Assembly: GCF_002119765.1 (NCBI RefSeq)
Contig: NZ_CP021112.1
Span: 2,350,501-2,414,500, forward strand
Length of the DNA: 64,000 nt
Source: Pseudorhodoplanes sinuspersici
Lineage (GTDB): Bacteria; Pseudomonadota; Alphaproteobacteria; Rhizobiales; Xanthobacteraceae
Reading direction: 5' to 3'
Positions 1 to 64,000 of the stretch are shown piece by piece. The notes under the pieces were generated by a model, which saw nothing but the letters and a program-made list of their open reading frames with translations, was not told the DNA's origin and did not search any database. The position numbers and the translations under genes are program-made. Positions within the stretch are counted from its first letter, which is position 1, and the number at the start of each line of letters is the position of its first letter.

Positions 1-1
1 C

Positions 2-586
2 ATGGTGCGCCTCGCCGTCGGCGCGTTCTGGGGTATCGCGCTCGGCATTCCGCTCGGTATATTGGTCGGCCTTAGCCCGCGAGCGCACACTGCACTATGG
101 CCGCCGCTGCTATTCTTCCAAGCTATTGGCGACATCGCTTGGCTACCGATCCTGGTGATCTGGTTCGGATACGGCCTGACCACCATGACGGTCATCATCG
201 TCTACACGGTAATTTTCCCAGTCGTTCTGAACACTGTGCTGGGAGTCCGTTCGATCCCCATCAACATGCATCGCGCCGCGCTTAGCCTCGGTGCATCGCG
301 CGCTCGCCTGCTTTGGGAAGTAGTGTTGCCGGGCGCACTCCCCAACATCATAACCGGTTTGCGCAACGGGCTTGGCTACGGTTGGCGCGCGCTGATCGCG
401 ACCGAGATTATCGTCGGCACCAGCGGCATCGGCTTTCTCATGTTCGACGCGCGACGCGCCGGGTCGGTCGTTGAGATTCTGCTGGGCATGATCATCCTAG
501 GCATTCTCTGGTACATCGTCGACGGCTGGATCCTTACGCCTATCGAGCGGGCCACCGGACAGCGTTGGGGGCTGGTGACGCGGTGA
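2..586 (+). CDS. ABC transporter permease, SsuC/TauC/NrtB type (5'-partial)
   Basis: Inner-membrane permease of a nitrate/sulfonate/taurine-type importer. About 194 residues are visible, against a usual 250-280, so the N-terminus probably lies left of the window. Hydrophobic segments alternate through the visible part, and the EAA-type cytoplasmic loop that docks the ATPase is seen around residues 91-110 (AALSLGASRARLLWEVVLPG). The stop overlaps the start of the next gene as GTGA, indicating translational coupling with the ATPase. Substrate cannot be read from the sequence; family members carry sulfonates, taurine, nitrate, pyrimidine precursors or riboflavin-like compounds. Family confident, substrate unknown. 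Confidence 0.88.
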   Translation: MVRLAVGAFWGIALGIPLGILVGLSPRAHTALWPPLLFFQAIGDIAWLPILVIWFGYGLTTMTVIIVYTVIFPVVLNTVLGVRSIPINMHRAALSLGASRARLLWEVVLPGALPNIITGLRNGLGYGWRALIATEIIVGTSGIGFLMFDARRAGSVVEILLGMIILGILWYIVDGWILTPIERATGQRWGLVTR

Positions 587-1341
587 AGAATCTAGTCATC
601 CGCAATCTGTCGAAGACATACTTCGACCTCTATGCCGGCACCAACGTCACCGCCGTGCACAATGTATCGCTGGACGTGCAGCAGGGCGAATTCGTCTCCA
701 TCGTGGGGCCGTCAGGGTGCGGCAAGACCACGATCCTCAATATGATCGCAGGGTTTATTCCACACACAGGCGGCGAGATCCTACTAGATGGGCGGCCGGT
801 GAATGGTCCAGGGCCTGACCGCGGCGTGGTGTTTCAATCGTTCGCGTTGTTCCCATGGAGGACCGTGCTTGAGAACGTTGCCTTTGGCCCAAAGATGCGC
901 GGCGTCGGCAAAGTCCAGCGCGAGAAGATTGCGCATGAGTATCTGGCACTTGCCAAACTGACCGAGGCAGCAGGGCGCTATCCTGCAGAGCTGTCGGGCG
1001 GCATGCAGCAGCGTGTAGGGGTGGTCCGCGCGCTGGCGAACGAACCAGATGTGCTGCTGATGGACGAGCCTTTCGCCAGCGTCGACGCTCAGACGCGCAT
1101 GACGCTGCAGGAAGAGCTTACCCGCATATGGCAGGAGAAGCGTCCCACCGTCATTTTCATCACTCATGATGTTTCAGAAGCCGTCTTTCTAGCCAACCGG
1201 GTGGTGGCGCTGTCAAAGGGACGCGTGCTCGAAGAGATTGCAGTGGACTTACCCCGGCCGCGCTCGTGGGAGGCGCTGAACGATGATGCACGGTTTAAGG
1301 AACTGACGGGTCGGGTGCTTCAACTCGTGCGGTCGGCCTGA
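583..1341 (+). CDS. ABC transporter ATP-binding protein, SsuB/TauB type
   Basis: ATPase subunit energising the neighbouring permease. Walker A GPSGCGKTT near residue 46, Q-loop, signature LSGGMQQRVGVVRAL near residue 140, Walker B VLLMDEPFASVD and the H-loop FITHDVSEAV are all present. I chose the GTG at 583, which overlaps the permease stop, rather than a TTG at 565 that would extend into the permease by six more codons. The MQQRVGVVRAL signature and the VFLANRVV stretch are typical of the nitrate/sulfonate class. About 252 residues, normal for the family. Confidence 0.92.
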   Translation: MKNLVIRNLSKTYFDLYAGTNVTAVHNVSLDVQQGEFVSIVGPSGCGKTTILNMIAGFIPHTGGEILLDGRPVNGPGPDRGVVFQSFALFPWRTVLENVAFGPKMRGVGKVQREKIAHEYLALAKLTEAAGRYPAELSGGMQQRVGVVRALANEPDVLLMDEPFASVDAQTRMTLQEELTRIWQEKRPTVIFITHDVSEAVFLANRVVALSKGRVLEEIAVDLPRPRSWEALNDDARFKELTGRVLQLVRSA

Positions 1342-1343
1342 CC

Positions 1344-1667
1344 ATGCTGCGCGATGCGCTCAGATCGCGAAAGGCACACATCCTGCTAGCGGTCGCGGGC
1401 TGCTACCTCGTTTGGCAGCTTTGGCTGACCATCGCCGCACCATACAAGCTTGTAAACTTTGCCGGCGCTCCGGAGAGGGTCAACATAGTCGTCACCCTTC
1501 CGTTTCCACCGGAGCGATTTCACGTCCAACTGTTCCAGACCTACGGCAGGGTGTCTGGGACACAAGAAAACGCCGTTGAAGTTCGGGGAGTGAAACGAGC
1601 GGACCTGACGACCGTTGCCCGCCCTTACTGGGTCACGCGCGTCGAGCCGCTTCAACCAGGAGGATGA
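1344..1667 (+). CDS. Small membrane-anchored protein of unknown function in the ABC operon
   Basis: Not recognised. About 107 residues: a basic N-terminus (RDALRSRKAH), one hydrophobic segment at about residues 12-32, then a soluble tail with no cysteines after the membrane segment and no obvious motif. It starts 2 nt after the ATPase stop and ends 4 nt before the binding-protein start, so it is clearly co-transcribed between ATPase and binding protein. The topology (N-in, C-out) would place the tail in the periplasm beside the binding protein. An accessory subunit or a scar are both possible; the tight spacing favours a translated gene. Confidence 0.55.
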   Translation: MLRDALRSRKAHILLAVAGCYLVWQLWLTIAAPYKLVNFAGAPERVNIVVTLPFPPERFHVQLFQTYGRVSGTQENAVEVRGVKRADLTTVARPYWVTRVEPLQPGG

Positions 1668-1671
1668 TCGA

Positions 1672-2739
1672 ATGCGACGGATTATGTTGCAACTTTGCGC
1701 CTTGCTGCTGCTGCCCTCACTGGCACTGGCACTGGCACAGGCAAAGGATCCCATAAAACTGAAGGTCGGCATGGTTAATGCCGTGGACATGCTGGCGTTG
1801 CCGATTGCAGTTGAGCGCGGCTTCTTCGAAAAATACGGGCTCGATGTGACGATCGCTCGTCCCTACGCCACCGGCATCGATGCACTCAACGCGTTGCAGG
1901 CGGGCGAAACCGACATGGTGCAAGCGGGCGTGCCGGCCATCGGCGCCATTCTGCGCGGCATGGATCTGGTGTTCTTCGGCAATTTCAGCGGCAATGCCAC
2001 CAAGCTCGGCTCTGACGCGACACTCGCGCTGATCGCCGGCAAGGACTCGGGCATAGCCAAGGGCGACCTCAAGAGCCTTAAGGGCAAGAAGATCGCGACC
2101 TCGTTCGGCACGATCAACCATCTCTACATTCTTGGCCTGCTTGAGAAGGCCGGCCTCGCGCCGACCGACGTGACGCTGATCAACACGCCGCCGCCGGAGA
2201 TGAGCGTGGCGTTGCTTACCAAGGGCGTGGATGCGTTTGTGTCCTGGGACCCGGCACCGGTGATCGCCATGAAGGACGTGCCGGGCGCTATCGAGGTCAT
2301 TCGCGGAGGCGATGTCATCTCCTATCTAGGCTTCAATATTGCGCTGAGGCCGTGGGTTGAGAAGAATGGGCCAACGATCGAGAAATTCCTCGCGGCCGTG
2401 TCGGAGGCCGACCAGTGGATGCGTAAAAATCCCAAGCAGGCCGCCGCCATTGGTACACGCTGGATTCCCGGGCTTAAGCCCGACGTTGCGGAGACTGCGA
2501 TGCAGCACAACGTCCAGCAAGTGGACCGCCGGATTTCCGCTCACAACTATCGTGCGCTATGGAAAGCACAGAATACGCTGCAACGGCTGGGCGTGATCAA
2601 GTCGGTTTTCGATGTCAACAAGCATATCGAGCCAAAGTTCATCCTGAACGTGATGAAGACATACCCGGATCTGTTTTCAGACCTGCAGCCCATTCCCACG
2701 GACGTGGCGATTAAACCCGGCTTCGTGTTCAAGCCTTGA
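1672..2739 (+). CDS. ABC transporter substrate-binding protein, SsuA/TauA (NMT1-like) family
   Basis: Periplasmic binding protein for the upstream permease and ATPase. The ATG at 1672 follows an AGGAGG Shine-Dalgarno at about 1658-1663 and begins a signal peptide (MRRIMLQLCALLLLPSLALA). An earlier in-frame TTG at 1615 would put this signal internally and is rejected. The mature part has the NMT1/OpuAC-like layout: a lobe beginning KVGMVNAVDMLALPIAVERG, GIDALNALQAGETDMVQAG, then KGKKIATSFGT and SVALLTKGVDAFVSWDPAP. About 355 residues, normal size. The ligand is unknown. Last gene of the operon; a hairpin follows the stop. Confidence 0.88.
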   Translation: MRRIMLQLCALLLLPSLALALAQAKDPIKLKVGMVNAVDMLALPIAVERGFFEKYGLDVTIARPYATGIDALNALQAGETDMVQAGVPAIGAILRGMDLVFFGNFSGNATKLGSDATLALIAGKDSGIAKGDLKSLKGKKIATSFGTINHLYILGLLEKAGLAPTDVTLINTPPPEMSVALLTKGVDAFVSWDPAPVIAMKDVPGAIEVIRGGDVISYLGFNIALRPWVEKNGPTIEKFLAAVSEADQWMRKNPKQAAAIGTRWIPGLKPDVAETAMQHNVQQVDRRISAHNYRALWKAQNTLQRLGVIKSVFDVNKHIEPKFILNVMKTYPDLFSDLQPIPTDVAIKPGFVFKP

Positions 2740-2744
2740 GCCTC

Positions 2745-2780
2745 AGTTGCCGTGCATGCTGTAGCTGCTGCGCGGCAACT
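2745..2780 (+). terminator. Stem-loop just after the binding-protein gene
   Basis: Perfect 8-bp inverted repeat AGTTGCCG/CGGCAACT with a 20-nt loop, beginning 6 nt after the stop of the binding-protein gene. There is no U-tract, so if it terminates transcription it is not a classic intrinsic terminator. Confidence 0.35.
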
Positions 2781-2955
2781 AAGCTCCTGTAGGACCGACT
2801 AATTGCATCCCTTAAAAAGGTTATGTCGACTCTTGGCACTTCGCGACGCGTCATTGCAATGCGGAATTTGGTCCGTTGTCGAGGCATAGCAGACTCTAGT
2901 GCGCCGTCAGCCCGGCAGATTTATGGGTTCACGGCCTAGTAGAAAGGGCCTGGTC

Positions 2956-2993
2956 CACTGGCACTGGCTGCGAGGGACCGTTGCCATGGATGA
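2956..2993 (+). repeat. Integrase leader repeat (copy 1)
   Basis: The stretch with CACTGG, TGCGAGGGACC and CCATGGATGA immediately before the integrase fragment recurs at 44463-44503 with the same order and spacing. It looks like the conserved 5' leader of one integrase lineage. Confidence 0.5.
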
Positions 2994-3245
2994 TTGAGCG
3001 ACACAAAAGTCCGCAATGCCAAGCCGGCGGAGAAGCAATACGCCATTGCCGACGGCCAGGGTCTCAGCATCCTGGTGCGACCGAACGGGACCAAGTTGTG
3101 GCTCTACCGCTACCGTTTCGGCGGAAGGCGATGTCGTTCCGCACTTTCTCCGGCGTCGGACTCAAGGCCGCGCGCGAAAACTACGACGCCAAACAAGTTA
3201 TTGAATTAGGGAACGCATTGCCTCTGGACGGGGAAGACCCCACCG
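2994..3245 (+). pseudogene. Tyrosine recombinase N-terminal remnant (DUF4102/P4-type arm-binding domain)
   Basis: A TTG-started frame reads SDTKVRNAKPAEKQYAIADG followed by GLSILVRPNGTKLWLYRYRFGG, the typical arm-type DNA-binding N-terminus of P4-like integrases. At about 3125 the frame shifts, and homology continues in another frame as GVGLKAARENYDAKQVIELG up to about 3245. No core-binding or catalytic domain follows; the opposite-strand GMC gene begins at 3372. This is a dead integrase scar marking the left border of the catabolic block. The frameshift and loss of about 80% of the usual 400 residues are seen directly. Confidence 0.75.
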
Positions 3246-3371
3246 CATTCATGTCGGCCGCAGGTCCACCGCTTCAAAACGCCATATGGATAGTAAAAGG
3301 GCAAGCAACGAGAAGCCAATTCAAAATCAACAGACAACGGCAAAAACAAGGGCAGCGCGACGGAAACGTGC

Positions 3372-5015
3372 TCAGAGTCCTGTCGCGGCTGGCAACGGCG
3401 GCCTGCCGGAAATCATGTCCGCCGCTTTCTCGGCGATCATGATCACCGGGGCGTTGGTATTGCCGCCGATCATGCGCGGCATGATCGAGGCATCTACGAC
3501 GCGCAGACCCTCCACCCCGCGCACGCGAAGCTGCGCGTCTACCACGTCGTTTGCATCCGGCCCCATGCGACAGGTGCCGACGGGATGGAAGCAGGTGACT
3601 GAGGTTGCGCGGATATAGTCCTTCAGCGCCTCATCACTCTGCACGCTCGGGCCAGGCCGCAGCTCCTCGCCGCGCACGTGCTGCCAAGCCGGCGCCTCCA
3701 GCACACGCCGTGCAAAGCGCAAACCGCGCACCATATCGTCGAGATCCTCCATCTCGCTGTAGAAGCGCGGATCGATTACCGGCGCGCGGTCGGGATCACG
3801 CCCGGCGAGGGTCACGATGCCGCTGCTGCGTGGCCGCAGGAGCAGCGTCACCAGCCCATAACCGTGGCCGATTCCCACGCGTCCCTCCGGTGTGCGCTCG
3901 GCCGGTAGCAGGATGAACTGGATATCCGGCCGATCAAGATCGGGCCGCGATTTCACAAAGCCGCCTGCATGTAGAATGGTGTTGGCGAGGAGCCCACGGC
4001 GGAACAGTGGATATTGCAGGAAGCTCCACGCAAGCCAGGGCATGGAGCGCAACGACAGGCCATAAGGCATGGTGGTTGGGCTCGAATACTGCACAGCGGC
4101 AGAGATGTGGTCCTGTAAGTTACTGCCGACTTGTGGTGCGTGATGCAGCACGCCGATGCCAAGCTCCTGCAAGGCGGGACCGTTGCCGATGCCAGAGCGC
4201 ATCAGAATCGCTGGGGATGCGAAGGCCCCTGCCGCCAGCACGATCTCGCGCTTTGCCGACAATGACCGCGGCTTGTCGTCTTGCTTGAACTCGACGCGAG
4301 TGGCGCGCCGGTTCTCGAATACGATGCGCGACACCAGCGCGTTGCAGATAATCGTCAGATTGGGCCGCGATCGCGCGTTGCGCAGGAACGCTGTCGCCGC
4401 CGATTCTCGCCGCCCGCGGCGGACAGTCACCTGCCGGCGGCCGAAGCCTTCCTGTTCTTTTCCGTTGAAGTCCGCGGTACGGGCAAGTTGCAACGACTCG
4501 GCGGCCTCGCACATGATGTCGACCAGCGGATTGTAGCTTTCGAGATCGGTGACATTCATCGGCCCGCCGCGTCCATGATAGGGCGAATCCTGAAACTGCT
4601 CGTTGTTCTCTGATTTCCGGAAATAGGGCAGTACGTCCGCATACGACCAGCCCGGATTTCCCCACTTCGCCCAGTCGTCGTAATCGGCGCGATGGCCGCG
4701 CATGTAGATGCTGCCGTTGATCGAGCTTGACCCGCCGAGTACCCGTCCGCGCGGCAGATAGATCGGCCGGTCCGCTGCGTGCTGCTGCGGCGTCGACCAG
4801 TAGCGCCAGTTGAGCCGCGGATGATTGATCAGCCGCATCACGCCGAGCGGAATATGGATCAGCGGATTGCGATCACGCGGCCCGGCTTCGATCAGGCACA
4901 CGCGGATGTCAGGGTTTTCGCTCAGGCGAGCGGCCAGCACGCATCCGGCCGAACCGCCACCCACGATCACGTAGTCGTATCGGTTCTCGCCGGCCTGCGA
5001 CGTCGCGACGGACAT
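3372..5015 (-). CDS. GMC-family FAD-dependent alcohol oxidoreductase (choline dehydrogenase-like)
   Basis: Flavoenzyme of the glucose-methanol-choline family, oxidising a primary or secondary alcohol to an aldehyde or ketone. FAD Rossmann motif GGGSAG at residues 19-24, GMC signature GRVLGGSSSINGSIY near residue 90, catalytic HPVGTCRMG (His about 477) and the second conserved residue in GGNTNAP (Asn about 519). 547 residues, normal. The ATG at 5015 has GGAGGAAT 10 nt upstream; a longer frame to 5075 lacks such a site. It is divergent from the DUF3237 gene. A paralogue lies at 16233-17834 in the same block. Substrate is not deducible; AlkJ-, BetA- and PEG-dehydrogenase-like activities are all possible. 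Confidence 0.9.
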   Translation of the reverse strand: MSVATSQAGENRYDYVIVGGGSAGCVLAARLSENPDIRVCLIEAGPRDRNPLIHIPLGVMRLINHPRLNWRYWSTPQQHAADRPIYLPRGRVLGGSSSINGSIYMRGHRADYDDWAKWGNPGWSYADVLPYFRKSENNEQFQDSPYHGRGGPMNVTDLESYNPLVDIMCEAAESLQLARTADFNGKEQEGFGRRQVTVRRGRRESAATAFLRNARSRPNLTIICNALVSRIVFENRRATRVEFKQDDKPRSLSAKREIVLAAGAFASPAILMRSGIGNGPALQELGIGVLHHAPQVGSNLQDHISAAVQYSSPTTMPYGLSLRSMPWLAWSFLQYPLFRRGLLANTILHAGGFVKSRPDLDRPDIQFILLPAERTPEGRVGIGHGYGLVTLLLRPRSSGIVTLAGRDPDRAPVIDPRFYSEMEDLDDMVRGLRFARRVLEAPAWQHVRGEELRPGPSVQSDEALKDYIRATSVTCFHPVGTCRMGPDANDVVDAQLRVRGVEGLRVVDASIMPRMIGGNTNAPVIMIAEKAADMISGRPPLPAATGL

Positions 5016-5164
5016 GGAACGTATTCCTCCGGCGGCCGGCAGGACCGCATCGCGCCATTGACAGCGTCGTTTCATTTAACAGAATCGCATTCCAAAATTG
5101 AAATGGCAAATCGAGCGTTCTGCAAGGCAGGCGTCTGGAGCGCGAATGTAAGGAGGATGCGCCT

Positions 5165-5638
5165 ATGGATCCGGTGAAACCGACGCTGGAATTCGTTTTC
5201 AGAATCCGGATGCAGCTTGGCATCCGGCAGAAATTTGGTCCGCTTCCGCAGGGCTCAACACGCGGCTTTGTGACCGCCGCCGGCGGCACGATCGAGGGAC
5301 CGCGGCTGAACGGGCGGGTGATCCCCAACAGCGGCGGCGACTGGGCGCTCTACCGCGATGATCACACAGTCGGCTTCGACGCGCGCTATATGCTCGAAGC
5401 CGACGATAACACGATGATCTACATGCTCAACCGCGGCTATCGTCATGCGCCGCCGGACACCGCCGCTCGCATGGAAGCGCTCGACCCGTCGGTCGACCCG
5501 TCGATGTATTACATGCGAGTTGCGCCAAGCTTCGAGACGCCGATCGGGAAGCACGATTGGCTGACGCGTACGGTGATCGTCGGCTCCGCACGGCGAAATG
5601 CGGATCATTCGATCTTTGATTATTATGCGGTGCTTTAA
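5165..5638 (+). CDS. DUF3237 (UPF0311) domain protein
   Basis: About 157 residues spanning a single DUF3237 beta-barrel-like domain: LEFVFRIRMQLG, a GGTIEGPRLNGRVIPNSGGDW core and a C-terminal D-W-L-T-R-T-VIVGSARR stretch, all characteristic of the family. No signal peptide or membrane segment. The start ATG has AAGGAGG about 7 nt upstream. The biochemical role of DUF3237 proteins is not established; they recur beside alcohol and acyl-CoA catabolic genes, as here beside a divergent GMC oxidase. Followed by about 570 nt without a convincing gene. Confidence 0.8.
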   Translation: MDPVKPTLEFVFRIRMQLGIRQKFGPLPQGSTRGFVTAAGGTIEGPRLNGRVIPNSGGDWALYRDDHTVGFDARYMLEADDNTMIYMLNRGYRHAPPDTAARMEALDPSVDPSMYYMRVAPSFETPIGKHDWLTRTVIVGSARRNADHSIFDYYAVL

Positions 5639-5670
5639 AGAGTGAGGCCGGACCACATGTTCGTTCCGGC

Positions 5671-5732
5671 GCAAGCGGGAAACCAGGGACCAAAACGAAG
5701 TCATCAGTTGCAGTCCTGGGTCCCGCTTCGCG
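5671..5732. repeat. Imperfect intergenic palindrome, rhizobial REP-like
   Basis: Arms around GCAAGCGGGAAACCAGGGAC and GTCCTGGGTCCCGCTTCG pair imperfectly around a loop of about 22 nt. The 'CCTGGGTCCC' hairpin form is common between genes in Bradyrhizobium-type genomes, from general knowledge. It could act as a convergent terminator here. Confidence 0.5.
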
Positions 5733-6150
5733 GGTGATGCGCGGAAATGTCGGTCTCGCTCGCGCATCAGCATCACTTCTCAAAATTTCAAACAGCCAAC
5801 CTTCATTATTCTCGCGACGCGTTTCTGCATCCGAGTCACGAAAGAGGGGGGACGGCGCGCCGACAGACGCAGGGCCGTTCCTTGAATGCTGCGCGACTTG
5901 CGCCGCACAGCCGCCTCTCGGCGCACCGTCTTGCAGCGTTTGTTCAGTGCCGGGCCGCGCTTTGCTTCACGCGCCTCTCATCGAAATGAGAAGCGCCGGT
6001 CAGCCAGCTCCTGGCAGGGACTCTTAGTGGTCCCGGGCGGAGCCCCGGCACCGCCCGAGTGCGAGCTTAGCGTCAGCTCGCCCGCAGGCGCCGCGTCCAA
6101 CTCCGCCATGCGAACGCCTCCGGACGGCGCCCCCTCGCGAGTGGGATTTG

Positions 6151-6164
6151 AGGACTATAGTCCT
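6151..6164. repeat. Perfect 14-bp palindrome AGGACTATAGTCCT
   Basis: AGGACTATAGTCCT reads identically on both strands. It sits about 50 nt past the stop of the leftward MmgE/PrpD gene. No gene starts nearby, so an operator role is not obvious. Confidence 0.4.
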
Positions 6165-6212
6165 TAATAGGAATAATGTCAAGTGCCGCGAAGTGGCGAG
6201 TTTTCCGTCGGA

Positions 6213-7613
6213 CTACGAGGCGTGGTGCGCGCCGCCGAACACATCGCGCATATCCGCAAGTTGCCCGATCGAAGCGAGGTGCGCGACGACAGCTTCCGCT
6301 GCATCTGCGTCAACCGGTTGCCGCGCCGAGGCGAGGCAATCCACGAATTTCCATGTCATCGCTTCGCGATCCATCGGGTTGTGCGGATGACCAAGCGGCT
6401 TGATGACCTCGCGCGATAGGGTGCGGCCATCGGCAAGCGCGACCGTCAGCACGCCGCGCGTCGATTGCTCGAATGGCCACGTCGTCTCCACCTCGTGGAA
6501 AATTCGATCCGCAAGCGCGTGCAATCTCGAGTTTTCCAGATTGGTCAACGCAAAGCTGTCGAGCGTGATGCCGCCCTGTGCCAGCGCGATAGCGATTGTA
6601 AACGGCACGCTGAACTTTGCATCGATCGCGGTCTTCGGCCGTCGCTTCTGCCCCGGCGGCTCGCACAGCACCGAAAAAAACGGGCTGATTCTCACGTCGA
6701 TTCGCTCGATCTGGCCGATGGTAAATTTGTTTTCGCGCACTATGGCGAGCACCGCTTCAACAAAAGCATGGGTTCCGCGGCATGATGGCCATGGCTTGAT
6801 GCTGACATTCGCACCCTCGAAAACACTTCCCAGTTTGTCTAGCAGTCGCGGCCCGTCGAATTTTCCGCTCGCGAAATTCGCGTACAGCCCGCCCCGTCCC
6901 TCGATCGGCTCGTCGAAGGCTTCGATACCGCGCTGCGCCAGCAATGCGGCGGTGACGCCGGCCTTGGCGCTAAAGCCGTCGCGGATCGCCCGCAGATGCG
7001 AGGGCGGATGGGAAACCAGCGCATCGCTGAACACGGCCTGGCACGAAGCGAGCGCGAGGCTCTGGACGATCTGTCTTTCAGACAGCTTGAGCAGCTTTGC
7101 CGCGGCCGCCGCAGCGCCGTAAGCGCTGAGCATCGGGATGAAGTAGAAGCCGCGTTTTTCCACGCTTTCGGTCAGGCCGAGCGCGAGCCGGCAAGAGAGA
7201 TCGGCGCCGGTCGCAACCGCCGTCAGAAAATCGCGACCGGTCACGCCGCCGGCCATTTCCGCAACCGCGAGCGCTGCCGGCACCACGGCCGCATGCGGAT
7301 GCACCAGCGTTGCATCGTGCGTATCCTCGAAGTCGAGGGCATGCGCCATCGCGCCATTGGCAAACGCTGCGAAGATCGGAGATGTCTGAAAGCCCCAGCC
7401 GATCACGGTGCTTGTTCCGACGCCGCCGAAAGCGCTGGCCAGCGTGGCAAAGGCCTCGCAGCCTTCGCCAAGGCCGCTCGCCGCGTGCATCACCCCGATT
7501 GCATCGATAATAGACCGCTTGGTGGCTTCGACCGCTTCGGTCGGCAGGTCGTTGTATCGCACCGCGTGAATATGCCGGGCGAGTGCCGCCGAAATCGCGG
7601 ACCGATCATTCAT
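6213..7613 (-). CDS. MmgE/PrpD family protein
   Basis: About 466 residues with the MmgE/PrpD all-helical plus lid architecture: LPTEAVEATKRSIIDAIGVM near the N-terminus, AHALDFEDTHDATLVHPHAAV near residue 90 and a C-terminal DGRTLSREVIKPLGHPHNPM. The family includes 2-methylcitrate dehydratase and cis-aconitate decarboxylase, but most members are uncharacterised. The HPH and DFEDTH residues that line the active site in the family are present. Start at ATG 7613, preceded by GAGGAAC; an upstream frame to 7637 is less likely. Divergent from the ligase gene; the shared 109-nt region carries an IclR-type palindrome and two TTGCGCCGA direct repeats (7641-7649, 7654-7662). Confidence 0.85.
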   Translation of the reverse strand: MNDRSAISAALARHIHAVRYNDLPTEAVEATKRSIIDAIGVMHAASGLGEGCEAFATLASAFGGVGTSTVIGWGFQTSPIFAAFANGAMAHALDFEDTHDATLVHPHAAVVPAALAVAEMAGGVTGRDFLTAVATGADLSCRLALGLTESVEKRGFYFIPMLSAYGAAAAAAKLLKLSERQIVQSLALASCQAVFSDALVSHPPSHLRAIRDGFSAKAGVTAALLAQRGIEAFDEPIEGRGGLYANFASGKFDGPRLLDKLGSVFEGANVSIKPWPSCRGTHAFVEAVLAIVRENKFTIGQIERIDVRISPFFSVLCEPPGQKRRPKTAIDAKFSVPFTIAIALAQGGITLDSFALTNLENSRLHALADRIFHEVETTWPFEQSTRGVLTVALADGRTLSREVIKPLGHPHNPMDREAMTWKFVDCLASARQPVDADAAEAVVAHLASIGQLADMRDVFGGAHHAS

Positions 7614-7700
7614 GATAGTTCCTCGCCCAGCGAGCATGCGTTGCGCCGATTTCTTGCGCCGAATTTAGCAACTCGATATGATGCCATCCAGTGATATGTC

Positions 7701-7717
7701 ATTCCGATAAACGAAAT
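7701..7717. promoter_or_regulatory. Putative IclR-family operator, site A
   Basis: ATTCCGATAAACGAAAT, one of four matching 17-bp palindromes in the block (one mismatch from perfect symmetry). It ends 5 nt before the ATG of the ligase and 88 nt from the divergent MmgE/PrpD start, so binding here could control both. No Shine-Dalgarno is visible for the ligase, which would fit a leaderless transcript. Confidence 0.65.
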
Positions 7718-7722
7718 AGCGT

Positions 7723-9288
7723 ATGACACAGGCGCGACTGACGCAGGGGTTACGGCGCGCGGCACAAGTCAATCCGTCAGGCGTTGCGCTGATCGACGGC
7801 GATGTGCGGCGCACCTGGCGCGACGTGGAGGCGCGCGTGTCGCGGGCTGCGAGTGCCTTGCGTGACGCGGGTCTGAGCGAAGGCGGACGCGTCGCAATTC
7901 TAGCGCATAACAGCCACCGCTATTTCGAAATCTACTACGCGATCCCCTGGGCGGGCGGTGTCATCGTGCCATTGAATCCGCGGCTCGCGTTGCCGGAGAT
8001 GCAATACATCGTCGAGGATTCCGGCGCCGAAATCCTCGTCGTGGACGACAGCTTTCTAGCGATCGGGCAGGCGGTGCGCGAACGCGTGCTATCACTGCGA
8101 TGTGTCATCCACATCTCGGACAATCCCGCACCGGACGGCTTTGCGAGCTATGAAAAGCTTGTCGCCGAGACGCAGTCTGTTGCCGATGCCAACCGGCATG
8201 GCGGCGACCTTGCCGGAATTTTTTATACCGGCGGCAGTACCGGCAAGGCGAAGGGTGTCATGCTCAGTCACGACAACCTCGTCGCCAATGCCGTGAACGG
8301 CTGTTACATGATCGGCTACGATGCGACCACCGTTTATCTGCATGCGGCGCCGATGTGTTATCTCACGGACGGCATGTCGACCCTGTCGGTGACCATGGCG
8401 GCCGGCACACATGTCTTCATCCCGCGCTTCGAGGTCGAGGCCTGCCTGAACGCGATGACCGAGCATCGTGTGACCAATATCGCGCTGGTACCAACGATGA
8501 TCACTATGATCGTCAATTCGCCTGGCATCGAGATGCGCGACATGTCGAGCCTGCGCCAGATCATGTTCGGGTCGTCCCCGATCACCGAGGGGACGTTGAA
8601 GCGCGCGGTCCAGCTATGGCCCGAGATGCGCTTTCTGCACGGTTGGGGCATGACCGAGCTGTCGCCGATCGGCACCATGCTGCCGTACCATCTGCGATTG
8701 CCGCGTGTTGCCGGAGAAAGGCTGAAATCATGCGGTGTCGCTGCGCCCAATATCGAGCTGAAGATTGCGGATAAGCAGGGAAACGAGGTTCCGCGCGGCC
8801 AGATCGGTGAGATCGTGGTGCGCGGCCCTATCGTGATGCAGGGCTACTGGAACAAGCCGGAAGAGACAGCGAAAGCGCTGCGGGACGGCTGGCTGCATAC
8901 CGGTGACGCCGCGATCATGGACGAGGAGGGCCTCGTCTATATCGCCGATCGGTTGAAGGACATGATTATTACCGGTGGCGAGAACGTCTACTCGACCGAA
9001 GTTGAGAATGCGATCTCGCTGATGCCGGAAATCGCGGAGGTGTCGGTGATCGGCATTCCCGATCCGCATTGGGGCGAGTCGGTGCATGCGATCGTGGTTC
9101 CGCGCAACGGCGCGAAGGTCACGCTTGAGTCCGTACAGACGCATTGCCGCACGCTGATCGCCGCCTACAAATGCCCACGCAGCATGGAACTGCGCGATCA
9201 GCCGTTGCCGGTCTCGGCAGCCGGAAAGATCCAGAAAAATGTGCTGCGCGAACCTTACTGGCGCGGCCGGGAAAAGCGGGTGAACTGA
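7723..9288 (+). CDS. AMP-dependent acyl-CoA synthetase (ANL superfamily ligase)
   Basis: Activates a carboxylic acid to its CoA thioester via an acyl-adenylate. P-loop-like motif YTGGSTGKAKG near residue 168, GWGMTELSP near residue 306, GWLHTGDAAIMDEEG near residue 388 and the hinge/A10 region DRLKDMIITGGENVYSTEVE, with the catalytic lysine in AAGKIQKN near the C-terminus. 521 residues, as in medium/long-chain acyl-CoA or cyclohexanecarboxylate-type ligases. The first gene of a rightward unit, with an IclR-type palindrome against its start. In the proposed pathway it would activate the acid made after GMC alcohol oxidation. Acid specificity is not readable. Confidence 0.9.
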   Translation: MTQARLTQGLRRAAQVNPSGVALIDGDVRRTWRDVEARVSRAASALRDAGLSEGGRVAILAHNSHRYFEIYYAIPWAGGVIVPLNPRLALPEMQYIVEDSGAEILVVDDSFLAIGQAVRERVLSLRCVIHISDNPAPDGFASYEKLVAETQSVADANRHGGDLAGIFYTGGSTGKAKGVMLSHDNLVANAVNGCYMIGYDATTVYLHAAPMCYLTDGMSTLSVTMAAGTHVFIPRFEVEACLNAMTEHRVTNIALVPTMITMIVNSPGIEMRDMSSLRQIMFGSSPITEGTLKRAVQLWPEMRFLHGWGMTELSPIGTMLPYHLRLPRVAGERLKSCGVAAPNIELKIADKQGNEVPRGQIGEIVVRGPIVMQGYWNKPEETAKALRDGWLHTGDAAIMDEEGLVYIADRLKDMIITGGENVYSTEVENAISLMPEIAEVSVIGIPDPHWGESVHAIVVPRNGAKVTLESVQTHCRTLIAAYKCPRSMELRDQPLPVSAAGKIQKNVLREPYWRGREKRVN

Positions 9289-9351
9289 TCGCTCGGGCAA
9301 AGCCGCAATCAGCCATGATTAAAGACTACAACGAGGCTGCAGGAGGAAACG

Positions 9352-10290
9352 ATGTCGAATACGGATCTGCCGATTGCGCCGCCTGCCCGGATCGGATTTT
9401 TTGGGCTCGGCGCCATGGGCTGCGGTATGGCGGTCAATCTGGTGCGCGCCGGTTTCACGGTGACCGCCTGCGATCTGTCGGAAGCCGCGCGGAAGGATTT
9501 TGAAGCGCGCTGCGGCGTAAAAGCGACAATGGACGCGCGCGCGGCCTGCGCCGATCAGGATGCGATCGTGACCATGCTGGGTGACGGCAAGGTCGTGCGC
9601 AGCGCCTTGTTCGGCGGCGATGCCCCCATCAAGGCGGCGAATGCGGAGACGTTGCTGATCGACTGTTCCTCGTCCTCGCCCGTCGATACCGAAAATCTCG
9701 CGAAGGATCTCGCGCCTCTGAAAATCTCGCTGATCGATTCACCGGTTTCAGGCGCCGAAAAAGGCGCGAATGAAGGCGCGCTGACCCTCATGGTCGGCGG
9801 TTCGGAAGCTCTGGTGAAGCGTGCGGATCCTATTCTTCGTGCGATGGGCAAGTCGATTTTCCACACCGGGCCGCTCGGCTCCGGCCATGCCATGAAGACG
9901 ATTAACAATTTCATTGCCGGGCTGAATCTCGTTTCGGCGCTGCAAGGCCTTCTGGTAGGGCAGAAATACGGCCTCGATCCGAATCTGATGGTCGACATCG
10001 TGAACGCGTCCTATGGACGCAACGCAGCGACCGAATTCGTGCTCAAGCAGCAGGTCACATCGGGCAAGTTCGCCGCCAATTTCAAGATGTGGTTGGCCGC
10101 CAAGGATGCCCGGGTGATGGAAGAGACCGCGCGGCATGTCGGCTTTACCGCCTCGCTGCCGCGCGACCTGACGGAGGTCTTCTCGCAAGCGGAAAGACAA
10201 TTCGGCCGCGATGCCGATTTCACAAATGTCTATAAATATCTCGATTCGTTCTGGGAGAAGGACAAGGCCACGGCGAAGGGGCGGGGTTGA
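9352..10290 (+). CDS. NAD(P)-dependent beta-hydroxyacid dehydrogenase (3-hydroxyisobutyrate dehydrogenase family)
   Basis: Oxidises a beta-hydroxyacid with NAD(P). Rossmann motif GFFGLGAMGCGMA at about residues 14-26, the substrate-binding segment DSPVSGAEKGA near residue 127, and the catalytic lysine motif GHAMKTINNF near residue 181, all diagnostic for the family. 312 residues, normal. AGGAGGAAAC precedes the ATG. 63 nt downstream of the ligase gene, likely the same transcript. The exact substrate could be 3-hydroxyisobutyrate, tartronate semialdehyde or a pathway-specific hydroxyacid. Confidence 0.88.
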   Translation: MSNTDLPIAPPARIGFFGLGAMGCGMAVNLVRAGFTVTACDLSEAARKDFEARCGVKATMDARAACADQDAIVTMLGDGKVVRSALFGGDAPIKAANAETLLIDCSSSSPVDTENLAKDLAPLKISLIDSPVSGAEKGANEGALTLMVGGSEALVKRADPILRAMGKSIFHTGPLGSGHAMKTINNFIAGLNLVSALQGLLVGQKYGLDPNLMVDIVNASYGRNAATEFVLKQQVTSGKFAANFKMWLAAKDARVMEETARHVGFTASLPRDLTEVFSQAERQFGRDADFTNVYKYLDSFWEKDKATAKGRG

Positions 10291-10296
10291 TTTGCA

Positions 10297-11082
10297 TTAC
10301 GTGCCGGTAAAGACCGGGTTGCGCCGTTCGCGGAACGCGGCGAGACCCTCGCGACCATCGGGACCGTGCGTGACTTCTTTCTGAAAGCGGGCTTCCAATT
10401 CCAACACCTCGTCGAAGCTGCGCTCCTTCAGGAGAATTTGCTTGGTCGCACGGAAGGCCGCGGTTGGGCCGCTGGCGATCAGCGTCGCCAGCTCGGTGGT
10501 ACGCGTCGCAAGCCTGTCCGCAGCAACCGCCTCGTTGATCAGGCCCAGAATGGCGGCCTCGCTGCCGCTGAGCATGCGGCCGGTGAAAACAAGCTCGGCA
10601 GCGCGGTGGCTGCAGAGCCGTCGCTGGAAGAAGTAATGACCGCCTGAATCCAGCACTGCGCCAATGCGGCGGAACGGGCTGCCAAACACCGCATTATCGG
10701 CGGCAATCGTCATGTCGCAGGCGAGCGCGAGACCGAGCCCGAACCCGAGCGCAGGTCCGCCGACCGACGCAATTGTCGGGGCAGGCAGCGTGCGTAGCCG
10801 TTGCAACACTGGGCCGATCTGCCGATGCAGAACTTCGTAGGCGTCCTCTCCGTCGGGATCGATCTCCCGCACGTCGCGCCCAGCACAGAAGCTGCCACCG
10901 ACACCACGAATGACGAGGCACCGTGCAGCCATCACGTGTGCGCTTGCAAGGACGTCTCCCAGTGCCACGATCTCGGTGAGCCGCAAACTGTTGCGTGTAT
11001 CCGGCCGGTCGATTTCCAGCACAAGCACGGGGCCATCTTCGATCAGCCGGAACGGGGTTACGGTCTCCGCCCCGTCAATCAT
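10297..11082 (-). CDS. Enoyl-CoA hydratase/isomerase family protein
   Basis: Crotonase-fold protein of 261 residues. Oxyanion-hole segment GGSFCAGRDVREID near residue 64 and the second conserved block ASVGGPALGFGLGLALACD near residue 105 are present. In the second block the hydratase glutamates are not obvious, so isomerase, hydrolase or another crotonase chemistry is possible. The ATG overlaps the IclR stop as ATGA, so this gene is translationally coupled to its regulator. Convergent with the dehydrogenase gene, only 6 nt apart. Confidence 0.85.
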   Translation of the reverse strand: MIDGAETVTPFRLIEDGPVLVLEIDRPDTRNSLRLTEIVALGDVLASAHVMAARCLVIRGVGGSFCAGRDVREIDPDGEDAYEVLHRQIGPVLQRLRTLPAPTIASVGGPALGFGLGLALACDMTIAADNAVFGSPFRRIGAVLDSGGHYFFQRRLCSHRAAELVFTGRMLSGSEAAILGLINEAVAADRLATRTTELATLIASGPTAAFRATKQILLKERSFDEVLELEARFQKEVTHGPDGREGLAAFRERRNPVFTGT

Positions 11083-11900
11083 GCGCGCGCCCTTCGCCGC
11101 GGTCGCAGCTCGTTACTAGCCGGGAGTTCGGCGACTTCACGATAACCGAGCGCTTTGCTTAGCTCCTTGGCTTTGCCGATGACCAGATTGGCAAGCTGCT
11201 TGTGCATGGACGCCTTGTATCGGATCATCGGCATGGTGATGCCGAGCGAGCCCATCACATTGCCGTCGGCGTCGAACACGACGCGCGCGAAGCCGATTGC
11301 CTCGGGAAATATCTCGCCCTCGGCTGACGCATATCCGCGTTCGCGAATCTCCTCCAGCGCGGCCTTCATGTCCTTGAGGCTTGGCGGTGGATTCCCCGCC
11401 GGCGATTCACCCGCTTCCGCCACGGCCTTACGCACTTCCTCTTCCGGCAGATAGGCCAGCATGCAGCGGCCGACCGCCCCCCACGCGACCTTTTGCTGCA
11501 TGAGCGGCTCGAAATGATAACCGAGCGGATGCGGCGAGCGTGCGACCACCGTGCCGACGAAACGACGCGACGTCGGCAGATACATCGCGAAGTAGCAGGT
11601 CTCCTGGCAGGCATCGCGCAACGCGGTGAGGATTGGGCGCGCGATCTCCTCAAAATCTACCTGGCGAGCGATCAGCGACGATATACGAAACAGCTCCCGC
11701 CCAACGCGGTAGCGCTGGGTCGTGGCCCGTTGCTCGATCAGCCCTTGCGACATCAAGAGCTTCAATAGCCGATGCACCGTACTCGGGGGCAGGGACAAAT
11801 GTGCGGCAAATTCCTTTACCGAGATTTCACCGCCGACCTCGGCGATGCATTGCAGGAGGCGCACCACGCGGACGACGGTGCTGGTTGCTTCTTCCGACAC
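11079..11900 (-). CDS. IclR-family transcriptional regulator
   Basis: DNA-binding regulator with an N-terminal winged helix (VKEFAAHLSLPPSTVHRLLK, about residues 31-50) and a C-terminal IclR effector domain (GRCMLAYLPEEEVRKAV; EGEIFPEAIGFARVVFDADG; MGSLGITMP). I chose the GTG at 11900 because TTTGGAGG lies 9 nt upstream and the resulting 273 residues match the family; ATG 11972 and TTG 12002 give longer forms with no visible ribosome site. It is divergent from the Dpp-type operon and central to the block whose promoters carry matching palindromes, so it is the natural candidate to bind them. Effector unknown; family effectors are often small acids. Confidence 0.88.
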   Translation of the reverse strand: MSEEATSTVVRVVRLLQCIAEVGGEISVKEFAAHLSLPPSTVHRLLKLLMSQGLIEQRATTQRYRVGRELFRISSLIARQVDFEEIARPILTALRDACQETCYFAMYLPTSRRFVGTVVARSPHPLGYHFEPLMQQKVAWGAVGRCMLAYLPEEEVRKAVAEAGESPAGNPPPSLKDMKAALEEIRERGYASAEGEIFPEAIGFARVVFDADGNVMGSLGITMPMIRYKASMHKQLANLVIGKAKELSKALGYREVAELPASNELRPRRRARA

Positions 11901-12072
11901 GTTTGCGATCCTCCAAATGCGGTCCGGCAGGAAATCCTGTTCAGCCTGCGACGATTCGCTAGCGGCTTGCATGGGAGTGGTTGCCAAAACCCGCCAAGTC
12001 AATCCGCTCTTCTCGCTTGCTTCTCCGCTTGTCAGGGCCGCAGTAGCCTTCTATTCTAACAAATGGAAGAAC

Positions 12073-12089
12073 ATTCCGCTAGAAGGAAT
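12073..12089. promoter_or_regulatory. Putative IclR-family operator, site B
   Basis: ATTCCGCTAGAAGGAAT matches sites A, C and D. It ends 8 nt before the ATG of the Dpp-type ATPase gene. A partly overlapping GGAA-N5-TTCC element (about 12065-12077) lies just left of it. It sits between iclR and the operon, as expected for a regulator controlling its neighbour. Confidence 0.65.
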
Positions 12090-12097
12090 GACGCCAC

Positions 12098-14212
<2,115 letters not shown>

Positions 14213-14227
14213 AGGAGACCAAAGCGC

Positions 14228-15178
14228 ATGATCCGCTATGTGTCGAACCGGCTCCTGCTCGCAATTCCGACTCTGATTGGCGTCGCGGTGATTACGTTCT
14301 TCGTGCTGCGCGTGCTTCCGGGTGACATCGTCGAGGCCAAGCTGCGGGGCGATGGCGCGCAGGTCACGCTGGACGTCATCGAGCGGGAGCGGGTACGGCT
14401 CGGCCTCGACAAGCCGCGTTCGGAGCAATTTCTCGACTGGATGAAGGGGCTTGCGCAGTTCGATCTGGGTAAGTCGATGTGGACAGGCCGGCCGGTGATC
14501 GAGGAGGTTGCCGCGCGTTTCGAAATCACCTTCCAGATAGCGATCATGGCGACACTGATCGGCTGCATCATCGCGGTTCCGCTCGGGACGCTGGGGGCGC
14601 TCTACCGAGGAGCCTGGATCGACACGCTGGTTCGGATATTCGCGGTTGCTGGGCTCGCCGTGCCGAGTTTCTGGCTTGGTATGCTGATCATCATGGCTCT
14701 GCTGATGACACTGGGCACGCTTCCGCCCTTGTCGTTTACGCCGATCTACAAGGACCCCGCCGCCAATCTCTGGCAACTCATTTGGCCAGCTCTCGCCGTG
14801 GGTTATCGCTTCTCGGCGGTTCTGACCCGCATCGTGCGATCATCGCTGCTCGAAGTGCTAGGCGAAGACTATATCCGCACGGCGCGTGCGAAAGGCGTTC
14901 TCGAATCCGTCATTGTGCGGCGGCACGCGCTGCGCAACGCGCTGCTACCTGCAGTGACGGTGATCGGTCTCGAATTCGCATTCCTGCTTGGCGGCCTTGT
15001 GGTGACCGAGCAGGTCTTCGGCCTCAATGGACTCGGCAAGCTGTTCGTGCAGAGCGTCACGCGCCATGACTTTACGCTGATCCAGGGGATGGTGATGCTG
15101 TTTGCCATCTTTTATATCCTGACCAATCTCGTCATCGATCTGGTTTACGCTGCGCTTGATCCGCGTGTGCGATATTAG
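14228..15178 (+). CDS. ABC transporter permease, DppB/OppB type
   Basis: 316-residue inner-membrane permease. The N-terminal RYVSNRLLLAIPTLIGVAVI segment, six predicted membrane spans and the EAA loop (about VLGEDYIRTARAKGVLESVI) are typical of DppB. GAAGGAGAC precedes the ATG, and the gene follows the ATPase by 15 nt. Together with DppC it forms the channel for a peptide, glycan-fragment, nickel-chelate or other oligomeric solute; the acyl-CoA context suggests the imported compound feeds that pathway, which is inference. Confidence 0.9.
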   Translation: MIRYVSNRLLLAIPTLIGVAVITFFVLRVLPGDIVEAKLRGDGAQVTLDVIERERVRLGLDKPRSEQFLDWMKGLAQFDLGKSMWTGRPVIEEVAARFEITFQIAIMATLIGCIIAVPLGTLGALYRGAWIDTLVRIFAVAGLAVPSFWLGMLIIMALLMTLGTLPPLSFTPIYKDPAANLWQLIWPALAVGYRFSAVLTRIVRSSLLEVLGEDYIRTARAKGVLESVIVRRHALRNALLPAVTVIGLEFAFLLGGLVVTEQVFGLNGLGKLFVQSVTRHDFTLIQGMVMLFAIFYILTNLVIDLVYAALDPRVRY

Positions 15179-15188
15179 TGAGGGTGTC

Positions 15189-16082
15189 ATGAGCGAGGCC
15201 GCCCTTCCGAAAGAGAAGCGCCCCTTGTGGACTCGCAATCCGCTCGTCGACTTCTGCTTGAAGCAGCCTGCGGGCGCGGTCGCGCTTCTGGTGCTGATCA
15301 TTATGCTATTGGCCGGCGTGTTCGCCGAACGCATCGCGCCCTACGATCCGGTTCGCAACAATCTCGCCAGTATGTTGCAGCCACCGAGTTGGACGCACCT
15401 GCTGGGCACGGATCCGTTCGGTCGTGACATTCTCACGCGCATTATCTACGGCGCGCGGACGGCGTTGATCATAGGCCTGTCGTCGGCGTTTCTCGGCTGC
15501 ACCATCGGCGCGATCATCGGCGCCGCCTCCGCTTATTTCGGAGGGCCGATCGACAACGCGATTCAGCGCGGCATTGATCTGCTGCTATCGTTTCCGCTCA
15601 TCGTGCTGGCGCTCGTCGTAGTGGCGGTGCTTGGCCGCTGGTTGATTTTCGGGGTCGACATCAACCTTATCTTCGCAATCGCGATTCCGATCGTGCCACA
15701 GGTCGCGCGCGTGATCCGCTCGTCGGCGCTCGTGATCCGCAATCTGCCCTATGTCGATGCGGCGCGGATCGCTGGCTATTCCAATACGCGTATCGTGCTG
15801 CGCCACATGATTCCCAATTTGATGGCGCCTTATCTGATCATGCTCACCGCCTATGTCGCGCAGGCAATTCTGCTCGAAGCGGTGCTGTCGTTCCTCGGGC
15901 TCGGCGTCGCTGAGCCAGTCCCGGCCTGGGGACTGATGCTGTCGGGCAGTGCTTCGGATTTCTTCGAGGAGGCACCCTGGATCGTGATCTTTCCGGGGCT
16001 TGCGATCAGTCTCGCGGTGTTCGCGTTCAACCTGCTCGGCGACGCACTGCGCGATTGGCTTGATCCGAAATTCAAGACGTAA
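15189..16082 (+). CDS. ABC transporter permease, DppC/OppC type
   Basis: About 297 residues. An N-terminal cytoplasmic part, the LLGTDPFGRDILTRIIYGAR signature of DppC, then membrane spans and the EAA loop LPYVDAARIAGYSNTRIVLR. Starts at ATG 15189 (GTGAGGGTGTC upstream), 10 nt after the DppB stop; an in-frame upstream start at 15156 would overlap DppB and is less likely. Last gene of the importer operon. Confidence 0.9.
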   Translation: MSEAALPKEKRPLWTRNPLVDFCLKQPAGAVALLVLIIMLLAGVFAERIAPYDPVRNNLASMLQPPSWTHLLGTDPFGRDILTRIIYGARTALIIGLSSAFLGCTIGAIIGAASAYFGGPIDNAIQRGIDLLLSFPLIVLALVVVAVLGRWLIFGVDINLIFAIAIPIVPQVARVIRSSALVIRNLPYVDAARIAGYSNTRIVLRHMIPNLMAPYLIMLTAYVAQAILLEAVLSFLGLGVAEPVPAWGLMLSGSASDFFEEAPWIVIFPGLAISLAVFAFNLLGDALRDWLDPKFKT

Positions 16083-16232
16083 CGTGTCGTCACTCCGGGA
16101 CGCACCATGGCAGGCAAGTTTACGCCGCTTGCGCACACTTGGCTGGGGGAGCGCGGGTCCGGAATCCTGGGGCCAACAACTTAGCGCTCGTAGCTCTGGA
16201 TTGCGGGTTCGCTGGCTACGCCCGGGCGCCGG

Positions 16233-17834
16233 TTACCTCCTCGCATCCTCCCGAATCATCGCGGCGCCCTTCTCGCCGATCATGATGGTCGGTGCGTTGG
16301 TATTGCCGGTCGTGATCCGCGGCATGATAGAGGCGTCGACCACGCGAAGGCCGTCGACGCCGTGAACGCGCAGACGCGGATCGACCACGGCTTTTGGGTC
16401 GATTCCCATCCGGCAAGTGCCGACGGGATGGAACACGGTGGTTGTGTGCATACGCGCGAATTCGGTCAACGCCGCGTCGTCCTGCGCCGCGAATCCGGGC
16501 ACCGTTTCGGTCACTACGGCGTCGGCGATCGCCGGCTGTGCAAAGATGTGGCGTGCAAGCCGGATGCCTTTCAGCGTCACATCCATGTCCTCTGGAGCAG
16601 AAAAATAGTTCGGCCGGATCTCCGGCGCGCGCTTCGGATCGGGGGAGACTGCCATGATCGTTCCGCGGCTTTCCGGATTGACGGCACAGACCGCGGCCGT
16701 CATCCCAGGTTCGTGTTCAAGCTCGCCGAAGCGGCTCCTATCATAGCTTCCGGGCGTGAACAGGATTTGCAGGTCGGGACTGATACGGCCCTCACGCATG
16801 CGCGCGAACACGCTTGCAGTTGAAACTCCGAAGGTGAGCGCGCCGGTCCCGAATAGGCACCAACGCGCTATCTCGCGCATGAGCAGCGTACCGCGCCGGA
16901 GTTGGTTCACCGATATCTCGCCGCGAACGCGATATGCGAGCAGAGCCGCAAGATGGTCTATCAGGTTCGCTCCAACACCGGGAAGGTCGTGCACCACCGC
17001 AACACCGATCGATCGCACATGCGCCGCCGGACCGATCCCGGAGAGTTGCAGGAGCTGTGGCGAGTTTACGGCTCCACCACAAACGATCACTTCGCGTCTG
17101 GCGCGCGCCTGCACGACGGAGCCGCCGCGATCGTATTCCACTCCGGCCGCGCGACGGCCGTCGAACAGGATGCGCCGCGCGAGCGCGTTGGTCTCGACGC
17201 CCAGGTTGCTCCGGCGGCGCGATGGCTGCAGGAAAGCACGCGCGCTGGAGTGGCGGAAGCGCCGATTGCGACTCATCTGTGAGTAACCGACACCTTCCGG
17301 CTGCGACCCGTTGTGATCTGGTGTGAACGGCACGCCGGCCTGTTGTGCCGCTTTCACAAAGCGATGCGTCAACGGCAGAATGGTCCGGTAATCCTCGACT
17401 GCCATTACGCCATCGCGGCCGCGATAGGTATCTTCGCCACCGATACGTCGCTCGGATTTCTTGAAAAAGGGCAGCACGTCGGCGGAACTCCAACCCGTGC
17501 AGCCCATCTGTGCCCAGCCATCATAATCGGCGGGATGACCGCGCAAATAAAGCATGCCGTTGATCGAGCTCGATCCGCCGAGCACCTTGCCACGTGGCCA
17601 GCCGAGCGCTCGATGGCCGATGCCAGGCTCAGGTTCGCTCATGTAATTCCAGTTCACCACGGGATGGCGCAGCAGCGTCACCATTCCGGCCGGGATGTGA
17701 ATCATCGGCCGCCAGTCGGCGGGGCCTGCTTCAAGCAGCAGGACGCGATGGCCATCTTCGGAGAGCCGCGCGGCTACCACGCAGCCCGCCGAGCCGGCAC
17801 CGACGACGATGAAGTCAGCCTCAGGTGTATCCAT
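16233..17834 (-). CDS. GMC-family FAD-dependent alcohol oxidoreductase, second paralogue
   Basis: 533 residues. FAD motif GAGSAG at residues 12-17, GKVLGGSSSINGMLYLRGHP near residue 85, catalytic HPVGTCRMG (His about 469) and Asn about 511 in TTGNTNAP. Same family as the gene at 3372-5015 but clearly diverged in the middle, so the two may act on different alcohols or successive steps. Lies 60 nt downstream of the Dpp-type binding-protein gene on the same strand, suggesting co-expression of uptake and oxidation. Confidence 0.9.
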   Translation of the reverse strand: MDTPEADFIVVGAGSAGCVVAARLSEDGHRVLLLEAGPADWRPMIHIPAGMVTLLRHPVVNWNYMSEPEPGIGHRALGWPRGKVLGGSSSINGMLYLRGHPADYDGWAQMGCTGWSSADVLPFFKKSERRIGGEDTYRGRDGVMAVEDYRTILPLTHRFVKAAQQAGVPFTPDHNGSQPEGVGYSQMSRNRRFRHSSARAFLQPSRRRSNLGVETNALARRILFDGRRAAGVEYDRGGSVVQARARREVIVCGGAVNSPQLLQLSGIGPAAHVRSIGVAVVHDLPGVGANLIDHLAALLAYRVRGEISVNQLRRGTLLMREIARWCLFGTGALTFGVSTASVFARMREGRISPDLQILFTPGSYDRSRFGELEHEPGMTAAVCAVNPESRGTIMAVSPDPKRAPEIRPNYFSAPEDMDVTLKGIRLARHIFAQPAIADAVVTETVPGFAAQDDAALTEFARMHTTTVFHPVGTCRMGIDPKAVVDPRLRVHGVDGLRVVDASIMPRITTGNTNAPTIMIGEKGAAMIREDARR

Positions 17835-17894
17835 ATTTCCAGACAGGAAGCGGCGGAGCTACGGCTCATTTTCCTCATTGACCTACGCGAGCGG

Positions 17895-19475
17895 TCACCG
17901 GTCGAACCAGACGTCGGCCATATCGAGATTGAGCACGGTGGTCGGTGCGAGCTTCCAGCCCTTGAACTCCTTCACCGCTGCGGTTGCGCGGTTATTTCCG
18001 AATAATGGGATCGAGTAGCCCTGATCCATGAGACGCTCGAGGAATTGCCGCGCCACCATCTTGCGCTCGTCCTGATCCGTCATCCCCGCCTGCTTGTCGA
18101 ACAGTTCGACCAGCGCCTTGTCATCCGCACCGGAATAATTGTTCGGACTGCCAGGAATGAACTTCACAAGCACCTCATTTGGATCGACACTGACCGTATT
18201 GTTGAAGTCGATCGCCACATCGTAATTACCGCTTGTGAGCGCCGCGAAATATTGCGGTGTTTCCGCTGGAATCTGATCAACCTCGATGCCGATCTGGCGC
18301 CACTGGTCCATGATGTAGATGCCGAGCGGTTGCCAGGGCAGGCGGACGTTGCGGTTCAGCAGCGTGAGTTTCAGATTGGGTACGCCTGCTTCCGCAAGTA
18401 AGCGCTTGGCCTCCGCCCGCTGCTTGTCCATATCGAGGCTATAACCGGGCAGCTTCGCCATCTCCTCCTTGGTGTAGGCGATGGGGCTTGCCGGCGGCAC
18501 GAAGACGGTCGGGAATTCGAGCGTTGCGAGTTTCGAAAGGCTCGGGATTCCGCCCCATCGGTCGATTGCGAGGCTCAACGCCTTGCGCACGCGCGGATCG
18601 CTAAAGGGGGCTTTACGCACATTCACGGTCAAGAAATTCGTGATGTTGAAAGAGTTCGTGTGAAATACTACTTGATCCCCGCGCTGATTCTTCAGCCGCG
18701 TGAGATCGGGCGGCGCCACCTGAAATAGCAGCGCATCGACTTGCCCGCCTGCGAGCGCATTGATCACGCCGGGACCGTTGATGAAGAAGCCGCGGATGCC
18801 ATCAAGATAGGGTTTGCCCTTCTGAAAATAATTGTCGAAGCGCTTTGCCGACCAGTGCGAGCCCTTGACATATTCCTCGAAAACGAACGGGCCTGTTCCC
18901 ATCACGTTGGTGTTGTAGAAGGTCTGATCGGCGGCGAGCTTCTTTGCCGAATAAACACAGTTCCACGGATTTGCGAACATGTAGAGCGCGGCCGGATTGA
19001 CACGCTTCAGCTTGAACACGACGGTGTCGCCCGATGGCGTCTCAATCGAAGCGATGCTTTCGAACTGGCCCTTGCGCGCCGACGTGATGCCTTGCGGCGG
19101 ATCGCGCAGGCGGTCGAAAGTTGCTTTAATGTCGGCGGACGAAAGCTCGCTGCCGTCATGGAATTTCACATCCGGCTTGAGCTTGAAGGTGTAGCTCAGC
19201 CGGTCCGGCGCCATCGTCCAGGAATCGGCGAGATCGCCAGTGATCTTCGAGAAATCATTGGGGTCGTACTTCAGCAGCGTCGAGTAATGCGGCGCCAGCA
19301 CTTGCAGCGCAAACGATGTCGCCGCTGCGTGGCAGTCAAAACTCGACGGTTCACCTTCGATCACATGCCTAAGAACACCGCCGCGTTTAGGCGTCTCGCC
19401 GGCGGCACCGGTCGCAATCGTGACCGAGATTGTGATGCAGGCAAAACCTTTCGCGATATGAGCGAGACTTCGCAT
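17895..19475 (-). CDS. ABC transporter substrate-binding protein, DppA/OppA (SBP_bac_5) family
   Basis: Periplasmic binding protein, about 526 residues. The ATG at 19475 is preceded by GGGAGG and starts a signal peptide (RSLAHIAKGFACITISVTIATGAAGE). Mature family hallmarks: KRGGVLRHVIEGEPSSFD, LADSWTMAPDRLSYTFKLK, VKFHDGSELSSADIKATFDR and the later ARFLRP-like region DPRVRKALSLAIDR. The longer frame to 19763 only adds untranslated sequence across the promoter. It is the missing partner of the permease/ATPase operon at 12098-16082. Operator site C lies 73 nt upstream. Confidence 0.9.
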   Translation of the reverse strand: MRSLAHIAKGFACITISVTIATGAAGETPKRGGVLRHVIEGEPSSFDCHAAATSFALQVLAPHYSTLLKYDPNDFSKITGDLADSWTMAPDRLSYTFKLKPDVKFHDGSELSSADIKATFDRLRDPPQGITSARKGQFESIASIETPSGDTVVFKLKRVNPAALYMFANPWNCVYSAKKLAADQTFYNTNVMGTGPFVFEEYVKGSHWSAKRFDNYFQKGKPYLDGIRGFFINGPGVINALAGGQVDALLFQVAPPDLTRLKNQRGDQVVFHTNSFNITNFLTVNVRKAPFSDPRVRKALSLAIDRWGGIPSLSKLATLEFPTVFVPPASPIAYTKEEMAKLPGYSLDMDKQRAEAKRLLAEAGVPNLKLTLLNRNVRLPWQPLGIYIMDQWRQIGIEVDQIPAETPQYFAALTSGNYDVAIDFNNTVSVDPNEVLVKFIPGSPNNYSGADDKALVELFDKQAGMTDQDERKMVARQFLERLMDQGYSIPLFGNNRATAAVKEFKGWKLAPTTVLNLDMADVWFDR

Positions 19476-19547
19476 CAAAACCTCCCTTGCGGCGATGATT
19501 CGTAAATCGCGCGTCTGCAGGAGCCGGCGAATGACGATATCGCGCTG

Positions 19548-19564
19548 ATTCCGTTTATCGGAAT
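19548..19564. promoter_or_regulatory. Putative IclR-family operator, site C
   Basis: ATTCCGTTTATCGGAAT: the arms are perfect, ATTCCG pairing with CGGAAT. It is 73 nt upstream of the binding-protein start and 78 nt past the stop of the enoyl-CoA hydratase gene, a normal operator position. Confidence 0.7.
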
Positions 19565-19641
19565 CATGTTCCTTACAATGGAGTCTACTGATCCAGCTGC
19601 GCCAGCGCAATCCAGTCGATGCCGTATCGAGCTTATTTGTC

Positions 19642-20436
19642 TCACTCGCCGCGATCGATCTTGTCACGAAACTGCGGCGCTTGCCGGGAGGAAAAGGCCT
19701 GCACGGCGGCCGCCAGATCGAAGGATGTTGCAAGCCGCGCGCCACCTTCGCGCGCCATTGCAAGTGCCTCCGTTTCGCTCAGGTCTAAGGCCGCGTCGAT
19801 CGCGCGCTTGGCATATTGCATGGCAAGCGCCGGTCCGGCCGCCAACTTCCGCCCAAGTGCCATGCTTTCCGCCGAAAAATCGGCCTGCGGCACAACGCGT
19901 GCAATGAGTCCCCAGGCGAGCGCCGTCGCCGAATCGATCGGATCGCCGAGCAGCATCAATTGCCGCGTGCGCGCTGGACCCACCAGACGCGTGACCCGCA
20001 GTGTTCCTCCCGCGACCGGCATGGCGCCGAGCTTGATTTCCGGGAGCCCGAAGCGCGCGCCTTCGCTTGCGAGAATAAAGTCGCAGCATACAGCAAGCTC
20101 AAGTCCGCCACCGAGCGCGAACCCTTCTACTACGGCCAACGTCGGCTTGCGGCAATGGGCGAGCCGATCGAACAGCTCTGCGTCGCGCTCGAGCTGTGCA
20201 AGCGTCTTTTCTGCCGAGCCGAGCGTTTGTGAGATTTCGCCAATGTCGAAGCCGGCACAGAATGCTTTCGGGCCATCCCCGCGCAGGATGATTGCGCGGA
20301 TGCTGTCGTCATTTTCGAACTGACAGATGCGCTCCAACAGTTCCACGCGCATCGCGGCAGTAAGCGCGTTCATCGGCGGCGCCGAGATGATCGCGGTGGC
20401 GATGCCTTCCGCGACGTCGACGATGATATGACCCAT
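19642..20436 (-). CDS. Enoyl-CoA hydratase/isomerase family protein
   Basis: 264-residue crotonase. AFCAGFDIGEISQ near residue 62 (oxyanion hole) and VVEGFALGGGLELAVCCD near residue 102, with the Glu of GGGLELA in the place of the first hydratase glutamate; the second block reads ARFGLPEIKLGAMPVAGGT, which supplies the second glutamate. So this copy looks like a true hydratase, unlike the one at 10297. It is the last gene of a four-gene leftward unit with thiolase, FadB-like and quinone-oxidoreductase-like genes; it starts 32 nt after the previous stop. Confidence 0.88.
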   Translation of the reverse strand: MGHIIVDVAEGIATAIISAPPMNALTAAMRVELLERICQFENDDSIRAIILRGDGPKAFCAGFDIGEISQTLGSAEKTLAQLERDAELFDRLAHCRKPTLAVVEGFALGGGLELAVCCDFILASEGARFGLPEIKLGAMPVAGGTLRVTRLVGPARTRQLMLLGDPIDSATALAWGLIARVVPQADFSAESMALGRKLAAGPALAMQYAKRAIDAALDLSETEALAMAREGGARLATSFDLAAAVQAFSSRQAPQFRDKIDRGE

Positions 20437-20468
20437 GACGATCCCTACGTCCGCAAGGGACGCCTTGT

Positions 20469-21482
20469 TCAGTCGATCTCGATGCAGACCTTGCCGACAT
20501 GCTTGCCGGCCTGCAACCAGGCCAGCGCCTCCGGAAGTTCAGTCAGCGGAAAAACCCGGTCGACGACTGGCTTGATCGCATGGTGTTCGATGGCGCGCAG
20601 CATGTCCGCAAATTGCCGCCGGTTGCCGAGCGCGACCCCCACGACCTTTAGAAGGTTCATTGTGATCAGCGGCAAGGGCAGATCGAGCGATGGTCCGGCG
20701 ACAACCCCGATCAATGGGATGGTTCCACCGAGCTTCGTGGCGCGGATGGACTGCTTGATGGTACCGGCGCCGCCCACTTCAACCACAAGGTCGACACCGC
20801 GGCCTTTCGTGAGTTTACGCGCAGTTTTTCCCCATTCGGCGTCGTCACGATAATTGATCACGTGATCGGCGCCAAGAGAGCGCAATCTTCGGAGCTTTTC
20901 TTCGCTGGATGACGTTGCGATTACAGTGGCGCCTGCGGCCTTTGCAAATTGCAGGGCGAACAGCGACACGCCACCGGTCCCCTGCGTGAGCACAACATGC
21001 TCGGGTCCGGTCTTGTGCGCGGCGCGCACGGCGCTCCACGCCGTCAATGCCGCGCAGGGCAGCGTCGCCGCCTCTACAAAGCTGAGCTGTGGCGGGATTG
21101 GGAGGATCGCATCGCTGTTGAAAACGCGATACTGGCACGCCATACCATCGGCGAGGCCACCCGGCGCATCACGCAAAAGATAGTCCTGCGGCTCGCCATT
21201 CTGCCAGAACGGGAAGAAGCAGCCGACCACGCGATCGCCAACCTTCCATTCCTTCACGCCCGCACCAATCTCGGCGATCTCGCCGGCGCCGTCGGAGAGA
21301 AGGATCAGATTCTCACGCCGCTGCATTGAGCCATATTTGCCGTCGAGCGTGAGCAGATCGCGATAGTTTAACGATGCGGCATGCAGGCGCACCAGCACCT
21401 GCCCGGGACCGGGCCTTGGATCGGGCAAGTCTTGCAGGGCCAGGTTCGAAAGACCCAATCCGCCCATCACCATGGCTTTCAT
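20469..21482 (-). CDS. MDR-family NAD(P)H:quinone oxidoreductase/enoyl reductase-like protein
   Basis: About 337 residues of the medium-chain dehydrogenase/reductase superfamily, quinone-oxidoreductase branch. GroES-like N-terminal domain (ASLNYRDLLTLDGKYG), nucleotide-binding motif VLTQGTGGVSLFALQFAKAAG near residue 170, ATSSSEEKLRRLRSLGADHV. The cysteine quartet of the structural-zinc alcohol dehydrogenases is not seen, so it is probably zinc-free. ATG 21482 has CGGAG upstream. In a beta-oxidation setting it could reduce an enoyl thioester or a ketone; no direct evidence. Confidence 0.82.
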   Translation of the reverse strand: MKAMVMGGLGLSNLALQDLPDPRPGPGQVLVRLHAASLNYRDLLTLDGKYGSMQRRENLILLSDGAGEIAEIGAGVKEWKVGDRVVGCFFPFWQNGEPQDYLLRDAPGGLADGMACQYRVFNSDAILPIPPQLSFVEAATLPCAALTAWSAVRAAHKTGPEHVVLTQGTGGVSLFALQFAKAAGATVIATSSSEEKLRRLRSLGADHVINYRDDAEWGKTARKLTKGRGVDLVVEVGGAGTIKQSIRATKLGGTIPLIGVVAGPSLDLPLPLITMNLLKVVGVALGNRRQFADMLRAIEHHAIKPVVDRVFPLTELPEALAWLQAGKHVGKVCIEID

Positions 21483-21530
21483 CAACCGACTCCGTTGCTC
21501 GCAGACGCGCTGATACCGGCGCTCCTTGGA

Positions 21531-23645
21531 TCACACGTCATGGAACTTGCGATTGTCCCTTGCCATCTCGAGCAGCATCGCCGGCGGCTCGTAGCGGCCG
21601 CCGAAAAGATCGGCGAGTTCGTGGGCGCGGTGCGCGAAAGCCGATGCGCCCACGCGATCGACAAAAGAGAACACACCGCCAAGATGGGCGGGAAAGCCCC
21701 AACCAAGCACTGATGCCAGATCACCGTCGATCGGCCGCGTGACCACGCCGTCTTCCAGCGTGCGGATCGCCTCAAGCGATTGCGTGAACAGCAGCCGGTC
21801 GCGCACGGTTGCTTCGTCGAGCGAAGACGGTTTCGTACCGAGGCAGGCGGAAAGGCCATCCCACGGCTCGCGTGTCTCGCCATTATAGGTGTAGATGCCG
21901 TTGCCTTTTGCCTTGCCGACGCGTTCGTCCGCGGCAAGTTTAGCGACTGTCTCGCGCGCAACACTGCCGCGATCGGCTGCGCGCCGACCATTGCCACGCA
22001 TAGAAGCAAAGATGTCCTTCAATAGCGGCATGGTGACGAGATCGCAAAGTGAGATAGGGCCCATGGCGAAGCCAGCATTGACCGCGGCATTATCGATGAG
22101 CTGGGGTGTCACTCCATCGGCGAGCAGGTTCATCGCCTCGCTGGAATAGGTCGTAACGACACGGCTGGTGAAGAAGCCGAGGCCGTCATTCACCACGACG
22201 GGCGTTTTGTCGATGCGCTTCAGGAAGTCCAAGGCACGCGCGAGGATCTCATCCGACGTTGCGCCTGCTCTGATGACCTCGACAAGCTGCATGCGCTCAA
22301 CCGGCGAGAAGAAATGCAGCCCAAGAATACAGGAGGGATCAGGTAGAGCCGAGGCGAGATTGGTGATCGGGATGCTCGAGGTGTTGCTCGCGATTGGGGT
22401 GCCAGGCCGGATCGCTGCGGCAGCCTTGGCCAGCACGTCACGCTTGAGATCCGGACGTTCGAAAACCGCTTCCACCACGATGTCGCTTTGGCCGATATCG
22501 GCGTAGCTCATAGTCGGGTAGATGCGGCCGACGACATCCGCCACCGTCCCGCGTAAGTGCCCCCGCTCGTGGTCTCGCTCGGCAATTCGTGTAATGGCAT
22601 CTTTTGCCTTGGCTGCGATGTCCGCCGAAATATCGACGAGATTGACCTCCATGCCAGCCATGGCAGAGACATACGCTATGCCGCGTCCCATCACGCCGCC
22701 GCCGATCACGGCGACGCGCGCTGGCTTGCTCACGGGCACGTTCTTCGGGCGCATCTTCATGGCGCGGGCATTGGCGGTACCGACGAACAGCGTGCGAATC
22801 TTGGCTTTGGCATCGAACGATGCCGCAAGCCGCGCAAAATGCCGGGTCTCGATGGCGATGCCGGCATCGATACTGCGCTCGGTACCGTGGTGCAGCACCT
22901 GCAATATTGCTTCGCTCGCGAGATCGCAGCCGGCGCTGCGCTTGTGCAGCCGCGCCCAGCTCGCGAGGAAGAATTGCCGGCCTTCGGGCGATTGCGGCGC
23001 GAAGCCCGGGAGTCTGAAGCTTTTCATGTCCCACAGCTGTGCCGGATTTGAGCTGGCCAGCACCCAGGCCTTCGCCTCGTCGAGCAATCGCTCGGGCTGG
23101 ACGATGGCATCGATGAGGCCGGCGGCCAATGCATCCGCTGGCTTCAGCCGCTTGCCTTCGAGCAAGAGCGGGGTCGCCGCGGCAAGGCCGATCAGGCGGG
23201 GGAGGCGCTGCGTACCGCCGCCGCCGGGCATCAGCCCGAGCGTTACTTCGGGCAGGCCGAAGCGTGCAGAAGGTTGATCGGCGGCGATGCGACGGTGACA
23301 GGCAAGCGCCAGCTCAAAGCCGCCGCCGAGCGCCGTGCCGTTCAGCGCCGCGACCACAGGCTTGCCGCCGGTCTCGAGCTTGCGAATAGCCTTCAGGAAC
23401 GGAGTGACGATAGCGATAGCATCCGCCGGCGTTTGCACTGCGCGCAGTTCGTCGAGATCGCCGCCCGCCAGGAAATCCCGTTTGTCTGATGACAGCACGA
23501 TGCCTTTGACAGACGGCTCGGCGAGTAGTTCATCGATCAGTGCCGCAAATCGTTCGTTGTCGGCGCGGCCGAGTGTATTCACCGGCCCGTCGCCGCTGAA
23601 GAGAACGAGGACGACGCCGTCGCCGAGATTCTTTCTTGTAATCAT
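21531..23645 (-). CDS. Fused enoyl-CoA hydratase/3-hydroxyacyl-CoA dehydrogenase (FadB/FadJ-like)
   Basis: 704 residues with two catalytic halves of beta-oxidation. N-terminal crotonase: KRDFLAGGDLDELRAVQ, ALNGTALGGGFELALACH (Glu present) and RFGLPEVTLGLMPGGGGTQRLPR. From about residue 305: Rossmann VAVIGGGVMGRGIAYVSAMAG, ASNTSSIPIT, LHFFSPVERMQLVEVI with the catalytic His, and VVNDGLGFFTSRVVTTYSSE. A trailing domain (NAAVNAGFAMGPISLCDLV; LGWGFPAHLGGVFSFVDRVG) completes the FadJ-like shape. Between thiolase and oxidoreductase genes, 9 nt from the thiolase stop. Confidence 0.93.
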   Translation of the reverse strand: MITRKNLGDGVVLVLFSGDGPVNTLGRADNERFAALIDELLAEPSVKGIVLSSDKRDFLAGGDLDELRAVQTPADAIAIVTPFLKAIRKLETGGKPVVAALNGTALGGGFELALACHRRIAADQPSARFGLPEVTLGLMPGGGGTQRLPRLIGLAAATPLLLEGKRLKPADALAAGLIDAIVQPERLLDEAKAWVLASSNPAQLWDMKSFRLPGFAPQSPEGRQFFLASWARLHKRSAGCDLASEAILQVLHHGTERSIDAGIAIETRHFARLAASFDAKAKIRTLFVGTANARAMKMRPKNVPVSKPARVAVIGGGVMGRGIAYVSAMAGMEVNLVDISADIAAKAKDAITRIAERDHERGHLRGTVADVVGRIYPTMSYADIGQSDIVVEAVFERPDLKRDVLAKAAAAIRPGTPIASNTSSIPITNLASALPDPSCILGLHFFSPVERMQLVEVIRAGATSDEILARALDFLKRIDKTPVVVNDGLGFFTSRVVTTYSSEAMNLLADGVTPQLIDNAAVNAGFAMGPISLCDLVTMPLLKDIFASMRGNGRRAADRGSVARETVAKLAADERVGKAKGNGIYTYNGETREPWDGLSACLGTKPSSLDEATVRDRLLFTQSLEAIRTLEDGVVTRPIDGDLASVLGWGFPAHLGGVFSFVDRVGASAFAHRAHELADLFGGRYEPPAMLLEMARDNRKFHDV

Positions 23646-23654
23646 GCGCTGTTC

Positions 23655-24863
23655 TCAAACCCGTTCGATCAGCGTGGCGACGCCCATGCCAAGACCGACG
23701 CACAGCGTGACAACGCCATGCTTGCCGCCGGTGCGCTCAAGTTCGTCCAGCAGTGTGCCGGTCAGGATCGTACCCGTTGCACCGATCGGATGGCCGAGCG
23801 AGATGGCGCCGCCATTGACGTTGACCCGGTCATGCGACACGCCGGTCTCCTGCATGAAATGCAGCACCACTGACGCGAAGGCTTCATTCACCTCGAACAG
23901 ATCAATATCGTCGAGAGTCAGACCAGCACGTGAAAGGCATTTGCGGGTAGCGTCGACCGGAGCAGTAAGCATCAGACACGGATCGCAGCCGACCGTCGCA
24001 AAGCTCACAAAGCGCGCGCGGGGCTTCAAATCGAGTTCGCGTCCCAGTTTCTCTGATCCCAGCAGGATGGCGGAGGCGCCGTCCACAATCCCCGCCGAGT
24101 TTCCGGCCGTGTGAACATGATTGAGGCGGTTTACCTGCGGATAACGTTTGCGCACGGTGTCGCCGAAACCGCCTTTGGTCGCCATGCCCTCAAAGGCGGG
24201 CTTCAGCTTGGCGAGCGAGGCTACGTCGGTATTTGGACGTGGGTGCTCGTCGCGCGCAAGACACAGCGTGCCGTTGAAGTCGTTCACGGGGATAATGGAC
24301 CGTGCAAAGCGTCCGTCGTTCCAGGCACGCGCCGCTCGCTTCTGCGATTCCACGGCATAAGCGTCAACATCGTCGCGGGTATGGCCATCGAGTGTGGCGA
24401 CCAGGTCGGCGGCGACGCCGAGCGGCGCGTAATTGGTAAGGGTGTTGAATTCGGCGTCGCTGCCCCAAGGTCCGCCGGTACCCCCAATCGGGACGAGCGA
24501 CATCATCTCGACGCCGCCCGCGATCATGCAATCGGCTTGCCCAGCCATGATGCGCGCGGCTGCCGCATTCGATGCGTCAAGCCCGGACGAACAGAAGCGC
24601 GTCACGACGGAGCCGGAAATGCGCTCGTCAAAGCCCGCGCGCAGCAGCGATGAGCGCGCAAGGTCGGCACCCTGGTCTTCAACCGGATCGCCGCAGCCGA
24701 ATACAACATCGTCGATATCAGCGCGGTCGCAGCCGGTGCGTTCGGCAAGCGCCGTCAGCACGGTGGCGCCAAGGTCGATCGGAGATAATGTATGGAGACC
24801 TCCGCTCGGACGGCCGGCGCCGCGCGGCGTCCGCAGCGCGTCATATATGAATGCATCGGCCAT
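23655..24863 (-). CDS. Acetyl-CoA C-acyltransferase (thiolase)
   Basis: 402 residues; cleaves 3-ketoacyl-CoA with CoA. Nucleophile Cys91 in TRFCSSGLDAS, catalytic His about 358 in GHPIGATG and Cys about 388 in TLCVGLGMGV. The N-terminal IYDALRTPRGAG and NGGAISLGHP blocks are classic thiolase II. Preceded by GGAAGGATCC and, 50 nt upstream of the ATG, by operator site D. First gene of the unit thiolase, FadB-like, oxidoreductase, hydratase. Confidence 0.93.
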   Translation of the reverse strand: MADAFIYDALRTPRGAGRPSGGLHTLSPIDLGATVLTALAERTGCDRADIDDVVFGCGDPVEDQGADLARSSLLRAGFDERISGSVVTRFCSSGLDASNAAAARIMAGQADCMIAGGVEMMSLVPIGGTGGPWGSDAEFNTLTNYAPLGVAADLVATLDGHTRDDVDAYAVESQKRAARAWNDGRFARSIIPVNDFNGTLCLARDEHPRPNTDVASLAKLKPAFEGMATKGGFGDTVRKRYPQVNRLNHVHTAGNSAGIVDGASAILLGSEKLGRELDLKPRARFVSFATVGCDPCLMLTAPVDATRKCLSRAGLTLDDIDLFEVNEAFASVVLHFMQETGVSHDRVNVNGGAISLGHPIGATGTILTGTLLDELERTGGKHGVVTLCVGLGMGVATLIERV

Positions 24864-24912
24864 CGTGGATCCTTCCCATCCTGCTGGTCGGAGGCCACCA
24901 AGGAATATTGTT

Positions 24913-24929
24913 GTTCCGATAAACGGAAT
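24913..24929. promoter_or_regulatory. Putative IclR-family operator, site D
   Basis: GTTCCGATAAACGGAAT; on the minus strand it reads ATTCCGTTTATCGGAAC, matching site C at 16 of 17 positions. Lies 50 nt upstream of the thiolase start, so it would gate the whole beta-oxidation unit. Confidence 0.7.
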
Positions 24930-25076
24930 TACATTTCAAAATGATAGCGGCTCGGCTGATCGCTTTCAAGGCGCATAATCGGTTCAGACCTGTGAACTGC
25001 GAGGGTCGGAGGTCGCTGCGAGGTCAGAGAGCGAGCGACGTGATGCAGCGATCCATGGACCGATGCGCCATGGATC

Positions 25077-25241
25077 GTGTTGATGCACGGCGTCGCGGAG
25101 GCAAGCGACGCCTGGTTCGCATGGGTCGTGCCCGGCGCATTACGCGACCGCCACGTCAAGGTCGGTCAGCATATCCCACCCGACCCCGATGGGCTGAAAG
25201 CCTACCTCGATCGTTTCGTGGAAGCCTACACCGCGCGGCCT
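25077..25241 (+). pseudogene. Fic-family protein fragment
   Basis: A short frame reads MHGVAEASDAW, VVPGALRDRHVKVGQHIPP and DPDGLKAYLDRFVEAY. The pattern PG-x-x-R-x5-VxVGxHIPPxP followed by an amphipathic helix is the segment that precedes the catalytic domain in many Fic proteins. The HPFxxGNGR active site is absent, and the frame runs into opposite-strand integrase debris, so only a scrap remains. Identification rests on a short motif. Confidence 0.4.
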
Positions 25242-25410
25242 TCGTGTAGTGCGCCGCTTCCTTCATCGTCGACCAGCCGAAGATTGCCATGCGTTGGCGC
25301 TCGGTCGCGCCGTTCTCGGCAGCGATGGCCGCGCCCGTCTTGCGCAGGCCGTGCGCGGTGCAGTGAGGCCCGCTTCATCGCAACGCTTGCGGAACCAGTT
25401 GCCGCGCGGC
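25228..25410 (-). pseudogene. Tyrosine recombinase C-terminal remnant
   Basis: On the minus strand the sequence reads GNWFRKRCDEAG, then after a frameshift HCTAHGLRKTGAAIAAENG, ATERQRMAIFGWSTMKEAAH and YTKAAR. HGLRK is the HxxR catalytic pair, and the Tyr of AHYTK is at the nucleophile position, so this is the end of an integrase gene. One indel separates the two parts, and no upstream catalytic Arg region is recognisable. It marks the right border of the IclR-regulated block. Confidence 0.75.
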
Positions 25411-25440
25411 TGCGTTCCAGTGCCCTGATCGCCAATGTTT

Positions 25441-25711
25441 CCGGCAGATAGAAGCACTGCGTCAGCATTTTTTCCGACGGCACCGTCCAGCAATCTAACT
25501 CGAAGGCCTCGCCCGGTTGCAGGACGAATGTCACGATCGGTGCATTGATATGAGCGTTGTCGGTATGCGTTTTGCTCTGGTCGATCTTGCCCTCGGCAAA
25601 AGGCTTCGCCCTATTCTCAAGGAAGTCGGCATGCTGGGAGATTTCGTCAACCTTTTGGCGCTTCCGGTATTCGCCGGGCTCGCCCGGAATCGGTGCCGGG
25701 CGCTTGAACAC
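25441..25711 (-). pseudogene. Unrecognised reading-frame remnant upstream of integrase scrap
   Basis: A minus-strand frame of about 90 residues (starting FKRPAPIPGEPGEYRKRQKV; later IVTFVLQPGEAFELDCWTVP) leads into the frameshifted integrase tail. It has plausible protein-like composition but I cannot assign a family. It may be a displaced piece of another mobile-element gene. No ribosome site is obvious. Confidence 0.3.
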
Positions 25712-25783
25712 GATCGCGACGGGAAGCGGATTGTTCCCGTTCCTGCCTTCAGCTTACTTGAGGCGATGTTGCTGCTGGGAGCA

Positions 25784-26326
25784 TCAATGGGTCTCGCCAA
25801 CAGGATGCGAACTGACCAGCACAGCGGCAAGGACGCAGGGCTCAGTGCCGCGCACGCTCCATGAGTGGTTCGTGCCGCGCTGAATCATGACGTCGCCCGG
25901 CTTCAGCAGCGTCTCGCCATCCTCCAAAATCGCGTAGATCTCGCCCTTGAGGATGATGAGGTAATCGACCGTAGCCGTCTTGTGCATCATCGGATCGGCA
26001 TTCGAACTGTCTTTTGCGTGTCCGGCGCCGATCGATTCAAAAGCCTTTGTCGCGTCGGCACTGTTGCGCCATTGCGAATCGGGCGGAAACTCGACGATCC
26101 GAAGAATCGTGCCTTTGCTTGGCGGCTCGAGATGCACAGGCCGCGTCACCGCATCGGCATTGCCTTCGTTGCTCGCCGGCGCATCGGTCGTTTCCCACAG
26201 ATCGGTGAGCGCGAGCCCGGGCATCGATTCCATCTCCTTCACATTGTTCGCATACCCATCCATCACGAAACACGATTTTCCGCTGTTGTTGTGGCCCGTC
26301 ACCACACGTCTCACGCGCCAAACCAA
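25784..26326 (-). CDS. Cupin-domain protein
   Basis: About 180 residues. One cupin barrel near the C-terminus: KTATVDYLIILKGEIYAIL followed by LLKPGDVMIQRGTNHSWSV, which gives the typical G(X)5-HXH-like and PGD motifs, with the metal ligands reduced (the first histidine pair is not obvious). The N-terminal half (VRRVVTGHNNSGKSCFVMDG) is shared with a group of uncharacterised cupins found beside aromatic and acid catabolism genes. I take TTG 26326, preceded by GGAG, because a longer frame to 26401 would overlap the binding-protein stop by 20 nt. Downstream of the binding-protein gene on the same strand. Confidence 0.75.
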   Translation of the reverse strand: MVWRVRRVVTGHNNSGKSCFVMDGYANNVKEMESMPGLALTDLWETTDAPASNEGNADAVTRPVHLEPPSKGTILRIVEFPPDSQWRNSADATKAFESIGAGHAKDSSNADPMMHKTATVDYLIILKGEIYAILEDGETLLKPGDVMIQRGTNHSWSVRGTEPCVLAAVLVSSHPVGETH

Positions 26327-26381
26327 GGGACACTCCTGCTGCTTGAAATCCGTTGTTGTTTCGATCGTTCGCGCTCGCGGC

Positions 26382-27632
26382 TTACATCTTGCCACTGACA
26401 TAGGGATATTTCAGATCGCCCGATTTCAGTGTCTGTGGCCACAGCACGGGAGCGCGGCCCGGTTGGCGCCATTGATCGATGCCGGAACCGTCGATCCCGC
26501 GATATTGCACATAGAGGATGCGGTCCTTTTCCCACTCGCCGTTTTTGGCAAACTTGATCTTGCCGACGGCGGTGTCGAAGGTCGTGCTGTGCATGTGTTG
26601 CGCGAGCTTCGCTTGGTCCAGACTTCCTACTGCCTTGACAGACTGCTCCAGCACCTGCATCGCCGCATAGGCGTAAGGCGGCAGGTAGAAGCCGAGCTGA
26701 TCGATCTTCTCCTGTGTGGCACGCGTGGTGTATTTGTTCAGGAATTCCGTGATTAACGGGAAGTCGATGCTCGGTTCCGGCACATAAAGTTCGTAGCCGA
26801 CCACGCCATTCAGGAGCGGTCCAAGTTGCGCGCGCACCGCTGCGAATTGCGGTCCGATCATGCCGCCGCCGAACATGCCGGTGGTGAGACCCTGCTCGTT
26901 GACCGCGCGTATGATTCCGACTGTATCGATCGGATAGGACGCCAGGAAAACGAAATCCGGATTGGTGGCCTTTATGGCGCGTACAAGCGGGCTGAAATCC
27001 ACTGTCGAAGGCGGGTAGGCGCGATCAAACACGATCTTGAAGCCAAGTCGTTTTGCCTGCCGCCGCGCGCCCTCCAGTGCGAGTTGTCCAAATTCCGCAT
27101 CCGCTCCGAGCATCGCGACGGTCTTCGGCTTTGGATTCATGCCTGCGGCGAGATCGAAATATCCGCGCGTGAATGCGTCGGCGGGATCTTCGCCAAGCGG
27201 GGCGATCTGGAAATAACGGTCGTAATTGAACCGTTCGTTGGCATTGAGTCCGATGAGCGACATGAAGGTCATGCCCTTCTGCATAACCAGTGGCATCGCC
27301 GGAGTGATCATGTTCGTGCCGTAGCCTGAAACGACTAGATCGACCTTGTCGACATCGAGCAGCTTGGCATAGATGCCTGGCACATTCGCCGGCGCGCCCT
27401 GGTCGTCGTAATAAACGAGTTCAATGGGCCGGCCGAGCAGGCCGCCGCGGGCATTCACCTCTTCCGCCCAGATCTGCATTGAGATGAGCGCCGCCTTGCC
27501 GTTGGCGGCGAGCGGGCCGGTCAGCCCGAGGCCAAACCCAATCTTGAGTTTGTCTTGTGCGTGAGCGCTGCCGGTCACCAGCATCAACGCCGTGACAACG
27601 CACACGCTGAGACGCTTCATGAAACGCAACAT
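26382..27632 (-). CDS. Branched-chain amino acid-type ABC transporter substrate-binding protein (Peripla_BP_6)
   Basis: Periplasmic ligand-binding protein of the Leu/Ile/Val-urea-acid family, about 416 residues. ATG 27632 is preceded by GGGAGG and starts a signal peptide (LRFMKRLSVCVVTALMLVTG; cleavage after SAHA). Mature features: KLKIGFGLGLTGPLAANGKA, NARGGLLGRPIELVYYDDQG and VAMLGADAEFGQLALEGARR. No permease or ATPase gene lies next to it, so it must use a distant or shared translocator. Divergent from the TetR gene. The ligand is presumably related to the FAH/ligase pathway, which is inference. Confidence 0.88.
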   Translation of the reverse strand: MLRFMKRLSVCVVTALMLVTGSAHAQDKLKIGFGLGLTGPLAANGKAALISMQIWAEEVNARGGLLGRPIELVYYDDQGAPANVPGIYAKLLDVDKVDLVVSGYGTNMITPAMPLVMQKGMTFMSLIGLNANERFNYDRYFQIAPLGEDPADAFTRGYFDLAAGMNPKPKTVAMLGADAEFGQLALEGARRQAKRLGFKIVFDRAYPPSTVDFSPLVRAIKATNPDFVFLASYPIDTVGIIRAVNEQGLTTGMFGGGMIGPQFAAVRAQLGPLLNGVVGYELYVPEPSIDFPLITEFLNKYTTRATQEKIDQLGFYLPPYAYAAMQVLEQSVKAVGSLDQAKLAQHMHSTTFDTAVGKIKFAKNGEWEKDRILYVQYRGIDGSGIDQWRQPGRAPVLWPQTLKSGDLKYPYVSGKM

Positions 27633-27715
27633 CGAAATCCTCCCGTCTGCGGCATCCCGGCTTCGATCCAGGACGGTTGCGCCCCTCTTTCCGGAGGCTA
27701 TCGCGACTTTATTCG

Positions 27716-27752
27716 ATGTTGTACAACATGACAATATTTTTGTACGATCGTA
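27716..27752. promoter_or_regulatory. Two palindromes between the binding-protein and TetR genes
   Basis: ATGTTGTACAACAT (27716-27729) is a perfect 14-bp palindrome, and TACGATCGTA (27743-27752) a perfect 10-bp one flanked by an approximate extension. Both lie in the divergent promoter region and are typical in size for TetR dimers; the local AT-richness fits a promoter. Confidence 0.55.
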
Positions 27753-27776
27753 TAAATCGCGTCGCGTCAGAGGCCC

Positions 27777-28535
27777 ATGGACGAACGAACCACACCCGAA
27801 AGAATCCTCGATGCGGCCGAAATGCTGTTCGCAGAGGACGGGCTGCACGCCGTATCAGTGCGGCAGATCGCGGCTGCCGCCGACGTGCCGATTGGCCTCA
27901 TCACCTATCACTTCGGTACCAAGGACGGGCTTTATCGCGCGGTTTTCGAACGACGCTCGCCAACGATTGTCGAACAGCGCCTTACCGGCCTGCGGATCGC
28001 CGAAGACGAACCCGATCCTGGACGGCGGCTGGAGCTGATCGTCAAGGCACTCGTGCTGCCGATGGTGCGGCTTCGCCTTCTCGATGAACAATCGCGCTTC
28101 GGCCGGCTGATGGCACGCGAGGCCAGCGACCCGAATGCGTTTGAGCGGGGGATCATTCCGCAGATATTCGACCCCGTGGCGCAGGAGGTGGTTGCAGCGC
28201 TGTCACGCGCGCTCCCGGATCGGAGCAGAACGCAGATCTATTGGGGCTATCAGTTTATGCTCGGCGCCCTGGTTTTCCTGATGTCCGACACCGGCCGCAT
28301 CGAGCGGCTGTCGGGCGGGCTATGCCGATCGCAGGATGCTGAAACCGTATCGCGTTATCTCGTCCCGTTTCTGACTGCTGCATTGCGCGATGGCCTTGCA
28401 GCAACGCCACCCGGCGATGACGCTCCGTCAAAGACAATTCGCAAGCAGCAATCCGTGACAAAGGGCAGGAAGCATGAAACTCGTCACGTTCGTCCCGCCA
28501 AGCGGCAAACCGCGGGCGGGCGCTCTGGTCGATGA
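27777..28535 (+). CDS. TetR-family transcriptional regulator
   Basis: 252 residues. N-terminal TetR helix-turn-helix: TPERILDAAEMLFAEDGLHA, VSVRQIAAAADVPIGLITYH and FGTKDGLYRAV, followed by an all-helical ligand domain of the CecR/YbiH type (YWGYQFMLGALVFLMSDTGR). The last about 20 codons overlap the start of the FAH gene by 62 nt, so regulator and enzyme are co-transcribed. Likely autoregulated through the palindromes just upstream. Confidence 0.88.
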   Translation: MDERTTPERILDAAEMLFAEDGLHAVSVRQIAAAADVPIGLITYHFGTKDGLYRAVFERRSPTIVEQRLTGLRIAEDEPDPGRRLELIVKALVLPMVRLRLLDEQSRFGRLMAREASDPNAFERGIIPQIFDPVAQEVVAALSRALPDRSRTQIYWGYQFMLGALVFLMSDTGRIERLSGGLCRSQDAETVSRYLVPFLTAALRDGLAATPPGDDAPSKTIRKQQSVTKGRKHETRHVRPAKRQTAGGRSGR

Positions 28536-29463
28536 ATCGGGAACGATCGTCGATCTCGCGTCCGCGTACAACGAAATATACGGCGAAAGCGCACCTGACC
28601 TGGAGCAGGTTTTGGCGATTATCGAAGGCGGCGATGATTCGCTCGATCGCGCATATGAAACGCTGAAGAAACACCCGTCAGATCACGTGTACCGTTGTAC
28701 GGACGTCAAGCTCCTTGCGCCAATCCCGCGCCCGCCGCAAATGCGTGATTGCCTTTGCTTCGAGTTGCACCTGGTGCAGGCGTTCAATGCGGCGCGGCAA
28801 CTCAAGGCGAATAACAGTCCTGATCCTACGGCAGCCCTTGCGGAGATGGAGCGCACCGGCGTGCTCCGGGTGCCGAGCACATTCTACGATCAGCCGATAT
28901 ACTATAAATGCAATCGCTTTGCGGTGATCGGAACCGACGAAGACGTGCTGTGGCCGAGTTATTCGCGGGTACTCGACTTCGAACTTGAATTCGGCTGCTT
29001 CATCAAGAAAGCGGCAAAGGACGTGCCGGCCGCGGCGGCGCGAGACTACATTTTCGGCTACACGATCTTCAATGATTTTACAGCCCGCGATGCGCAGACC
29101 GAAGAAATGGGTGGGCAACTCGGGCCAGCCAAAGGCAAGGATTTCGATACCGCCAATGCGATGGGCCCGTGCCTCGTCACCGCCGACGAGATGAAGGACC
29201 CTTATAACCTGACGATGATCGCGCGTGTGAACGGCGAGGAATGGGGCCGCGGAAAATCCGACTCCATGCATTGGAGTTTCGAGGACCTCATTGCCTGGAT
29301 CTCTCGTTCCGAAACGATTTATCCCGGCGAATTCTTGGGATCCGGCACTGTCGGCAATGGTTGCGGCCTCGAGCAAATGCGGTTCCTGCAGGCCGACGAC
29401 ATTGTCGAGCTTGAAGTCGAGGGAATCGGCGTGCTGCGCAATACCATGCGCAAGCATTTCTGA
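28474..29463 (+). CDS. Fumarylacetoacetate hydrolase (FAH) family protein
   Basis: 329 residues. FAH catalytic core from about residue 90: CLCFELHLVQAFNAARQ, the metal-binding LDFELEFGCFIKK (Glu/Asp ligands), GYTIFNDFTARDAQ, and GNGCGLEQMRFLQADDIVEL at the C-terminus. The family cleaves C-C bonds of acylpyruvates or hydrates dienoates; here the substrate is unknown. Start ATG 28474 has CAGGAAG upstream and lies inside the TetR coding region. Confidence 0.88.
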   Translation: MKLVTFVPPSGKPRAGALVDESGTIVDLASAYNEIYGESAPDLEQVLAIIEGGDDSLDRAYETLKKHPSDHVYRCTDVKLLAPIPRPPQMRDCLCFELHLVQAFNAARQLKANNSPDPTAALAEMERTGVLRVPSTFYDQPIYYKCNRFAVIGTDEDVLWPSYSRVLDFELEFGCFIKKAAKDVPAAAARDYIFGYTIFNDFTARDAQTEEMGGQLGPAKGKDFDTANAMGPCLVTADEMKDPYNLTMIARVNGEEWGRGKSDSMHWSFEDLIAWISRSETIYPGEFLGSGTVGNGCGLEQMRFLQADDIVELEVEGIGVLRNTMRKHF

Positions 29464-29483
29464 AGCGACAGGGTTCAACCGAC

Positions 29484-30992
29484 ATGAATCTGGCGCAGCA
29501 CCTTCACGATACCGGACGCAAATATTCAGAGCGGCCGGCGCTGGGGTTCGGTACTGCTATCGTGTCGAACTATGCAACGCTTGCGAAACGTGTTGCACGT
29601 CTCGCTTCCGCTTTGCGCGATGAATTTGACCTGGCCGTTGGTGACCGCGTCGCCATCGCCTCCTCCAACACGCCGGAATATCTGGAGACGCTGTATGCCA
29701 TTTGGCATGCGGGGTGCGTAGGCGTGCCCGCCAATGCCAAGCTGCATGGCGCGGAGCTTGCCTATATTCTTGAACATTCCGGCGCGCGTGTTTGTTTTGC
29801 CTCGTCCGACCTCGCATCCACCATTGAAGCTCATGCGCCGCATTCGCTCGAACGGATCATTGTTCTCGGGGGGGCTTCCTATCAGGCGCTCCTGACGGCC
29901 GACGCAGTCGATATAACGGACCGCCAGCCCGACGATCTCGCCTGGCTGTTTTACACCTCCGGGACCACAGGCAAGCCGAAAGGCGCGATGCTGACTCACC
30001 GCAATCTCACGACAATGGCCCGCGCGTATCAGGACCAGGTCGATCCCATCAGCCCCGGCGATTCATTGTTGCACGCGGCGCCGATGAGTCACGGGTCCGG
30101 GCTCTACATGATCCCCTATGTCATGCATTGCGGCCTCAATATCGTGCCGGAATCCGGAGGCTTTGATCCGGCCGAAATCTTCAAGCTGATCGAGGCCTGG
30201 CCGCGCTCCTCGATGTTCGCGGCTCCCACGATGGTGAAACGGCTGGTCGACCACTCCGGAGATTGCCGCGCCGAAAATATCCGCACCATCATTTGGGGTG
30301 GTGCGCCGATGTATGTGGAAGATACAGTTCGGGCGATTGACCGGTTCGGCCCGCGCTTCGCGCAAATCTATGGGCAGGGTGAAAGCCCGATGACCATTAC
30401 GGTCTTGCCGCAAAGCGATATCGCCGATCGCCGCAATCCGCATTGGCGCGAACGGCTGGCCTCCGCAGGACGCGCCTTTTCGTGCACGGATGTGATCATC
30501 GGGGACGAGAATGGGCAGCCCGTCCCGCAAGGTGTTTCTGGTGAGATTCTTGTTCGGGGCGATCCGGTGATGGCCGGCTATTGGCAGAACGAAGAGGCCA
30601 GCGTCGCGGCTTTGCAGGATGGCTATCTGCATACCGGCGATGTCGGCGCTCTTGATGCCAATGGCTATCTGTTCCTGAAGGATCGCTCCAAGGATCTGAT
30701 CATTTCCGGCGGCTCGAACATCTATCCGCGCGAGGTGGAGGAGGTGCTGTTGCGTCATCCCGGTGTGCGGGAAGTCTCTGTGATCGGCCGGCCTGACCGC
30801 GAATGGGGTGAGGTGGTGGTGGCCTATGTGGTAGGTGACGCCAGCCCGGTCGATCTCGACAGCCTTTGCCTGAACGCCATAGCGCGCTTCAAACGGCCAA
30901 AGAAATACATCTTTGTCGACACGCTGCCCAAGAACAATTACGGTAAGGTGTTGAAGACGGTATTGCGCGAACGAGAGTCAGGCCACCCCTAA
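29484..30992 (+). CDS. AMP-dependent acyl-CoA synthetase (ANL superfamily ligase)
   Basis: 502 residues. ATP motif FYTSGTTGKPKGAMLTH near residue 155, YGQGESPMTI near residue 295, YLHTGDVGALDANGYLFLKD and SKDLIISGGSNIYPREVEEV, with the catalytic lysine in KNNYGKVLKTVL at the C-terminus. Distinct from the ligase at 7723 and lacking a matching operator, so it belongs to the TetR/FAH transcript, 20 nt downstream of FAH. The end overlaps the convergent AraC gene by 15 nt. Confidence 0.9.
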   Translation: MNLAQHLHDTGRKYSERPALGFGTAIVSNYATLAKRVARLASALRDEFDLAVGDRVAIASSNTPEYLETLYAIWHAGCVGVPANAKLHGAELAYILEHSGARVCFASSDLASTIEAHAPHSLERIIVLGGASYQALLTADAVDITDRQPDDLAWLFYTSGTTGKPKGAMLTHRNLTTMARAYQDQVDPISPGDSLLHAAPMSHGSGLYMIPYVMHCGLNIVPESGGFDPAEIFKLIEAWPRSSMFAAPTMVKRLVDHSGDCRAENIRTIIWGGAPMYVEDTVRAIDRFGPRFAQIYGQGESPMTITVLPQSDIADRRNPHWRERLASAGRAFSCTDVIIGDENGQPVPQGVSGEILVRGDPVMAGYWQNEEASVAALQDGYLHTGDVGALDANGYLFLKDRSKDLIISGGSNIYPREVEEVLLRHPGVREVSVIGRPDREWGEVVVAYVVGDASPVDLDSLCLNAIARFKRPKKYIFVDTLPKNNYGKVLKTVLRERESGHP

Positions 30993-31955
30993 CCCAAACC
31001 TGCTGCTTGATCCGCGTTTATCCTCGCGATTGGCGGATATCCCGATATGCCTAACCCGGCTGTATTGTCGCGGTGTGCAAGCCATGATCCTCTTGAATGC
31101 AGTGCTGAAAGCGCTCTCGGATTCATAGCCGAGCGACAGAGCGATGACCGAAATGGAATCGTTGGACTTTGATAGCTTCTCTCCAGCCAGCAACATCCGC
31201 CACCGCGTAAGATATTCAATCGGCGTTTCTCCAACCTTGTCTTTGAATTTCTGAGCGAAGGTGGACCGCGACATTCCTGCGCACTCCGCTAGAGCGTCCA
31301 ATGTCCAGCGCCGCGCCGGATCTGAGTGAATCGCGCTGATCGCCGCGCACAACTGCTTATCTGCAAGAGCGTAGAACCACCCGGTCCCGCCTTCGATACT
31401 GTCAGTCAGGTGCAATCGCAGGGCCTGAACCAGCATCATGTGAGCAAGGTGTTGTGCGACCAGAAAGCTGCCTGGCTGCCGTGCGTGCAGCTCCTGCATC
31501 ATCCGCTCCACCGACCAGCGCAGCGCCGCCTGCTCTGTTTCTTTCCGGATATGCACAATGGGTGGCAACATCCGGAGCAGGACATCGCCATGATTGCCGC
31601 TGACGGCGAAGCGGCTGCCGACCAGAAAGAAATCACCGCCGCCATTGTATGTGACGACACCGCCATCCCGTGCCGGTGGAAAAATTGTGCCGGCATCGAC
31701 AGAAGGCAAAGTCATATCGCTGGCCAGACGGAAAGGCCGCCCGCTCGGCAACACGAAGCAGTCTCCTGCCTGTAGGCGCACCGCGTCTGCAACACCGTCC
31801 ACGCCGAGCCAGCACGCGCCGGAGATCACCGCATAGCATTTGATACGACCATGCTGATCGGAAAATTGGATCGACCAATCGCCGCCCGCATCGAAGCCAG
31901 CGGACACATAGCTGCGTGGTTTCAGCAGCGACAGCACATCTGAGAGCGGATCCAT
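30978..31955 (-). CDS. AraC-family transcriptional regulator with N-terminal cupin domain
   Basis: About 325 residues. N-terminal cupin_6-type sensor (CYAVISGACWLGVDGVADAV; LQAGDCFVLPSGRPFRLA), then two helix-turn-helix repeats at the C-terminus (LDALAECAGMSRSTFAQKFK; SVIALSLGYESESAFSTAFK). ATG 31955 has an AAGGTG upstream; the longer frame to 32045 lacks support. Divergent from the IorAB-type genes, 251 nt away, and the likely regulator of them; members of this group often control aldehyde or alcohol oxidation. Confidence 0.87.
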   Translation of the reverse strand: MDPLSDVLSLLKPRSYVSAGFDAGGDWSIQFSDQHGRIKCYAVISGACWLGVDGVADAVRLQAGDCFVLPSGRPFRLASDMTLPSVDAGTIFPPARDGGVVTYNGGGDFFLVGSRFAVSGNHGDVLLRMLPPIVHIRKETEQAALRWSVERMMQELHARQPGSFLVAQHLAHMMLVQALRLHLTDSIEGGTGWFYALADKQLCAAISAIHSDPARRWTLDALAECAGMSRSTFAQKFKDKVGETPIEYLTRWRMLLAGEKLSKSNDSISVIALSLGYESESAFSTAFKRIMACTPRQYSRVRHIGISANREDKRGSSSRFGLGVA

Positions 31956-32206
31956 AGGCACCTTTATTTCCGCAATCGTTCGGACAGTCCATATATCCGG
32001 CCATGTATCCGGACGATTGCGAAGAAAATACGGACTTTGCAGCATAGCTCGTATTTCTTCGGGCTTCTAATTTGGGAGCATCTCGTAGAGGTGATCCCGC
32101 GTGTCATGCACGCATCTGACCATGATCGCGACAATTTTAGGTGTGGTTCGCCGGTTGACCGCGCGAGCAGCCAACAAGCCGCTGCTAAGCGGATGGAGAA
32201 ACATTC

Positions 32207-32659
<453 letters not shown>

Positions 32660-32662
32660 ACG

Positions 32663-34882
32663 ATGACGAGAACACTGCAGCTAAGTACCGGCACACTCTC
32701 ACGGCGCAGCTTTCTCGTCACACTCGGAGGGACCAGTGTCGCGGTCGCGTTCGGCAGTCTGTCCGATCGTGCTTTCGGGGCTATTGTGGCGCCGGCGATC
32801 GAGGGCGATTTCCAGCCGAATGCATGGGTGAATATTGCAGCCGACGATAAGGTAAGCATCATCTCGCCCGCATCCGAGATGGGCCAGGGCATCATGACAA
32901 CGCTGCCGCTGCTCATTGCTGAAGATATGGACGCCGATTGGGACAAAGTTCGCATCGTCCAGGCTCCGTCCGACGCGAAGAAATACGGAAACCCGGGCTT
33001 CTACGGCATACAGCTCACCGGCGGTAGCGAATCCACGCGCGGCTATTACGAGCTGCTGCGTCTCGTCGGCGCGCAGACTCGTAAGATCATTCTGGCGAGC
33101 GCAGCCGGCATGCTGAAGGTTCCCGTGAGGGAGCTCGCAACCGAGCCCAACAAGGTTGTGCATAGAAGATCGGGCCGCTCGCTCAGCTACGGTGATGTCG
33201 CAAGGTTAGGAAAACTCCCAGACCCGCTGCCGCAGGCGACGAAGGCCGATCTGAAGCCGTTGGCCCAATGTCGCTATATTGGCAAGTCGAGCGTGCCTCG
33301 CATCGACGTGCCTTCCAAGGTCGACGGCAGTGCGATATTCGGCATCGACGTGCAACTGCCGAATATGCTGTACGGAGCCGTGCTGCGTGCGCCGGTACAA
33401 GGCGAGAGGCCGGAGGTGATCGACGATGCCGCGGCCAGGGCCATAAATGGTATCACGCACATTGTTGTGCTGCCTTATGGCGTGGGTATTATCGGCGAAA
33501 CGGTAGAGGCGACAAAGAAGGCCAAGGAATTGCTCAAAGTCACCTGGAGCAATTCGTCGCGGATCCGCAACTACACGAGCGATCGTCTGCTGGAACAATA
33601 CCGCAGCATTGGCCGCGATCTCACCAAAATTGGCGTCAATGCTTTCGCGGAAGGTGATGCACTGGCCGCAATCTCGAAGGCCACCACGGTCATCTCAGCC
33701 GATTACATGAGCGATCATGTCTACCACGCAACGATGGAGCCCATGAATGCCACGGCACTCGTGACAGGCGAAACCGTGGAAGTGTGGGCTCCGACACAGG
33801 GACCAACGGGCACGCAGGGCTTTGCCGCGAAGGTGGCCGGCACTACCCCTGATAAGGTCAAGGTGAACACGACGCTGCTTGGCGGCGGTTTCGGACGCAA
33901 GGCTGAGGACGACTTCATCATTGATGCCGTGTCGCTGGCCAAGCAGGTGAAGGGCCGCCCAGTCAAGGTCATCTGGAGCCGCGAAGACGACGTCCAGCAC
34001 GACAAGTACCGGCCGCTCGAGGCGCAACATGTGCAAGTCGGACTCGATGCCAATGGCAACATCGTCGGTTGGCGTCACCGCATCGTGGCAGATTCCGTTT
34101 TCGCCCGCACGATGCCCAAATTGTTTGAGAAGGAGAAAGGCCACGACGATGTCGTGACCGAGGGCGCGCGTTTCAACTATGCCGTGCCGGCACATCAGAT
34201 CGACTACATCCGCCAGGATAATGGCCGCGACGTCGGCTTCTGGTTCGCGGTCGGGGTTGGTTACACTAGGTTCGCCATCGAATGCGTGATCGACGAAATC
34301 GCGACCGCCAAGAACGTCGACCCTTTGGCACTCCGGTTGCAGCTCCTGAAAGATCAGCCACGCGCGCGCAAGGTCATCGAGACTGTCGCCCAAATGGCGG
34401 AGTGGAACCGCAAACGCGATGGACGTGCGCTCGGCCTCGCCTATTCCGATGCCTTCGGCTCCCATTGCGCACAAATCGCCGAGGTGTCGCTCAACCGGCA
34501 AAGCGGCGAGATCCGCGTGCACACCGTGTGGTGCGCTGTGGACGCAGGAATTGCAGTCCAACCGCTCAACATCGAATCGATGATGATCACCGGGATCACA
34601 AACGGTGCAAGCCATGCGCTGTTCGAGCAGATCAATATCGTCAATGGCGAAGTGCAGGAATCGAACTTCGACACGTATCGAGTAATCCGCATGTCCGAGG
34701 CGCCTGACATCAAGGTCACCGTGATTCCGTCATCTGATAATCCGATTGGGGGCATTGGCCAAGCTGGCCTTCCGCCGACCGGGCCCGCGATTGCCAACGC
34801 GGTAGCGCGGCTCACCGGCGGCGTGCGGCTTCGGCACTATCCATTCCTGCCGGAGCGGGTGAAAGCGGCGCTCAACGCCTGA
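32663..34882 (+). CDS. Molybdopterin-binding large subunit, IorB-like (possible loss of catalytic Glu)
   Basis: 739 residues. N-terminal twin-arginine signal LSRRSFLVTLGGTSVAVAFG targets the folded enzyme to the periplasm. Molybdopterin-binding segments: GGSESTRGYYELLRL, WAPTQGPTGTQGFAAKVAG, LGGGFGRKAEDDFIIDAV and the C-terminal GGIGQAGLPPTGPAIANAV. In relatives the last motif reads G-x-G-E, where the Glu is the active-site base; here residue 700 is Gln (CAA). Otherwise the frame is intact. The enzyme may therefore be slowed, altered or inactive. No cytochrome c subunit gene follows. Family assignment confident, activity uncertain. Confidence 0.88.
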   Translation: MTRTLQLSTGTLSRRSFLVTLGGTSVAVAFGSLSDRAFGAIVAPAIEGDFQPNAWVNIAADDKVSIISPASEMGQGIMTTLPLLIAEDMDADWDKVRIVQAPSDAKKYGNPGFYGIQLTGGSESTRGYYELLRLVGAQTRKIILASAAGMLKVPVRELATEPNKVVHRRSGRSLSYGDVARLGKLPDPLPQATKADLKPLAQCRYIGKSSVPRIDVPSKVDGSAIFGIDVQLPNMLYGAVLRAPVQGERPEVIDDAAARAINGITHIVVLPYGVGIIGETVEATKKAKELLKVTWSNSSRIRNYTSDRLLEQYRSIGRDLTKIGVNAFAEGDALAAISKATTVISADYMSDHVYHATMEPMNATALVTGETVEVWAPTQGPTGTQGFAAKVAGTTPDKVKVNTTLLGGGFGRKAEDDFIIDAVSLAKQVKGRPVKVIWSREDDVQHDKYRPLEAQHVQVGLDANGNIVGWRHRIVADSVFARTMPKLFEKEKGHDDVVTEGARFNYAVPAHQIDYIRQDNGRDVGFWFAVGVGYTRFAIECVIDEIATAKNVDPLALRLQLLKDQPRARKVIETVAQMAEWNRKRDGRALGLAYSDAFGSHCAQIAEVSLNRQSGEIRVHTVWCAVDAGIAVQPLNIESMMITGITNGASHALFEQINIVNGEVQESNFDTYRVIRMSEAPDIKVTVIPSSDNPIGGIGQAGLPPTGPAIANAVARLTGGVRLRHYPFLPERVKAALNA

Positions 34883-34973
34883 ATTCCAAAGCTTGCTCTT
34901 TGTCTTATTGCTGCCATCGCGGCTGCGGGCGCAGTCACGGTGCATAAATTCAAATATAGGGGGAAAGTCGTAG

Positions 34974-35086
34974 TGCGCATCTTCGTCACCGGAGCTACAG
35001 GCTTCGTCGGCTAAGCCGTTGTTCAGGAACTCATTAGCGCGGGTCATCAGGGCTTGCCCGCTCGGTTGCAACCGCTACCGCTCTTC
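34974..35086 (+). pseudogene. NAD-dependent epimerase/dehydratase fragment
   Basis: Starting at GTG 34974 the sequence reads VRIFVTGATGFVG, then TAA, then AVVQELISAGHQGL. This is the Rossmann N-terminus of an extended short-chain dehydrogenase (GATGFVGS expected), interrupted by TAA in place of the expected Ser codon and losing frame soon after. Only about 35 residues are recognisable. Confidence 0.7.
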
Positions 35087-35100
35087 TCGTCCCGACCAAC

Positions 35101-35535
35101 GCGAAGAGCGCCGCCTACAATCCGCTGCTCGAAGTCCGTCGCGGTCAGTGGGAAGTGCGCGACGTGCAGAACGTGGCCGACGTGCTGGTCGATCCGGAAG
35201 GATCGTTGGAGAGACGGATCATTGGGAGAAGACCAGTCACGCTGCCGGTGTAGCGTCCTTTCTGTCTGATCCTAAGCGTCCCATCGAGACCACGCTGGTC
35301 GCGATGATGACCACGCCGCACCTTGGCAAGGAGGGACCGCACCCCGTCGTCGCTTCCGCCGCGAGAGAGTTGCTTAACAAGTCCGACAGCGCTCGATCTC
35401 GTCGTTCCGCTTTCTGACCTCAGCCGCACCAAGCCGTTGATCCGCCGATCCTCAACCAGATCGACCGTCGGTTCACCGAGGACCTCCACACGACGACGCG
35501 TCGCAACGCCTATCTCGGTATTCGCGAGGCCGTTG
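35101..35535 (+). pseudogene. TraG/VirD4-type conjugative coupling protein fragment, frameshifted and internally deleted
   Basis: Pieces match the ATPase core of TraG coupling proteins: KSAAYNPLLEVRRGQWEVRD, VQNVADVLVDPEGSLERR, then after +1 slip DHWEKTSHA, FLSDPKRPIETTLVAMM, HLGKEGPHPVVASAARELLN, LVVPLSDLSRTKPLIR, and finally ILNQIDRRFTEDLHTTTRR in another frame. Gaps of tens of residues between the pieces show internal deletions besides frameshifts. This is a conjugation gene relic with no partner genes nearby. Confidence 0.7.
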
Positions 35536-35737
35536 AGTCATTGTAAAGCATACAAGCGACGCCGGGCGCGTTGTCTTGTCCGGTAGACGACAGCAGATCG
35601 CACTCTCTCTTCGAGAGACCAGATTTTTGACCCACATTGCTATCATCACCGCCGACACCACTCGCGCCATCATCGGAATCGAGCTCACGTGCTCTATCGA
35701 CGGATCGCTGTCACAAGCATCACAACATAGGCATCGG

Positions 35738-35872
35738 TGGCGTGGAATTCGACGATTACTTCGCCCGGTTGCGGCTAACTTGTCATCACACTAACCTCGT
35801 GCTCGGCTCTGACCTTACCCTGCGGCTTCACCAACGATGGCCTGCCGGTCGTGCTGCAGATCATGGGGCTTC
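35738..35872 (+). pseudogene. Amidase C-terminal fragment
   Basis: EFDDYFARLRLTCHHTNLVL followed in the next frame by LTLPCGFTNDGLPVVLQIMG, matching the 'TxxxNxxGxPaxsxPcGfxxxGLPvGlQ' tail of amidase-signature enzymes. No catalytic Ser-Ser-Lys region remains. Third unrelated remnant within 0.9 kb. Confidence 0.6.
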
Positions 35873-36004
35873 GCGCACGACGACAGAGGCGATCCGTCGA
35901 GCGATACAGTCAAGAGAGCCTTACGCCCAACAGCCGACGACAACGCCTAAATGCTGAGAGGCTGTTGTGCTTATTTGATTTATCGCGCGGGAATGTAGGG
36001 CACC

Positions 36005-37276
36005 TCAGCCGCCGCACTTCGGCAGCAGAGTTGTTACATCGCGGACCAGAGCAGGCAGGGTCTGTTCCGCCGCCCGCTTGCCGGTCACGAGGCTCTCGGT
36101 GTAGTTCTTGACCACCTCGATGATTTTCAGGGAGTTATCGCCGGGGAACGAGGTCCATTCGGTGAGAACCGGCAACTGCTGGATGCTGGTCGTGTGGTTC
36201 TGGTTCTTGCCATAGAAGTCGCCAAGCATTTCTGGCTTCTTCACCGCGATCTCGTTGCCTGGCATATAGCCCGTATAATTGACCATTAGGGTCTGGCCGA
36301 CTGGGCCGGTAACGAATTTCACATATTCCCAGGCCGCCCTCTGACGCTCGGCATCTTTTGCGAACACCATCGCCACGTTTCCACCCGCTGGCAGTTTGCC
36401 GTCGGTCGCAGCGAGGGGGAAGACGATCGTCTTAAAGGAAAACTTGCCAGCGATCTGGCGCTCTGCCGCGGCCACATAGGACGTCGAATCCGCGAGGATC
36501 CCGATTTTGCCCGCAACGAAGGACTGCCGCGCCTGGCCGAGCGCGAGGTTGGGCATGCCCGACTTGCCGAAGGCTTCCAGCGTCTTCAGCGCCCACATGC
36601 CCTTGTCGTCGTCAAAGGCGACGCTGCAGCCATCTGCCTTCAGGATGCGTCCGCCTCTGCTTGTAACCAGTGACTGGAACAGCCAATTCCCAGTCTGCTC
36701 CCACTGATAGTAGACGCCGGTGACCGATGTGCCGGCGTTCGCCTCAATCGCCTTGCCTGCCGCGAGAAGTTCGGGCCAGCTCTTGGGCAGCGCCGCGACA
36801 TCGATGCCCGCTTTTGTAAGGAGGTCGGTGTTCACGTAAAGCACCGGGGTGGAAACGGCGAAGGGGAGGCCATAGAGTTTACTCTTCCATGTCCCGAGCG
36901 TTGCGAGCGTGGGATAATAACCCAGTGTGGCAAGGCCTCCATCTTGCGCGGCGAACGCATCCAGCGGCGTCCCAAGCCCTCGGTCCACGAACAGCCCGAT
37001 CTGGTTGATGCCGTTGAACGCCACGTCCGGGAGGCGGCCTGTGATCTGGTCGCGCAGGATCTGCTGCGCCGCTTCTTCGTAACCCGCCACCGGATTGCGG
37101 AACTTCACCTTGATATCGGGATGCGCCTCGGTGAAACGCTTTGCCAGTTCCTGATGCAGTGCATTGAAGGTGCCGGGCGTGGTGTAGAGCACATCCAGCG
37201 TGATCTCCGCCCGAGCGGAATTCGCGCTTATCGCCAGGAACACGGCGGCGCCTGCGACGGTCATCCGGTTGAACAT
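36005..37276 (-). CDS. Extracellular substrate-binding protein, family 1 (UgpB-like)
   Basis: 423 residues; periplasmic receptor of a sugar/sugar-phosphate-type ABC importer. Signal peptide FNRMTVAGAAVFLAISANSA cleaved after ARA. Mature protein: LDVLYTTPGTFNALHQELAK, FTEAHPDIKVKFRNPVAGYE, AAQQILRDQITGRLPDVAFN and a GYMPGNEIAVKK-type C-terminal lobe. GGGGATCT precedes the ATG of the next gene region. In the order of transcription it is the last gene, after ATPase and permeases. Family members bind glycerol-3-phosphate, sugars or phosphate esters. Confidence 0.9.
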   Translation of the reverse strand: MFNRMTVAGAAVFLAISANSARAEITLDVLYTTPGTFNALHQELAKRFTEAHPDIKVKFRNPVAGYEEAAQQILRDQITGRLPDVAFNGINQIGLFVDRGLGTPLDAFAAQDGGLATLGYYPTLATLGTWKSKLYGLPFAVSTPVLYVNTDLLTKAGIDVAALPKSWPELLAAGKAIEANAGTSVTGVYYQWEQTGNWLFQSLVTSRGGRILKADGCSVAFDDDKGMWALKTLEAFGKSGMPNLALGQARQSFVAGKIGILADSTSYVAAAERQIAGKFSFKTIVFPLAATDGKLPAGGNVAMVFAKDAERQRAAWEYVKFVTGPVGQTLMVNYTGYMPGNEIAVKKPEMLGDFYGKNQNHTTSIQQLPVLTEWTSFPGDNSLKIIEVVKNYTESLVTGKRAAEQTLPALVRDVTTLLPKCGG

Positions 37277-37296
37277 GTGGGGATCTCCAGTTGGGG

Positions 37297-38139
37297 TTAC
37301 TTTGTGATCGTGACGGCGAGGCCGTCGATGAAGCGGCGTTGCGCGAACAGGAAGCCGAGGAGGAGTGGCGTGACGATGATCACCGCGCCGGCCATGAGCG
37401 GGCCTAGGAATTGCCCAGCTTCATCGTCGCGAAAGAGCAGGATGCCGAGCGCCGGCGTGGATATTTCCTCGCTGCGTACTGCGATCAGCGGCCAGAACAG
37501 ATCATTCCAGTGCGCCACGACGGAGAAGATGCCAAAGGCGGCCAGTGCTGGTGCGCTCATTGGGATCATAATGCGCCAGATGATTTCGAACTCGCCGAGC
37601 CCGTCGAGCCGCGCGGCGTGGATGAGGTCGTCGGGGATGGAGCGGAAGAATTGCCGCAGCAGGAAGATGCCAAAAGCGGAGATTACCCAGGGCAGAATCA
37701 GCGCTGCATAAGTATCCAGAAGTCCGAATACATACAGCATAACGAAATGCGGAATCGCGAGCGCTTGTGGCGGCACCAGCAAACCCACCAGCACAGCCGA
37801 GAACAGCGTGTCGCGGCCATGAAAGCGCAGTTTCGCCAAGGCATAGGCGCAGGGAACGCAGACCAGAAGCTGTAAAGTAAAGATCGCCGTGCAGATGATG
37901 AGGCCGTTCAGCAGAAAGCGGAACATCGGTGCTGCAGTGAGCGCAACGCCATAATTCTCGATGCCGGCGAAGGTGGTCGGCCAGAGGCGGAATTCGGCTT
38001 GGAAAATCTCATCCGGTGGCTTGAGCGACAGGCTTACCATCCAAATGAAAGGCAGCAGCGCGAATGCCGCCGTGCCAACGAGAAGGACATGCCGTGCGAG
38101 GCGGCCTGCCAATCGGCGGGGGGTGGAATGCGCAATCAC
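37297..38139 (-). CDS. ABC transporter permease, UgpE/MalG type
   Basis: About 280 residues. LLPFIWMVSLSLKPPDEIF near the N-terminus, six membrane spans, and the EAA loop DLIHAARLDGLGEFEIIWRI. The start is GTG 38139 inside GTGA, overlapping the stop of the upstream permease; the longer frame to 38412 is an overlap artefact. Partner of the permease at 38136-39074. Confidence 0.9.
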   Translation of the reverse strand: MIAHSTPRRLAGRLARHVLLVGTAAFALLPFIWMVSLSLKPPDEIFQAEFRLWPTTFAGIENYGVALTAAPMFRFLLNGLIICTAIFTLQLLVCVPCAYALAKLRFHGRDTLFSAVLVGLLVPPQALAIPHFVMLYVFGLLDTYAALILPWVISAFGIFLLRQFFRSIPDDLIHAARLDGLGEFEIIWRIMIPMSAPALAAFGIFSVVAHWNDLFWPLIAVRSEEISTPALGILLFRDDEAGQFLGPLMAGAVIIVTPLLLGFLFAQRRFIDGLAVTITK

Positions 38140-39074
38140 GCGTAGTGGACCCGCCGCTCGAGGAGTTTGGCTTGCGTTAGCGTAAGCGCGACGACAATAG
38201 CGAGATAGAAGACGGTCAACGCTGCTCCGTAGCCAGTGCGCAGGAAATCGAAGCTCTCGGTGTAGAGCCGGTGCAGCAGCACTTCGGAGGCATAATTCGG
38301 CCCGCCTTGGGTCAGCACGCGAACGCTGTCGAACACTTCGAAGGCGCGGCTCGCCGTAAGGATGACGATGAACATGATGACTGGCCCGAGCATGGGCAGG
38401 GTTACGATGCACAGGCGGTCCAGGATGCCGTCGGCCCCGTCGATAGCGGCCGCGTCATAGAGCTGCTGCGGTATGGACTTGAGCCCGGAGACGAATAGCA
38501 CCATGGCGAAGCCGAAGCCCTGCCATATGCCGATCACGGCGAGGGCGATGAGGGCCGTGCTCTCGTCCCGTAGCCAGTTCATCCCTGTGATGCCGACCGC
38601 GGCCAGGGCGCGGTTCACGAGACCGATCGTCGGGTGGAGCATGGTGCCCCAGACGATCGCCATGGCCGACATGGTGGACATCACTGGGAGGAAATGCATG
38701 GCGCGGTAGAAGCCGCGCAGGCTTGGACTGGCCTCAATCACCAAGGCCACGACGAGGCCGAGAAACACCGTGCCGGGTACGACGAGCGCGACATAGAGAA
38801 GCGTGTTGCCCAGAGCCTTCCAGAAGGTCGGATCATCGAACAGCGCCGTGAAATTCGTGAAGCCTATAAATTGAAAGCTGGTACTTCCCAGTTGCCAGTC
38901 TGTTAGAGAGAACAATACGACGGCGGCAGCCGGGCCGAATAGAAGACCGATCAAGAGTGCCAGCGCAGGCGATACAGTGAACCAGCCGACCTTGGCTTCG
39001 CTCGATCTCGTTGCGGCGCTTTCTCTTGCAGGGGGCCTGACAGGGCGGTTCTCATCGAGGGCTGTCACGCTCAT
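38136..39074 (-). CDS. ABC transporter permease, UgpA/MalF type
   Basis: 312 residues: a cytoplasmic leader, SPALALLIGLLFGPAAAVVL as the first span, an LYVALVVPGTVFLGLVVALV stretch and the EAA-type loop LYDAAAIDGADGILDRLCIV. The start overlaps the ATPase stop as ATGA. Couples to the UgpC-like ATPase and the UgpE-like permease. Confidence 0.9.
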   Translation of the reverse strand: MSVTALDENRPVRPPARESAATRSSEAKVGWFTVSPALALLIGLLFGPAAAVVLFSLTDWQLGSTSFQFIGFTNFTALFDDPTFWKALGNTLLYVALVVPGTVFLGLVVALVIEASPSLRGFYRAMHFLPVMSTMSAMAIVWGTMLHPTIGLVNRALAAVGITGMNWLRDESTALIALAVIGIWQGFGFAMVLFVSGLKSIPQQLYDAAAIDGADGILDRLCIVTLPMLGPVIMFIVILTASRAFEVFDSVRVLTQGGPNYASEVLLHRLYTESFDFLRTGYGAALTVFYLAIVVALTLTQAKLLERRVHYA

Positions 39075-40186
39075 GCCGCCGCTCGCTCAATGCCGTTGAG
39101 GCGCCGCCCCAGGCTGTCGAATTGCATGAGGCGGGCTGGGTCAACCGATAGGCCGACAGAACGGCTCGGTTCGAAACGTGGTGCGTCGGGACGTGTACGT
39201 ATCACGATCGATCCCGCATCATTCGCGAGCGTCACATTCAGAAAGATGTCCGAGCCGAGATTCTCGATGCTCGCAACGACCCCACGGACTGCACCATGGC
39301 TGGGAGCAGCGATTTTTGGGTCCTCAGGACGGAAGGCTATCTGTGTCGCTTTCTCATGCATGCCCGCAGGCAGCCCACCACCGAGCGCGATCCAGGATGT
39401 GCAAGAGACGACGTTGATCTTCGGACTGCCGATCATCTCGGCGACACGTAAATCCTGCGGATCGCGATAGAGCACTTCGGGCGGCGCGACCTGCAGCAGT
39501 TCTCCTCCCAACATCACGGCAATCCGGTCCGACATTGTCATCGCTTCGGATTGATCGTGGGTGACATAAACGAACGTGACACCCAGACGGCGATGCAGCG
39601 CCGTGATCTCGGTGCGCATCTGAACCCGCAGCTTGGCATCGAGATTGGAGAGTGGTTCGTCCATGAGAAAAACGGCAGGATGCCGCACCATCGCGCGGCC
39701 GAGCGCAACCCGCTGACGCTGTCCGCCGGAGAGCTGGCCCGGCTTACGATGGAGCAAATGCGCCAAGTCGAGCATGGCAGCAGCCTCTTGGACTTCGGTG
39801 CGGATTGCCTGCTCCAGGCGGCGTCGACGTGGGAAGGCATAGCCGAGCAAGGGCAGCCTCTCAACAAAGTTCAGACGCCGGGCGCGTAACGGAAGAGCGA
39901 TATTGTCGAAGACGGTGAGGTGAGGGTAGAGCGCGTAAGTCTGGAACACCATCGCGATGTCCCGTTCCTTAGGACGTTCATCGTCCACGCAATTTCCGCC
40001 CATGCGAACTTCACCACTATCCTGAGCTTCCAGCCCGGCAATGATGCGCAACAGTGTTGATTTCCCGCAGCCGGAGGGGCCGACAAGCGTAAGGAATTCG
40101 CCGTCATGAATATTCAGCGAAACGCGATTGACGACTGCGTGTTCACCGTAGCTCTTTTCGATGGCGCGCAGTTCGAGTTCAGCCAT
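39071..40186 (-). CDS. ABC transporter ATP-binding protein, UgpC/MalK type
   Basis: 371 residues. Walker A GPSGCGKST near residue 38, signature LSGGQRQRVALGRAM, Walker B VFLMDEPLSNLDAKLR, H-loop YVTHDQSEAM, then the C-terminal regulatory TOBE domain (QIAFRPEDPKIA; NLGSDIFLNVTLANDAGSIV). There is an insertion of about 15 residues (ERLPLLGYAFPRRRRLEQAI) between Q-loop and signature that normal MalK proteins lack, typical of some Ugp-like ATPases. Overlaps the upstream hydrolase gene by 8 nt. Confidence 0.9.
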   Translation of the reverse strand: MAELELRAIEKSYGEHAVVNRVSLNIHDGEFLTLVGPSGCGKSTLLRIIAGLEAQDSGEVRMGGNCVDDERPKERDIAMVFQTYALYPHLTVFDNIALPLRARRLNFVERLPLLGYAFPRRRRLEQAIRTEVQEAAAMLDLAHLLHRKPGQLSGGQRQRVALGRAMVRHPAVFLMDEPLSNLDAKLRVQMRTEITALHRRLGVTFVYVTHDQSEAMTMSDRIAVMLGGELLQVAPPEVLYRDPQDLRVAEMIGSPKINVVSCTSWIALGGGLPAGMHEKATQIAFRPEDPKIAAPSHGAVRGVVASIENLGSDIFLNVTLANDAGSIVIRTRPDAPRFEPSRSVGLSVDPARLMQFDSLGRRLNGIERAAA

Positions 40187-41468
40187 GGCTGCTTCCCATC
40201 AACGGCATCTGAAGCGGACGCCCATCCATGCCTGAAATCGGGAGTCCAAGATGAGTGAGGATTGTCGGTGCGATATCGACGACGCAGGCGGGATCGGATC
40301 TGACCGCATCCGTACCGAAGCCTTGTCCGGCAATCATAAGGAATGGCGCCTGTTCGCTTGCGCCAAGTCCGCCGTGCTGACCCGCCCCGATAACGTCGGC
40401 CTTATCGCCAGCGCGCTGTGCGGTAAGACTCGTGCCAGCTATGCCGAAGCAGTTCGGAGCATTGCTTGAGCGCATCGAAAGCGCGAAAATCAAACCATGC
40501 TCCGAAGCTTGTCCGATCGACGGCAGATCATTCCTGCTGATAACGGTCTCGGCCCAATCGCAGCTGGCCAGGAACTCCGAGATCAAAGATTCGCGCGCGG
40601 AGAGATCGGGATGCAGGTAGATGAGCGCCGACGTGCCGTTGGAGGCGACAATGACATCACCTGAGTCGAGGCTGTCTTTCAGGCCGGCAGCGATAAGTTC
40701 AGCCTCGATGTCGATCACACCCTCGACGGTCTGATGGCCGTGGTCCGACCCAACCAGAAAAAGGACCTTCTCGCTTTCCGGAAGAGTGGCCACCGCGTCC
40801 ATAACGCGTCCGGCATTACGATCCGCCTGTTGGAGAACGGCGATGTGATCAGGTGAGCCGAGGGGTTTTGCGTGTTGGGTTGCATCAGGCTCCCCGAGCC
40901 AGAGGATCGCCAGGGCGGGCACGTTCGAACGCGTGAGCACTGCCTCGTCGATGAAGCGCTGGGTCATTGCCCGCTCGCCCGCTTCATCAAGCGTGACGCG
41001 AAGCTGCTTTTTCTCGGGGACGGGAATGCGGCCGGGACCAAACGATCCGGCGCGGTGATAGACGTGACCATACCCATCGGGATCGTGGGCATACGCTGCG
41101 CCGGGCGACACATTATTAAAGACGATGGCGCCACCGCTATCCTTGACCCGTTCAGCCAGTGTCGGAACGTGGAGCGAACGGCCGGTCACCCGGCGCTTAT
41201 GCTGAAGGAAGTCGGGATGGCCGGCATCGTGCCGCACGAGGTGACCGTCTTTCAGGAGCGCCATTGTGTTGCCTTGCAACCCGTGGCGAGCGGGATAGCA
41301 GCCGGTGGTGAGGCTGGCCGAGACGACGCGCGTGCAGGAGGGGAAGATTGTGCGGTAATTGGCAAACTGCTCTGACTGTCTGGCGAATGCCGCAAGATGC
41401 GGGGTGGTCTCGGTTGAGATGAGATCACGTCGCAGGCCGTCGAGAATGACGAGGATGGCGCGATGCAT
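40179..41468 (-). CDS. Alkaline-phosphatase-superfamily hydrolase (phosphodiesterase-like)
   Basis: About 429 residues. Two-metal site of the superfamily is visible: ILDGLRRD (Asp10), the nucleophile region FPSCTRVVSASLTTG with Thr at the catalytic position, GEPDATQHA (Asp/His), GSDHGHQ (Asp-His) and QHGGLG (His). Catalysis on a phosphoester or phosphonate substrate is expected. ATG 41468 lies 2 nt after the PhnA-like stop; the longer frame to 41729 is overlap. No signal peptide, so cytoplasmic. It overlaps the ATPase gene by 8 nt, which ties hydrolysis to the importer. The exact substrate is unknown. Confidence 0.87.
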   Translation of the reverse strand: MHRAILVILDGLRRDLISTETTPHLAAFARQSEQFANYRTIFPSCTRVVSASLTTGCYPARHGLQGNTMALLKDGHLVRHDAGHPDFLQHKRRVTGRSLHVPTLAERVKDSGGAIVFNNVSPGAAYAHDPDGYGHVYHRAGSFGPGRIPVPEKKQLRVTLDEAGERAMTQRFIDEAVLTRSNVPALAILWLGEPDATQHAKPLGSPDHIAVLQQADRNAGRVMDAVATLPESEKVLFLVGSDHGHQTVEGVIDIEAELIAAGLKDSLDSGDVIVASNGTSALIYLHPDLSARESLISEFLASCDWAETVISRNDLPSIGQASEHGLIFALSMRSSNAPNCFGIAGTSLTAQRAGDKADVIGAGQHGGLGASEQAPFLMIAGQGFGTDAVRSDPACVVDIAPTILTHLGLPISGMDGRPLQMPLMGSSHG

Positions 41469-41470
41469 GT

Positions 41471-42769
41471 TCACGTCGCCACATCGTTCAGCAAAACGGA
41501 GAAGACGTCGTAGTTGCGAAGCTGTAACGGCACGGGGACGTTGTCTTTCAGCGGATGCGAGAGAATGAACGGGACGACCTGTTCCTCGAGGCCGCCATGG
41601 GAACGCAAGCGTTCGCCGGAAAGCTGCGACAAGTCGTGGTCGCGCGCATGGGCGCCCAAAGCGACACCCTTCCTCGCCACCACGGCGATATCTCCCTCGC
41701 GATCGGCCGGAAGGTCGAAACGCAGGCATGCCTCCTCACGTGGTGAGGCCATGGCCACACCGGGTGTCTGCCGAATGACATCGATCACCTCGGAGTGGGA
41801 CAGCCCGGGCCGTTGAAGGTGGACACGGACAAAGCCCCCGAGTGCACCGTGATGGCGAACGAAGGGATCGGTAATCGGGCAAATAACGCGCGTCGTGCCG
41901 GGGCCGAACGCGGCGTCCAGCAGATCGCTGAGATAGATGACGTTGGGCGCGCCGTCCGCAACCGACATATCGCTCATGCCGTGGTCGGCAACGATTCCGA
42001 GGCGCGCGCCAAGCGAAAGGATCTGTGCCAGTCGCTGGTCCACCTCACGCATGAATTCTAGTGCTTCCGGCGCATGCGGTGCGTGCTTGTGCTGCACGTA
42101 GTCGGACAGCGAAAGATAGGTCAGTTCCGGCCGTTGTGTCTCAAGCAGGCGGATTCCGGCATCGAGGACGAACAGGGAGAGGTCGGCGGAATATTGGTCC
42201 GGCGCACGGCGCCCCACGAGCGCTTCGATCTCGGCAACGCCGTTCTCGGCCTCGCTCGCCTCGTCGGCTTTTTCAGCCGAAAAGGCGATGCCTTCGAGCC
42301 CATCTCTCACAAGCCCATGACCCAAGGCCTTGCGCAATTTGTCCTTGGCGGTGACCGCGGCAACTTTCGCGCCAGCTTCCGAGAACCCCGCAAGGAGTGT
42401 CGGCGCGCGCATCGGCGTCGCATCGACCATCATGATCTCCGCACCGGTTTCACGATCGAGGTAGAAGTTGCCGGAAACGCCGTGAACGGCAGGCGACACG
42501 CCGCAGACGATCGACACATTGTTGGGGTTGGTGAAGGTCGGCATCGCAGCAAGCGCCAAAGTGGCAAAACCCTCGCGCCGCATGCGGTCGATGGTAGGGA
42601 TGACGCCGGCCGCACTTGCCGCTTCGATATAGGCGGGATCACATCCGTCGAAGCAGACGACGACCGCCGGTTGTTTCGGCCACGCATAAGTGCGCCCGTT
42701 GGCGGTGACGGCCGGTCGGTCGGCAGTATGGGAAAATGTGTCGGACGTCGCCCGGTTCGGCCGGCTCAT
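41471..42769 (-). CDS. phnA: Phosphonoacetate hydrolase-like protein
   Basis: 432 residues, the length of phosphonoacetate hydrolases, which cut phosphonoacetate to acetate and phosphate. All metal and nucleophile positions of the family are seen: Asp41 (VVCFDGCDP), Thr80 (PTFTNPNN), Asp223 and His227 (SDYVQHKHA), Asp262-His263 (VADHGMSD) and His391 (RSHGGLEE), with spacing that fits the known family. Start ATG 42769 (MSRPNRATSD); the longer frame to 43150 overlaps the divergent regulator region and is rejected. ATG 42835 is a second possibility. First gene of the leftward operon, divergent from a SorC/DeoR-type regulator. Confidence 0.88.
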   Translation of the reverse strand: MSRPNRATSDTFSHTADRPAVTANGRTYAWPKQPAVVVCFDGCDPAYIEAASAAGVIPTIDRMRREGFATLALAAMPTFTNPNNVSIVCGVSPAVHGVSGNFYLDRETGAEIMMVDATPMRAPTLLAGFSEAGAKVAAVTAKDKLRKALGHGLVRDGLEGIAFSAEKADEASEAENGVAEIEALVGRRAPDQYSADLSLFVLDAGIRLLETQRPELTYLSLSDYVQHKHAPHAPEALEFMREVDQRLAQILSLGARLGIVADHGMSDMSVADGAPNVIYLSDLLDAAFGPGTTRVICPITDPFVRHHGALGGFVRVHLQRPGLSHSEVIDVIRQTPGVAMASPREEACLRFDLPADREGDIAVVARKGVALGAHARDHDLSQLSGERLRSHGGLEEQVVPFILSHPLKDNVPVPLQLRNYDVFSVLLNDVAT

Positions 42770-42868
42770 CGGAATATCCGTGGGTTTTCCGTTGTGAGGC
42801 TTCTGATGTCTGTTGGCAGGGATAGGTAGCAACGCCATGCGACACATTTGTGACTTAAGAGGTACATT

Positions 42869-42902
42869 TGATCCCGTTTGAAATTCGTGAGACATGGGAT
42901 CA
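42869..42902. promoter_or_regulatory. Inverted repeat in the phnA-regulator divergent promoter
   Basis: TGATCCC (42869-42875) and GGGATCA (42896-42902) form a perfect 7-bp inverted repeat with a 20-nt spacer (27 nt centre to centre, about 2.6 helical turns). Lies between the divergent starts 42769 and 42953, a natural site for the SorC/DeoR-type regulator. Confidence 0.5.
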
Positions 42903-42952
42903 GCGGCAGCCGGCGAAGCCGGATCCATCAACGGGAAGAAAAGAGGGCTCGC

Positions 42953-43930
42953 GTGAGCCAGAACAACGGCGGATCGACAGCAGACATCGAGAGCGGAGAT
43001 GCCAGCGCCGATGCAGCGCTCATCGCCCGCATCTGCTGGTACTATTTCAAGGAAGGGCAGACCCAGGATGCCATTGCGCAGCGGCTGAAGATCACGCGCA
43101 AACGGGTCAATCGCATTCTTGGCGATGCCCGCGAGAATGGCTTCGTCCAAATTACGATCACTGATCCAGTTGGTGTCTGCGTCGCGCTGGAAGCGGGTCT
43201 TGTCGAGCGTTTCGGTCTAAGGCGAGCCATCGTCGTGCCCGCACCCATGGCCGAAACCGATGTTCGCGTTTTTCTTGGAGCGGCGGCGGGGCGCTATGTT
43301 TCTGAAGCTCTTCCACCTGCAGGATCGCTGGGCATCACGTGGGGTGGCACGATTAACGCCGCGGCGCAAAACGTGAAGCGCAGAGCGCGGGATGGAAGTC
43401 GTGTGGTGCTCTTGTGCGGCGGGCTGGCGCAGGGCACCCACGTCAATCCTTTCGACAATGCGGCCATGATGGCGCGGGCGCTCGATGCGACGTGCTATTA
43501 CGTCACCGCTCCGATGTTTGCGGAAACACCAGCGCTCCGGGATGCACTCGTTGCCAGTGAGCCTGTCCGGTCCGTGTTGGCGATGGTGCCCAAGCTTGAT
43601 TTGGCGTTGCTCAGCGCCATCGATCTGTCGGAGCAATCCAAGGCGCTCGAATACGGCGTGATCTCAAGGGAGACATGCCGCTCGCTGCTGGATGCGGGAG
43701 CCGTCGGAGACATCTGCGGCCACTATCTTAATGCAGACGGCCAGGTGATCGAGCACCCGCTCACAGCGCGGGTTGTCAATCCGGCGCTCAAGGACCTGCT
43801 CGCGATCAAGGAGCGTGTACTGGCCGCCGGAGGTCTGCAGAAGACCGCGATCATACGCGCGGCCATACGTGCAGGTTTGTGTGATGTGCTGATAACCGAC
43901 GAAAGTGCTGCACGCGAACTCATTGCCTAG
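42953..43930 (+). CDS. SorC/DeoR-type sugar-binding transcriptional regulator
   Basis: About 325 residues. N-terminal helix-turn-helix (WYYFKEGQTQDAIAQRLK; ITRKRVNRILGDARENGFVQ) and a large SorC sugar-phosphate-binding domain (LGITWGGTINAAAQNV; VVLLCGGLAQGTHVNPFDNA; SAIDLSEQSKALEYG; AGAVGDICGHYLNADGQVIE). I take GTG 42953, preceded by GAGGGCTC, over an ATG at 42878 that would extend through the promoter repeat. The family usually binds phosphorylated sugars; here the ligand may be a product of the phosphonate/phosphoester pathway, which is inference. Confidence 0.9.
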   Translation: MSQNNGGSTADIESGDASADAALIARICWYYFKEGQTQDAIAQRLKITRKRVNRILGDARENGFVQITITDPVGVCVALEAGLVERFGLRRAIVVPAPMAETDVRVFLGAAAGRYVSEALPPAGSLGITWGGTINAAAQNVKRRARDGSRVVLLCGGLAQGTHVNPFDNAAMMARALDATCYYVTAPMFAETPALRDALVASEPVRSVLAMVPKLDLALLSAIDLSEQSKALEYGVISRETCRSLLDAGAVGDICGHYLNADGQVIEHPLTARVVNPALKDLLAIKERVLAAGGLQKTAIIRAAIRAGLCDVLITDESAARELIA

Positions 43931-44430
43931 CCTATTTCGGAAGCCGACTGCGCGTCGGATCATGCCCGCAACAGTGATGGGATAGTGATCTCACACAGAA
44001 TACCGCGTCAGGCAGCGATTGGCGGAGGCGGCGAGATACAACTCGCCTGGCGTCGTCGCTGAGCTCTTCCGCGAGCGGGCTTGTGTATCCCCGACCGTGC
44101 GTTTGTCCGGTTTGATGTTCCGCATATTCGGGGGAGACTTCCCCTGCCGCGTGTGCAAGGCCGGGATGCCAACGCCGCACTACGTAACCTTCCGCGGTCG
44201 AGTGCTCCGGCTTGAAACGCCTTAGCGCGCTCTCAAAATTTCAAGGTGATTTCAATAACATCAGTGTTCGCAGTTTTATTCCGACCGGCGCACCATCAGC
44301 CTCTCCGGCCCCATTCTTTCTCATCCGCGCCCGTTCGCCGATCTGCAAGAACCCTCGTAAAATCAGTCATTTCAGAATACATTGACGCCCGGCGCGGTTC
44401 GCGACCGTCCGTGGGCATCCGGCCTCTCCG
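43931..44430. other. Non-coding region
   Basis: About 500 nt with no supported gene. A minus-strand frame (43932-44180) and a plus-strand frame (44019-44225) have no recognisable motif. The last part leads into the island-end repeat. Confidence 0.4.
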
Positions 44431-44503
44431 GGTACACTGTGGTACACTGGAAGTGCCGGGTACACTGGCGGTCCGCTTGCGAGGGACCTATTCCCATGGA
44501 TGA
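44431..44503 (+). repeat. Island-end repeat: GGTACACTG array plus integrase leader (copy 2)
   Basis: Three GGTACACTG copies (44431, 44441, 44459) are followed by the leader CACTGG..TGCGAGGGACC..CCATGGATGA that also precedes the integrase scrap at 2994. The part 44447-44467 resembles 60741-60758 next to the tRNA remnant (CTGGAA-xx-GCCGGGTACA). Looks like a degraded integration border. Confidence 0.5.
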
Positions 44504-45400
44504 ATGTCCGTCGTCAGATAATTTGAGACTGATCGGGCGTTTTACGAAGGGAGGCTCTGGCTCATCTGGGTTGGAGTTAAGCGGCTTGCACTCGATGCTG
44601 CAAGCGACGGTTTGCGATTGTCTCGCGCTTGATGCGCTGACGTTCTGCGAGGATCGTCTTGGCCCCCGAGTAAACGTCGGCCGGTGTGAGGTTGTCGATG
44701 CTCTCGTGATAGCGGACGTGGTTGTAATGCTCGACGAAGCCAGTGATCTGCGGCTCGAGATCACCGGGCAAGCAGTAGTTATCGAGCAGGATGCGGTTCT
44801 TCAGCATCTGGTGCCGGCGTTCGATCTGCCCTGGGTCTGGGGATGATATGGAGCTCCGCGCACATGCTGCATGTCTTTACTCTTAAGCCACGCGGCCAAG
44901 TCGTCCGCGCCGTAACTCGATCCGTTGTCGCTCAGAAGCCGCGGTTGCTGCATGACGGTGACGTGGTCGAGGCCGGAAGTCACGAGTGCCTGGTCGAGCG
45001 TGGCGGTGACGTCGGAGGCGCACATCGTCGGTCCCAATCTCCAGGCCACGATGTGGCGTGAGAAGTCGTCGAGCACGGTCGACAGATAATACCAGCCCCA
45101 GCCCGTGATCTTGAGGTAGGTGAAGTCGGTCTGCCAGAGCTGGTTGATGGCAGTGGTCTTGTGCTTGAACTGATTTGCCGCCTTGATCACCACATAGGCC
45201 GGACGGGTGATCAAGTCATGCGCCTTCAGCAACCGATAGACCGAAGCTTCCGAGACGGAGTACTTCTGTTCATCCATGAAGCGCACGGCCAGCTCACGCG
45301 GAGACAATTCCGGGTGGTGTGCGAGGCCAGATCATCGATCTGGCGCTTGAACACCCGCAAGTCCAGACCTTCGACAACGGGAGCAGGCGAGCGAAAGCGG
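44504..45400 (-). mobile_element. Truncated IS3-family insertion sequence
   Basis: The transposase of an IS3-family element occupies the minus strand; the probable right end lies at about 44504-44535 (TGTCCGTCGTCAGATAATTT), directly after the integrase leader. No matching left terminal repeat was found near 45400, where the DUF421 gene begins at 45432, so the left end has been lost. Confidence 0.6.
44577..45307 (-). pseudogene. IS3-family transposase orfB, frameshifted and 5'-truncated
   Basis: Reading leftward from about 45307: LSPRELAVRFMDEQKYSVSE, ASVYRLLKAHDLITRPAYVV, then the DDE core: QLWQTDFTYLKITGWGWYYL (first Asp), LLSDNGSSYGADDLAAWLK (second Asp) and YHPQTQG. At about 44826 one base is missing (ggc-ag-atc instead of ggc-aag-atc), and the reading continues in the next frame as ERRHQMLKNRILLDNYCLP, VEHYNHVRYHESIDNLTPAD to the stop at 44577. 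The part before about 45310 is degenerate. A dead transposase; the deletion is recent enough to leave full homology on both sides. Confidence 0.85.
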
Positions 45401-45431
45401 TAAATGGAGACGCTACGCGTTGAGTGTCTGG

Positions 45432-45968
45432 TTAGGTGACTTCCTGGCGCTTTCCTTTGGTGGTGTTCGACCTGTCGCGTTTGATGAAACTGATCTCCCC
45501 GTTGCTCTCAAGGCACGCCGCTTCCACGTCGGCAATATCGGCGATGCCTTGCTGGCGCGCCTGACTGAGCAGGTCGTCGGCGCTGATCATCTCTCGCCTC
45601 ATGTTCTTAAATAGCATCTTGCCGTCACGGACCAGCGGAAGCGGCGCCGGCTTGATTAGCCAGCCGAAGAAGCGGCTCCTGTAGCCCAACCAATCGAGGG
45701 CGAAGTCCCAAAAAACAATCGTGAGAACGAGAACGATGCCTTCCGAGACGGATCGATACTCCCTTGCAAAAGCGTTCTGCGCGGCGTCTGCAATGATAAC
45801 GATAACAAGAACGTCAGTGAGCCCGATCGCGGCAGACTGCCGTCCAACCATAAATCGAAAAATCAAGAATAGGCCCAAATACATCAACGTCCCGCGAAGT
45901 ATCATCTCCGCGATTGAATGAGTTGGCACGAACAGTTCGTACCAATCGACGCTGATTAACGTCTCCAT
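45432..45968 (-). CDS. DUF421 (YetF-like) membrane protein
   Basis: About 178 residues. N-terminal transmembrane part (RGTLMYLGLFLIFRFMVGRQ; GLTDVLVIVIIADAAQNAFA) with three or so spans, then the YetF C-terminal domain with LPLVRDGKMLFKNMRREMIS and ACLESNGEISFIKR. Start ATG 45968; TTG 45986 is an alternative. Function unknown. It follows the cytochrome oxidase genes on the same strand but is separated from them by 138 nt. Confidence 0.85.
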   Translation of the reverse strand: METLISVDWYELFVPTHSIAEMILRGTLMYLGLFLIFRFMVGRQSAAIGLTDVLVIVIIADAAQNAFAREYRSVSEGIVLVLTIVFWDFALDWLGYRSRFFGWLIKPAPLPLVRDGKMLFKNMRREMISADDLLSQARQQGIADIADVEAACLESNGEISFIKRDRSNTTKGKRQEVT

Positions 45969-46106
45969 AGCAAAATACAAATGCAAACATCCACCGACGC
46001 CTAACGAATGACAAGGTGTGTGGTTCCGAAACCCGGATCGAGGGTGACGCGGTCCGGCCTATGGACCTGGGTGTCCTTGCGGGTATATCCAATGGCGTCG
46101 GCCGGA

Positions 46107-46469
46107 TCACGGCATCGACCGACAGGCAGGCAATATTGTGACAGTGCTACCCGCCCAGAAAATCCCGATGACAGATAGCAAGCTTAGAGTAAGAGAAACA
46201 CGTCGAAGGAAGGGTTGCGATCTGAGAGCGCGCGTACGCGCGCTCATTATGGCCGTTGCACATAGAACCGTCAGAGCAATAAAGCTGGCGGCGACGATGA
46301 TTGCCGGTAGGGCAGTTTCAGAAAGTGTGCGTGAGCACACAATTGTCGTCGCCCCGTAAATGATGAGCAAGTGCGTGGCCCAGACCAGCGGCCCGATGAG
46401 GACAAGCAGTAATGTCCTGAGAAGAGGCTGCGTATAAGCGTGCTCAGTTGCTGGGACATCTCCAGACAT
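46107..46469 (-). CDS. Small three-span membrane protein downstream of coxA
   Basis: About 120 residues, starting at ATG 46469, 5 nt after the coxA-coxC stop. Three hydrophobic spans: TLLLVLIGPLVWATHLLIIY, AIIVAASFIALTVLCATAIM and LTLSLLSVIGIFWAGSTVTI. No motif recognised. Placed where small accessory or assembly proteins of heme-copper oxidases occur, but this is context only. A longer frame to 47021 lies within the oxidase gene and is not used. Confidence 0.65.
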   Translation of the reverse strand: MSGDVPATEHAYTQPLLRTLLLVLIGPLVWATHLLIIYGATTIVCSRTLSETALPAIIVAASFIALTVLCATAIMSARTRALRSQPFLRRVSLTLSLLSVIGIFWAGSTVTILPACRSMP

Positions 46470-46474
46470 GATAT

Positions 46475-49012
46475 CTATCCGATCGCACGCGGAAATCCGT
46501 GCACCAAAATAAGCCCGAATAGTCCCTGACACGCCGTGTAGAAAGCCAGCAGGGCAGTATTGTCGAACGTAACTCGCCGTTTGCGGTCGAGCTTCCCCGC
46601 GGCGTAGCGTGCCGCAGTGAAAAGCGACATGACGAGAACGGCGACTGCAATCTGGCCGGTCAGTGCGCTCGCCATATAGACCATTGCAGCATAGGAGTTG
46701 TCGGTCGGCCGCAGTCCCGCGTACCAGTGTGCGATCACCTCGATCGCAACTCCTCCGACGAGGCAGGCGGTGCCTATCGTCAACAATATTATGGAGCGGG
46801 CGCTGCGTCCCCCAGGGTGTGGAAGCACGCGGCCAGCGCCGAAAAAGGCAGTAATACCGAGAAATAACAGCAGCCCTGATATAACTGGCCACTTGATTGC
46901 GGGCAGTTTCATGCCTCCGGCAATCCAGTCTTGATACGATACCGTCCACAGGTACAAGTACGAAAAGACATACGACAGAAAGAGCGATCCGGCGACCAGC
47001 ATTAGTACCACCATCGCCCACCAGGAATGCGATGCAGGACCGGTCACGTAGACCGGAAGCTTAATATCCTTGCTAATGCTGACCGGTCCGTGTCCTGGTC
47101 CGGGGTCGAGCGACCAGGCCCAGACAATGCAGGCGACAACGGCAATCGCGCCGCATAACAGTGCTGGCACGACCAGCTTGACGGTAAGCAACAGGAAGAA
47201 GGCAGCTGTGAACACTGCTGCTACGAAATGTGTCCAGCTCGGTCCAGGCATTTGGATGATATATTCCGGCTCTGCTTCGATCGGCGACGTTACAATTGTC
47301 TCACGGTTGCCGGTGGGCGCGTTCGGCAAGTAGTAATGTCCAGCTTCGACATCAGCGGCGAGATTGCGCTGATCCCAGAGCGGCTCGCGGCTGGTCACAT
47401 GTGGGATGCTCCGCGTCGAATAGACGTCGCTCGGCAGCCATTCGAGCGTGCCGGCGCCCCATGGATTTCCGCCGCCAGGACCAGGCCGGAACCGGATCAC
47501 GAGGTCGATCACAAAGATCAGGACACTGGCCGCGAAGATGAACGCACCGACGGTTGACACTGTGTTCAGCAGGTCCCAACCGAGCACGCTCGGATATGTC
47601 CAAACCCGTCTCGGCATCCCCATCAAGCCGGTCAAATGCATCGGGAAGAAGGCGACATTGAACCCGATAAACATCAACCAGAAGACCCAGTGGCCGAGAC
47701 GCTCGGACAGCGGATTTCGACTGACCATTGGTGTCCAGTAGTAGAATGTCGCGAAAAGTGGAAACACCATGCCGCCAATGAGCACATAATGAAAATGAGC
47801 AACGACAAAGTAGGTATCGTGAACCTGCAAGTCGAACGGAACCATCGCGACCATAACGCCAGTCAGGCCGCCGAGCGTGAAGATGAAAAGAAAGCCCAGC
47901 ACGAACAACGATGGTGTGTTGATCCGAAAGCGCTCTTTGCCGGCGGCTATCGTTGCGATCCACGCAAAGACCTGAATGCCGGATGGGATCGCAACCGCCA
48001 TGCTGGCAGCCGAAAAAAAGCTCATGCTGAGCGCTGGGATGCCAGTCGTGAACATGTGGTGTACCCACAGCCCGAAGCTGAAGAAACCGGTGGCGATGAG
48101 CGCAACCACGATAAGGTGATATCCGACCAGCGGTGTGCGAGCCATAGTCGGAATCATCATTGAGACAAGCCCGGCGGCGGGCAGAAAGATTATGTAGACC
48201 TCTGGATGGCCGAAGAACCAGAACAGATGCTGCCACAGGAGAGGATCGCCACCTTTGGCCGCAGTGAAGAACGGCCAGCCAAATGAGCGTTCGATTTCAA
48301 GCAACATCGTTGCGAGGATCACCGCCGGGAAAGCGAAGATGATCATTCCCGCGAAGATCAGCATGGTCCAGGCAAAGACAGGCATCTTGTTAAGTGACAT
48401 CCCCGGCGGACGGGTGCGCAGAATGCCGACAACGATTTCGATCGCGCCCGCGATCGCCGATATCTCAATGAAGCCGATGCCGAGAAGCCAGAAATCCGCG
48501 TTGTTGCCCGGAGAATATTCGGTGAGCGTCAGCGGCGGATACATGAACCAGCCGCCCTTCGGCGCAAGGTCGTAAAAAATGGTCGAGAAAAACACCAGGC
48601 CCCCAACGATATAGGCCCAGATCGCGAATGCACTCAGCCTCGGAAACGGCAGGTCGCGCGCCGCCAACATTTGCGGAAGTAGCAGAACTCCGAGTGCTTC
48701 TATGGCTGGCACCGCGAACAGAAACATCATCGTGGTGCCGTGGACCGTGAAGAGCTGATTGTAGAGTTCCTGAGTGACGAGACGGTTGTCGCCGATCGCG
48801 AGCTGCGCACGCATGACCAGCGCGAGGGCGCCGGCAAGCAAAAAGAAAAGAAAGGCGGCCCCGAGATAGATCAGCCCGACGACGGTGTTGTTGACGGCGG
48901 TCAGTTGCCGGAATCCTGTCGGAGTTGCCCAGATGCGCTTGAGCTCCGCGACTTCGCCTTCCGGTCGCGGCGCCGGGTTCGGCAGGTCTGGCGCTGAGCA
49001 TTTTGCCGTCAT
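46475..49012 (-). CDS. Cytochrome c oxidase subunit I fused to subunit III (CoxA-CoxC)
   Basis: 845-residue heme-copper oxidase subunit, larger than CoxA alone (about 530) because a subunit III-like part follows from about residue 600. Subunit I hallmarks: FTVHGTTMMFLFAVP (heme a ligand), WQHLFWFFGHPEVYIIFLPA (CuB His and cross-linked Tyr), LWVHHMFTTG (two CuB His) and VVAHFHYVLIGG (heme His). C-terminal part SHSWWAMVVLMLVAGSLFLS, HWYAGLRPTDNSYAAMVYMA is subunit III-like. The start overlaps the exchanger stop as ATGA. Terminal oxidase pumping protons across the inner membrane. Confidence 0.95.
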   Translation of the reverse strand: MTAKCSAPDLPNPAPRPEGEVAELKRIWATPTGFRQLTAVNNTVVGLIYLGAAFLFFLLAGALALVMRAQLAIGDNRLVTQELYNQLFTVHGTTMMFLFAVPAIEALGVLLLPQMLAARDLPFPRLSAFAIWAYIVGGLVFFSTIFYDLAPKGGWFMYPPLTLTEYSPGNNADFWLLGIGFIEISAIAGAIEIVVGILRTRPPGMSLNKMPVFAWTMLIFAGMIIFAFPAVILATMLLEIERSFGWPFFTAAKGGDPLLWQHLFWFFGHPEVYIIFLPAAGLVSMMIPTMARTPLVGYHLIVVALIATGFFSFGLWVHHMFTTGIPALSMSFFSAASMAVAIPSGIQVFAWIATIAAGKERFRINTPSLFVLGFLFIFTLGGLTGVMVAMVPFDLQVHDTYFVVAHFHYVLIGGMVFPLFATFYYWTPMVSRNPLSERLGHWVFWLMFIGFNVAFFPMHLTGLMGMPRRVWTYPSVLGWDLLNTVSTVGAFIFAASVLIFVIDLVIRFRPGPGGGNPWGAGTLEWLPSDVYSTRSIPHVTSREPLWDQRNLAADVEAGHYYLPNAPTGNRETIVTSPIEAEPEYIIQMPGPSWTHFVAAVFTAAFFLLLTVKLVVPALLCGAIAVVACIVWAWSLDPGPGHGPVSISKDIKLPVYVTGPASHSWWAMVVLMLVAGSLFLSYVFSYLYLWTVSYQDWIAGGMKLPAIKWPVISGLLLFLGITAFFGAGRVLPHPGGRSARSIILLTIGTACLVGGVAIEVIAHWYAGLRPTDNSYAAMVYMASALTGQIAVAVLVMSLFTAARYAAGKLDRKRRVTFDNTALLAFYTACQGLFGLILVHGFPRAIG

Positions 49013-50058
49013 GACGCACCCCGCAAGGAATAGAGCAGCGCCAAACCGCCAAGATAAACGATGATGACTGCAGCCGAATCCATCCCCATACGCAGAATCG
49101 TGCGGTCGCGGCGCTCTGTGAGCCCGATCAGGAAAAGAGCGGTGACGGCGATGCCAAGGAGCGCGGCAACTGCCGAGAAGCTGCCAACACGGTTCATGAC
49201 CGGGTCGCCGGATGACACCGCGTCGACTGCAAACAACAGTCCGACGTCGAAGAGGTTTGTGCCCAGAATGTCAGAGATTGCCATCGTGTAGAGGCCGAGA
49301 CGGACGGCTGACAGCACCGTACTGACTTCGGGCAAGGAGGTCGAAATGGCGACAAGCACCGCGCCAACGAAGCTTTGCCCAAGGCCGGTCTGTTCCGCAA
49401 TAATCTCCGCTGTGCGCGAAATCACATATCCTGCAGCCAAGATGGTCGCCGCTGCGATGACGGTTTTGGTGAGAATCTCATAAAGAGGCCCGTGCGTGGT
49501 CTGCTTTTTGGCCTCGCCGTCGCGCGGTGTCCTCGGTTCGATATTGCTTGCCTGCCAGGGACGGCGTCCCTCCGATCGGGAGAGCAGATAGATACTGCCG
49601 ATCGCGAATGCGAGAATGAGCCATGTCCATGCGCCAATACCAAAAACGGAGACGTCGCCGACGAGAATCGCGATCGGTACGATGGTGAGTAACAGCACGT
49701 TGAGCGAGCCCTGCAGAATGACAACCGGATCAGGAACGACCGAGGTCAGCGCGCGGCGACCGATCGCAAAGTCAGCGACAGCAAGGATCGCGACCTGCAT
49801 GGTGACGCCGCCGAGGATGTTGTTGACAGCCAGAGCGGCGCTTCCGGACGCGGCAGCGCTTACGCTGACCGCCAATTCGGGAAGAGAGGTCACACCGCCC
49901 AGCAGCAAAAGACCCAATAGCGCATGCCCAAAGTTCGTATGGACGCTGATGGCGTCGGCGTATCGCGAGATCTTGGCGCCGGCGATCCACACAAATGCTG
50001 CAGCCACCACAAAAATAATGACATTAATGATTAAGGGAAACTGCGAGAAATCGATCAT
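49009..50058 (-). CDS. CaCA-family cation exchanger embedded in the oxidase operon
   Basis: 349 residues with about ten membrane spans and the two inverted alpha-repeats of the Ca2+/cation antiporter family: LLGGVTSLPELAVSVSAA and GAVLVAISTSLPEVSTVLSA, each with the G-x-(T/S)-SLPE ion-binding motif. A hydrophilic loop (SEGRRPWQASNIEPRTPRDG) separates the halves. It starts 2 nt after the coxB stop and overlaps the coxA start by 4 nt, so it is an integral operon gene. Exchange of Ca2+ or Na+ for H+ or Na+ is expected from the family; its purpose beside an oxidase is unknown. Confidence 0.88.
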   Translation of the reverse strand: MIDFSQFPLIINVIIFVVAAAFVWIAGAKISRYADAISVHTNFGHALLGLLLLGGVTSLPELAVSVSAAASGSAALAVNNILGGVTMQVAILAVADFAIGRRALTSVVPDPVVILQGSLNVLLLTIVPIAILVGDVSVFGIGAWTWLILAFAIGSIYLLSRSEGRRPWQASNIEPRTPRDGEAKKQTTHGPLYEILTKTVIAAATILAAGYVISRTAEIIAEQTGLGQSFVGAVLVAISTSLPEVSTVLSAVRLGLYTMAISDILGTNLFDVGLLFAVDAVSSGDPVMNRVGSFSAVAALLGIAVTALFLIGLTERRDRTILRMGMDSAAVIIVYLGGLALLYSLRGAS

Positions 50059-50060
50059 GT

Positions 50061-51050
50061 CTATTTCAACGCGGCGAGAAATTGGGTCAGGGACTGAAGT
50101 TCGGCATCAGTGAAGATGCCAAAGGGAGGCATCCGGTTTTCCGGCTTGACATGTTGATTGTTCACGATCCAGCGTGCGAAGGCTTGCTCGTCATTTGGCA
50201 AGGCGCCCGCGGCAAGCGACATACGATTACCAACATGCGTGAGGTCGGGGCCGATCGTGCCAACGGCTGCAGTGCCACGGATCGTGTGACAGCTACCGCA
50301 ACCGTGCGAGAGAAAGAGCATTTGACCAGCGGCTTGTTCGTTCTGATTGCGAGCCCCGCCTGCCTCGTTTGCTAGCCACTTAGCAAAATCATCAGTCGGC
50401 AAAGCAACAACATAGAAGCTCATGAATGCGTGGGCTCCGCCGCAATACTCCGCACATTGTCCTCGGCTAACCCCCGCCTTGTTTGCTACGAGATTCAACA
50501 CGTTTTTACGGCCAGGGATCATGTCGAGTTTGCCGGCGAGCTTTGGCACCCAGAAACTGTGAATGACATCCGCGGTTGTGAGCTCAAGCCGGATCGTTTG
50601 CCCCACCGGAATGCGGATTTCGTTGGCGCTTTCGACGCGCGTACCGTCCGGCATTTTGTAGACGATGCGCCACCACCATTGTTCTGCCTTGACTTCAAGT
50701 TCGAGTGCGGGTTTCACAGCAGATTCGCCTGCGGATACATTCATGAGCAGCAACCCGTAGCCGAGCAGTGCAGTCAGGGAGACGACCGGGAAGACAAGGC
50801 CTCCGCCGACGACAAGCGCCTCGGTGCCGAGCCAGGCCGGGCGTCTAATGATCGCGGCGACGGCTAGAACAACAACGGTGACGAGGATCGTCGAGCCTCC
50901 CGCTGTCAACACCCAAAACAGGACCCACGTTCGTTCGGATTCGATCCCTTCGGGCGACAAAGCGGACTGCACGCCGCTACACCCGGCGAGCGCGACGGTT
51001 GCCGTTCCGGCGCAAAGCACGGGCGCGAACGGAGTTGACGCAGCGCTCAT
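50061..51050 (-). CDS. Cytochrome c oxidase subunit II with fused C-terminal cytochrome c (CoxB)
   Basis: 329 residues. Lipoprotein-like N-terminus (LAGCSG), two membrane spans, cupredoxin domain with CuA ligands VIHSFWVPKLAGKLDMIPGR and RGQCAEYCGGAHAFM, then a cytochrome c domain with FLSHGCGSCHTIRG (CxxCH) and Met ligand in ENRMPPFG. The fused cytochrome identifies a caa3-type oxidase that accepts electrons from its own heme c. Overlaps the triheme cytochrome stop as ATGA. Confidence 0.94.
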   Translation of the reverse strand: MSAASTPFAPVLCAGTATVALAGCSGVQSALSPEGIESERTWVLFWVLTAGGSTILVTVVVLAVAAIIRRPAWLGTEALVVGGGLVFPVVSLTALLGYGLLLMNVSAGESAVKPALELEVKAEQWWWRIVYKMPDGTRVESANEIRIPVGQTIRLELTTADVIHSFWVPKLAGKLDMIPGRKNVLNLVANKAGVSRGQCAEYCGGAHAFMSFYVVALPTDDFAKWLANEAGGARNQNEQAAGQMLFLSHGCGSCHTIRGTAAVGTIGPDLTHVGNRMSLAAGALPNDEQAFARWIVNNQHVKPENRMPPFGIFTDAELQSLTQFLAALK

Positions 51051-52195
51051 CGTTCTTTCCTTGCGCTGGTCTTGTCCTGGAGGGGCTGCGCTGTCGTGCC
51101 AAGGCTTTCGAAAAAGCCTGCGACGTCCCGTATCTGATCAGAAGTCATCCGCTTGGCGATCGGGGCCATGATCGCACCGTGGGCAGTGGTATCGCGCAGT
51201 CCCTGCTGCCACAGCTTGAGCTGATTGATCGTGTATGCCCCGTGCTGGCCCGCAAGAAGCGGAAAAGTGCCAGTGCTCCCGGTATGGCATGCGAGGCAAG
51301 GCGGGATGCCTTTGGAAGCGATGCCGAGCGTTGCTATCGCCTGGCCGCGCTCAATCTCTTCGGGCGTCGCATTCGATGGGGCGGCGAGAGCGGGAATGAG
51401 GCCTGCATAATATTTTGCGAGCGCGGCGATGGCGCTGTTGTCCAATTCGGCAGCGACCGGCTGCATAATGCCGCTTTCGCGCTGGCCGTCGGCATATTGC
51501 CGCAGTGCGGCCTGCAGATACGCCTCCGATTGTCCAGCGATGACCGGAACCAGATTGCTCACCGGTGGCGACGAGTCGAGGCCGTGACATCGCGCGCAGA
51601 CTGAGATGGACTGGGTGCCGCTGCCAAAACGCGCCCGCTCGTTGGGGCTACGATGTTCGGACGCGTCCCGCGTCCGGGTCATTGTGGCGTATTCAACAGC
51701 GTCGAGTTTCGGCAGGGCGCGAAGGAATGCGACAATCGCCCAGACTTCGTCGTCTCGCGCAAGAGAAACCCAGGCCGGCATCCCGGTGTATTTGATGCCG
51801 TTTTTGACAATCCAGAAGAGCTCCTTGTCGGACCAGGTTTGGGTGCTCCTCGATAGGTCGGGAGGCGGCGGCAGCATGCGATGGACGATGGGATTGCTTC
51901 GTTCACCAGGTGCGCCGTGGCAGGGGACACACCCCCCCTGAAAATGGCTGGCTCCCAGGCGAATGAGGTTCGGATCATCAAGCGGAGGTGGGCTTTCGAC
52001 GAACAGGCTGTGAGTTGCAACCGAGCGGTGCATTCCGAGTTCGAGCAGCCAACTGGTCCAGGGAAAATGTCCGCGGCTGGCTGCGACGCTGTACAGGCCA
52101 GACAAAGTGAACAAGGTAGCTCCGAGTAGCAGCACTGCGAGTGTCGCGCCGATCCACAATAGCGCCGGCTGAATGCGATCCGGCATGACAGTCAT
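51047..52195 (-). CDS. Triheme membrane-anchored cytochrome c
   Basis: About 382 residues. N-terminal anchor PALLWIGATLAVLLLGATLF, then three c-type heme sites CVPCH, CARCH and CLACH, spaced by about 120 residues each, matching tandem cytochrome c domains (DKELFWIVKNGIKYTGMPAW; SEAYLQAALRQYADGQRESG). I start at ATG 52195, which overlaps the stop of the upstream assembly-factor gene as ATGA; the longer frame to 52309 is within that gene. Likely electron donor to the coupled caa3 oxidase. Confidence 0.88.
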   Translation of the reverse strand: MTVMPDRIQPALLWIGATLAVLLLGATLFTLSGLYSVAASRGHFPWTSWLLELGMHRSVATHSLFVESPPPLDDPNLIRLGASHFQGGCVPCHGAPGERSNPIVHRMLPPPPDLSRSTQTWSDKELFWIVKNGIKYTGMPAWVSLARDDEVWAIVAFLRALPKLDAVEYATMTRTRDASEHRSPNERARFGSGTQSISVCARCHGLDSSPPVSNLVPVIAGQSEAYLQAALRQYADGQRESGIMQPVAAELDNSAIAALAKYYAGLIPALAAPSNATPEEIERGQAIATLGIASKGIPPCLACHTGSTGTFPLLAGQHGAYTINQLKLWQQGLRDTTAHGAIMAPIAKRMTSDQIRDVAGFFESLGTTAQPLQDKTSARKER

Positions 52196-52848
52196 GAGAC
52201 GCCGGTCCGCGGCACGCTGGCCAAAGTGAGTGGGGCCTGTTGTGTATCGAGAGCCCGGAGACCCCGAGATGCGAGAATGATGCCGGCCAAAACATATGTC
52301 GCGGGACACGCAAAGAGCATAAGGAGTCCCGCCAACTGCTGATCGCTGCTTATTTCAGCGATCGACTGAATATGACTTGATTCAAAGGTCGAGGCGTAGA
52401 GCGGTCGCGGAGCAAAGACGAGTAGAGCTCCCAACAGGCAAAACAGTTTTCCCGTCACCAACAGCGCGAGTGAGGCACGCCAAAAATCGCGAGCAGGCTG
52501 AACAAGAACAGAAAGCCAAAACCATAATGCGAGAAGGAAGAGAAGCGTTTGCGTTGCAGCGAGCGCCACGACTCCCGCGACTACAGCGGCAAATATGACG
52601 GGAACATGTGTCGTCCACAGCACGAAAATCTGAGCGAGCGTCGCTGCCGGCAATGTTTTCGAAATACACGAGCACGATCGCAAAGTCATTCCAAGCGGGA
52701 GGGATAGTGCAGCGAGCGCGAGCAGCGGTGCCGCTATATTCATGAGGCCAATATGCACAATCATGTGTCCGGCCACCGACCCGTGCCCGAACACTGGCGT
52801 TGAAGAAAGCAATATGATCACGATGGATGCGACATAACGGCGTGTCAT
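52192..52848 (-). CDS. CtaG-type (caa3) cytochrome c oxidase assembly factor
   Basis: About 218 residues with roughly six spans. Signal-like N-terminus TRRYVASIVIILLSSTPVFG, then the diagnostic HMIVHIGLMNIAAPLLAL segment of the caa3_CtaG family, whose histidines are thought to handle copper. ATG 52848; the longer frame to 53172 has no supported start. It is upstream of, and overlaps, the triheme cytochrome gene. Delivers or inserts copper into the oxidase, from family knowledge. Confidence 0.85.
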   Translation of the reverse strand: MTRRYVASIVIILLSSTPVFGHGSVAGHMIVHIGLMNIAAPLLALAALSLPLGMTLRSCSCISKTLPAATLAQIFVLWTTHVPVIFAAVVAGVVALAATQTLLFLLALWFWLSVLVQPARDFWRASLALLVTGKLFCLLGALLVFAPRPLYASTFESSHIQSIAEISSDQQLAGLLMLFACPATYVLAGIILASRGLRALDTQQAPLTLASVPRTGVS

Positions 52849-52880
52849 AGCGTATCTCGTTCTCGCTGTCGGCAGAACGG

Positions 52881-53147
52881 CTATCCGATCATGAGGAAAT
52901 AAGTTGCGGTCAGTGCGAGCAGCGCGAGCGCAACGGATGTCCAAAGGATGCGACGAATCGCCCCGCCCTTCACGATCCGGCCTGCGCGCGCCTCCGTCGG
53001 CGAGATCGTAGGATTGATATCGTCGCTTGATGCTTTTCGCTGCCTCAATCGACCCTCGTGGTATATGGCACAGCTGCTTTTGCTCGCTGTGAGAGAAACG
53101 TGACGCCGTCCTACTTGTTCCGGCCACTTGTCGTGCCGTAAGCGCAC
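52881..53147 (-). CDS. Small C-terminally anchored protein at the head of the oxidase operon
   Basis: Up to 88 residues from GTG 53147: a basic, charged N-terminus and a single C-terminal span (ILWTSVALALLALTATYFLM). The start is uncertain and internal starts would shorten it. Small single-span proteins commonly sit beside caa3-oxidase genes. Not otherwise recognised. Confidence 0.4.
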   Translation of the reverse strand: MRLRHDKWPEQVGRRHVSLTASKSSCAIYHEGRLRQRKASSDDINPTISPTEARAGRIVKGGAIRRILWTSVALALLALTATYFLMIG

Positions 53148-53387
53148 CGATTTGCGATCGTCGCATTGCCATTGCGAACTTGGTTACCGCCCTGGCCTTC
53201 AGTGGAATAATGACGCCATTGCGCTGACGAAGGAGCTAGTACGCCTTCCGGTAGCCGACCCATCTGGCCGTGCCGCTCCGGCTTCGGAGTGTACGCTGGC
53301 GAACCAATGTCGAACGAGGGCATTGGTTACAGCGAGGCGCTCTCAAGGTTCGCGCTTCACAGAAAACCAAGACAGACGAGGTGACGA

Positions 53388-53895
53388 TGCTGAACTCGTA
53401 GCAGCTTCTGGCCTGATCGCGACATTGACGATTGCTTCCCCGGCCATGAGCCAAAGCAATCAACCGGGAGCGGCGGTGTCCCCAAAAGCCCAGACAACGA
53501 CACAGCCTGCAGCGGCCGGCACCGCGTCGCAGCAAGAAGTGAGCTTCTTCACAAATGCAGAGCCGAACACCTGGCGCGCCTCCAAGCTGATCGGAATGGA
53601 TGTCTACGGCGCCAACAACCAGGACATCGGCGAGATCAATGACGTCCTGGCCGATCGAAATGGTCAAATTAGAGGGCTTATCCTCGACGTCGGTAGGTTC
53701 CTCGGCGCCCTCTGTTCGCGAAGGGGGCGAGGTGCCATTCCACGGCGGGCTATTGATAAAGGGCAGTTCGCCGTGATGCTCGCTGATAGGCATCGCGGAA
53801 GCCCAATTCTTCGGCCAGAACGATCTCGCGGATATCCCCGTCGTAGCTGTCGCCCGCGACACGGTGCGGGCGAAAACCGTGCGAGAAGATACTGA
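53388..53895 (+). pseudogene. PRC-barrel domain protein, frameshifted
   Basis: ATG 53388 reads M-L-N-S then TAG; a shift restores a signal peptide (AASGLIATLTIASPAM) and then SFFTNAEPNTWRASKLIGMD, VYGANNQDIGEINDVLADRN, the typical PRC-barrel start. After GLILDVGRFLG the frame breaks again (VPFHGGLLIKGSSP in another frame). At least two indels make it a pseudogene of an exported PRC-barrel protein. Confidence 0.65.
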
Positions 53896-53953
53896 ATTCC
53901 ATTGGCGCCTCCGGCCTCATCTGCGGTTGACACCAAGGGGCACTGGTCTTGCG

Positions 53954-54772
53954 TCAGGCGCGCGCCACCTGCCGCGTCGTGTTTTCGTCGCGATACTGGC
54001 TCCAGACATTGTCCAGGAACGCCAGGCTCTTGGGGTCGAGATCGATCTCAGGCTCGACATCGCGGTCCCAATGACCGTACTTGTCCTCGCCTGCGACCAG
54101 CATCGCCGATCGGCGAGCCATGGTCGAACGTGTATGCGCCGGCATGTAGAAGAACGCGATACCGATGCGCCGATCGTCGGAACGATTGGCGGGAGACCCA
54201 TGCACCGTACGTTCGTGATGCATGGAGAATTCACCCGGCTCCAGCGGCATCTCGACGCCTTTGGCGTCATCGACAATAACTGTCTGACCACGCGCCAGAA
54301 GATTGTTGGCGTCATAAGTCTCTTCATGCTCTAGATCTGGCCCGCGGTGACTGCGCGGGATAACACTCATACACCCGGCCAATGAGTCCGCCTTCGACAG
54401 CGCCACCCACACCGTCACTTCCTCATGCGGGTCAAGACCGTAATAGGCTGAATCCTGATGCCAGGAGACGAAACGCGGATCATGTGCATTTTTGGCGAAG
54501 GCCGACGAACCGAACAGCAGGACGTCAGGTCCGATTAGAGCCTGCACCGCAGCGACGATGCGCGGATGGCGGGCAAGATCGACCATCCACGGAAACGCGA
54601 GGTGTGCCTTGATCTTCAGCCGTTTATTGACTTCCTCACCTGAGGCCTTCTCATACGCTTCGATGCGACGGCGATATTCAGCGGCTTCTTCAGCGCCAAA
54701 AGCGCGTATCGGCGACAGATAGCCTTCACGTTTGAAGAATTCGACTTGCTCTGAGGTGATTACACCGGTCAT
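53954..54772 (-). CDS. Phytanoyl-CoA dioxygenase (PhyH) family protein
   Basis: About 272 residues of the Fe(II)/2-oxoglutarate dioxygenase fold: HxD motif in SWHQDSAYYGLDPHEEVTVW, distal His in SMHHERTVHGSPANRSDDRR with the Arg that binds 2-oxoglutarate (RRIGIAFFYMP). Also SKADSLAGCMSVIPRSHRGP. ATG 54772 is preferred over TTG 54811. Divergent from a TetR gene with a strong palindrome between them. Members hydroxylate lipid-CoA, phosphonates or other small substrates; its neighbour is a Liv-type importer, so an imported compound may be the substrate, which is inference. Confidence 0.88.
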   Translation of the reverse strand: MTGVITSEQVEFFKREGYLSPIRAFGAEEAAEYRRRIEAYEKASGEEVNKRLKIKAHLAFPWMVDLARHPRIVAAVQALIGPDVLLFGSSAFAKNAHDPRFVSWHQDSAYYGLDPHEEVTVWVALSKADSLAGCMSVIPRSHRGPDLEHEETYDANNLLARGQTVIVDDAKGVEMPLEPGEFSMHHERTVHGSPANRSDDRRIGIAFFYMPAHTRSTMARRSAMLVAGEDKYGHWDRDVEPEIDLDPKSLAFLDNVWSQYRDENTTRQVARA

Positions 54773-54823
54773 GTCTTGGCCTCGACTCGCATTGGCTATT
54801 TGTTTCGGCAAAAGAGTTCACGC

Positions 54824-54848
54824 ACTTCCGCGTGCGACACGCGGGAGT
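54824..54848. promoter_or_regulatory. Near-perfect 25-bp palindrome, probable TetR operator
   Basis: The core CCGCGTG-CGA-CACGCGG (54828-54844) is extended on both sides to 25 bp (ACTT...GAGT arms) with one non-Watson-Crick pair (T54827/G54845). Sits in the PhyH/TetR divergent region. Confidence 0.7.
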
Positions 54849-54933
54849 TACAGAAAAGAGACGCAGTGTAGTTTTAAGATTTTCTGGCGGTCAAGCGACG
54901 CCGTGGTGATATTGTGAGCATGAGGCTGTGCAG

Positions 54934-55542
54934 ATGAGACAAAAAATAAGCACCACAAAAAATCAGCCACGCCGCCGTGGACGACCGCAAGGCGATGAGG
55001 TGAAGATCGCCATCCTGAAGGCCGCGAATGAACTGCTTGAGGAGCAAGGATATTCAGGCTTCACGATTGAAGCCGTTGCCGCACGTGCGGGCGCTGCACG
55101 ATCGACGATCTATCGGTGGTGGCCCAATCGCGGCGCGCTGGCGATGGCTGGCTTCCTCTCCGAGACGGCGCCGAAGATCGCATATAAATGGACGAAATCG
55201 CCCATTTCCGACATTAAACAGCAGATGATGATAGTCGCCGAAGTGTATGGCGACAAAGTCGGACGCACGATTTCCGCCCTTGTTGCACAAGGACAAGGCG
55301 ATCCCGAAACACTGAAAGCTTTACTCGAAGGCTATGTCCGGCCTCGGCGCGATGAAGCCAAGCTTGTTCTGATGCGCGGCATTGAATGTGGCGAGTTGCG
55401 CAAGGACATCGATCTCGATGTCGTCGTCGATTCTCTCTACGGCCCGATCTGGTATCGCATTTTGGTGCCGCATGCGCCGATTTCCGCAAAATGGGCAGGC
55501 AAGCTTGCCGACCAGGTCTTCCGCGGGCTGCGAGCGAGATAA
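54934..55542 (+). CDS. TetR-family transcriptional regulator
   Basis: About 202 residues. Basic leader PRRRGRPQGDEVK, HTH (ELLEEQGYSGFTIEAVAARA; GAARSTIYRWWPNRGALAMA) and TetR_C-type ligand domain (ELRKDIDLDVVVDSLYGPIW). I take ATG 54934 (GAGG 8 nt upstream) over GTG 54928. Divergent from PhyH and 300 nt upstream of the Liv-type importer, so both may be under its control through the palindrome. Confidence 0.88.
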   Translation: MRQKISTTKNQPRRRGRPQGDEVKIAILKAANELLEEQGYSGFTIEAVAARAGAARSTIYRWWPNRGALAMAGFLSETAPKIAYKWTKSPISDIKQQMMIVAEVYGDKVGRTISALVAQGQGDPETLKALLEGYVRPRRDEAKLVLMRGIECGELRKDIDLDVVVDSLYGPIWYRILVPHAPISAKWAGKLADQVFRGLRAR

Positions 55543-55848
55543 AGGACAGTCTGTTTCTTTTTCTAAGGTAGGCACCCGCCAGTTCGACAAACTGGCACGC
55601 GGATTGCTGGAAATCTTCCAACTACGGGATGTGCTCCTTGCACGCAGGTGTGCAGCACGACATCGAGTTGGTGATGCAATGGTTTCGCCTTCGAATTGGA
55701 ACAGCGTGCGCCAGGACAACGCTCTTGACTGCTTCGGCTTCACGCCGCGGTCTTGCCACGCATCTCAACGCACGATCACCCGTTTTCCCTCACAGCCTGG
55801 CCGTTGCATTTCAGTCATTGTCGGCGTCGATATGAAGGAGACCATCCG
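55543..55848. other. Intergenic region with a stem-loop
   Basis: About 300 nt between the TetR gene and the binding-protein gene. A perfect 7-bp hairpin GCCAGTT-CGACA-AACTGGC (55578-55596) lacks a U-tract. No gene is supported. The binding-protein ribosome site AAGGAG lies at its right end. Confidence 0.4.
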
Positions 55849-57015
55849 ATGAAAGTGTCCGTCCTCATTGTCTCTGTTCTGGCACTCGCTATCAGCGGCG
55901 CTGCGCACGCCGATCCGGTCAAGATCGGAGTCATCCTGCCGCAAACCGGCGTCGGCGGCATTCTCGCCAAGCAGATGCAGGCGGCAATCGAGCTCGCCAT
56001 GACTCATCTCGATGGAAAGATCGGTGGCCAGCCCACCGAAATCAGCTGGGGCGACAGCCAGGCCAAGGTCGACGTTGCGAAGCAACTGACGGACGAGATG
56101 GTAAAGTCGAAGAAAGTAAACTTCGTCGTCGGGCCGCTGTTCTCGTCGGAAATGATGGCCGTCTACGCACCGGTGGCGCGTACCGATACATTCGTCATCT
56201 CGCCCATCGCCGGCCCCGCGCCGATCGCTGGACAAGGCTGTGTCGCCAATTTCTTCAATGTCTCGTCGCAGAACGACCAGCAGGCCGAAGCGATGGGCGC
56301 CTATCTCCAGAAACTCGGCGTGAAGAAAGCCTACCTGATGACGACCAACAATCAGGCCGGCAAGGACATGATCAGCGGCTTCAAGCGGTTCTACAAGAAC
56401 GAAGTCGTCGGCGAGGTCTATACGCGCTTCGGCCAGGTCGACTTCGCCGCCGAGCTGAGCGAACTGCGCAACGCGCAGCCGGACGCGACTTTCATCTTCT
56501 ATCCCGGTGACATGGGCGTGCAGTTCGTCAAGCAATATGCGCAGGCCGGCATCATGAAATCGTCGCCGCTCTATACGGTCTGGACGGTCGATCAGGCCAG
56601 TCTGCCAGCGATCGGCAATGAGGCGATCGGCGTCAAGTCGGCCAATGTCTGGAGCATCGATCTTCCCAACAAGGTCAATGTCCGCTTCGTGAAGGACTTC
56701 GCCTCCAAGAATGGATTCCTTCCGAACGACTATGCCGCGCACGCTTATGACTCGATCATGCTGATCGACAGCGCCGTCAAGGGCGTGAAGGGTGACCTGT
56801 CCAGGAAGGATGATCTGCGCAAGGCCCTGACGCTGGCGCAGTTCGAATCCAATCGCGGCAAGTTCGCCTATAACAGCAACAATTTCCCGATCCAGGATTA
56901 CTACGTCCGCGAAGTGGTCAAGGACGAGAGCGGCACCCTTGTCACCAAGACGATCGAGACGGTGATGACCGGCCAGAAGGACTCCTATTATCAGGACTGC
57001 AAACTGAAGAACTAG
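55849..57015 (+). CDS. Branched-chain amino acid-type ABC transporter substrate-binding protein
   Basis: About 388 residues, Peripla_BP_6 family. Signal peptide KVSVLIVSVLALAISGAAHA; mature part begins DPVKIGVILPQTGVGGILAK, with NFVVGPLFSSEMMAVYAPVA, AYLMTTNNQAGKDMISGFKR and YAAHAYDSIMLIDSAVKG. ATG 55849 has AAGGAG upstream. Leads the operon binding protein, fused permease, LivG-like, LivF-like. Substrate unknown. Confidence 0.92.
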   Translation: MKVSVLIVSVLALAISGAAHADPVKIGVILPQTGVGGILAKQMQAAIELAMTHLDGKIGGQPTEISWGDSQAKVDVAKQLTDEMVKSKKVNFVVGPLFSSEMMAVYAPVARTDTFVISPIAGPAPIAGQGCVANFFNVSSQNDQQAEAMGAYLQKLGVKKAYLMTTNNQAGKDMISGFKRFYKNEVVGEVYTRFGQVDFAAELSELRNAQPDATFIFYPGDMGVQFVKQYAQAGIMKSSPLYTVWTVDQASLPAIGNEAIGVKSANVWSIDLPNKVNVRFVKDFASKNGFLPNDYAAHAYDSIMLIDSAVKGVKGDLSRKDDLRKALTLAQFESNRGKFAYNSNNFPIQDYYVREVVKDESGTLVTKTIETVMTGQKDSYYQDCKLKN

Positions 57016-57062
57016 AGGGGGTTGCCGATCCTCATCGACGCACCGGACTGGAGACTGAAAGC

Positions 57063-59054
57063 TTGCTGTTTATCGAGCAAATTCTGAACGGGCTGCAACT
57101 CGGCATCATCCTGTTTCTGATGGCCGCGGGTCTCACCTTGACCTTCGGCATCATGAATCTTGTGAATCTCGCACATGGCTCCCTCTTCATGATGGGGGCT
57201 TATCTTGGCGTCACCTTCCAGGTCTGGACCGGGTCGTTCGTCGGCGGCCTCATCATGGGAACGCTCGGGACGTTCCTGATCGGCCTGCTGCTGGAATTCG
57301 TTCTGATCCGCTATCTTTACAAGCGGGACCACCTCGATCAGGTGCTCTGTACGGTCGGCATCATTTTCTTCTTCAATGAAGCGACGCGGATGATCTGGGG
57401 GCCAGAGCCCTTGCATGCGCCGATCCCGGCATTCCTCACCGGGACGATGGAGATTCTGCCGAGCGTCCCTTACCCGACCTATCGCTTTGCGATCATCATC
57501 GCGGGGCTTCTGGTTGCGGGTCTGCTCTATATCCTGATCTCGAAGACCCGCGTCGGCATGCTGATCCGCGCGGGCGCGAGCAACCGCGTGATGACGACCG
57601 TGCTCGGCGTCAACATCAACCTGATCTATGCGTTGATCTTCGCGCTCGGCTCGGCATTGGCGGGCTTCGCCGGCTTTGTCTCGGCACCGATCCTCACGGT
57701 TTATCCCGGCATGGGCGACAACATTCTGATTTTGACGCTGGTCGTGCTCATCATTGGCGGCATGGGATCGATCAAGGGCGCTTTCGTTGCGGCTTTCCTC
57801 GTTGGTCTCATCGACACGATCGGCCGCGCCTATCTCAAGCAGGTCATGGGTCTGTTTCTGCCGCCGGTTGCGGCCAACACGGTCGCGCCGGCGGTGGCAT
57901 CGATGCTCATCTATGTGCTGATGGCGGTCATCCTGTTCTTCAAGCCGGAAGGGCTGATCCCGCCGCCGGGAACGCGGCGTGCCATCTCTGTCGCGGCTCA
58001 TACGCACTCCTTCGAAGTCTCAGCTTTTGCCGGCCTGTTCGAACGCTGGCGTGTCCCTGTCCTGATCGGGCTTTGTGTCACGCTCACTTTAGTCCCGGCT
58101 GCGGCCTGGCTATTCGATGAACCCTTCTGGCTCGATCTCGTCACCCGCATGATGATCTTCGCCATCGCAGCGCTGAGCCTCGACCTTCTTCTCGGGCATG
58201 CTGGGCTCGTCAGCTTTGGTCACGCGCTTTATCTTGGTGTCGGTGCCTATGTGGTCGGCATCATGTCGCATCACGGCATCAATAACGGCTTCATTCAGTG
58301 GCCGCTGGCGATGCTGCTCTGCGCGCTGGTCGCGCTGCCGGTCGGCATGATCTCGCTGCGCACCAGCGGCACTTTCTTCATCATGATCACGCTGGCTTTC
58401 GCACAGATGATGTATTTCGCCAGTTCCAGCCTCTACAGCTATGGCGGCGATGATGGCCTGTCACTGAACCAACGCAGCCAGTTTGCCGGCCTTATCGATC
58501 TTTATGACGCGCTCCAGTTCTATTACGTCGTCCTGTTCCTCTTGGCGCTGATGGCGCTGTTCAGCTCGCGCATCATGCATTCGCGCTTCGGCAATGTGTT
58601 GCGCGGCATCCGCATCAACGAAACGCGGATGGAAGCCGTTGGCTATCCGATCTTCCGTTACAAGCTCGCAGCCTATGTCCTGTCGGCCGTCGGCTGTGGC
58701 CTCTCTGGCGCCCTGCTCGCCAACGCCGCTGAATTCGCCGGACCGCAATTCATGGAATGGTCGCGCTCGGGCGAATTGATGATCATGGCCATCTTCGGCG
58801 GCCTTGCCACGACCTTCGGGCCGATCATCGGCGCCTTCGCCTATCTTGGTCTCGAGAAATATCTCTCGGCCCTCACTATCCACTGGAAGCTGCTGCTCGG
58901 CCCGATCCTGATCCTGGTCGTCTTCCTTGGACGCGGCGGTCTCTACTCACTCCTGACGCCGGCGCCTGAAGCGTCTCGCAACGCACGGAGTTCATCACGA
59001 TGGCGGAAGCCATACTTCGGACTGTACAACTCACGAAGCGTTTCGGTGGGCTGA
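57063..59054 (+). CDS. Fused LivH-LivM permease of a branched-chain-type ABC importer
   Basis: 663 residues from TTG 57063 (GGAG 10 nt upstream). N-terminal LivH half: LNGLQLGIILFLMAAGLTLT, FGIMNLVNLAHGSLFMMGAY and VLIIGGMGSIKGAFVAAFLV; from about residue 330 the LivM half: LSLDLLLGHAGLVSFGHALY, LNQRSQFAGLIDLY and a FGGLATTFGPIIGAF stretch. Normally these are two genes of about 300 residues, so this is a true fusion. The last 55 nt overlap the LivG start. Forms the whole channel. Confidence 0.92.
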   Translation: MLFIEQILNGLQLGIILFLMAAGLTLTFGIMNLVNLAHGSLFMMGAYLGVTFQVWTGSFVGGLIMGTLGTFLIGLLLEFVLIRYLYKRDHLDQVLCTVGIIFFFNEATRMIWGPEPLHAPIPAFLTGTMEILPSVPYPTYRFAIIIAGLLVAGLLYILISKTRVGMLIRAGASNRVMTTVLGVNINLIYALIFALGSALAGFAGFVSAPILTVYPGMGDNILILTLVVLIIGGMGSIKGAFVAAFLVGLIDTIGRAYLKQVMGLFLPPVAANTVAPAVASMLIYVLMAVILFFKPEGLIPPPGTRRAISVAAHTHSFEVSAFAGLFERWRVPVLIGLCVTLTLVPAAAWLFDEPFWLDLVTRMMIFAIAALSLDLLLGHAGLVSFGHALYLGVGAYVVGIMSHHGINNGFIQWPLAMLLCALVALPVGMISLRTSGTFFIMITLAFAQMMYFASSSLYSYGGDDGLSLNQRSQFAGLIDLYDALQFYYVVLFLLALMALFSSRIMHSRFGNVLRGIRINETRMEAVGYPIFRYKLAAYVLSAVGCGLSGALLANAAEFAGPQFMEWSRSGELMIMAIFGGLATTFGPIIGAFAYLGLEKYLSALTIHWKLLLGPILILVVFLGRGGLYSLLTPAPEASRNARSSSRWRKPYFGLYNSRSVSVG

Positions 59055-59755
59055 ATGCTGTCGATAATGTCGATTTCGATCTGACCGAAGGAGAACTGGT
59101 CGCCGTCATCGGCCCGAATGGCGCCGGCAAGACCACATTCGTCAATCTGCTCGCCGGTGCGCTGCGGCCCGATACCGGCGATGTCATCTATGACGGCACA
59201 TCCATTGCCTCGCGCCCGGTCCATGCGCGCGCGATGTCCGGTATCACGCGCTCGTTCCAGATAGCCAGCATCTTTCCCGAACTAAGCGTGACCGAGAATG
59301 TGATGATCGCTGCACAAGCGCATGCTGGCCATAGCTTCCGCTTCTGGAAGCCGGTTCATTGCGAGGTCGCCCTTCACGCCACGGCAACAGAATGTCTCAC
59401 CAGTCTTGGCCTTCAGGGCCATGCGCATCGCCCGGCCTGGTCGTTGTCGCATGGCGAGAAGCGTCTTCTGGAAATTGCCATGGCCTTGACCTCGAAGCCG
59501 CGTGTCCTGCTGCTCGATGAGCCGATGGCCGGCCTCGGCATCGAGGAAGCGCGCCACATGATCAATTTCATCCGCAAGCTAAAGAACGACTACACGATCC
59601 TACTGGTCGAGCATGACATGGATGCTGTGTTTGCGCTTGCCGACAGGATCATTGTGTTGGCCTCCGGTGCGATCGTTGCCAGTGGAACACCTGACGAGGT
59701 GCGGATCGATTCGGAAGTCCGACGCGCCTATCTCGGCGACGATGAGGAGGTGTGA
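59000..59755 (+). CDS. Branched-chain-type ABC transporter ATPase (LivG-like)
   Basis: About 251 residues. Walker A GPNGAGKTTFVNLLAG near residue 36, LSHGEKRLLEIAMAL signature variant, Walker B VLLLDEPMAGLG and LLVEHDMDAVFALADRIIVL, all typical of LivG. The start lies within the end of the fused permease gene, and the stop overlaps the LivF start as TGATG. Confidence 0.93.
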   Translation: MAEAILRTVQLTKRFGGLNAVDNVDFDLTEGELVAVIGPNGAGKTTFVNLLAGALRPDTGDVIYDGTSIASRPVHARAMSGITRSFQIASIFPELSVTENVMIAAQAHAGHSFRFWKPVHCEVALHATATECLTSLGLQGHAHRPAWSLSHGEKRLLEIAMALTSKPRVLLLDEPMAGLGIEEARHMINFIRKLKNDYTILLVEHDMDAVFALADRIIVLASGAIVASGTPDEVRIDSEVRRAYLGDDEEV

Positions 59756-60456
59756 TGCTCAGTCTTTCCTGTGTTCAGGCCTCCTATGGTTCGAGTCAGG
59801 TTCTGTTCGATGTGAACCTCGATGTTCGTGATGGCGAAGTGGTCACGCTGCTTGGCCGCAACGGCATGGGCAAGACGACGACGGTATCGACGATCATGGG
59901 ACTCGTCCCCGTCCAAGGTGGCAATGTAACCTTTGCCGGTCAGTCGATCGGCTCGTGGCCGACCTATCGGGTTGCGCGTGCCGGCCTCGCGCTGGTGCCC
60001 GAAGGTCGCCAAGTTTTTCCTAACTTGTCCGTACTGGAAAACCTCATTGCGACGGCAGCTAACCGAGGCGGCGTCTTGAAGCCATGGAATCTCGACAGCG
60101 TCTTCGAATTGTTTCCGGCGCTTGCCCCCTTGCGCAATCGCAGTGCCAGTGTGCTCTCCGGCGGTGAGCAGCAGATGCTCGCCATCGGCCGCGCGGTTAT
60201 GACCAATCCAAAGCTGCTCATCCTCGATGAGGCAACGGAAGGCCTCGCGCCGAAGATCCGCGGCGAGATCTGGCAGGCTTTGTCGCGCATCAAGGCGACG
60301 GGTCAGGCTGTGCTGGTCATCGACAAGAACATGAAGGCGTTGAGCCGCATCGCCGATCGCCATTACATTCTGGATAAAGGTCGCACAGTGTGGATGGGCA
60401 CGTCTACCGATCTCATGAATGATGACGAACTCCGACATCGTCTTCTGAGCGCCTGA
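59755..60456 (+). CDS. Branched-chain-type ABC transporter ATPase (LivF-like)
   Basis: About 233 residues. Walker A GRNGMGKTTTVSTIMG near residue 35, VPEGRQVFPNLSVLENL, LSGGEQQMLAIGRAVMTNP and LLILDEATEGLAPKIRGEIW, then VIDKNMKALSRIADRHYILD, the LivF pattern. ATG 59755 is preferred over GTG 59752. Last gene of the importer operon and last gene before the integrated element. Confidence 0.93.
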   Translation: MLSLSCVQASYGSSQVLFDVNLDVRDGEVVTLLGRNGMGKTTTVSTIMGLVPVQGGNVTFAGQSIGSWPTYRVARAGLALVPEGRQVFPNLSVLENLIATAANRGGVLKPWNLDSVFELFPALAPLRNRSASVLSGGEQQMLAIGRAVMTNPKLLILDEATEGLAPKIRGEIWQALSRIKATGQAVLVIDKNMKALSRIADRHYILDKGRTVWMGTSTDLMNDDELRHRLLSA

Positions 60457-60462
60457 AGCAAT

Positions 60463-60475
60463 TTAGTTCAAATGG
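60463..60475 (+). repeat. 13-bp direct repeat TTAGTTCAAATGG, left copy
   Basis: Identical to 60799-60811 at 13 positions. The right copy sits inside the tRNA-like remnant; this copy is just after the importer operon, 336 nt away. The pair may mark a small insertion or the ends of a second element, though 13 bp is short. Confidence 0.4.
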
Positions 60476-60610
60476 GTTGCGCAAGGGGACTTCGGCAAGA
60501 CTTAGTCGCAGCACCCCCGATGTAACGGAGATAGGTCCGGACGGCAGGATTGTCAGCCAGTCCGCAGCCTCCTCTCCCAACATCCCAGTAGGTACAGCCC
60601 GCCCCCCGCA

Positions 60611-60674
60611 GCGGTCCCGTAGCTCAGCCGGATAGAGGAGACCGCTTCTTTATCCGGCTGAGCTACGGGACCGC
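60611..60674. repeat. Perfect 24-bp inverted repeat built from a tRNA 5' half
   Basis: Arms 60611-60634 and 60651-60674 are exact reverse complements, with a 16-nt loop. Each arm carries the start of a tRNA gene (GGTCCCGTAGCTCAGCCGGA: acceptor 5' strand and D-stem/loop) but neither continues into an anticodon or T arm, so no tRNA is encoded. The hairpin would be very stable. Confidence 0.75.
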
Positions 60675-60798
60675 GCGACGGGCCATGCAGCACGGGACGA
60701 CGAGTGCACCGGTAATGATTCCTGGAAGCTCACGGGCGCGCTGGAAACGCCGGGTACATAGACGGGTACACTGAAAAATACTCGTCCAAAAACTCATG

Positions 60799-60845
60799 TT
60801 AGTTCAAATGGATAGAAGAAGGTTCGATCCCGCCCCTGGGCACCA
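60799..60845 (+). other. tRNA remnant (likely tRNA-Phe 3' end), probable attachment site
   Basis: GGTTCGATCCCGCCCC then TGGGCACCA (60821-60845) is a clean tRNA T-loop, acceptor 3' strand and CCA. The CCTGGGC acceptor strand and T-arm match my memory of alphaproteobacterial tRNA-Phe. In front of it is a D-arm-like AGTTCAAATGGATAGAA, but the anticodon arm and matching 5' acceptor strand (GCCCAGG) are missing, so the gene is not functional. Integrases usually leave such a 3' tRNA end at one border. Confidence 0.65.
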
Positions 60846-60900
60846 TAAATAGGCTAAATGGTTGACCTAGAAGGGCAATCGAGCGCAAAAAGTCTCTCAA

Positions 60901-60925
60901 TCACCCGAGTGTAGCACACGGGTGA
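60901..60925 (+). promoter_or_regulatory. Hairpin/palindrome just upstream of the integrase start
   Basis: 25-nt near-palindrome TCACCCG ... CGGGTGA with inner GTG/CAC pairs, ending 6 nt before the TTG start. It could be an operator or an RNA hairpin that hides the ribosome site. Confidence 0.5.
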
Positions 60926-60931
60926 CACGCA

Positions 60932-62299
60932 TTGGCGCTGAGAACTGTCCGACCGACCAAGCGGCGAAGATCGTCGCACCATCAATTCAGAAAGCGTGTG
61001 CCTGCCGACGTGCTCGCGCTGGCGAGGGGACGGTGCATCACATTTCGTCTGCCAATCGGGCAGGGGAATGAGGTCTCTGTAGTCGTCACGGTCAGGCGGG
61101 AAATCTCGCTCTCATTGCGGACGCCCATTGCGATGCTCGCAAAGGAGCGTCACGCGGCTATCGTTCTTCAATTTGAACGGTGGTGCATCGCTGTCCGCAC
61201 GGGACAGACAGACAGCCCACGCCAAGCGGACGATATTTCCGCGCCGTCGCTCCCCGTCTTGAATGAACAGACACCACTCACTTTTGAGGCATTGTGGAAG
61301 CTTTGGGAACGGGAAGCAAAACCAGCGCCAAGCACAATCTCGACGTGGTGGGGATACGTCCTACAATTCCAACAGCATCTAGGCCATAAGGATCCACGCC
61401 GCGTTACACCGGACGATGTGGTTGCGTGGAAGGATGCCTTGCTGGCTCGCGGTCTTACAAGCGTCCGAGATGGGCATCTCGCGGCGATCAAAACGCTTTT
61501 CAATTATGGGGTTGCCAATCGGCTATTGAAGCGCAATCCCGCGCAGGGTGTGACGACTGCCCGCAAGACACGGGCTGGCAAGCGCAGGCTTCCATATGAT
61601 GACGACGAAGTCGCGCGGCTTCTTTCGTTAGCAGATCACGCAACGCGGTTATCGCGCCGATGGCTGCCGTGGCTGACAGCTTTCAGCGGTGCTCGCATCG
61701 GCGAGGTAGCGCAACTGTGGGGCAATCGTGTCGTCGTTGTGGACGGCATCCACGTCATGAAGATTGCACCTGCTGCCGATGGCGGAACGATCAAGAACGC
61801 CGGTTCTGAGCGCGACGTTCCGATTCATCCGGCCATTATAGAGCGCGGTTTTCTCGATTTTGTGCAGGCGAAGGGGGACGGGCCGCTCTTCTATGGCACC
61901 GGGAGGAAGAAGAAGCTAAAGTCCAACGGCAGGCCCTCGAAACATGCGTCAAAGGGGATAGCGAACCATCTCGCGACCTGGATTCGCGAGCAGGGGTTTA
62001 CTAACCCGAGAAAAGACCCGAACCACGCGCTTCGACATTGGTTCAAATCCAAGTGCCTTAAGATGGGCACCCAAGACAGCGTTGTTGACGCCATTCAAGG
62101 GCACACACACGAGAGCGAGTCGGCAGATATCTATCGCCACGTCACTCTTGAGATGATGTCGGAAGCCATCAATCGGATACCCGTCCCCGTCATGACCGCG
62201 CAGCCAAATCTCATGAGGCTGCCCCAAACTGATCCGCACCAATCCCCGAATCCGTTGGCAGATGCCAGCGAGCGCCGACGCGCGCATTCGCGTCATTGA
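60932..62299 (+). CDS. Tyrosine-family site-specific integrase
   Basis: 455 residues from TTG 60932. Arm-type N-terminus SSHHQFRKRVPADVLALARG (DUF6538-like), core-binding domain about 150-230 (STWWGYVLQFQQHLGHKDPR; AIKTLFNYGVANRLLKRNPA), catalytic domain with Arg255 (SGARIGEVAQLW), His365 and Arg368 (NHALRHWFKSK) and Tyr401 (SADIYRHVTL), the complete active site. It should be intact and capable of integration and excision at the adjacent tRNA remnant. Confidence 0.92.
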   Translation: MALRTVRPTKRRRSSHHQFRKRVPADVLALARGRCITFRLPIGQGNEVSVVVTVRREISLSLRTPIAMLAKERHAAIVLQFERWCIAVRTGQTDSPRQADDISAPSLPVLNEQTPLTFEALWKLWEREAKPAPSTISTWWGYVLQFQQHLGHKDPRRVTPDDVVAWKDALLARGLTSVRDGHLAAIKTLFNYGVANRLLKRNPAQGVTTARKTRAGKRRLPYDDDEVARLLSLADHATRLSRRWLPWLTAFSGARIGEVAQLWGNRVVVVDGIHVMKIAPAADGGTIKNAGSERDVPIHPAIIERGFLDFVQAKGDGPLFYGTGRKKKLKSNGRPSKHASKGIANHLATWIREQGFTNPRKDPNHALRHWFKSKCLKMGTQDSVVDAIQGHTHESESADIYRHVTLEMMSEAINRIPVPVMTAQPNLMRLPQTDPHQSPNPLADASERRRAHSRH

Positions 62300-62311
62300 A
62301 GGAGCACTACC

Positions 62312-62482
62312 ATGATCGACGTTGATAATATCGATCCCACCACGGACCGCGCGAGGTATGTCCTCGCGTTAGCCAACGCCCTCGAAGGCAACGAAGAAAA
62401 CACGGTCGGCTCGACCGATACCGCGCTCATCTGCGAAGCATTGCGAGCCCAGAGCATGTTGATCGACGCCGGGCTGGCCTGA
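62312..62482 (+). CDS. Small protein of unknown function (56 residues)
   Basis: ATG 62312, preceded by GAAGGAGC 8 nt upstream, encodes 56 residues (starts MIDVDNIDPTTDRARYVLAL, ends SMLIDAGLA). No membrane segment or motif. It follows the integrase stop by 12 nt, and an intrinsic terminator lies 35 nt after it, so it is likely the last gene of the integrase transcript. Confidence 0.6.
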   Translation: MIDVDNIDPTTDRARYVLALANALEGNEENTVGSTDTALICEALRAQSMLIDAGLA

Positions 62483-62516
62483 TCACATCCAGCAACATGT
62501 CTCAACGAAACCTTGC

Positions 62517-62554
62517 CACCGACGCGATGTGCTGCCTCGCGTCGGTGTTTTTTT
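62517..62554 (+). terminator. Intrinsic terminator after the integrase unit
   Basis: Perfect 11-bp stem CACCGACGCGA/TCGCGTCGGTG (9-nt loop) followed by seven T residues (62548-62554). Confidence 0.9.
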
Positions 62555-62664
62555 GTGCATGTCACCGACCTTTCTCGAAAGGGATGCCGAAACGCCCTCC
62601 TAAACCTTCCTACAAGCGTCTAGCGTTATCTCAACCAAGCTCAAAACCTGCATGGAGCACCAAA

Positions 62665-62862
62665 ATGCGGATGGAATTGAACGGCAAGACCTACGTTGAT
62701 CAGAAGTCTTGCGCGGGAATCGTGTGTCGGACTGAGAAGTGTCTGGCTGCATGGCGCACGCGCGGCTACGGCCCGTCGTACTACCGGGTCGGTGGTCGCG
62801 TGATGTACTGCCTCGACGATATTGTTTCGTTCATCAACGGCACGAAGGTCGAGGCCGCATAA
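62665..62862 (+). CDS. Excisionase/AlpA-like helix-turn-helix protein
   Basis: 65 residues from ATG 62665. VDQKSCAGIVCRTEKCLAAW, RTRGYGPSYYRVGGRVMYCL and DDIVSFINGTKVEA form the winged helix pattern of excisionases and MerR-like proteins (pick a site, bend DNA). The longer frame to 62497 runs through the upstream terminator and is not used. In this setting it is the recombination directionality factor candidate. Confidence 0.75.
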   Translation: MRMELNGKTYVDQKSCAGIVCRTEKCLAAWRTRGYGPSYYRVGGRVMYCLDDIVSFINGTKVEAA

Positions 62863-62877
62863 CCCTAGAAAAGCAAA

Positions 62878-62899
62878 ACCCGCCGGGCCAACGGCGGGT
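62878..62899 (-). terminator. Terminator-like hairpin pointing leftward
   Basis: 8-bp stem ACCCGCCG/CGGCGGGT, 6-nt loop. On the minus strand it is followed by TTTTGCTTTT; on the plus strand there is no U-tract. It would stop transcription coming from the right on the minus strand, although no minus-strand gene is seen there in this window. Confidence 0.5.
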
Positions 62900-62923
62900 G
62901 ATGCAGAAACGAAAGTCTATCTG

Positions 62924-63190
62924 ATGTATAATAACCATAGCGAAGCACGCGATGCGTGGCAAGGTTTCCGTAACAACAGCGGTATTCGCGCTTGCTACAT
63001 CGAACGTGGATCACTGTTTGAAAGTCGCATCCGCTTCTATCATCGTAAAGGGGGCTTTTACGAGTTGAGCGTGCGCGATGTGCGCTTTTATCTCGACCTC
63101 ATGTTTAGAGGAGGCACGGCACGTAGCCGCTTAATCCGCCTCTATAAGCACGCACGCCGTGCGGATTGCTTGGTCACGCATTATGCGTGA
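62924..63190 (+). CDS. Unknown protein of the mobile element
   Basis: 88 residues from ATG 62924 (MYNNHSEARDAWQGFRNNSG ... VRDVRFYLDLMFRGG ... CLVTHYA). Basic and aromatic-rich, no motif recognised. The stop overlaps the start of the next gene by 8 nt, so the pair is translated together. Confidence 0.6.
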   Translation: MYNNHSEARDAWQGFRNNSGIRACYIERGSLFESRIRFYHRKGGFYELSVRDVRFYLDLMFRGGTARSRLIRLYKHARRADCLVTHYA

Positions 63191-64000
63191 CGTGGGACTT
63201 TTCGAGCGCGCTGCGATGGAGCTCCATCGCGGCGGTTACTCTCCACTGCCAATTTTCGCCGGTGGCAAGAAACCCGGGTTCTATGGCGGCCTTAGCGCCG
63301 ATGGCACCAAAGGGCCTTGGTTTGGATTAAGTGATTGGCAGGACTTCTGCACGACTCGCGTGTCTGAGGCGAAGGCTGCTTCTTGGGGGCGGATGTCGGA
63401 CCGCTACGGTGGAGGTATTGGCCTCGCCTGCGGTTATGGCGGGTTGGTGGCAATCGACATCGACGACGACGTGCTGATCGAACCGTTGACTGCGGTGTTG
63501 CCGTCGGTGGTGGTGGCCAAGCGTGGCCGGAAAGGGCTCACGGCGTTCTATCGTGGTGATCACCCCCGCGATGATGAGCAGTGGTGGCAGAAGCGCAACT
63601 ACAAGACTGCTGAAAAGCGAGGCTTGCTCGACTTCCTTGCCGTTGGAGCGCAGACCGTTTTACCGCCAACGATCCATCCTGACATCAGCCAGCCGTACGA
63701 GTGGACCACCGAACGAACGCTAATCGACACGCCGCTTGCAGACTTGCCGGTGTTCACGGCAGCGCACCGCGCGAAGATGGAAGACCTGCTACGCGCGCAC
63801 GGTTGGGATGCCCCAGCCCCGCGTCAGCAGAGTGAGTCTGTAGACCGGCCTGCGCGGTCGCAGAGGCCGGGGGCGTCGGATAGCGATTTTGATCGGGCTA
63901 TCCGTGTCGCGCGCCCGCGATGGCTGCGACATCCGGCGCTTGGCCTGCAACGCCTGCATCGCGTATCCGGTGGATGGCGCGCGGTAGCGAGTTTTCGTGC
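63183..64000 (+). CDS. Bifunctional primase-polymerase (Prim-Pol/AEP), 3'-partial
   Basis: Runs off the window after about 272 residues. N-terminal Prim-Pol domain: CGYGGLVAIDIDDDVLIE with the two catalytic Asp (92 and 94), AKRGRKGLTAFYRG as the nucleotide-binding region, KRGLLDFLAVGAQTVLPPTI with HPD further on. ATG 63183 lies inside the end of the preceding gene. Such proteins start replication of plasmids, phage satellites and integrative elements. A helicase domain may follow beyond the window. Confidence 0.85.
   Translation, partial: MRDVGLFERAAMELHRGGYSPLPIFAGGKKPGFYGGLSADGTKGPWFGLSDWQDFCTTRVSEAKAASWGRMSDRYGGGIGLACGYGGLVAIDIDDDVLIEPLTAVLPSVVVAKRGRKGLTAFYRGDHPRDDEQWWQKRNYKTAEKRGLLDFLAVGAQTVLPPTIHPDISQPYEWTTERTLIDTPLADLPVFTAAHRAKMEDLLRAHGWDAPAPRQQSESVDRPARSQRPGASDSDFDRAIRVARPRWLRHPALGLQRLHRVSGGWRAVASFR

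What the first reader, a model, noticed from the sequence alone, without database searches (positions are those of the whole stretch)
7701..24929. Four near-identical 17-bp palindromes define a putative IclR regulon across 17 kb
Sites at 7701 (ATTCCGATAAACGAAAT), 12073 (ATTCCGCTAGAAGGAAT), 19548 (ATTCCGTTTATCGGAAT) and 24913 (GTTCCGATAAACGGAAT) share ATTCCG-N5-CGGAAT symmetry. Each lies before a different unit: ligase/MmgE, Dpp importer, binding protein, thiolase-FadB operon. The only regulator in the block is the IclR gene at 11079-11900. Uptake, alcohol oxidation, CoA activation and beta-oxidation would then be switched together.
Basis: partly seen in the sequence, partly recalled or inferred. 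Interest (0 to 1): 0.78.

Follow-up and report, generated by a model that had tools for sequence, protein, structure and literature searches.

The report
IclR operators controlling a catabolic cluster
Four short mirror-image DNA sites in front of uptake and breakdown genes look like docking sites for a nearby IclR-type switch protein, so one signal probably turns the whole pathway on; this is a well-made but ordinary bacterial control circuit, with the twist that a second cluster far away in the same genome uses the same site with its own related switch.

Summary
The four palindromes are real and lie in promoter regions. Three are almost one sequence (TTCCGATAAACGGAA in either orientation, at most 1 mismatch); 12073 is 3 mismatches away. 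In the 5.97-Mb genome this 15-mer occurs at 6 places with at most 1 mismatch: three here, three in a second catabolic cluster 2.1 Mb away holding an IclR paralogue (37% identical, similar recognition helix). A same-genus genome with a 42% homologue has an exact copy in that cluster. A weaker second palindrome lies exactly 20 bp from the main one at 5 of the 8 sites of these three clusters, a sixth marginal, as published for tandem IclR sites; 0 of 200,000 random-offset draws reached the score. The weak 12073 site has such a partner. The motif approximates the published WTT-11-AAW class of IclR sites. A weaker fifth site (5069-5105) is a candidate only. New member of a known kind; binding and inducer are untested.

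The parts
7701..7717 (.). operator O1 (ATTCCGATAAACGAAAT) between mmgE (-) and the acyl-CoA ligase (+); only a degenerate partner at 7681-7697
   Evidence: partner tail p 0.03
12073..12089 (.). operator O2 (ATTCCGCTAGAAGGAAT), weak main palindrome between iclR (-) and the Dpp-type importer (+)
12053..12069 (.). tandem partner of O2 (ATTCTAACAAATGGAAG), centres 20 bp apart; overlaps a promoter-like -10 (12052-12057) of the importer genes
19548..19564 (.). operator O3 (ATTCCGTTTATCGGAAT), perfect palindrome upstream of the binding-protein gene
19568..19584 (.). tandem partner of O3 (GTTCCTTACAATGGAGT), centres 20 bp apart
24913..24929 (.). operator O4 (GTTCCGATAAACGGAAT) upstream of the thiolase-fadB operon, 11 bases downstream of a promoter-like TTGAAA-17-TATCAT (24969-24941, - strand); no convincing partner
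5069..5105 (.). tentative fifth operator (GTTTCATTTAACAGAAT plus imperfect partner) between a GMC oxidoreductase (-) and a DUF3237 gene (+)
   Evidence: best match in the window away from the four sites, 9.6 bits, E 0.11; not among genome-wide matches at E<=10, where 150 of 319 candidates were scored
11079..11900 (-). iclR: likely regulator (GTG start with GGAGG upstream); overlaps the next gene by 4 bp
   Evidence: Pfam IclR_C and HTH_IclR on the longer frame 11079-12002; start read from sequence
10297..11082 (-). enoyl-CoA hydratase, presumably cotranscribed with iclR
   Evidence: cotranscription inferred
6213..7613 (-). MmgE/PrpD-family protein
   Evidence: start read from sequence
7723..9288 (+). 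acyl-CoA ligase (AMP-forming)
9352..10290 (+). 3-hydroxyisobutyrate-dehydrogenase-like protein
12098..14212 (+). fused two-ATPase peptide/Dpp-type ABC protein
14228..15178 (+). ABC permease 1
15156..16082 (+). ABC permease 2
16233..17834 (-). GMC oxidoreductase (choline-dehydrogenase-like)
17895..19475 (-). family-5 solute-binding protein
   Evidence: start read from sequence
19642..24863 (-). presumed operon: thiolase (23655-24863), FadB-like (21531-23645), MDR alcohol dehydrogenase/reductase (20469-21485), enoyl-CoA hydratase (19642-20436)
   Evidence: operon inferred from strand and spacing

Best explanation
The palindromes are operators of an IclR-family regulator, most likely the local one at 11079-11900. 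Inferred mechanism: without inducer, IclR dimers bind the main palindrome and, where present, the weaker palindrome 20 bp away on the same DNA face, as a tetramer. This covers the promoters of mmgE, ligase-dehydrogenase, iclR-hydratase, Dpp importer, binding protein-GMC oxidase and thiolase-fadB, and represses them. A pathway substrate or CoA intermediate binds the C-terminal domain and releases all units together, iclR included. Shown here: the sites, their positions, tandem spacing, genome-wide restriction and association with IclR genes. Inferred: binding, sign of control, inducer.
For: The motif approximates the WTT-11-AAW class (WTTYCRYW3RYGRAAW) of Suvorova & Gelfand 2021: 19548 and 7701 depart at one spacer position (compared by eye). 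The 15-mer at up to 1 mismatch occurs at only 6 genomic places, in two clusters each with one IclR homologue. A model of the 37-bp tandem operator finds in the own genome at E<=10 only its 7 training places there (12 rows, the other 5 being overlapping opposite-strand matches; 150 of 319 candidates scored). Tandem partner at exactly 20 bp at 5 of 8 sites of the three related clusters; of 14 sites scanned none has one at offsets 14-19 or 21-28; 0 of 200,000 draws reach the summed score. The same-genus homologue's cluster has an exact operator. Of 6 places found by the model in other genomes and not used to build it, 5 lie upstream of the open frame of an IclR gene, within about 10-225 bp. Promoter-like elements of the importer and thiolase units overlap or abut the operators. 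Site centres lie at -14 to -96 from the controlled genes, iclR itself -181.
Against: No binding or expression data. The 15-mer, exact or with 1 mismatch, also sits before IclRs with quite different recognition helices (LDKSKASRLL, LPKTTAHRLL), so it does not identify the regulator. The local iclR's own operator is the weakest of the four. 7701 and 24913 lack convincing tandem partners. Sites of other IclRs show partner-like matches at other offsets (29 and 36 in L151, 37 in L151 and L152). The Pseudolabrys MAG with a 41% homologue (L066) shows no such site in 12.4 kb. Two of four regions gave no sigma-70-like promoter. Another G000 IclR (L036) has a helix one residue from the paralogue's and its 3-kb locus holds nothing above 9.9. 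IclR gene L052 has a nearby match of 15.0, slightly above O2 at 14.7. G082 and G543 contig 15 have a site without an IclR found.
Confidence: 0.82

Rival explanations
1. The sites are shared by two regulators: the IclR paralogue of the second cluster (genome 224882-225742) also binds the window sites, so the two catabolic clusters are cross-regulated.
For: Same 15-mer core, same 20-bp tandem layout, similar recognition helices (LPPSTVHRLL and LPASTVHRLL), 37% overall identity.
Against: Each cluster has its own iclR; outermost bases tend to differ (window A/G...T, second cluster T...A or T), hinting at insulation, but on only 4 and 3 sites.
Confidence: 0.3
2. IclR acts as an activator at some of these operators rather than as a repressor.
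For: IclR-family members can activate (PcaU and PobR, recalled); some sites are 58-96 bp upstream of start codons.
Against: At the importer and the ligase the centre is only 14-17 bp from the start codon, and the two predicted promoters overlap or abut the operators.
Confidence: 0.2
3. Chance palindromes or terminator stems, not regulatory sites.
For: Loose arms are common in this GC-rich genome; 19546-19566 is flagged as terminator-like.
Against: Fifteen-base identity, promoter placement, tandem spacing and recurrence upstream of IclR genes; the flagged stem is the palindrome itself, upstream of a gene start.
Confidence: 0.03

Closest known systems
Group-1 WTT-11-AAW IclR-family binding motifs (Suvorova & Gelfand 2021, PMC8222616; outline with abstract, passages and the Results section read)
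   Same: Arms TTYCR/YGRAA, 17 bp, odd spacing, AT-rich centre; tandem sites with centres 18-22 bp apart; transport genes such as DdpA-DppBCD among IclR-regulated sets
   Different: The common core GATAAAC/GTTTATC departs at one spacer position; the 20-bp partner is weaker than the main site in each case where it is found except O2, where both are weak
PheR of Sphingobium, an IclR repressor of phenanthrene uptake and catabolism (PMC13273656; search listing and passages seen)
   Same: One IclR repressor linking uptake and catabolism
   Different: Core element GCAACG and an aromatic pathway; protein not compared here
BhcR, KdgR, IclR, PcaR/PcaU/PobR regulators
   Same: IclR HTH plus IclR_C domain; NCBIfam hits to BhcR (102 bits) and KdgR (82 bits); the two solved chains at E<=1e-10 are 5y6i KdgR and 1mkm IclR
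   Different: All six NCBIfam hits at E<=1e-10 are far below their cut-offs (350, 275 and so on), so it is none of these named regulators

Membership tests
IclR-family transcription factor (protein at 11079-11900) | N-terminal HTH_IclR and C-terminal IclR_C domains | tested here: met
   PF09339 49.6 bits (cut-off 22) and PF01614 58.7 bits (cut-off 24), run on the longer frame 11079-12002
Group-1 (WTT-11-AAW) IclR operator | WTTYCRYW3RYGRAAW consensus | tested here: met
   approximately, compared by eye with the consensus: 19548 and 7701 depart at one spacer position, 24913 at one spacer position and the outermost base, 12073 at two positions
Group-1 (WTT-11-AAW) IclR operator | tandem palindromes 18-22 bp apart (feature of many, not all, groups) | tested here: met
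   exact 20 bp at 5 of 8 sites of the three clusters, a sixth marginal; in the window 2 of 4
Group-1 (WTT-11-AAW) IclR operator | physical binding by the cognate IclR | not testable with these tools
   needs EMSA or footprint
BhcR / KdgR / PcaR-PcaU-PobR models of NCBIfam | score above the curated cut-off | tested here: not met
   102.1 of 350, 81.6 of 275, 50.1 of 284.75 bits

The most novel reading that the evidence does not exclude
Two paralogous IclR regulators with similar DNA-reading helices and interchangeable 37-bp tandem operators tie two unrelated catabolic clusters 2.1 Mb apart (peptide-type ABC plus beta-oxidation, and TctC-type binding proteins plus MmgE/SDR) into one cross-regulated network, in which the inducer of either pathway can prime or silence the other.
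Probability: 0.25. Interest if true: 0.45.

Novelty: new member of a known kind. Interest (0 to 1): 0.3.

Why it matters
It gives an uncharacterised catabolic cluster a defined control circuit and a short list of probably coregulated genes, which helps to find its substrate. It also offers a natural pair of paralogous regulators with almost the same operator in one cell, on which insulation versus cross-talk can be tested. The tandem 20-bp layout turns one weak site into a credible one.

Tried and rejected
Arms alone as proof: rejected, because at 2 mismatches the window is not enriched and other arms reach the same count. Footprinting on orthologous clusters: among 397 genomes drawn from the order, 6 (this one included) have a relative of the binding protein at E<=1e-120, the best outside this genome 45% identical, and 5 of 397 (this one included) have IclR matches at E<=1e-45; so conservation was tested on regulators and operators, not on the whole cluster. 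One search kept the best 80 of 164 loci; apart from L066 (41%) all are 22-35% identical, many from other phyla, and only L066 was examined further. The IclR loci of G040, G193, G310 and G340 have other helices; of these, L165 (G340) has a 1-mismatch site and three arm-perfect ones, L167 (G310) an arm-perfect one, the others none. The second paralogue of the binding protein (L208) has no operator. Recognition-helix identity as sole proof: weakened because L036 differs from the paralogue by one residue and because other helices carry the same 15-mer. G082 (40.0 of 40.4 kb of its contig read) and G543 contig 15 (20 of 33 kb) have a site but no IclR found by my HTH profile. Named regulators rejected by score. 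A first literature search with narrow terms returned no paper.

Full report
Observation. The four sequences are exactly where stated. Three are one sequence: TTCCGATAAACGGAA at 24913 (+) and 19548 (-), and with one mismatch at 7701 (+). The 12073 site keeps the arms with one mismatch but has another spacer (three mismatches from the 15-mer). Arms alone are weak evidence: at up to 2 mismatches the window has 6 against a shuffle mean of 4.31, and 26 of 100 shuffles reach 6; the other 11 of the 12 best-counted arms printed also reach 4-5 copies. At up to 1 mismatch the arm pattern has 39 places in the genome, giving a Poisson P of about 4e-6 for four in 17.2 kb.

Genome scan. The full 15-mer at up to 1 mismatch has 6 places in 5.97 Mb (expected about 0.24 from base composition): three in the window and three at 225780, 229658 and 233290. 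At exactly 2 mismatches 6 further places appear; the backwards-read control gives 4 forward and 5 reverse matches at up to 2 mismatches, its split by mismatch not being shown. Three of the 6 were looked at and lie inside ORFs of my simple caller; the other three were not examined.

Second cluster. The only other homologue of the window IclR in this genome at E<=1e-30 (38%, 37%) is at 224882-225742. The three second-cluster sites lie within 8 kb of it: between it and a TctC-type binding-protein gene, between an SDR gene (start at L027 16631) and an MmgE gene, and upstream of another TctC-type gene. The two clusters share only distant homologues (MmgE 31%, HIBADH-like 25%), so they are hardly a recent duplication. 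Of 61 genomes searched, 3 have a match; in the same-genus genome G007 the homologue (42%) sits in a cluster with molybdenum-hydroxylase/CO-dehydrogenase-like subunits, thiolase and MFS genes, with an exact operator about 6 kb away between the CoxG and MFS genes.

Tandem architecture. With a PWM trained on main sites, a second palindrome appears exactly 20 bp away (centre to centre) at 12073, 19548, two second-cluster sites and the G007 site with tail p<0.002, and marginally at the third second-cluster site (p 0.0046). None of the 14 sites scanned shows one at offsets 14-19 or 21-28; sites of other IclRs ring at 29 and 36 (L151) and 37 (L151 and L152). Over the 8 sites of the three clusters, offset 20 scores 32.0 against -39.1 for the next best of 134 offsets, and 0 of 200,000 random-offset draws reach it. 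7701 and 24913 have only degenerate partners. Suvorova & Gelfand 2021 (PMC8222616; outline with abstract, passages, Results section read) describe the WTT-11-AAW class and tandem spacing of 18-22 nt, mainly 19-21, and connect it with tetramer binding.

Whole-genome model. A sequence model of the 37-bp operator (8 sites) finds in the own genome at E<=10 only its 7 training places there, in 12 rows of which 5 are overlapping opposite-strand matches; 150 of 319 first-look candidates were scored. Finding the training sites is by construction; the absence of others is the result, within that cap. In 198 family genomes it rings in 7 (stricter filters, 34 candidates scored per listed genome). Of the 6 places not used to build it (G025, G067, G090, G550, two in G543), 5 are upstream of the open frame of an IclR gene, within about 10-225 bp; the G550 gene is a weak profile match (E 1.5e-6). 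Of 6 of 100 genomes with the exact 15-mer, 5 have an IclR gene in the stretch fetched, G082 not. Some of these IclRs have different recognition helices, so the 15-mer is a generic good IclR site rather than a signature of this regulator.

Which IclR. 39 HTH_IclR matches were listed and 30 examined. In their 3-kb loci the best matches are the paralogue's promoter site (26.9), a match near L052 (15.0, role unclear) and the window gene's O2 (14.7); the rest are at most 11.2. L055 has TTCCG arms with a different spacer in its promoter. The helix of L036 is one residue from the paralogue's, but its locus holds nothing above 9.9. The local IclR is therefore the best but not the proven binder.

Mechanism. 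Start codons read from ribosome-binding sites put site centres at -14 (ligase), -17 (importer), -58 (thiolase), -81 (binding protein), -96 (MmgE) and -181 (iclR). For the ligase and the importer the starts are the ORF starts, without a strong ribosome-binding site. A promoter-like TTGTCA-17-TATTCT (12029-12057) runs into the operator pair at 12053-12089, and TTGAAA-17-TATCAT (24969-24941) ends 11 bases before the operator at 24929; the other two regions gave none. These are consensus matches only. They fit repression relieved by a pathway compound, with autoregulation. The substrate remains open; the enzymes suggest an alcohol or acid taken up by a peptide-type importer, oxidised, activated to CoA and beta-oxidised (inference).

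Extension. A weaker tandem-like site at 5069-5105 lies between the likely start of a GMC oxidoreductase (5015) and a DUF3237 gene (5165). It is the best match in the window away from the four sites (9.6 bits, E 0.11) but is not among the genome-wide matches at E<=10, so it is a candidate only.

Verdict. A well-supported, ordinary IclR regulon: new member of a known kind. The shared operator of two paralogous regulators is the part worth an experiment. Searches for the exact sequence and for Pseudolabrys with IclR found no paper in the held library, which lacks most subscription journals; the organism of the window was not identified here.

Noticed in passing
window 25000-25780: Stretch upstream of the thiolase operon that reads like decayed coding remnants; my simple caller kept one 161-aa ORF there (25226-25711, -), which was not examined.
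   Followed up: no
window 28898-28934: Pair-like match to the operator inside the fumarylacetoacetate-hydrolase-type gene; probably chance.
   Followed up: partly
L042 and L049 (G000 1894387 and 308678): Two other IclR genes carry perfect TGTTCG-N5-CGAACA palindromes just upstream, resembling the published TGT-11-ACA class.
   Followed up: no
L055 / L170 (G000 23461-23477): IclR gene with GTTCCGCACCGCGGAAT in its own promoter: same arms, different spacer.
   Followed up: partly
L151 8355 and 10014, L152 10059: IclR with helix LDKSKASRLL in two genomes of another genus, with the exact 15-mer about 50 bp upstream, no 20-bp tandem partner but a partner-like match at 37 bp.
   Followed up: partly
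L165 1533, 1820, 6847 and 6927: Four arm-perfect TTCCG-N5-CGGAA sites within 6 kb of two IclR genes in G340, a possible further regulon of this kind.
   Followed up: no
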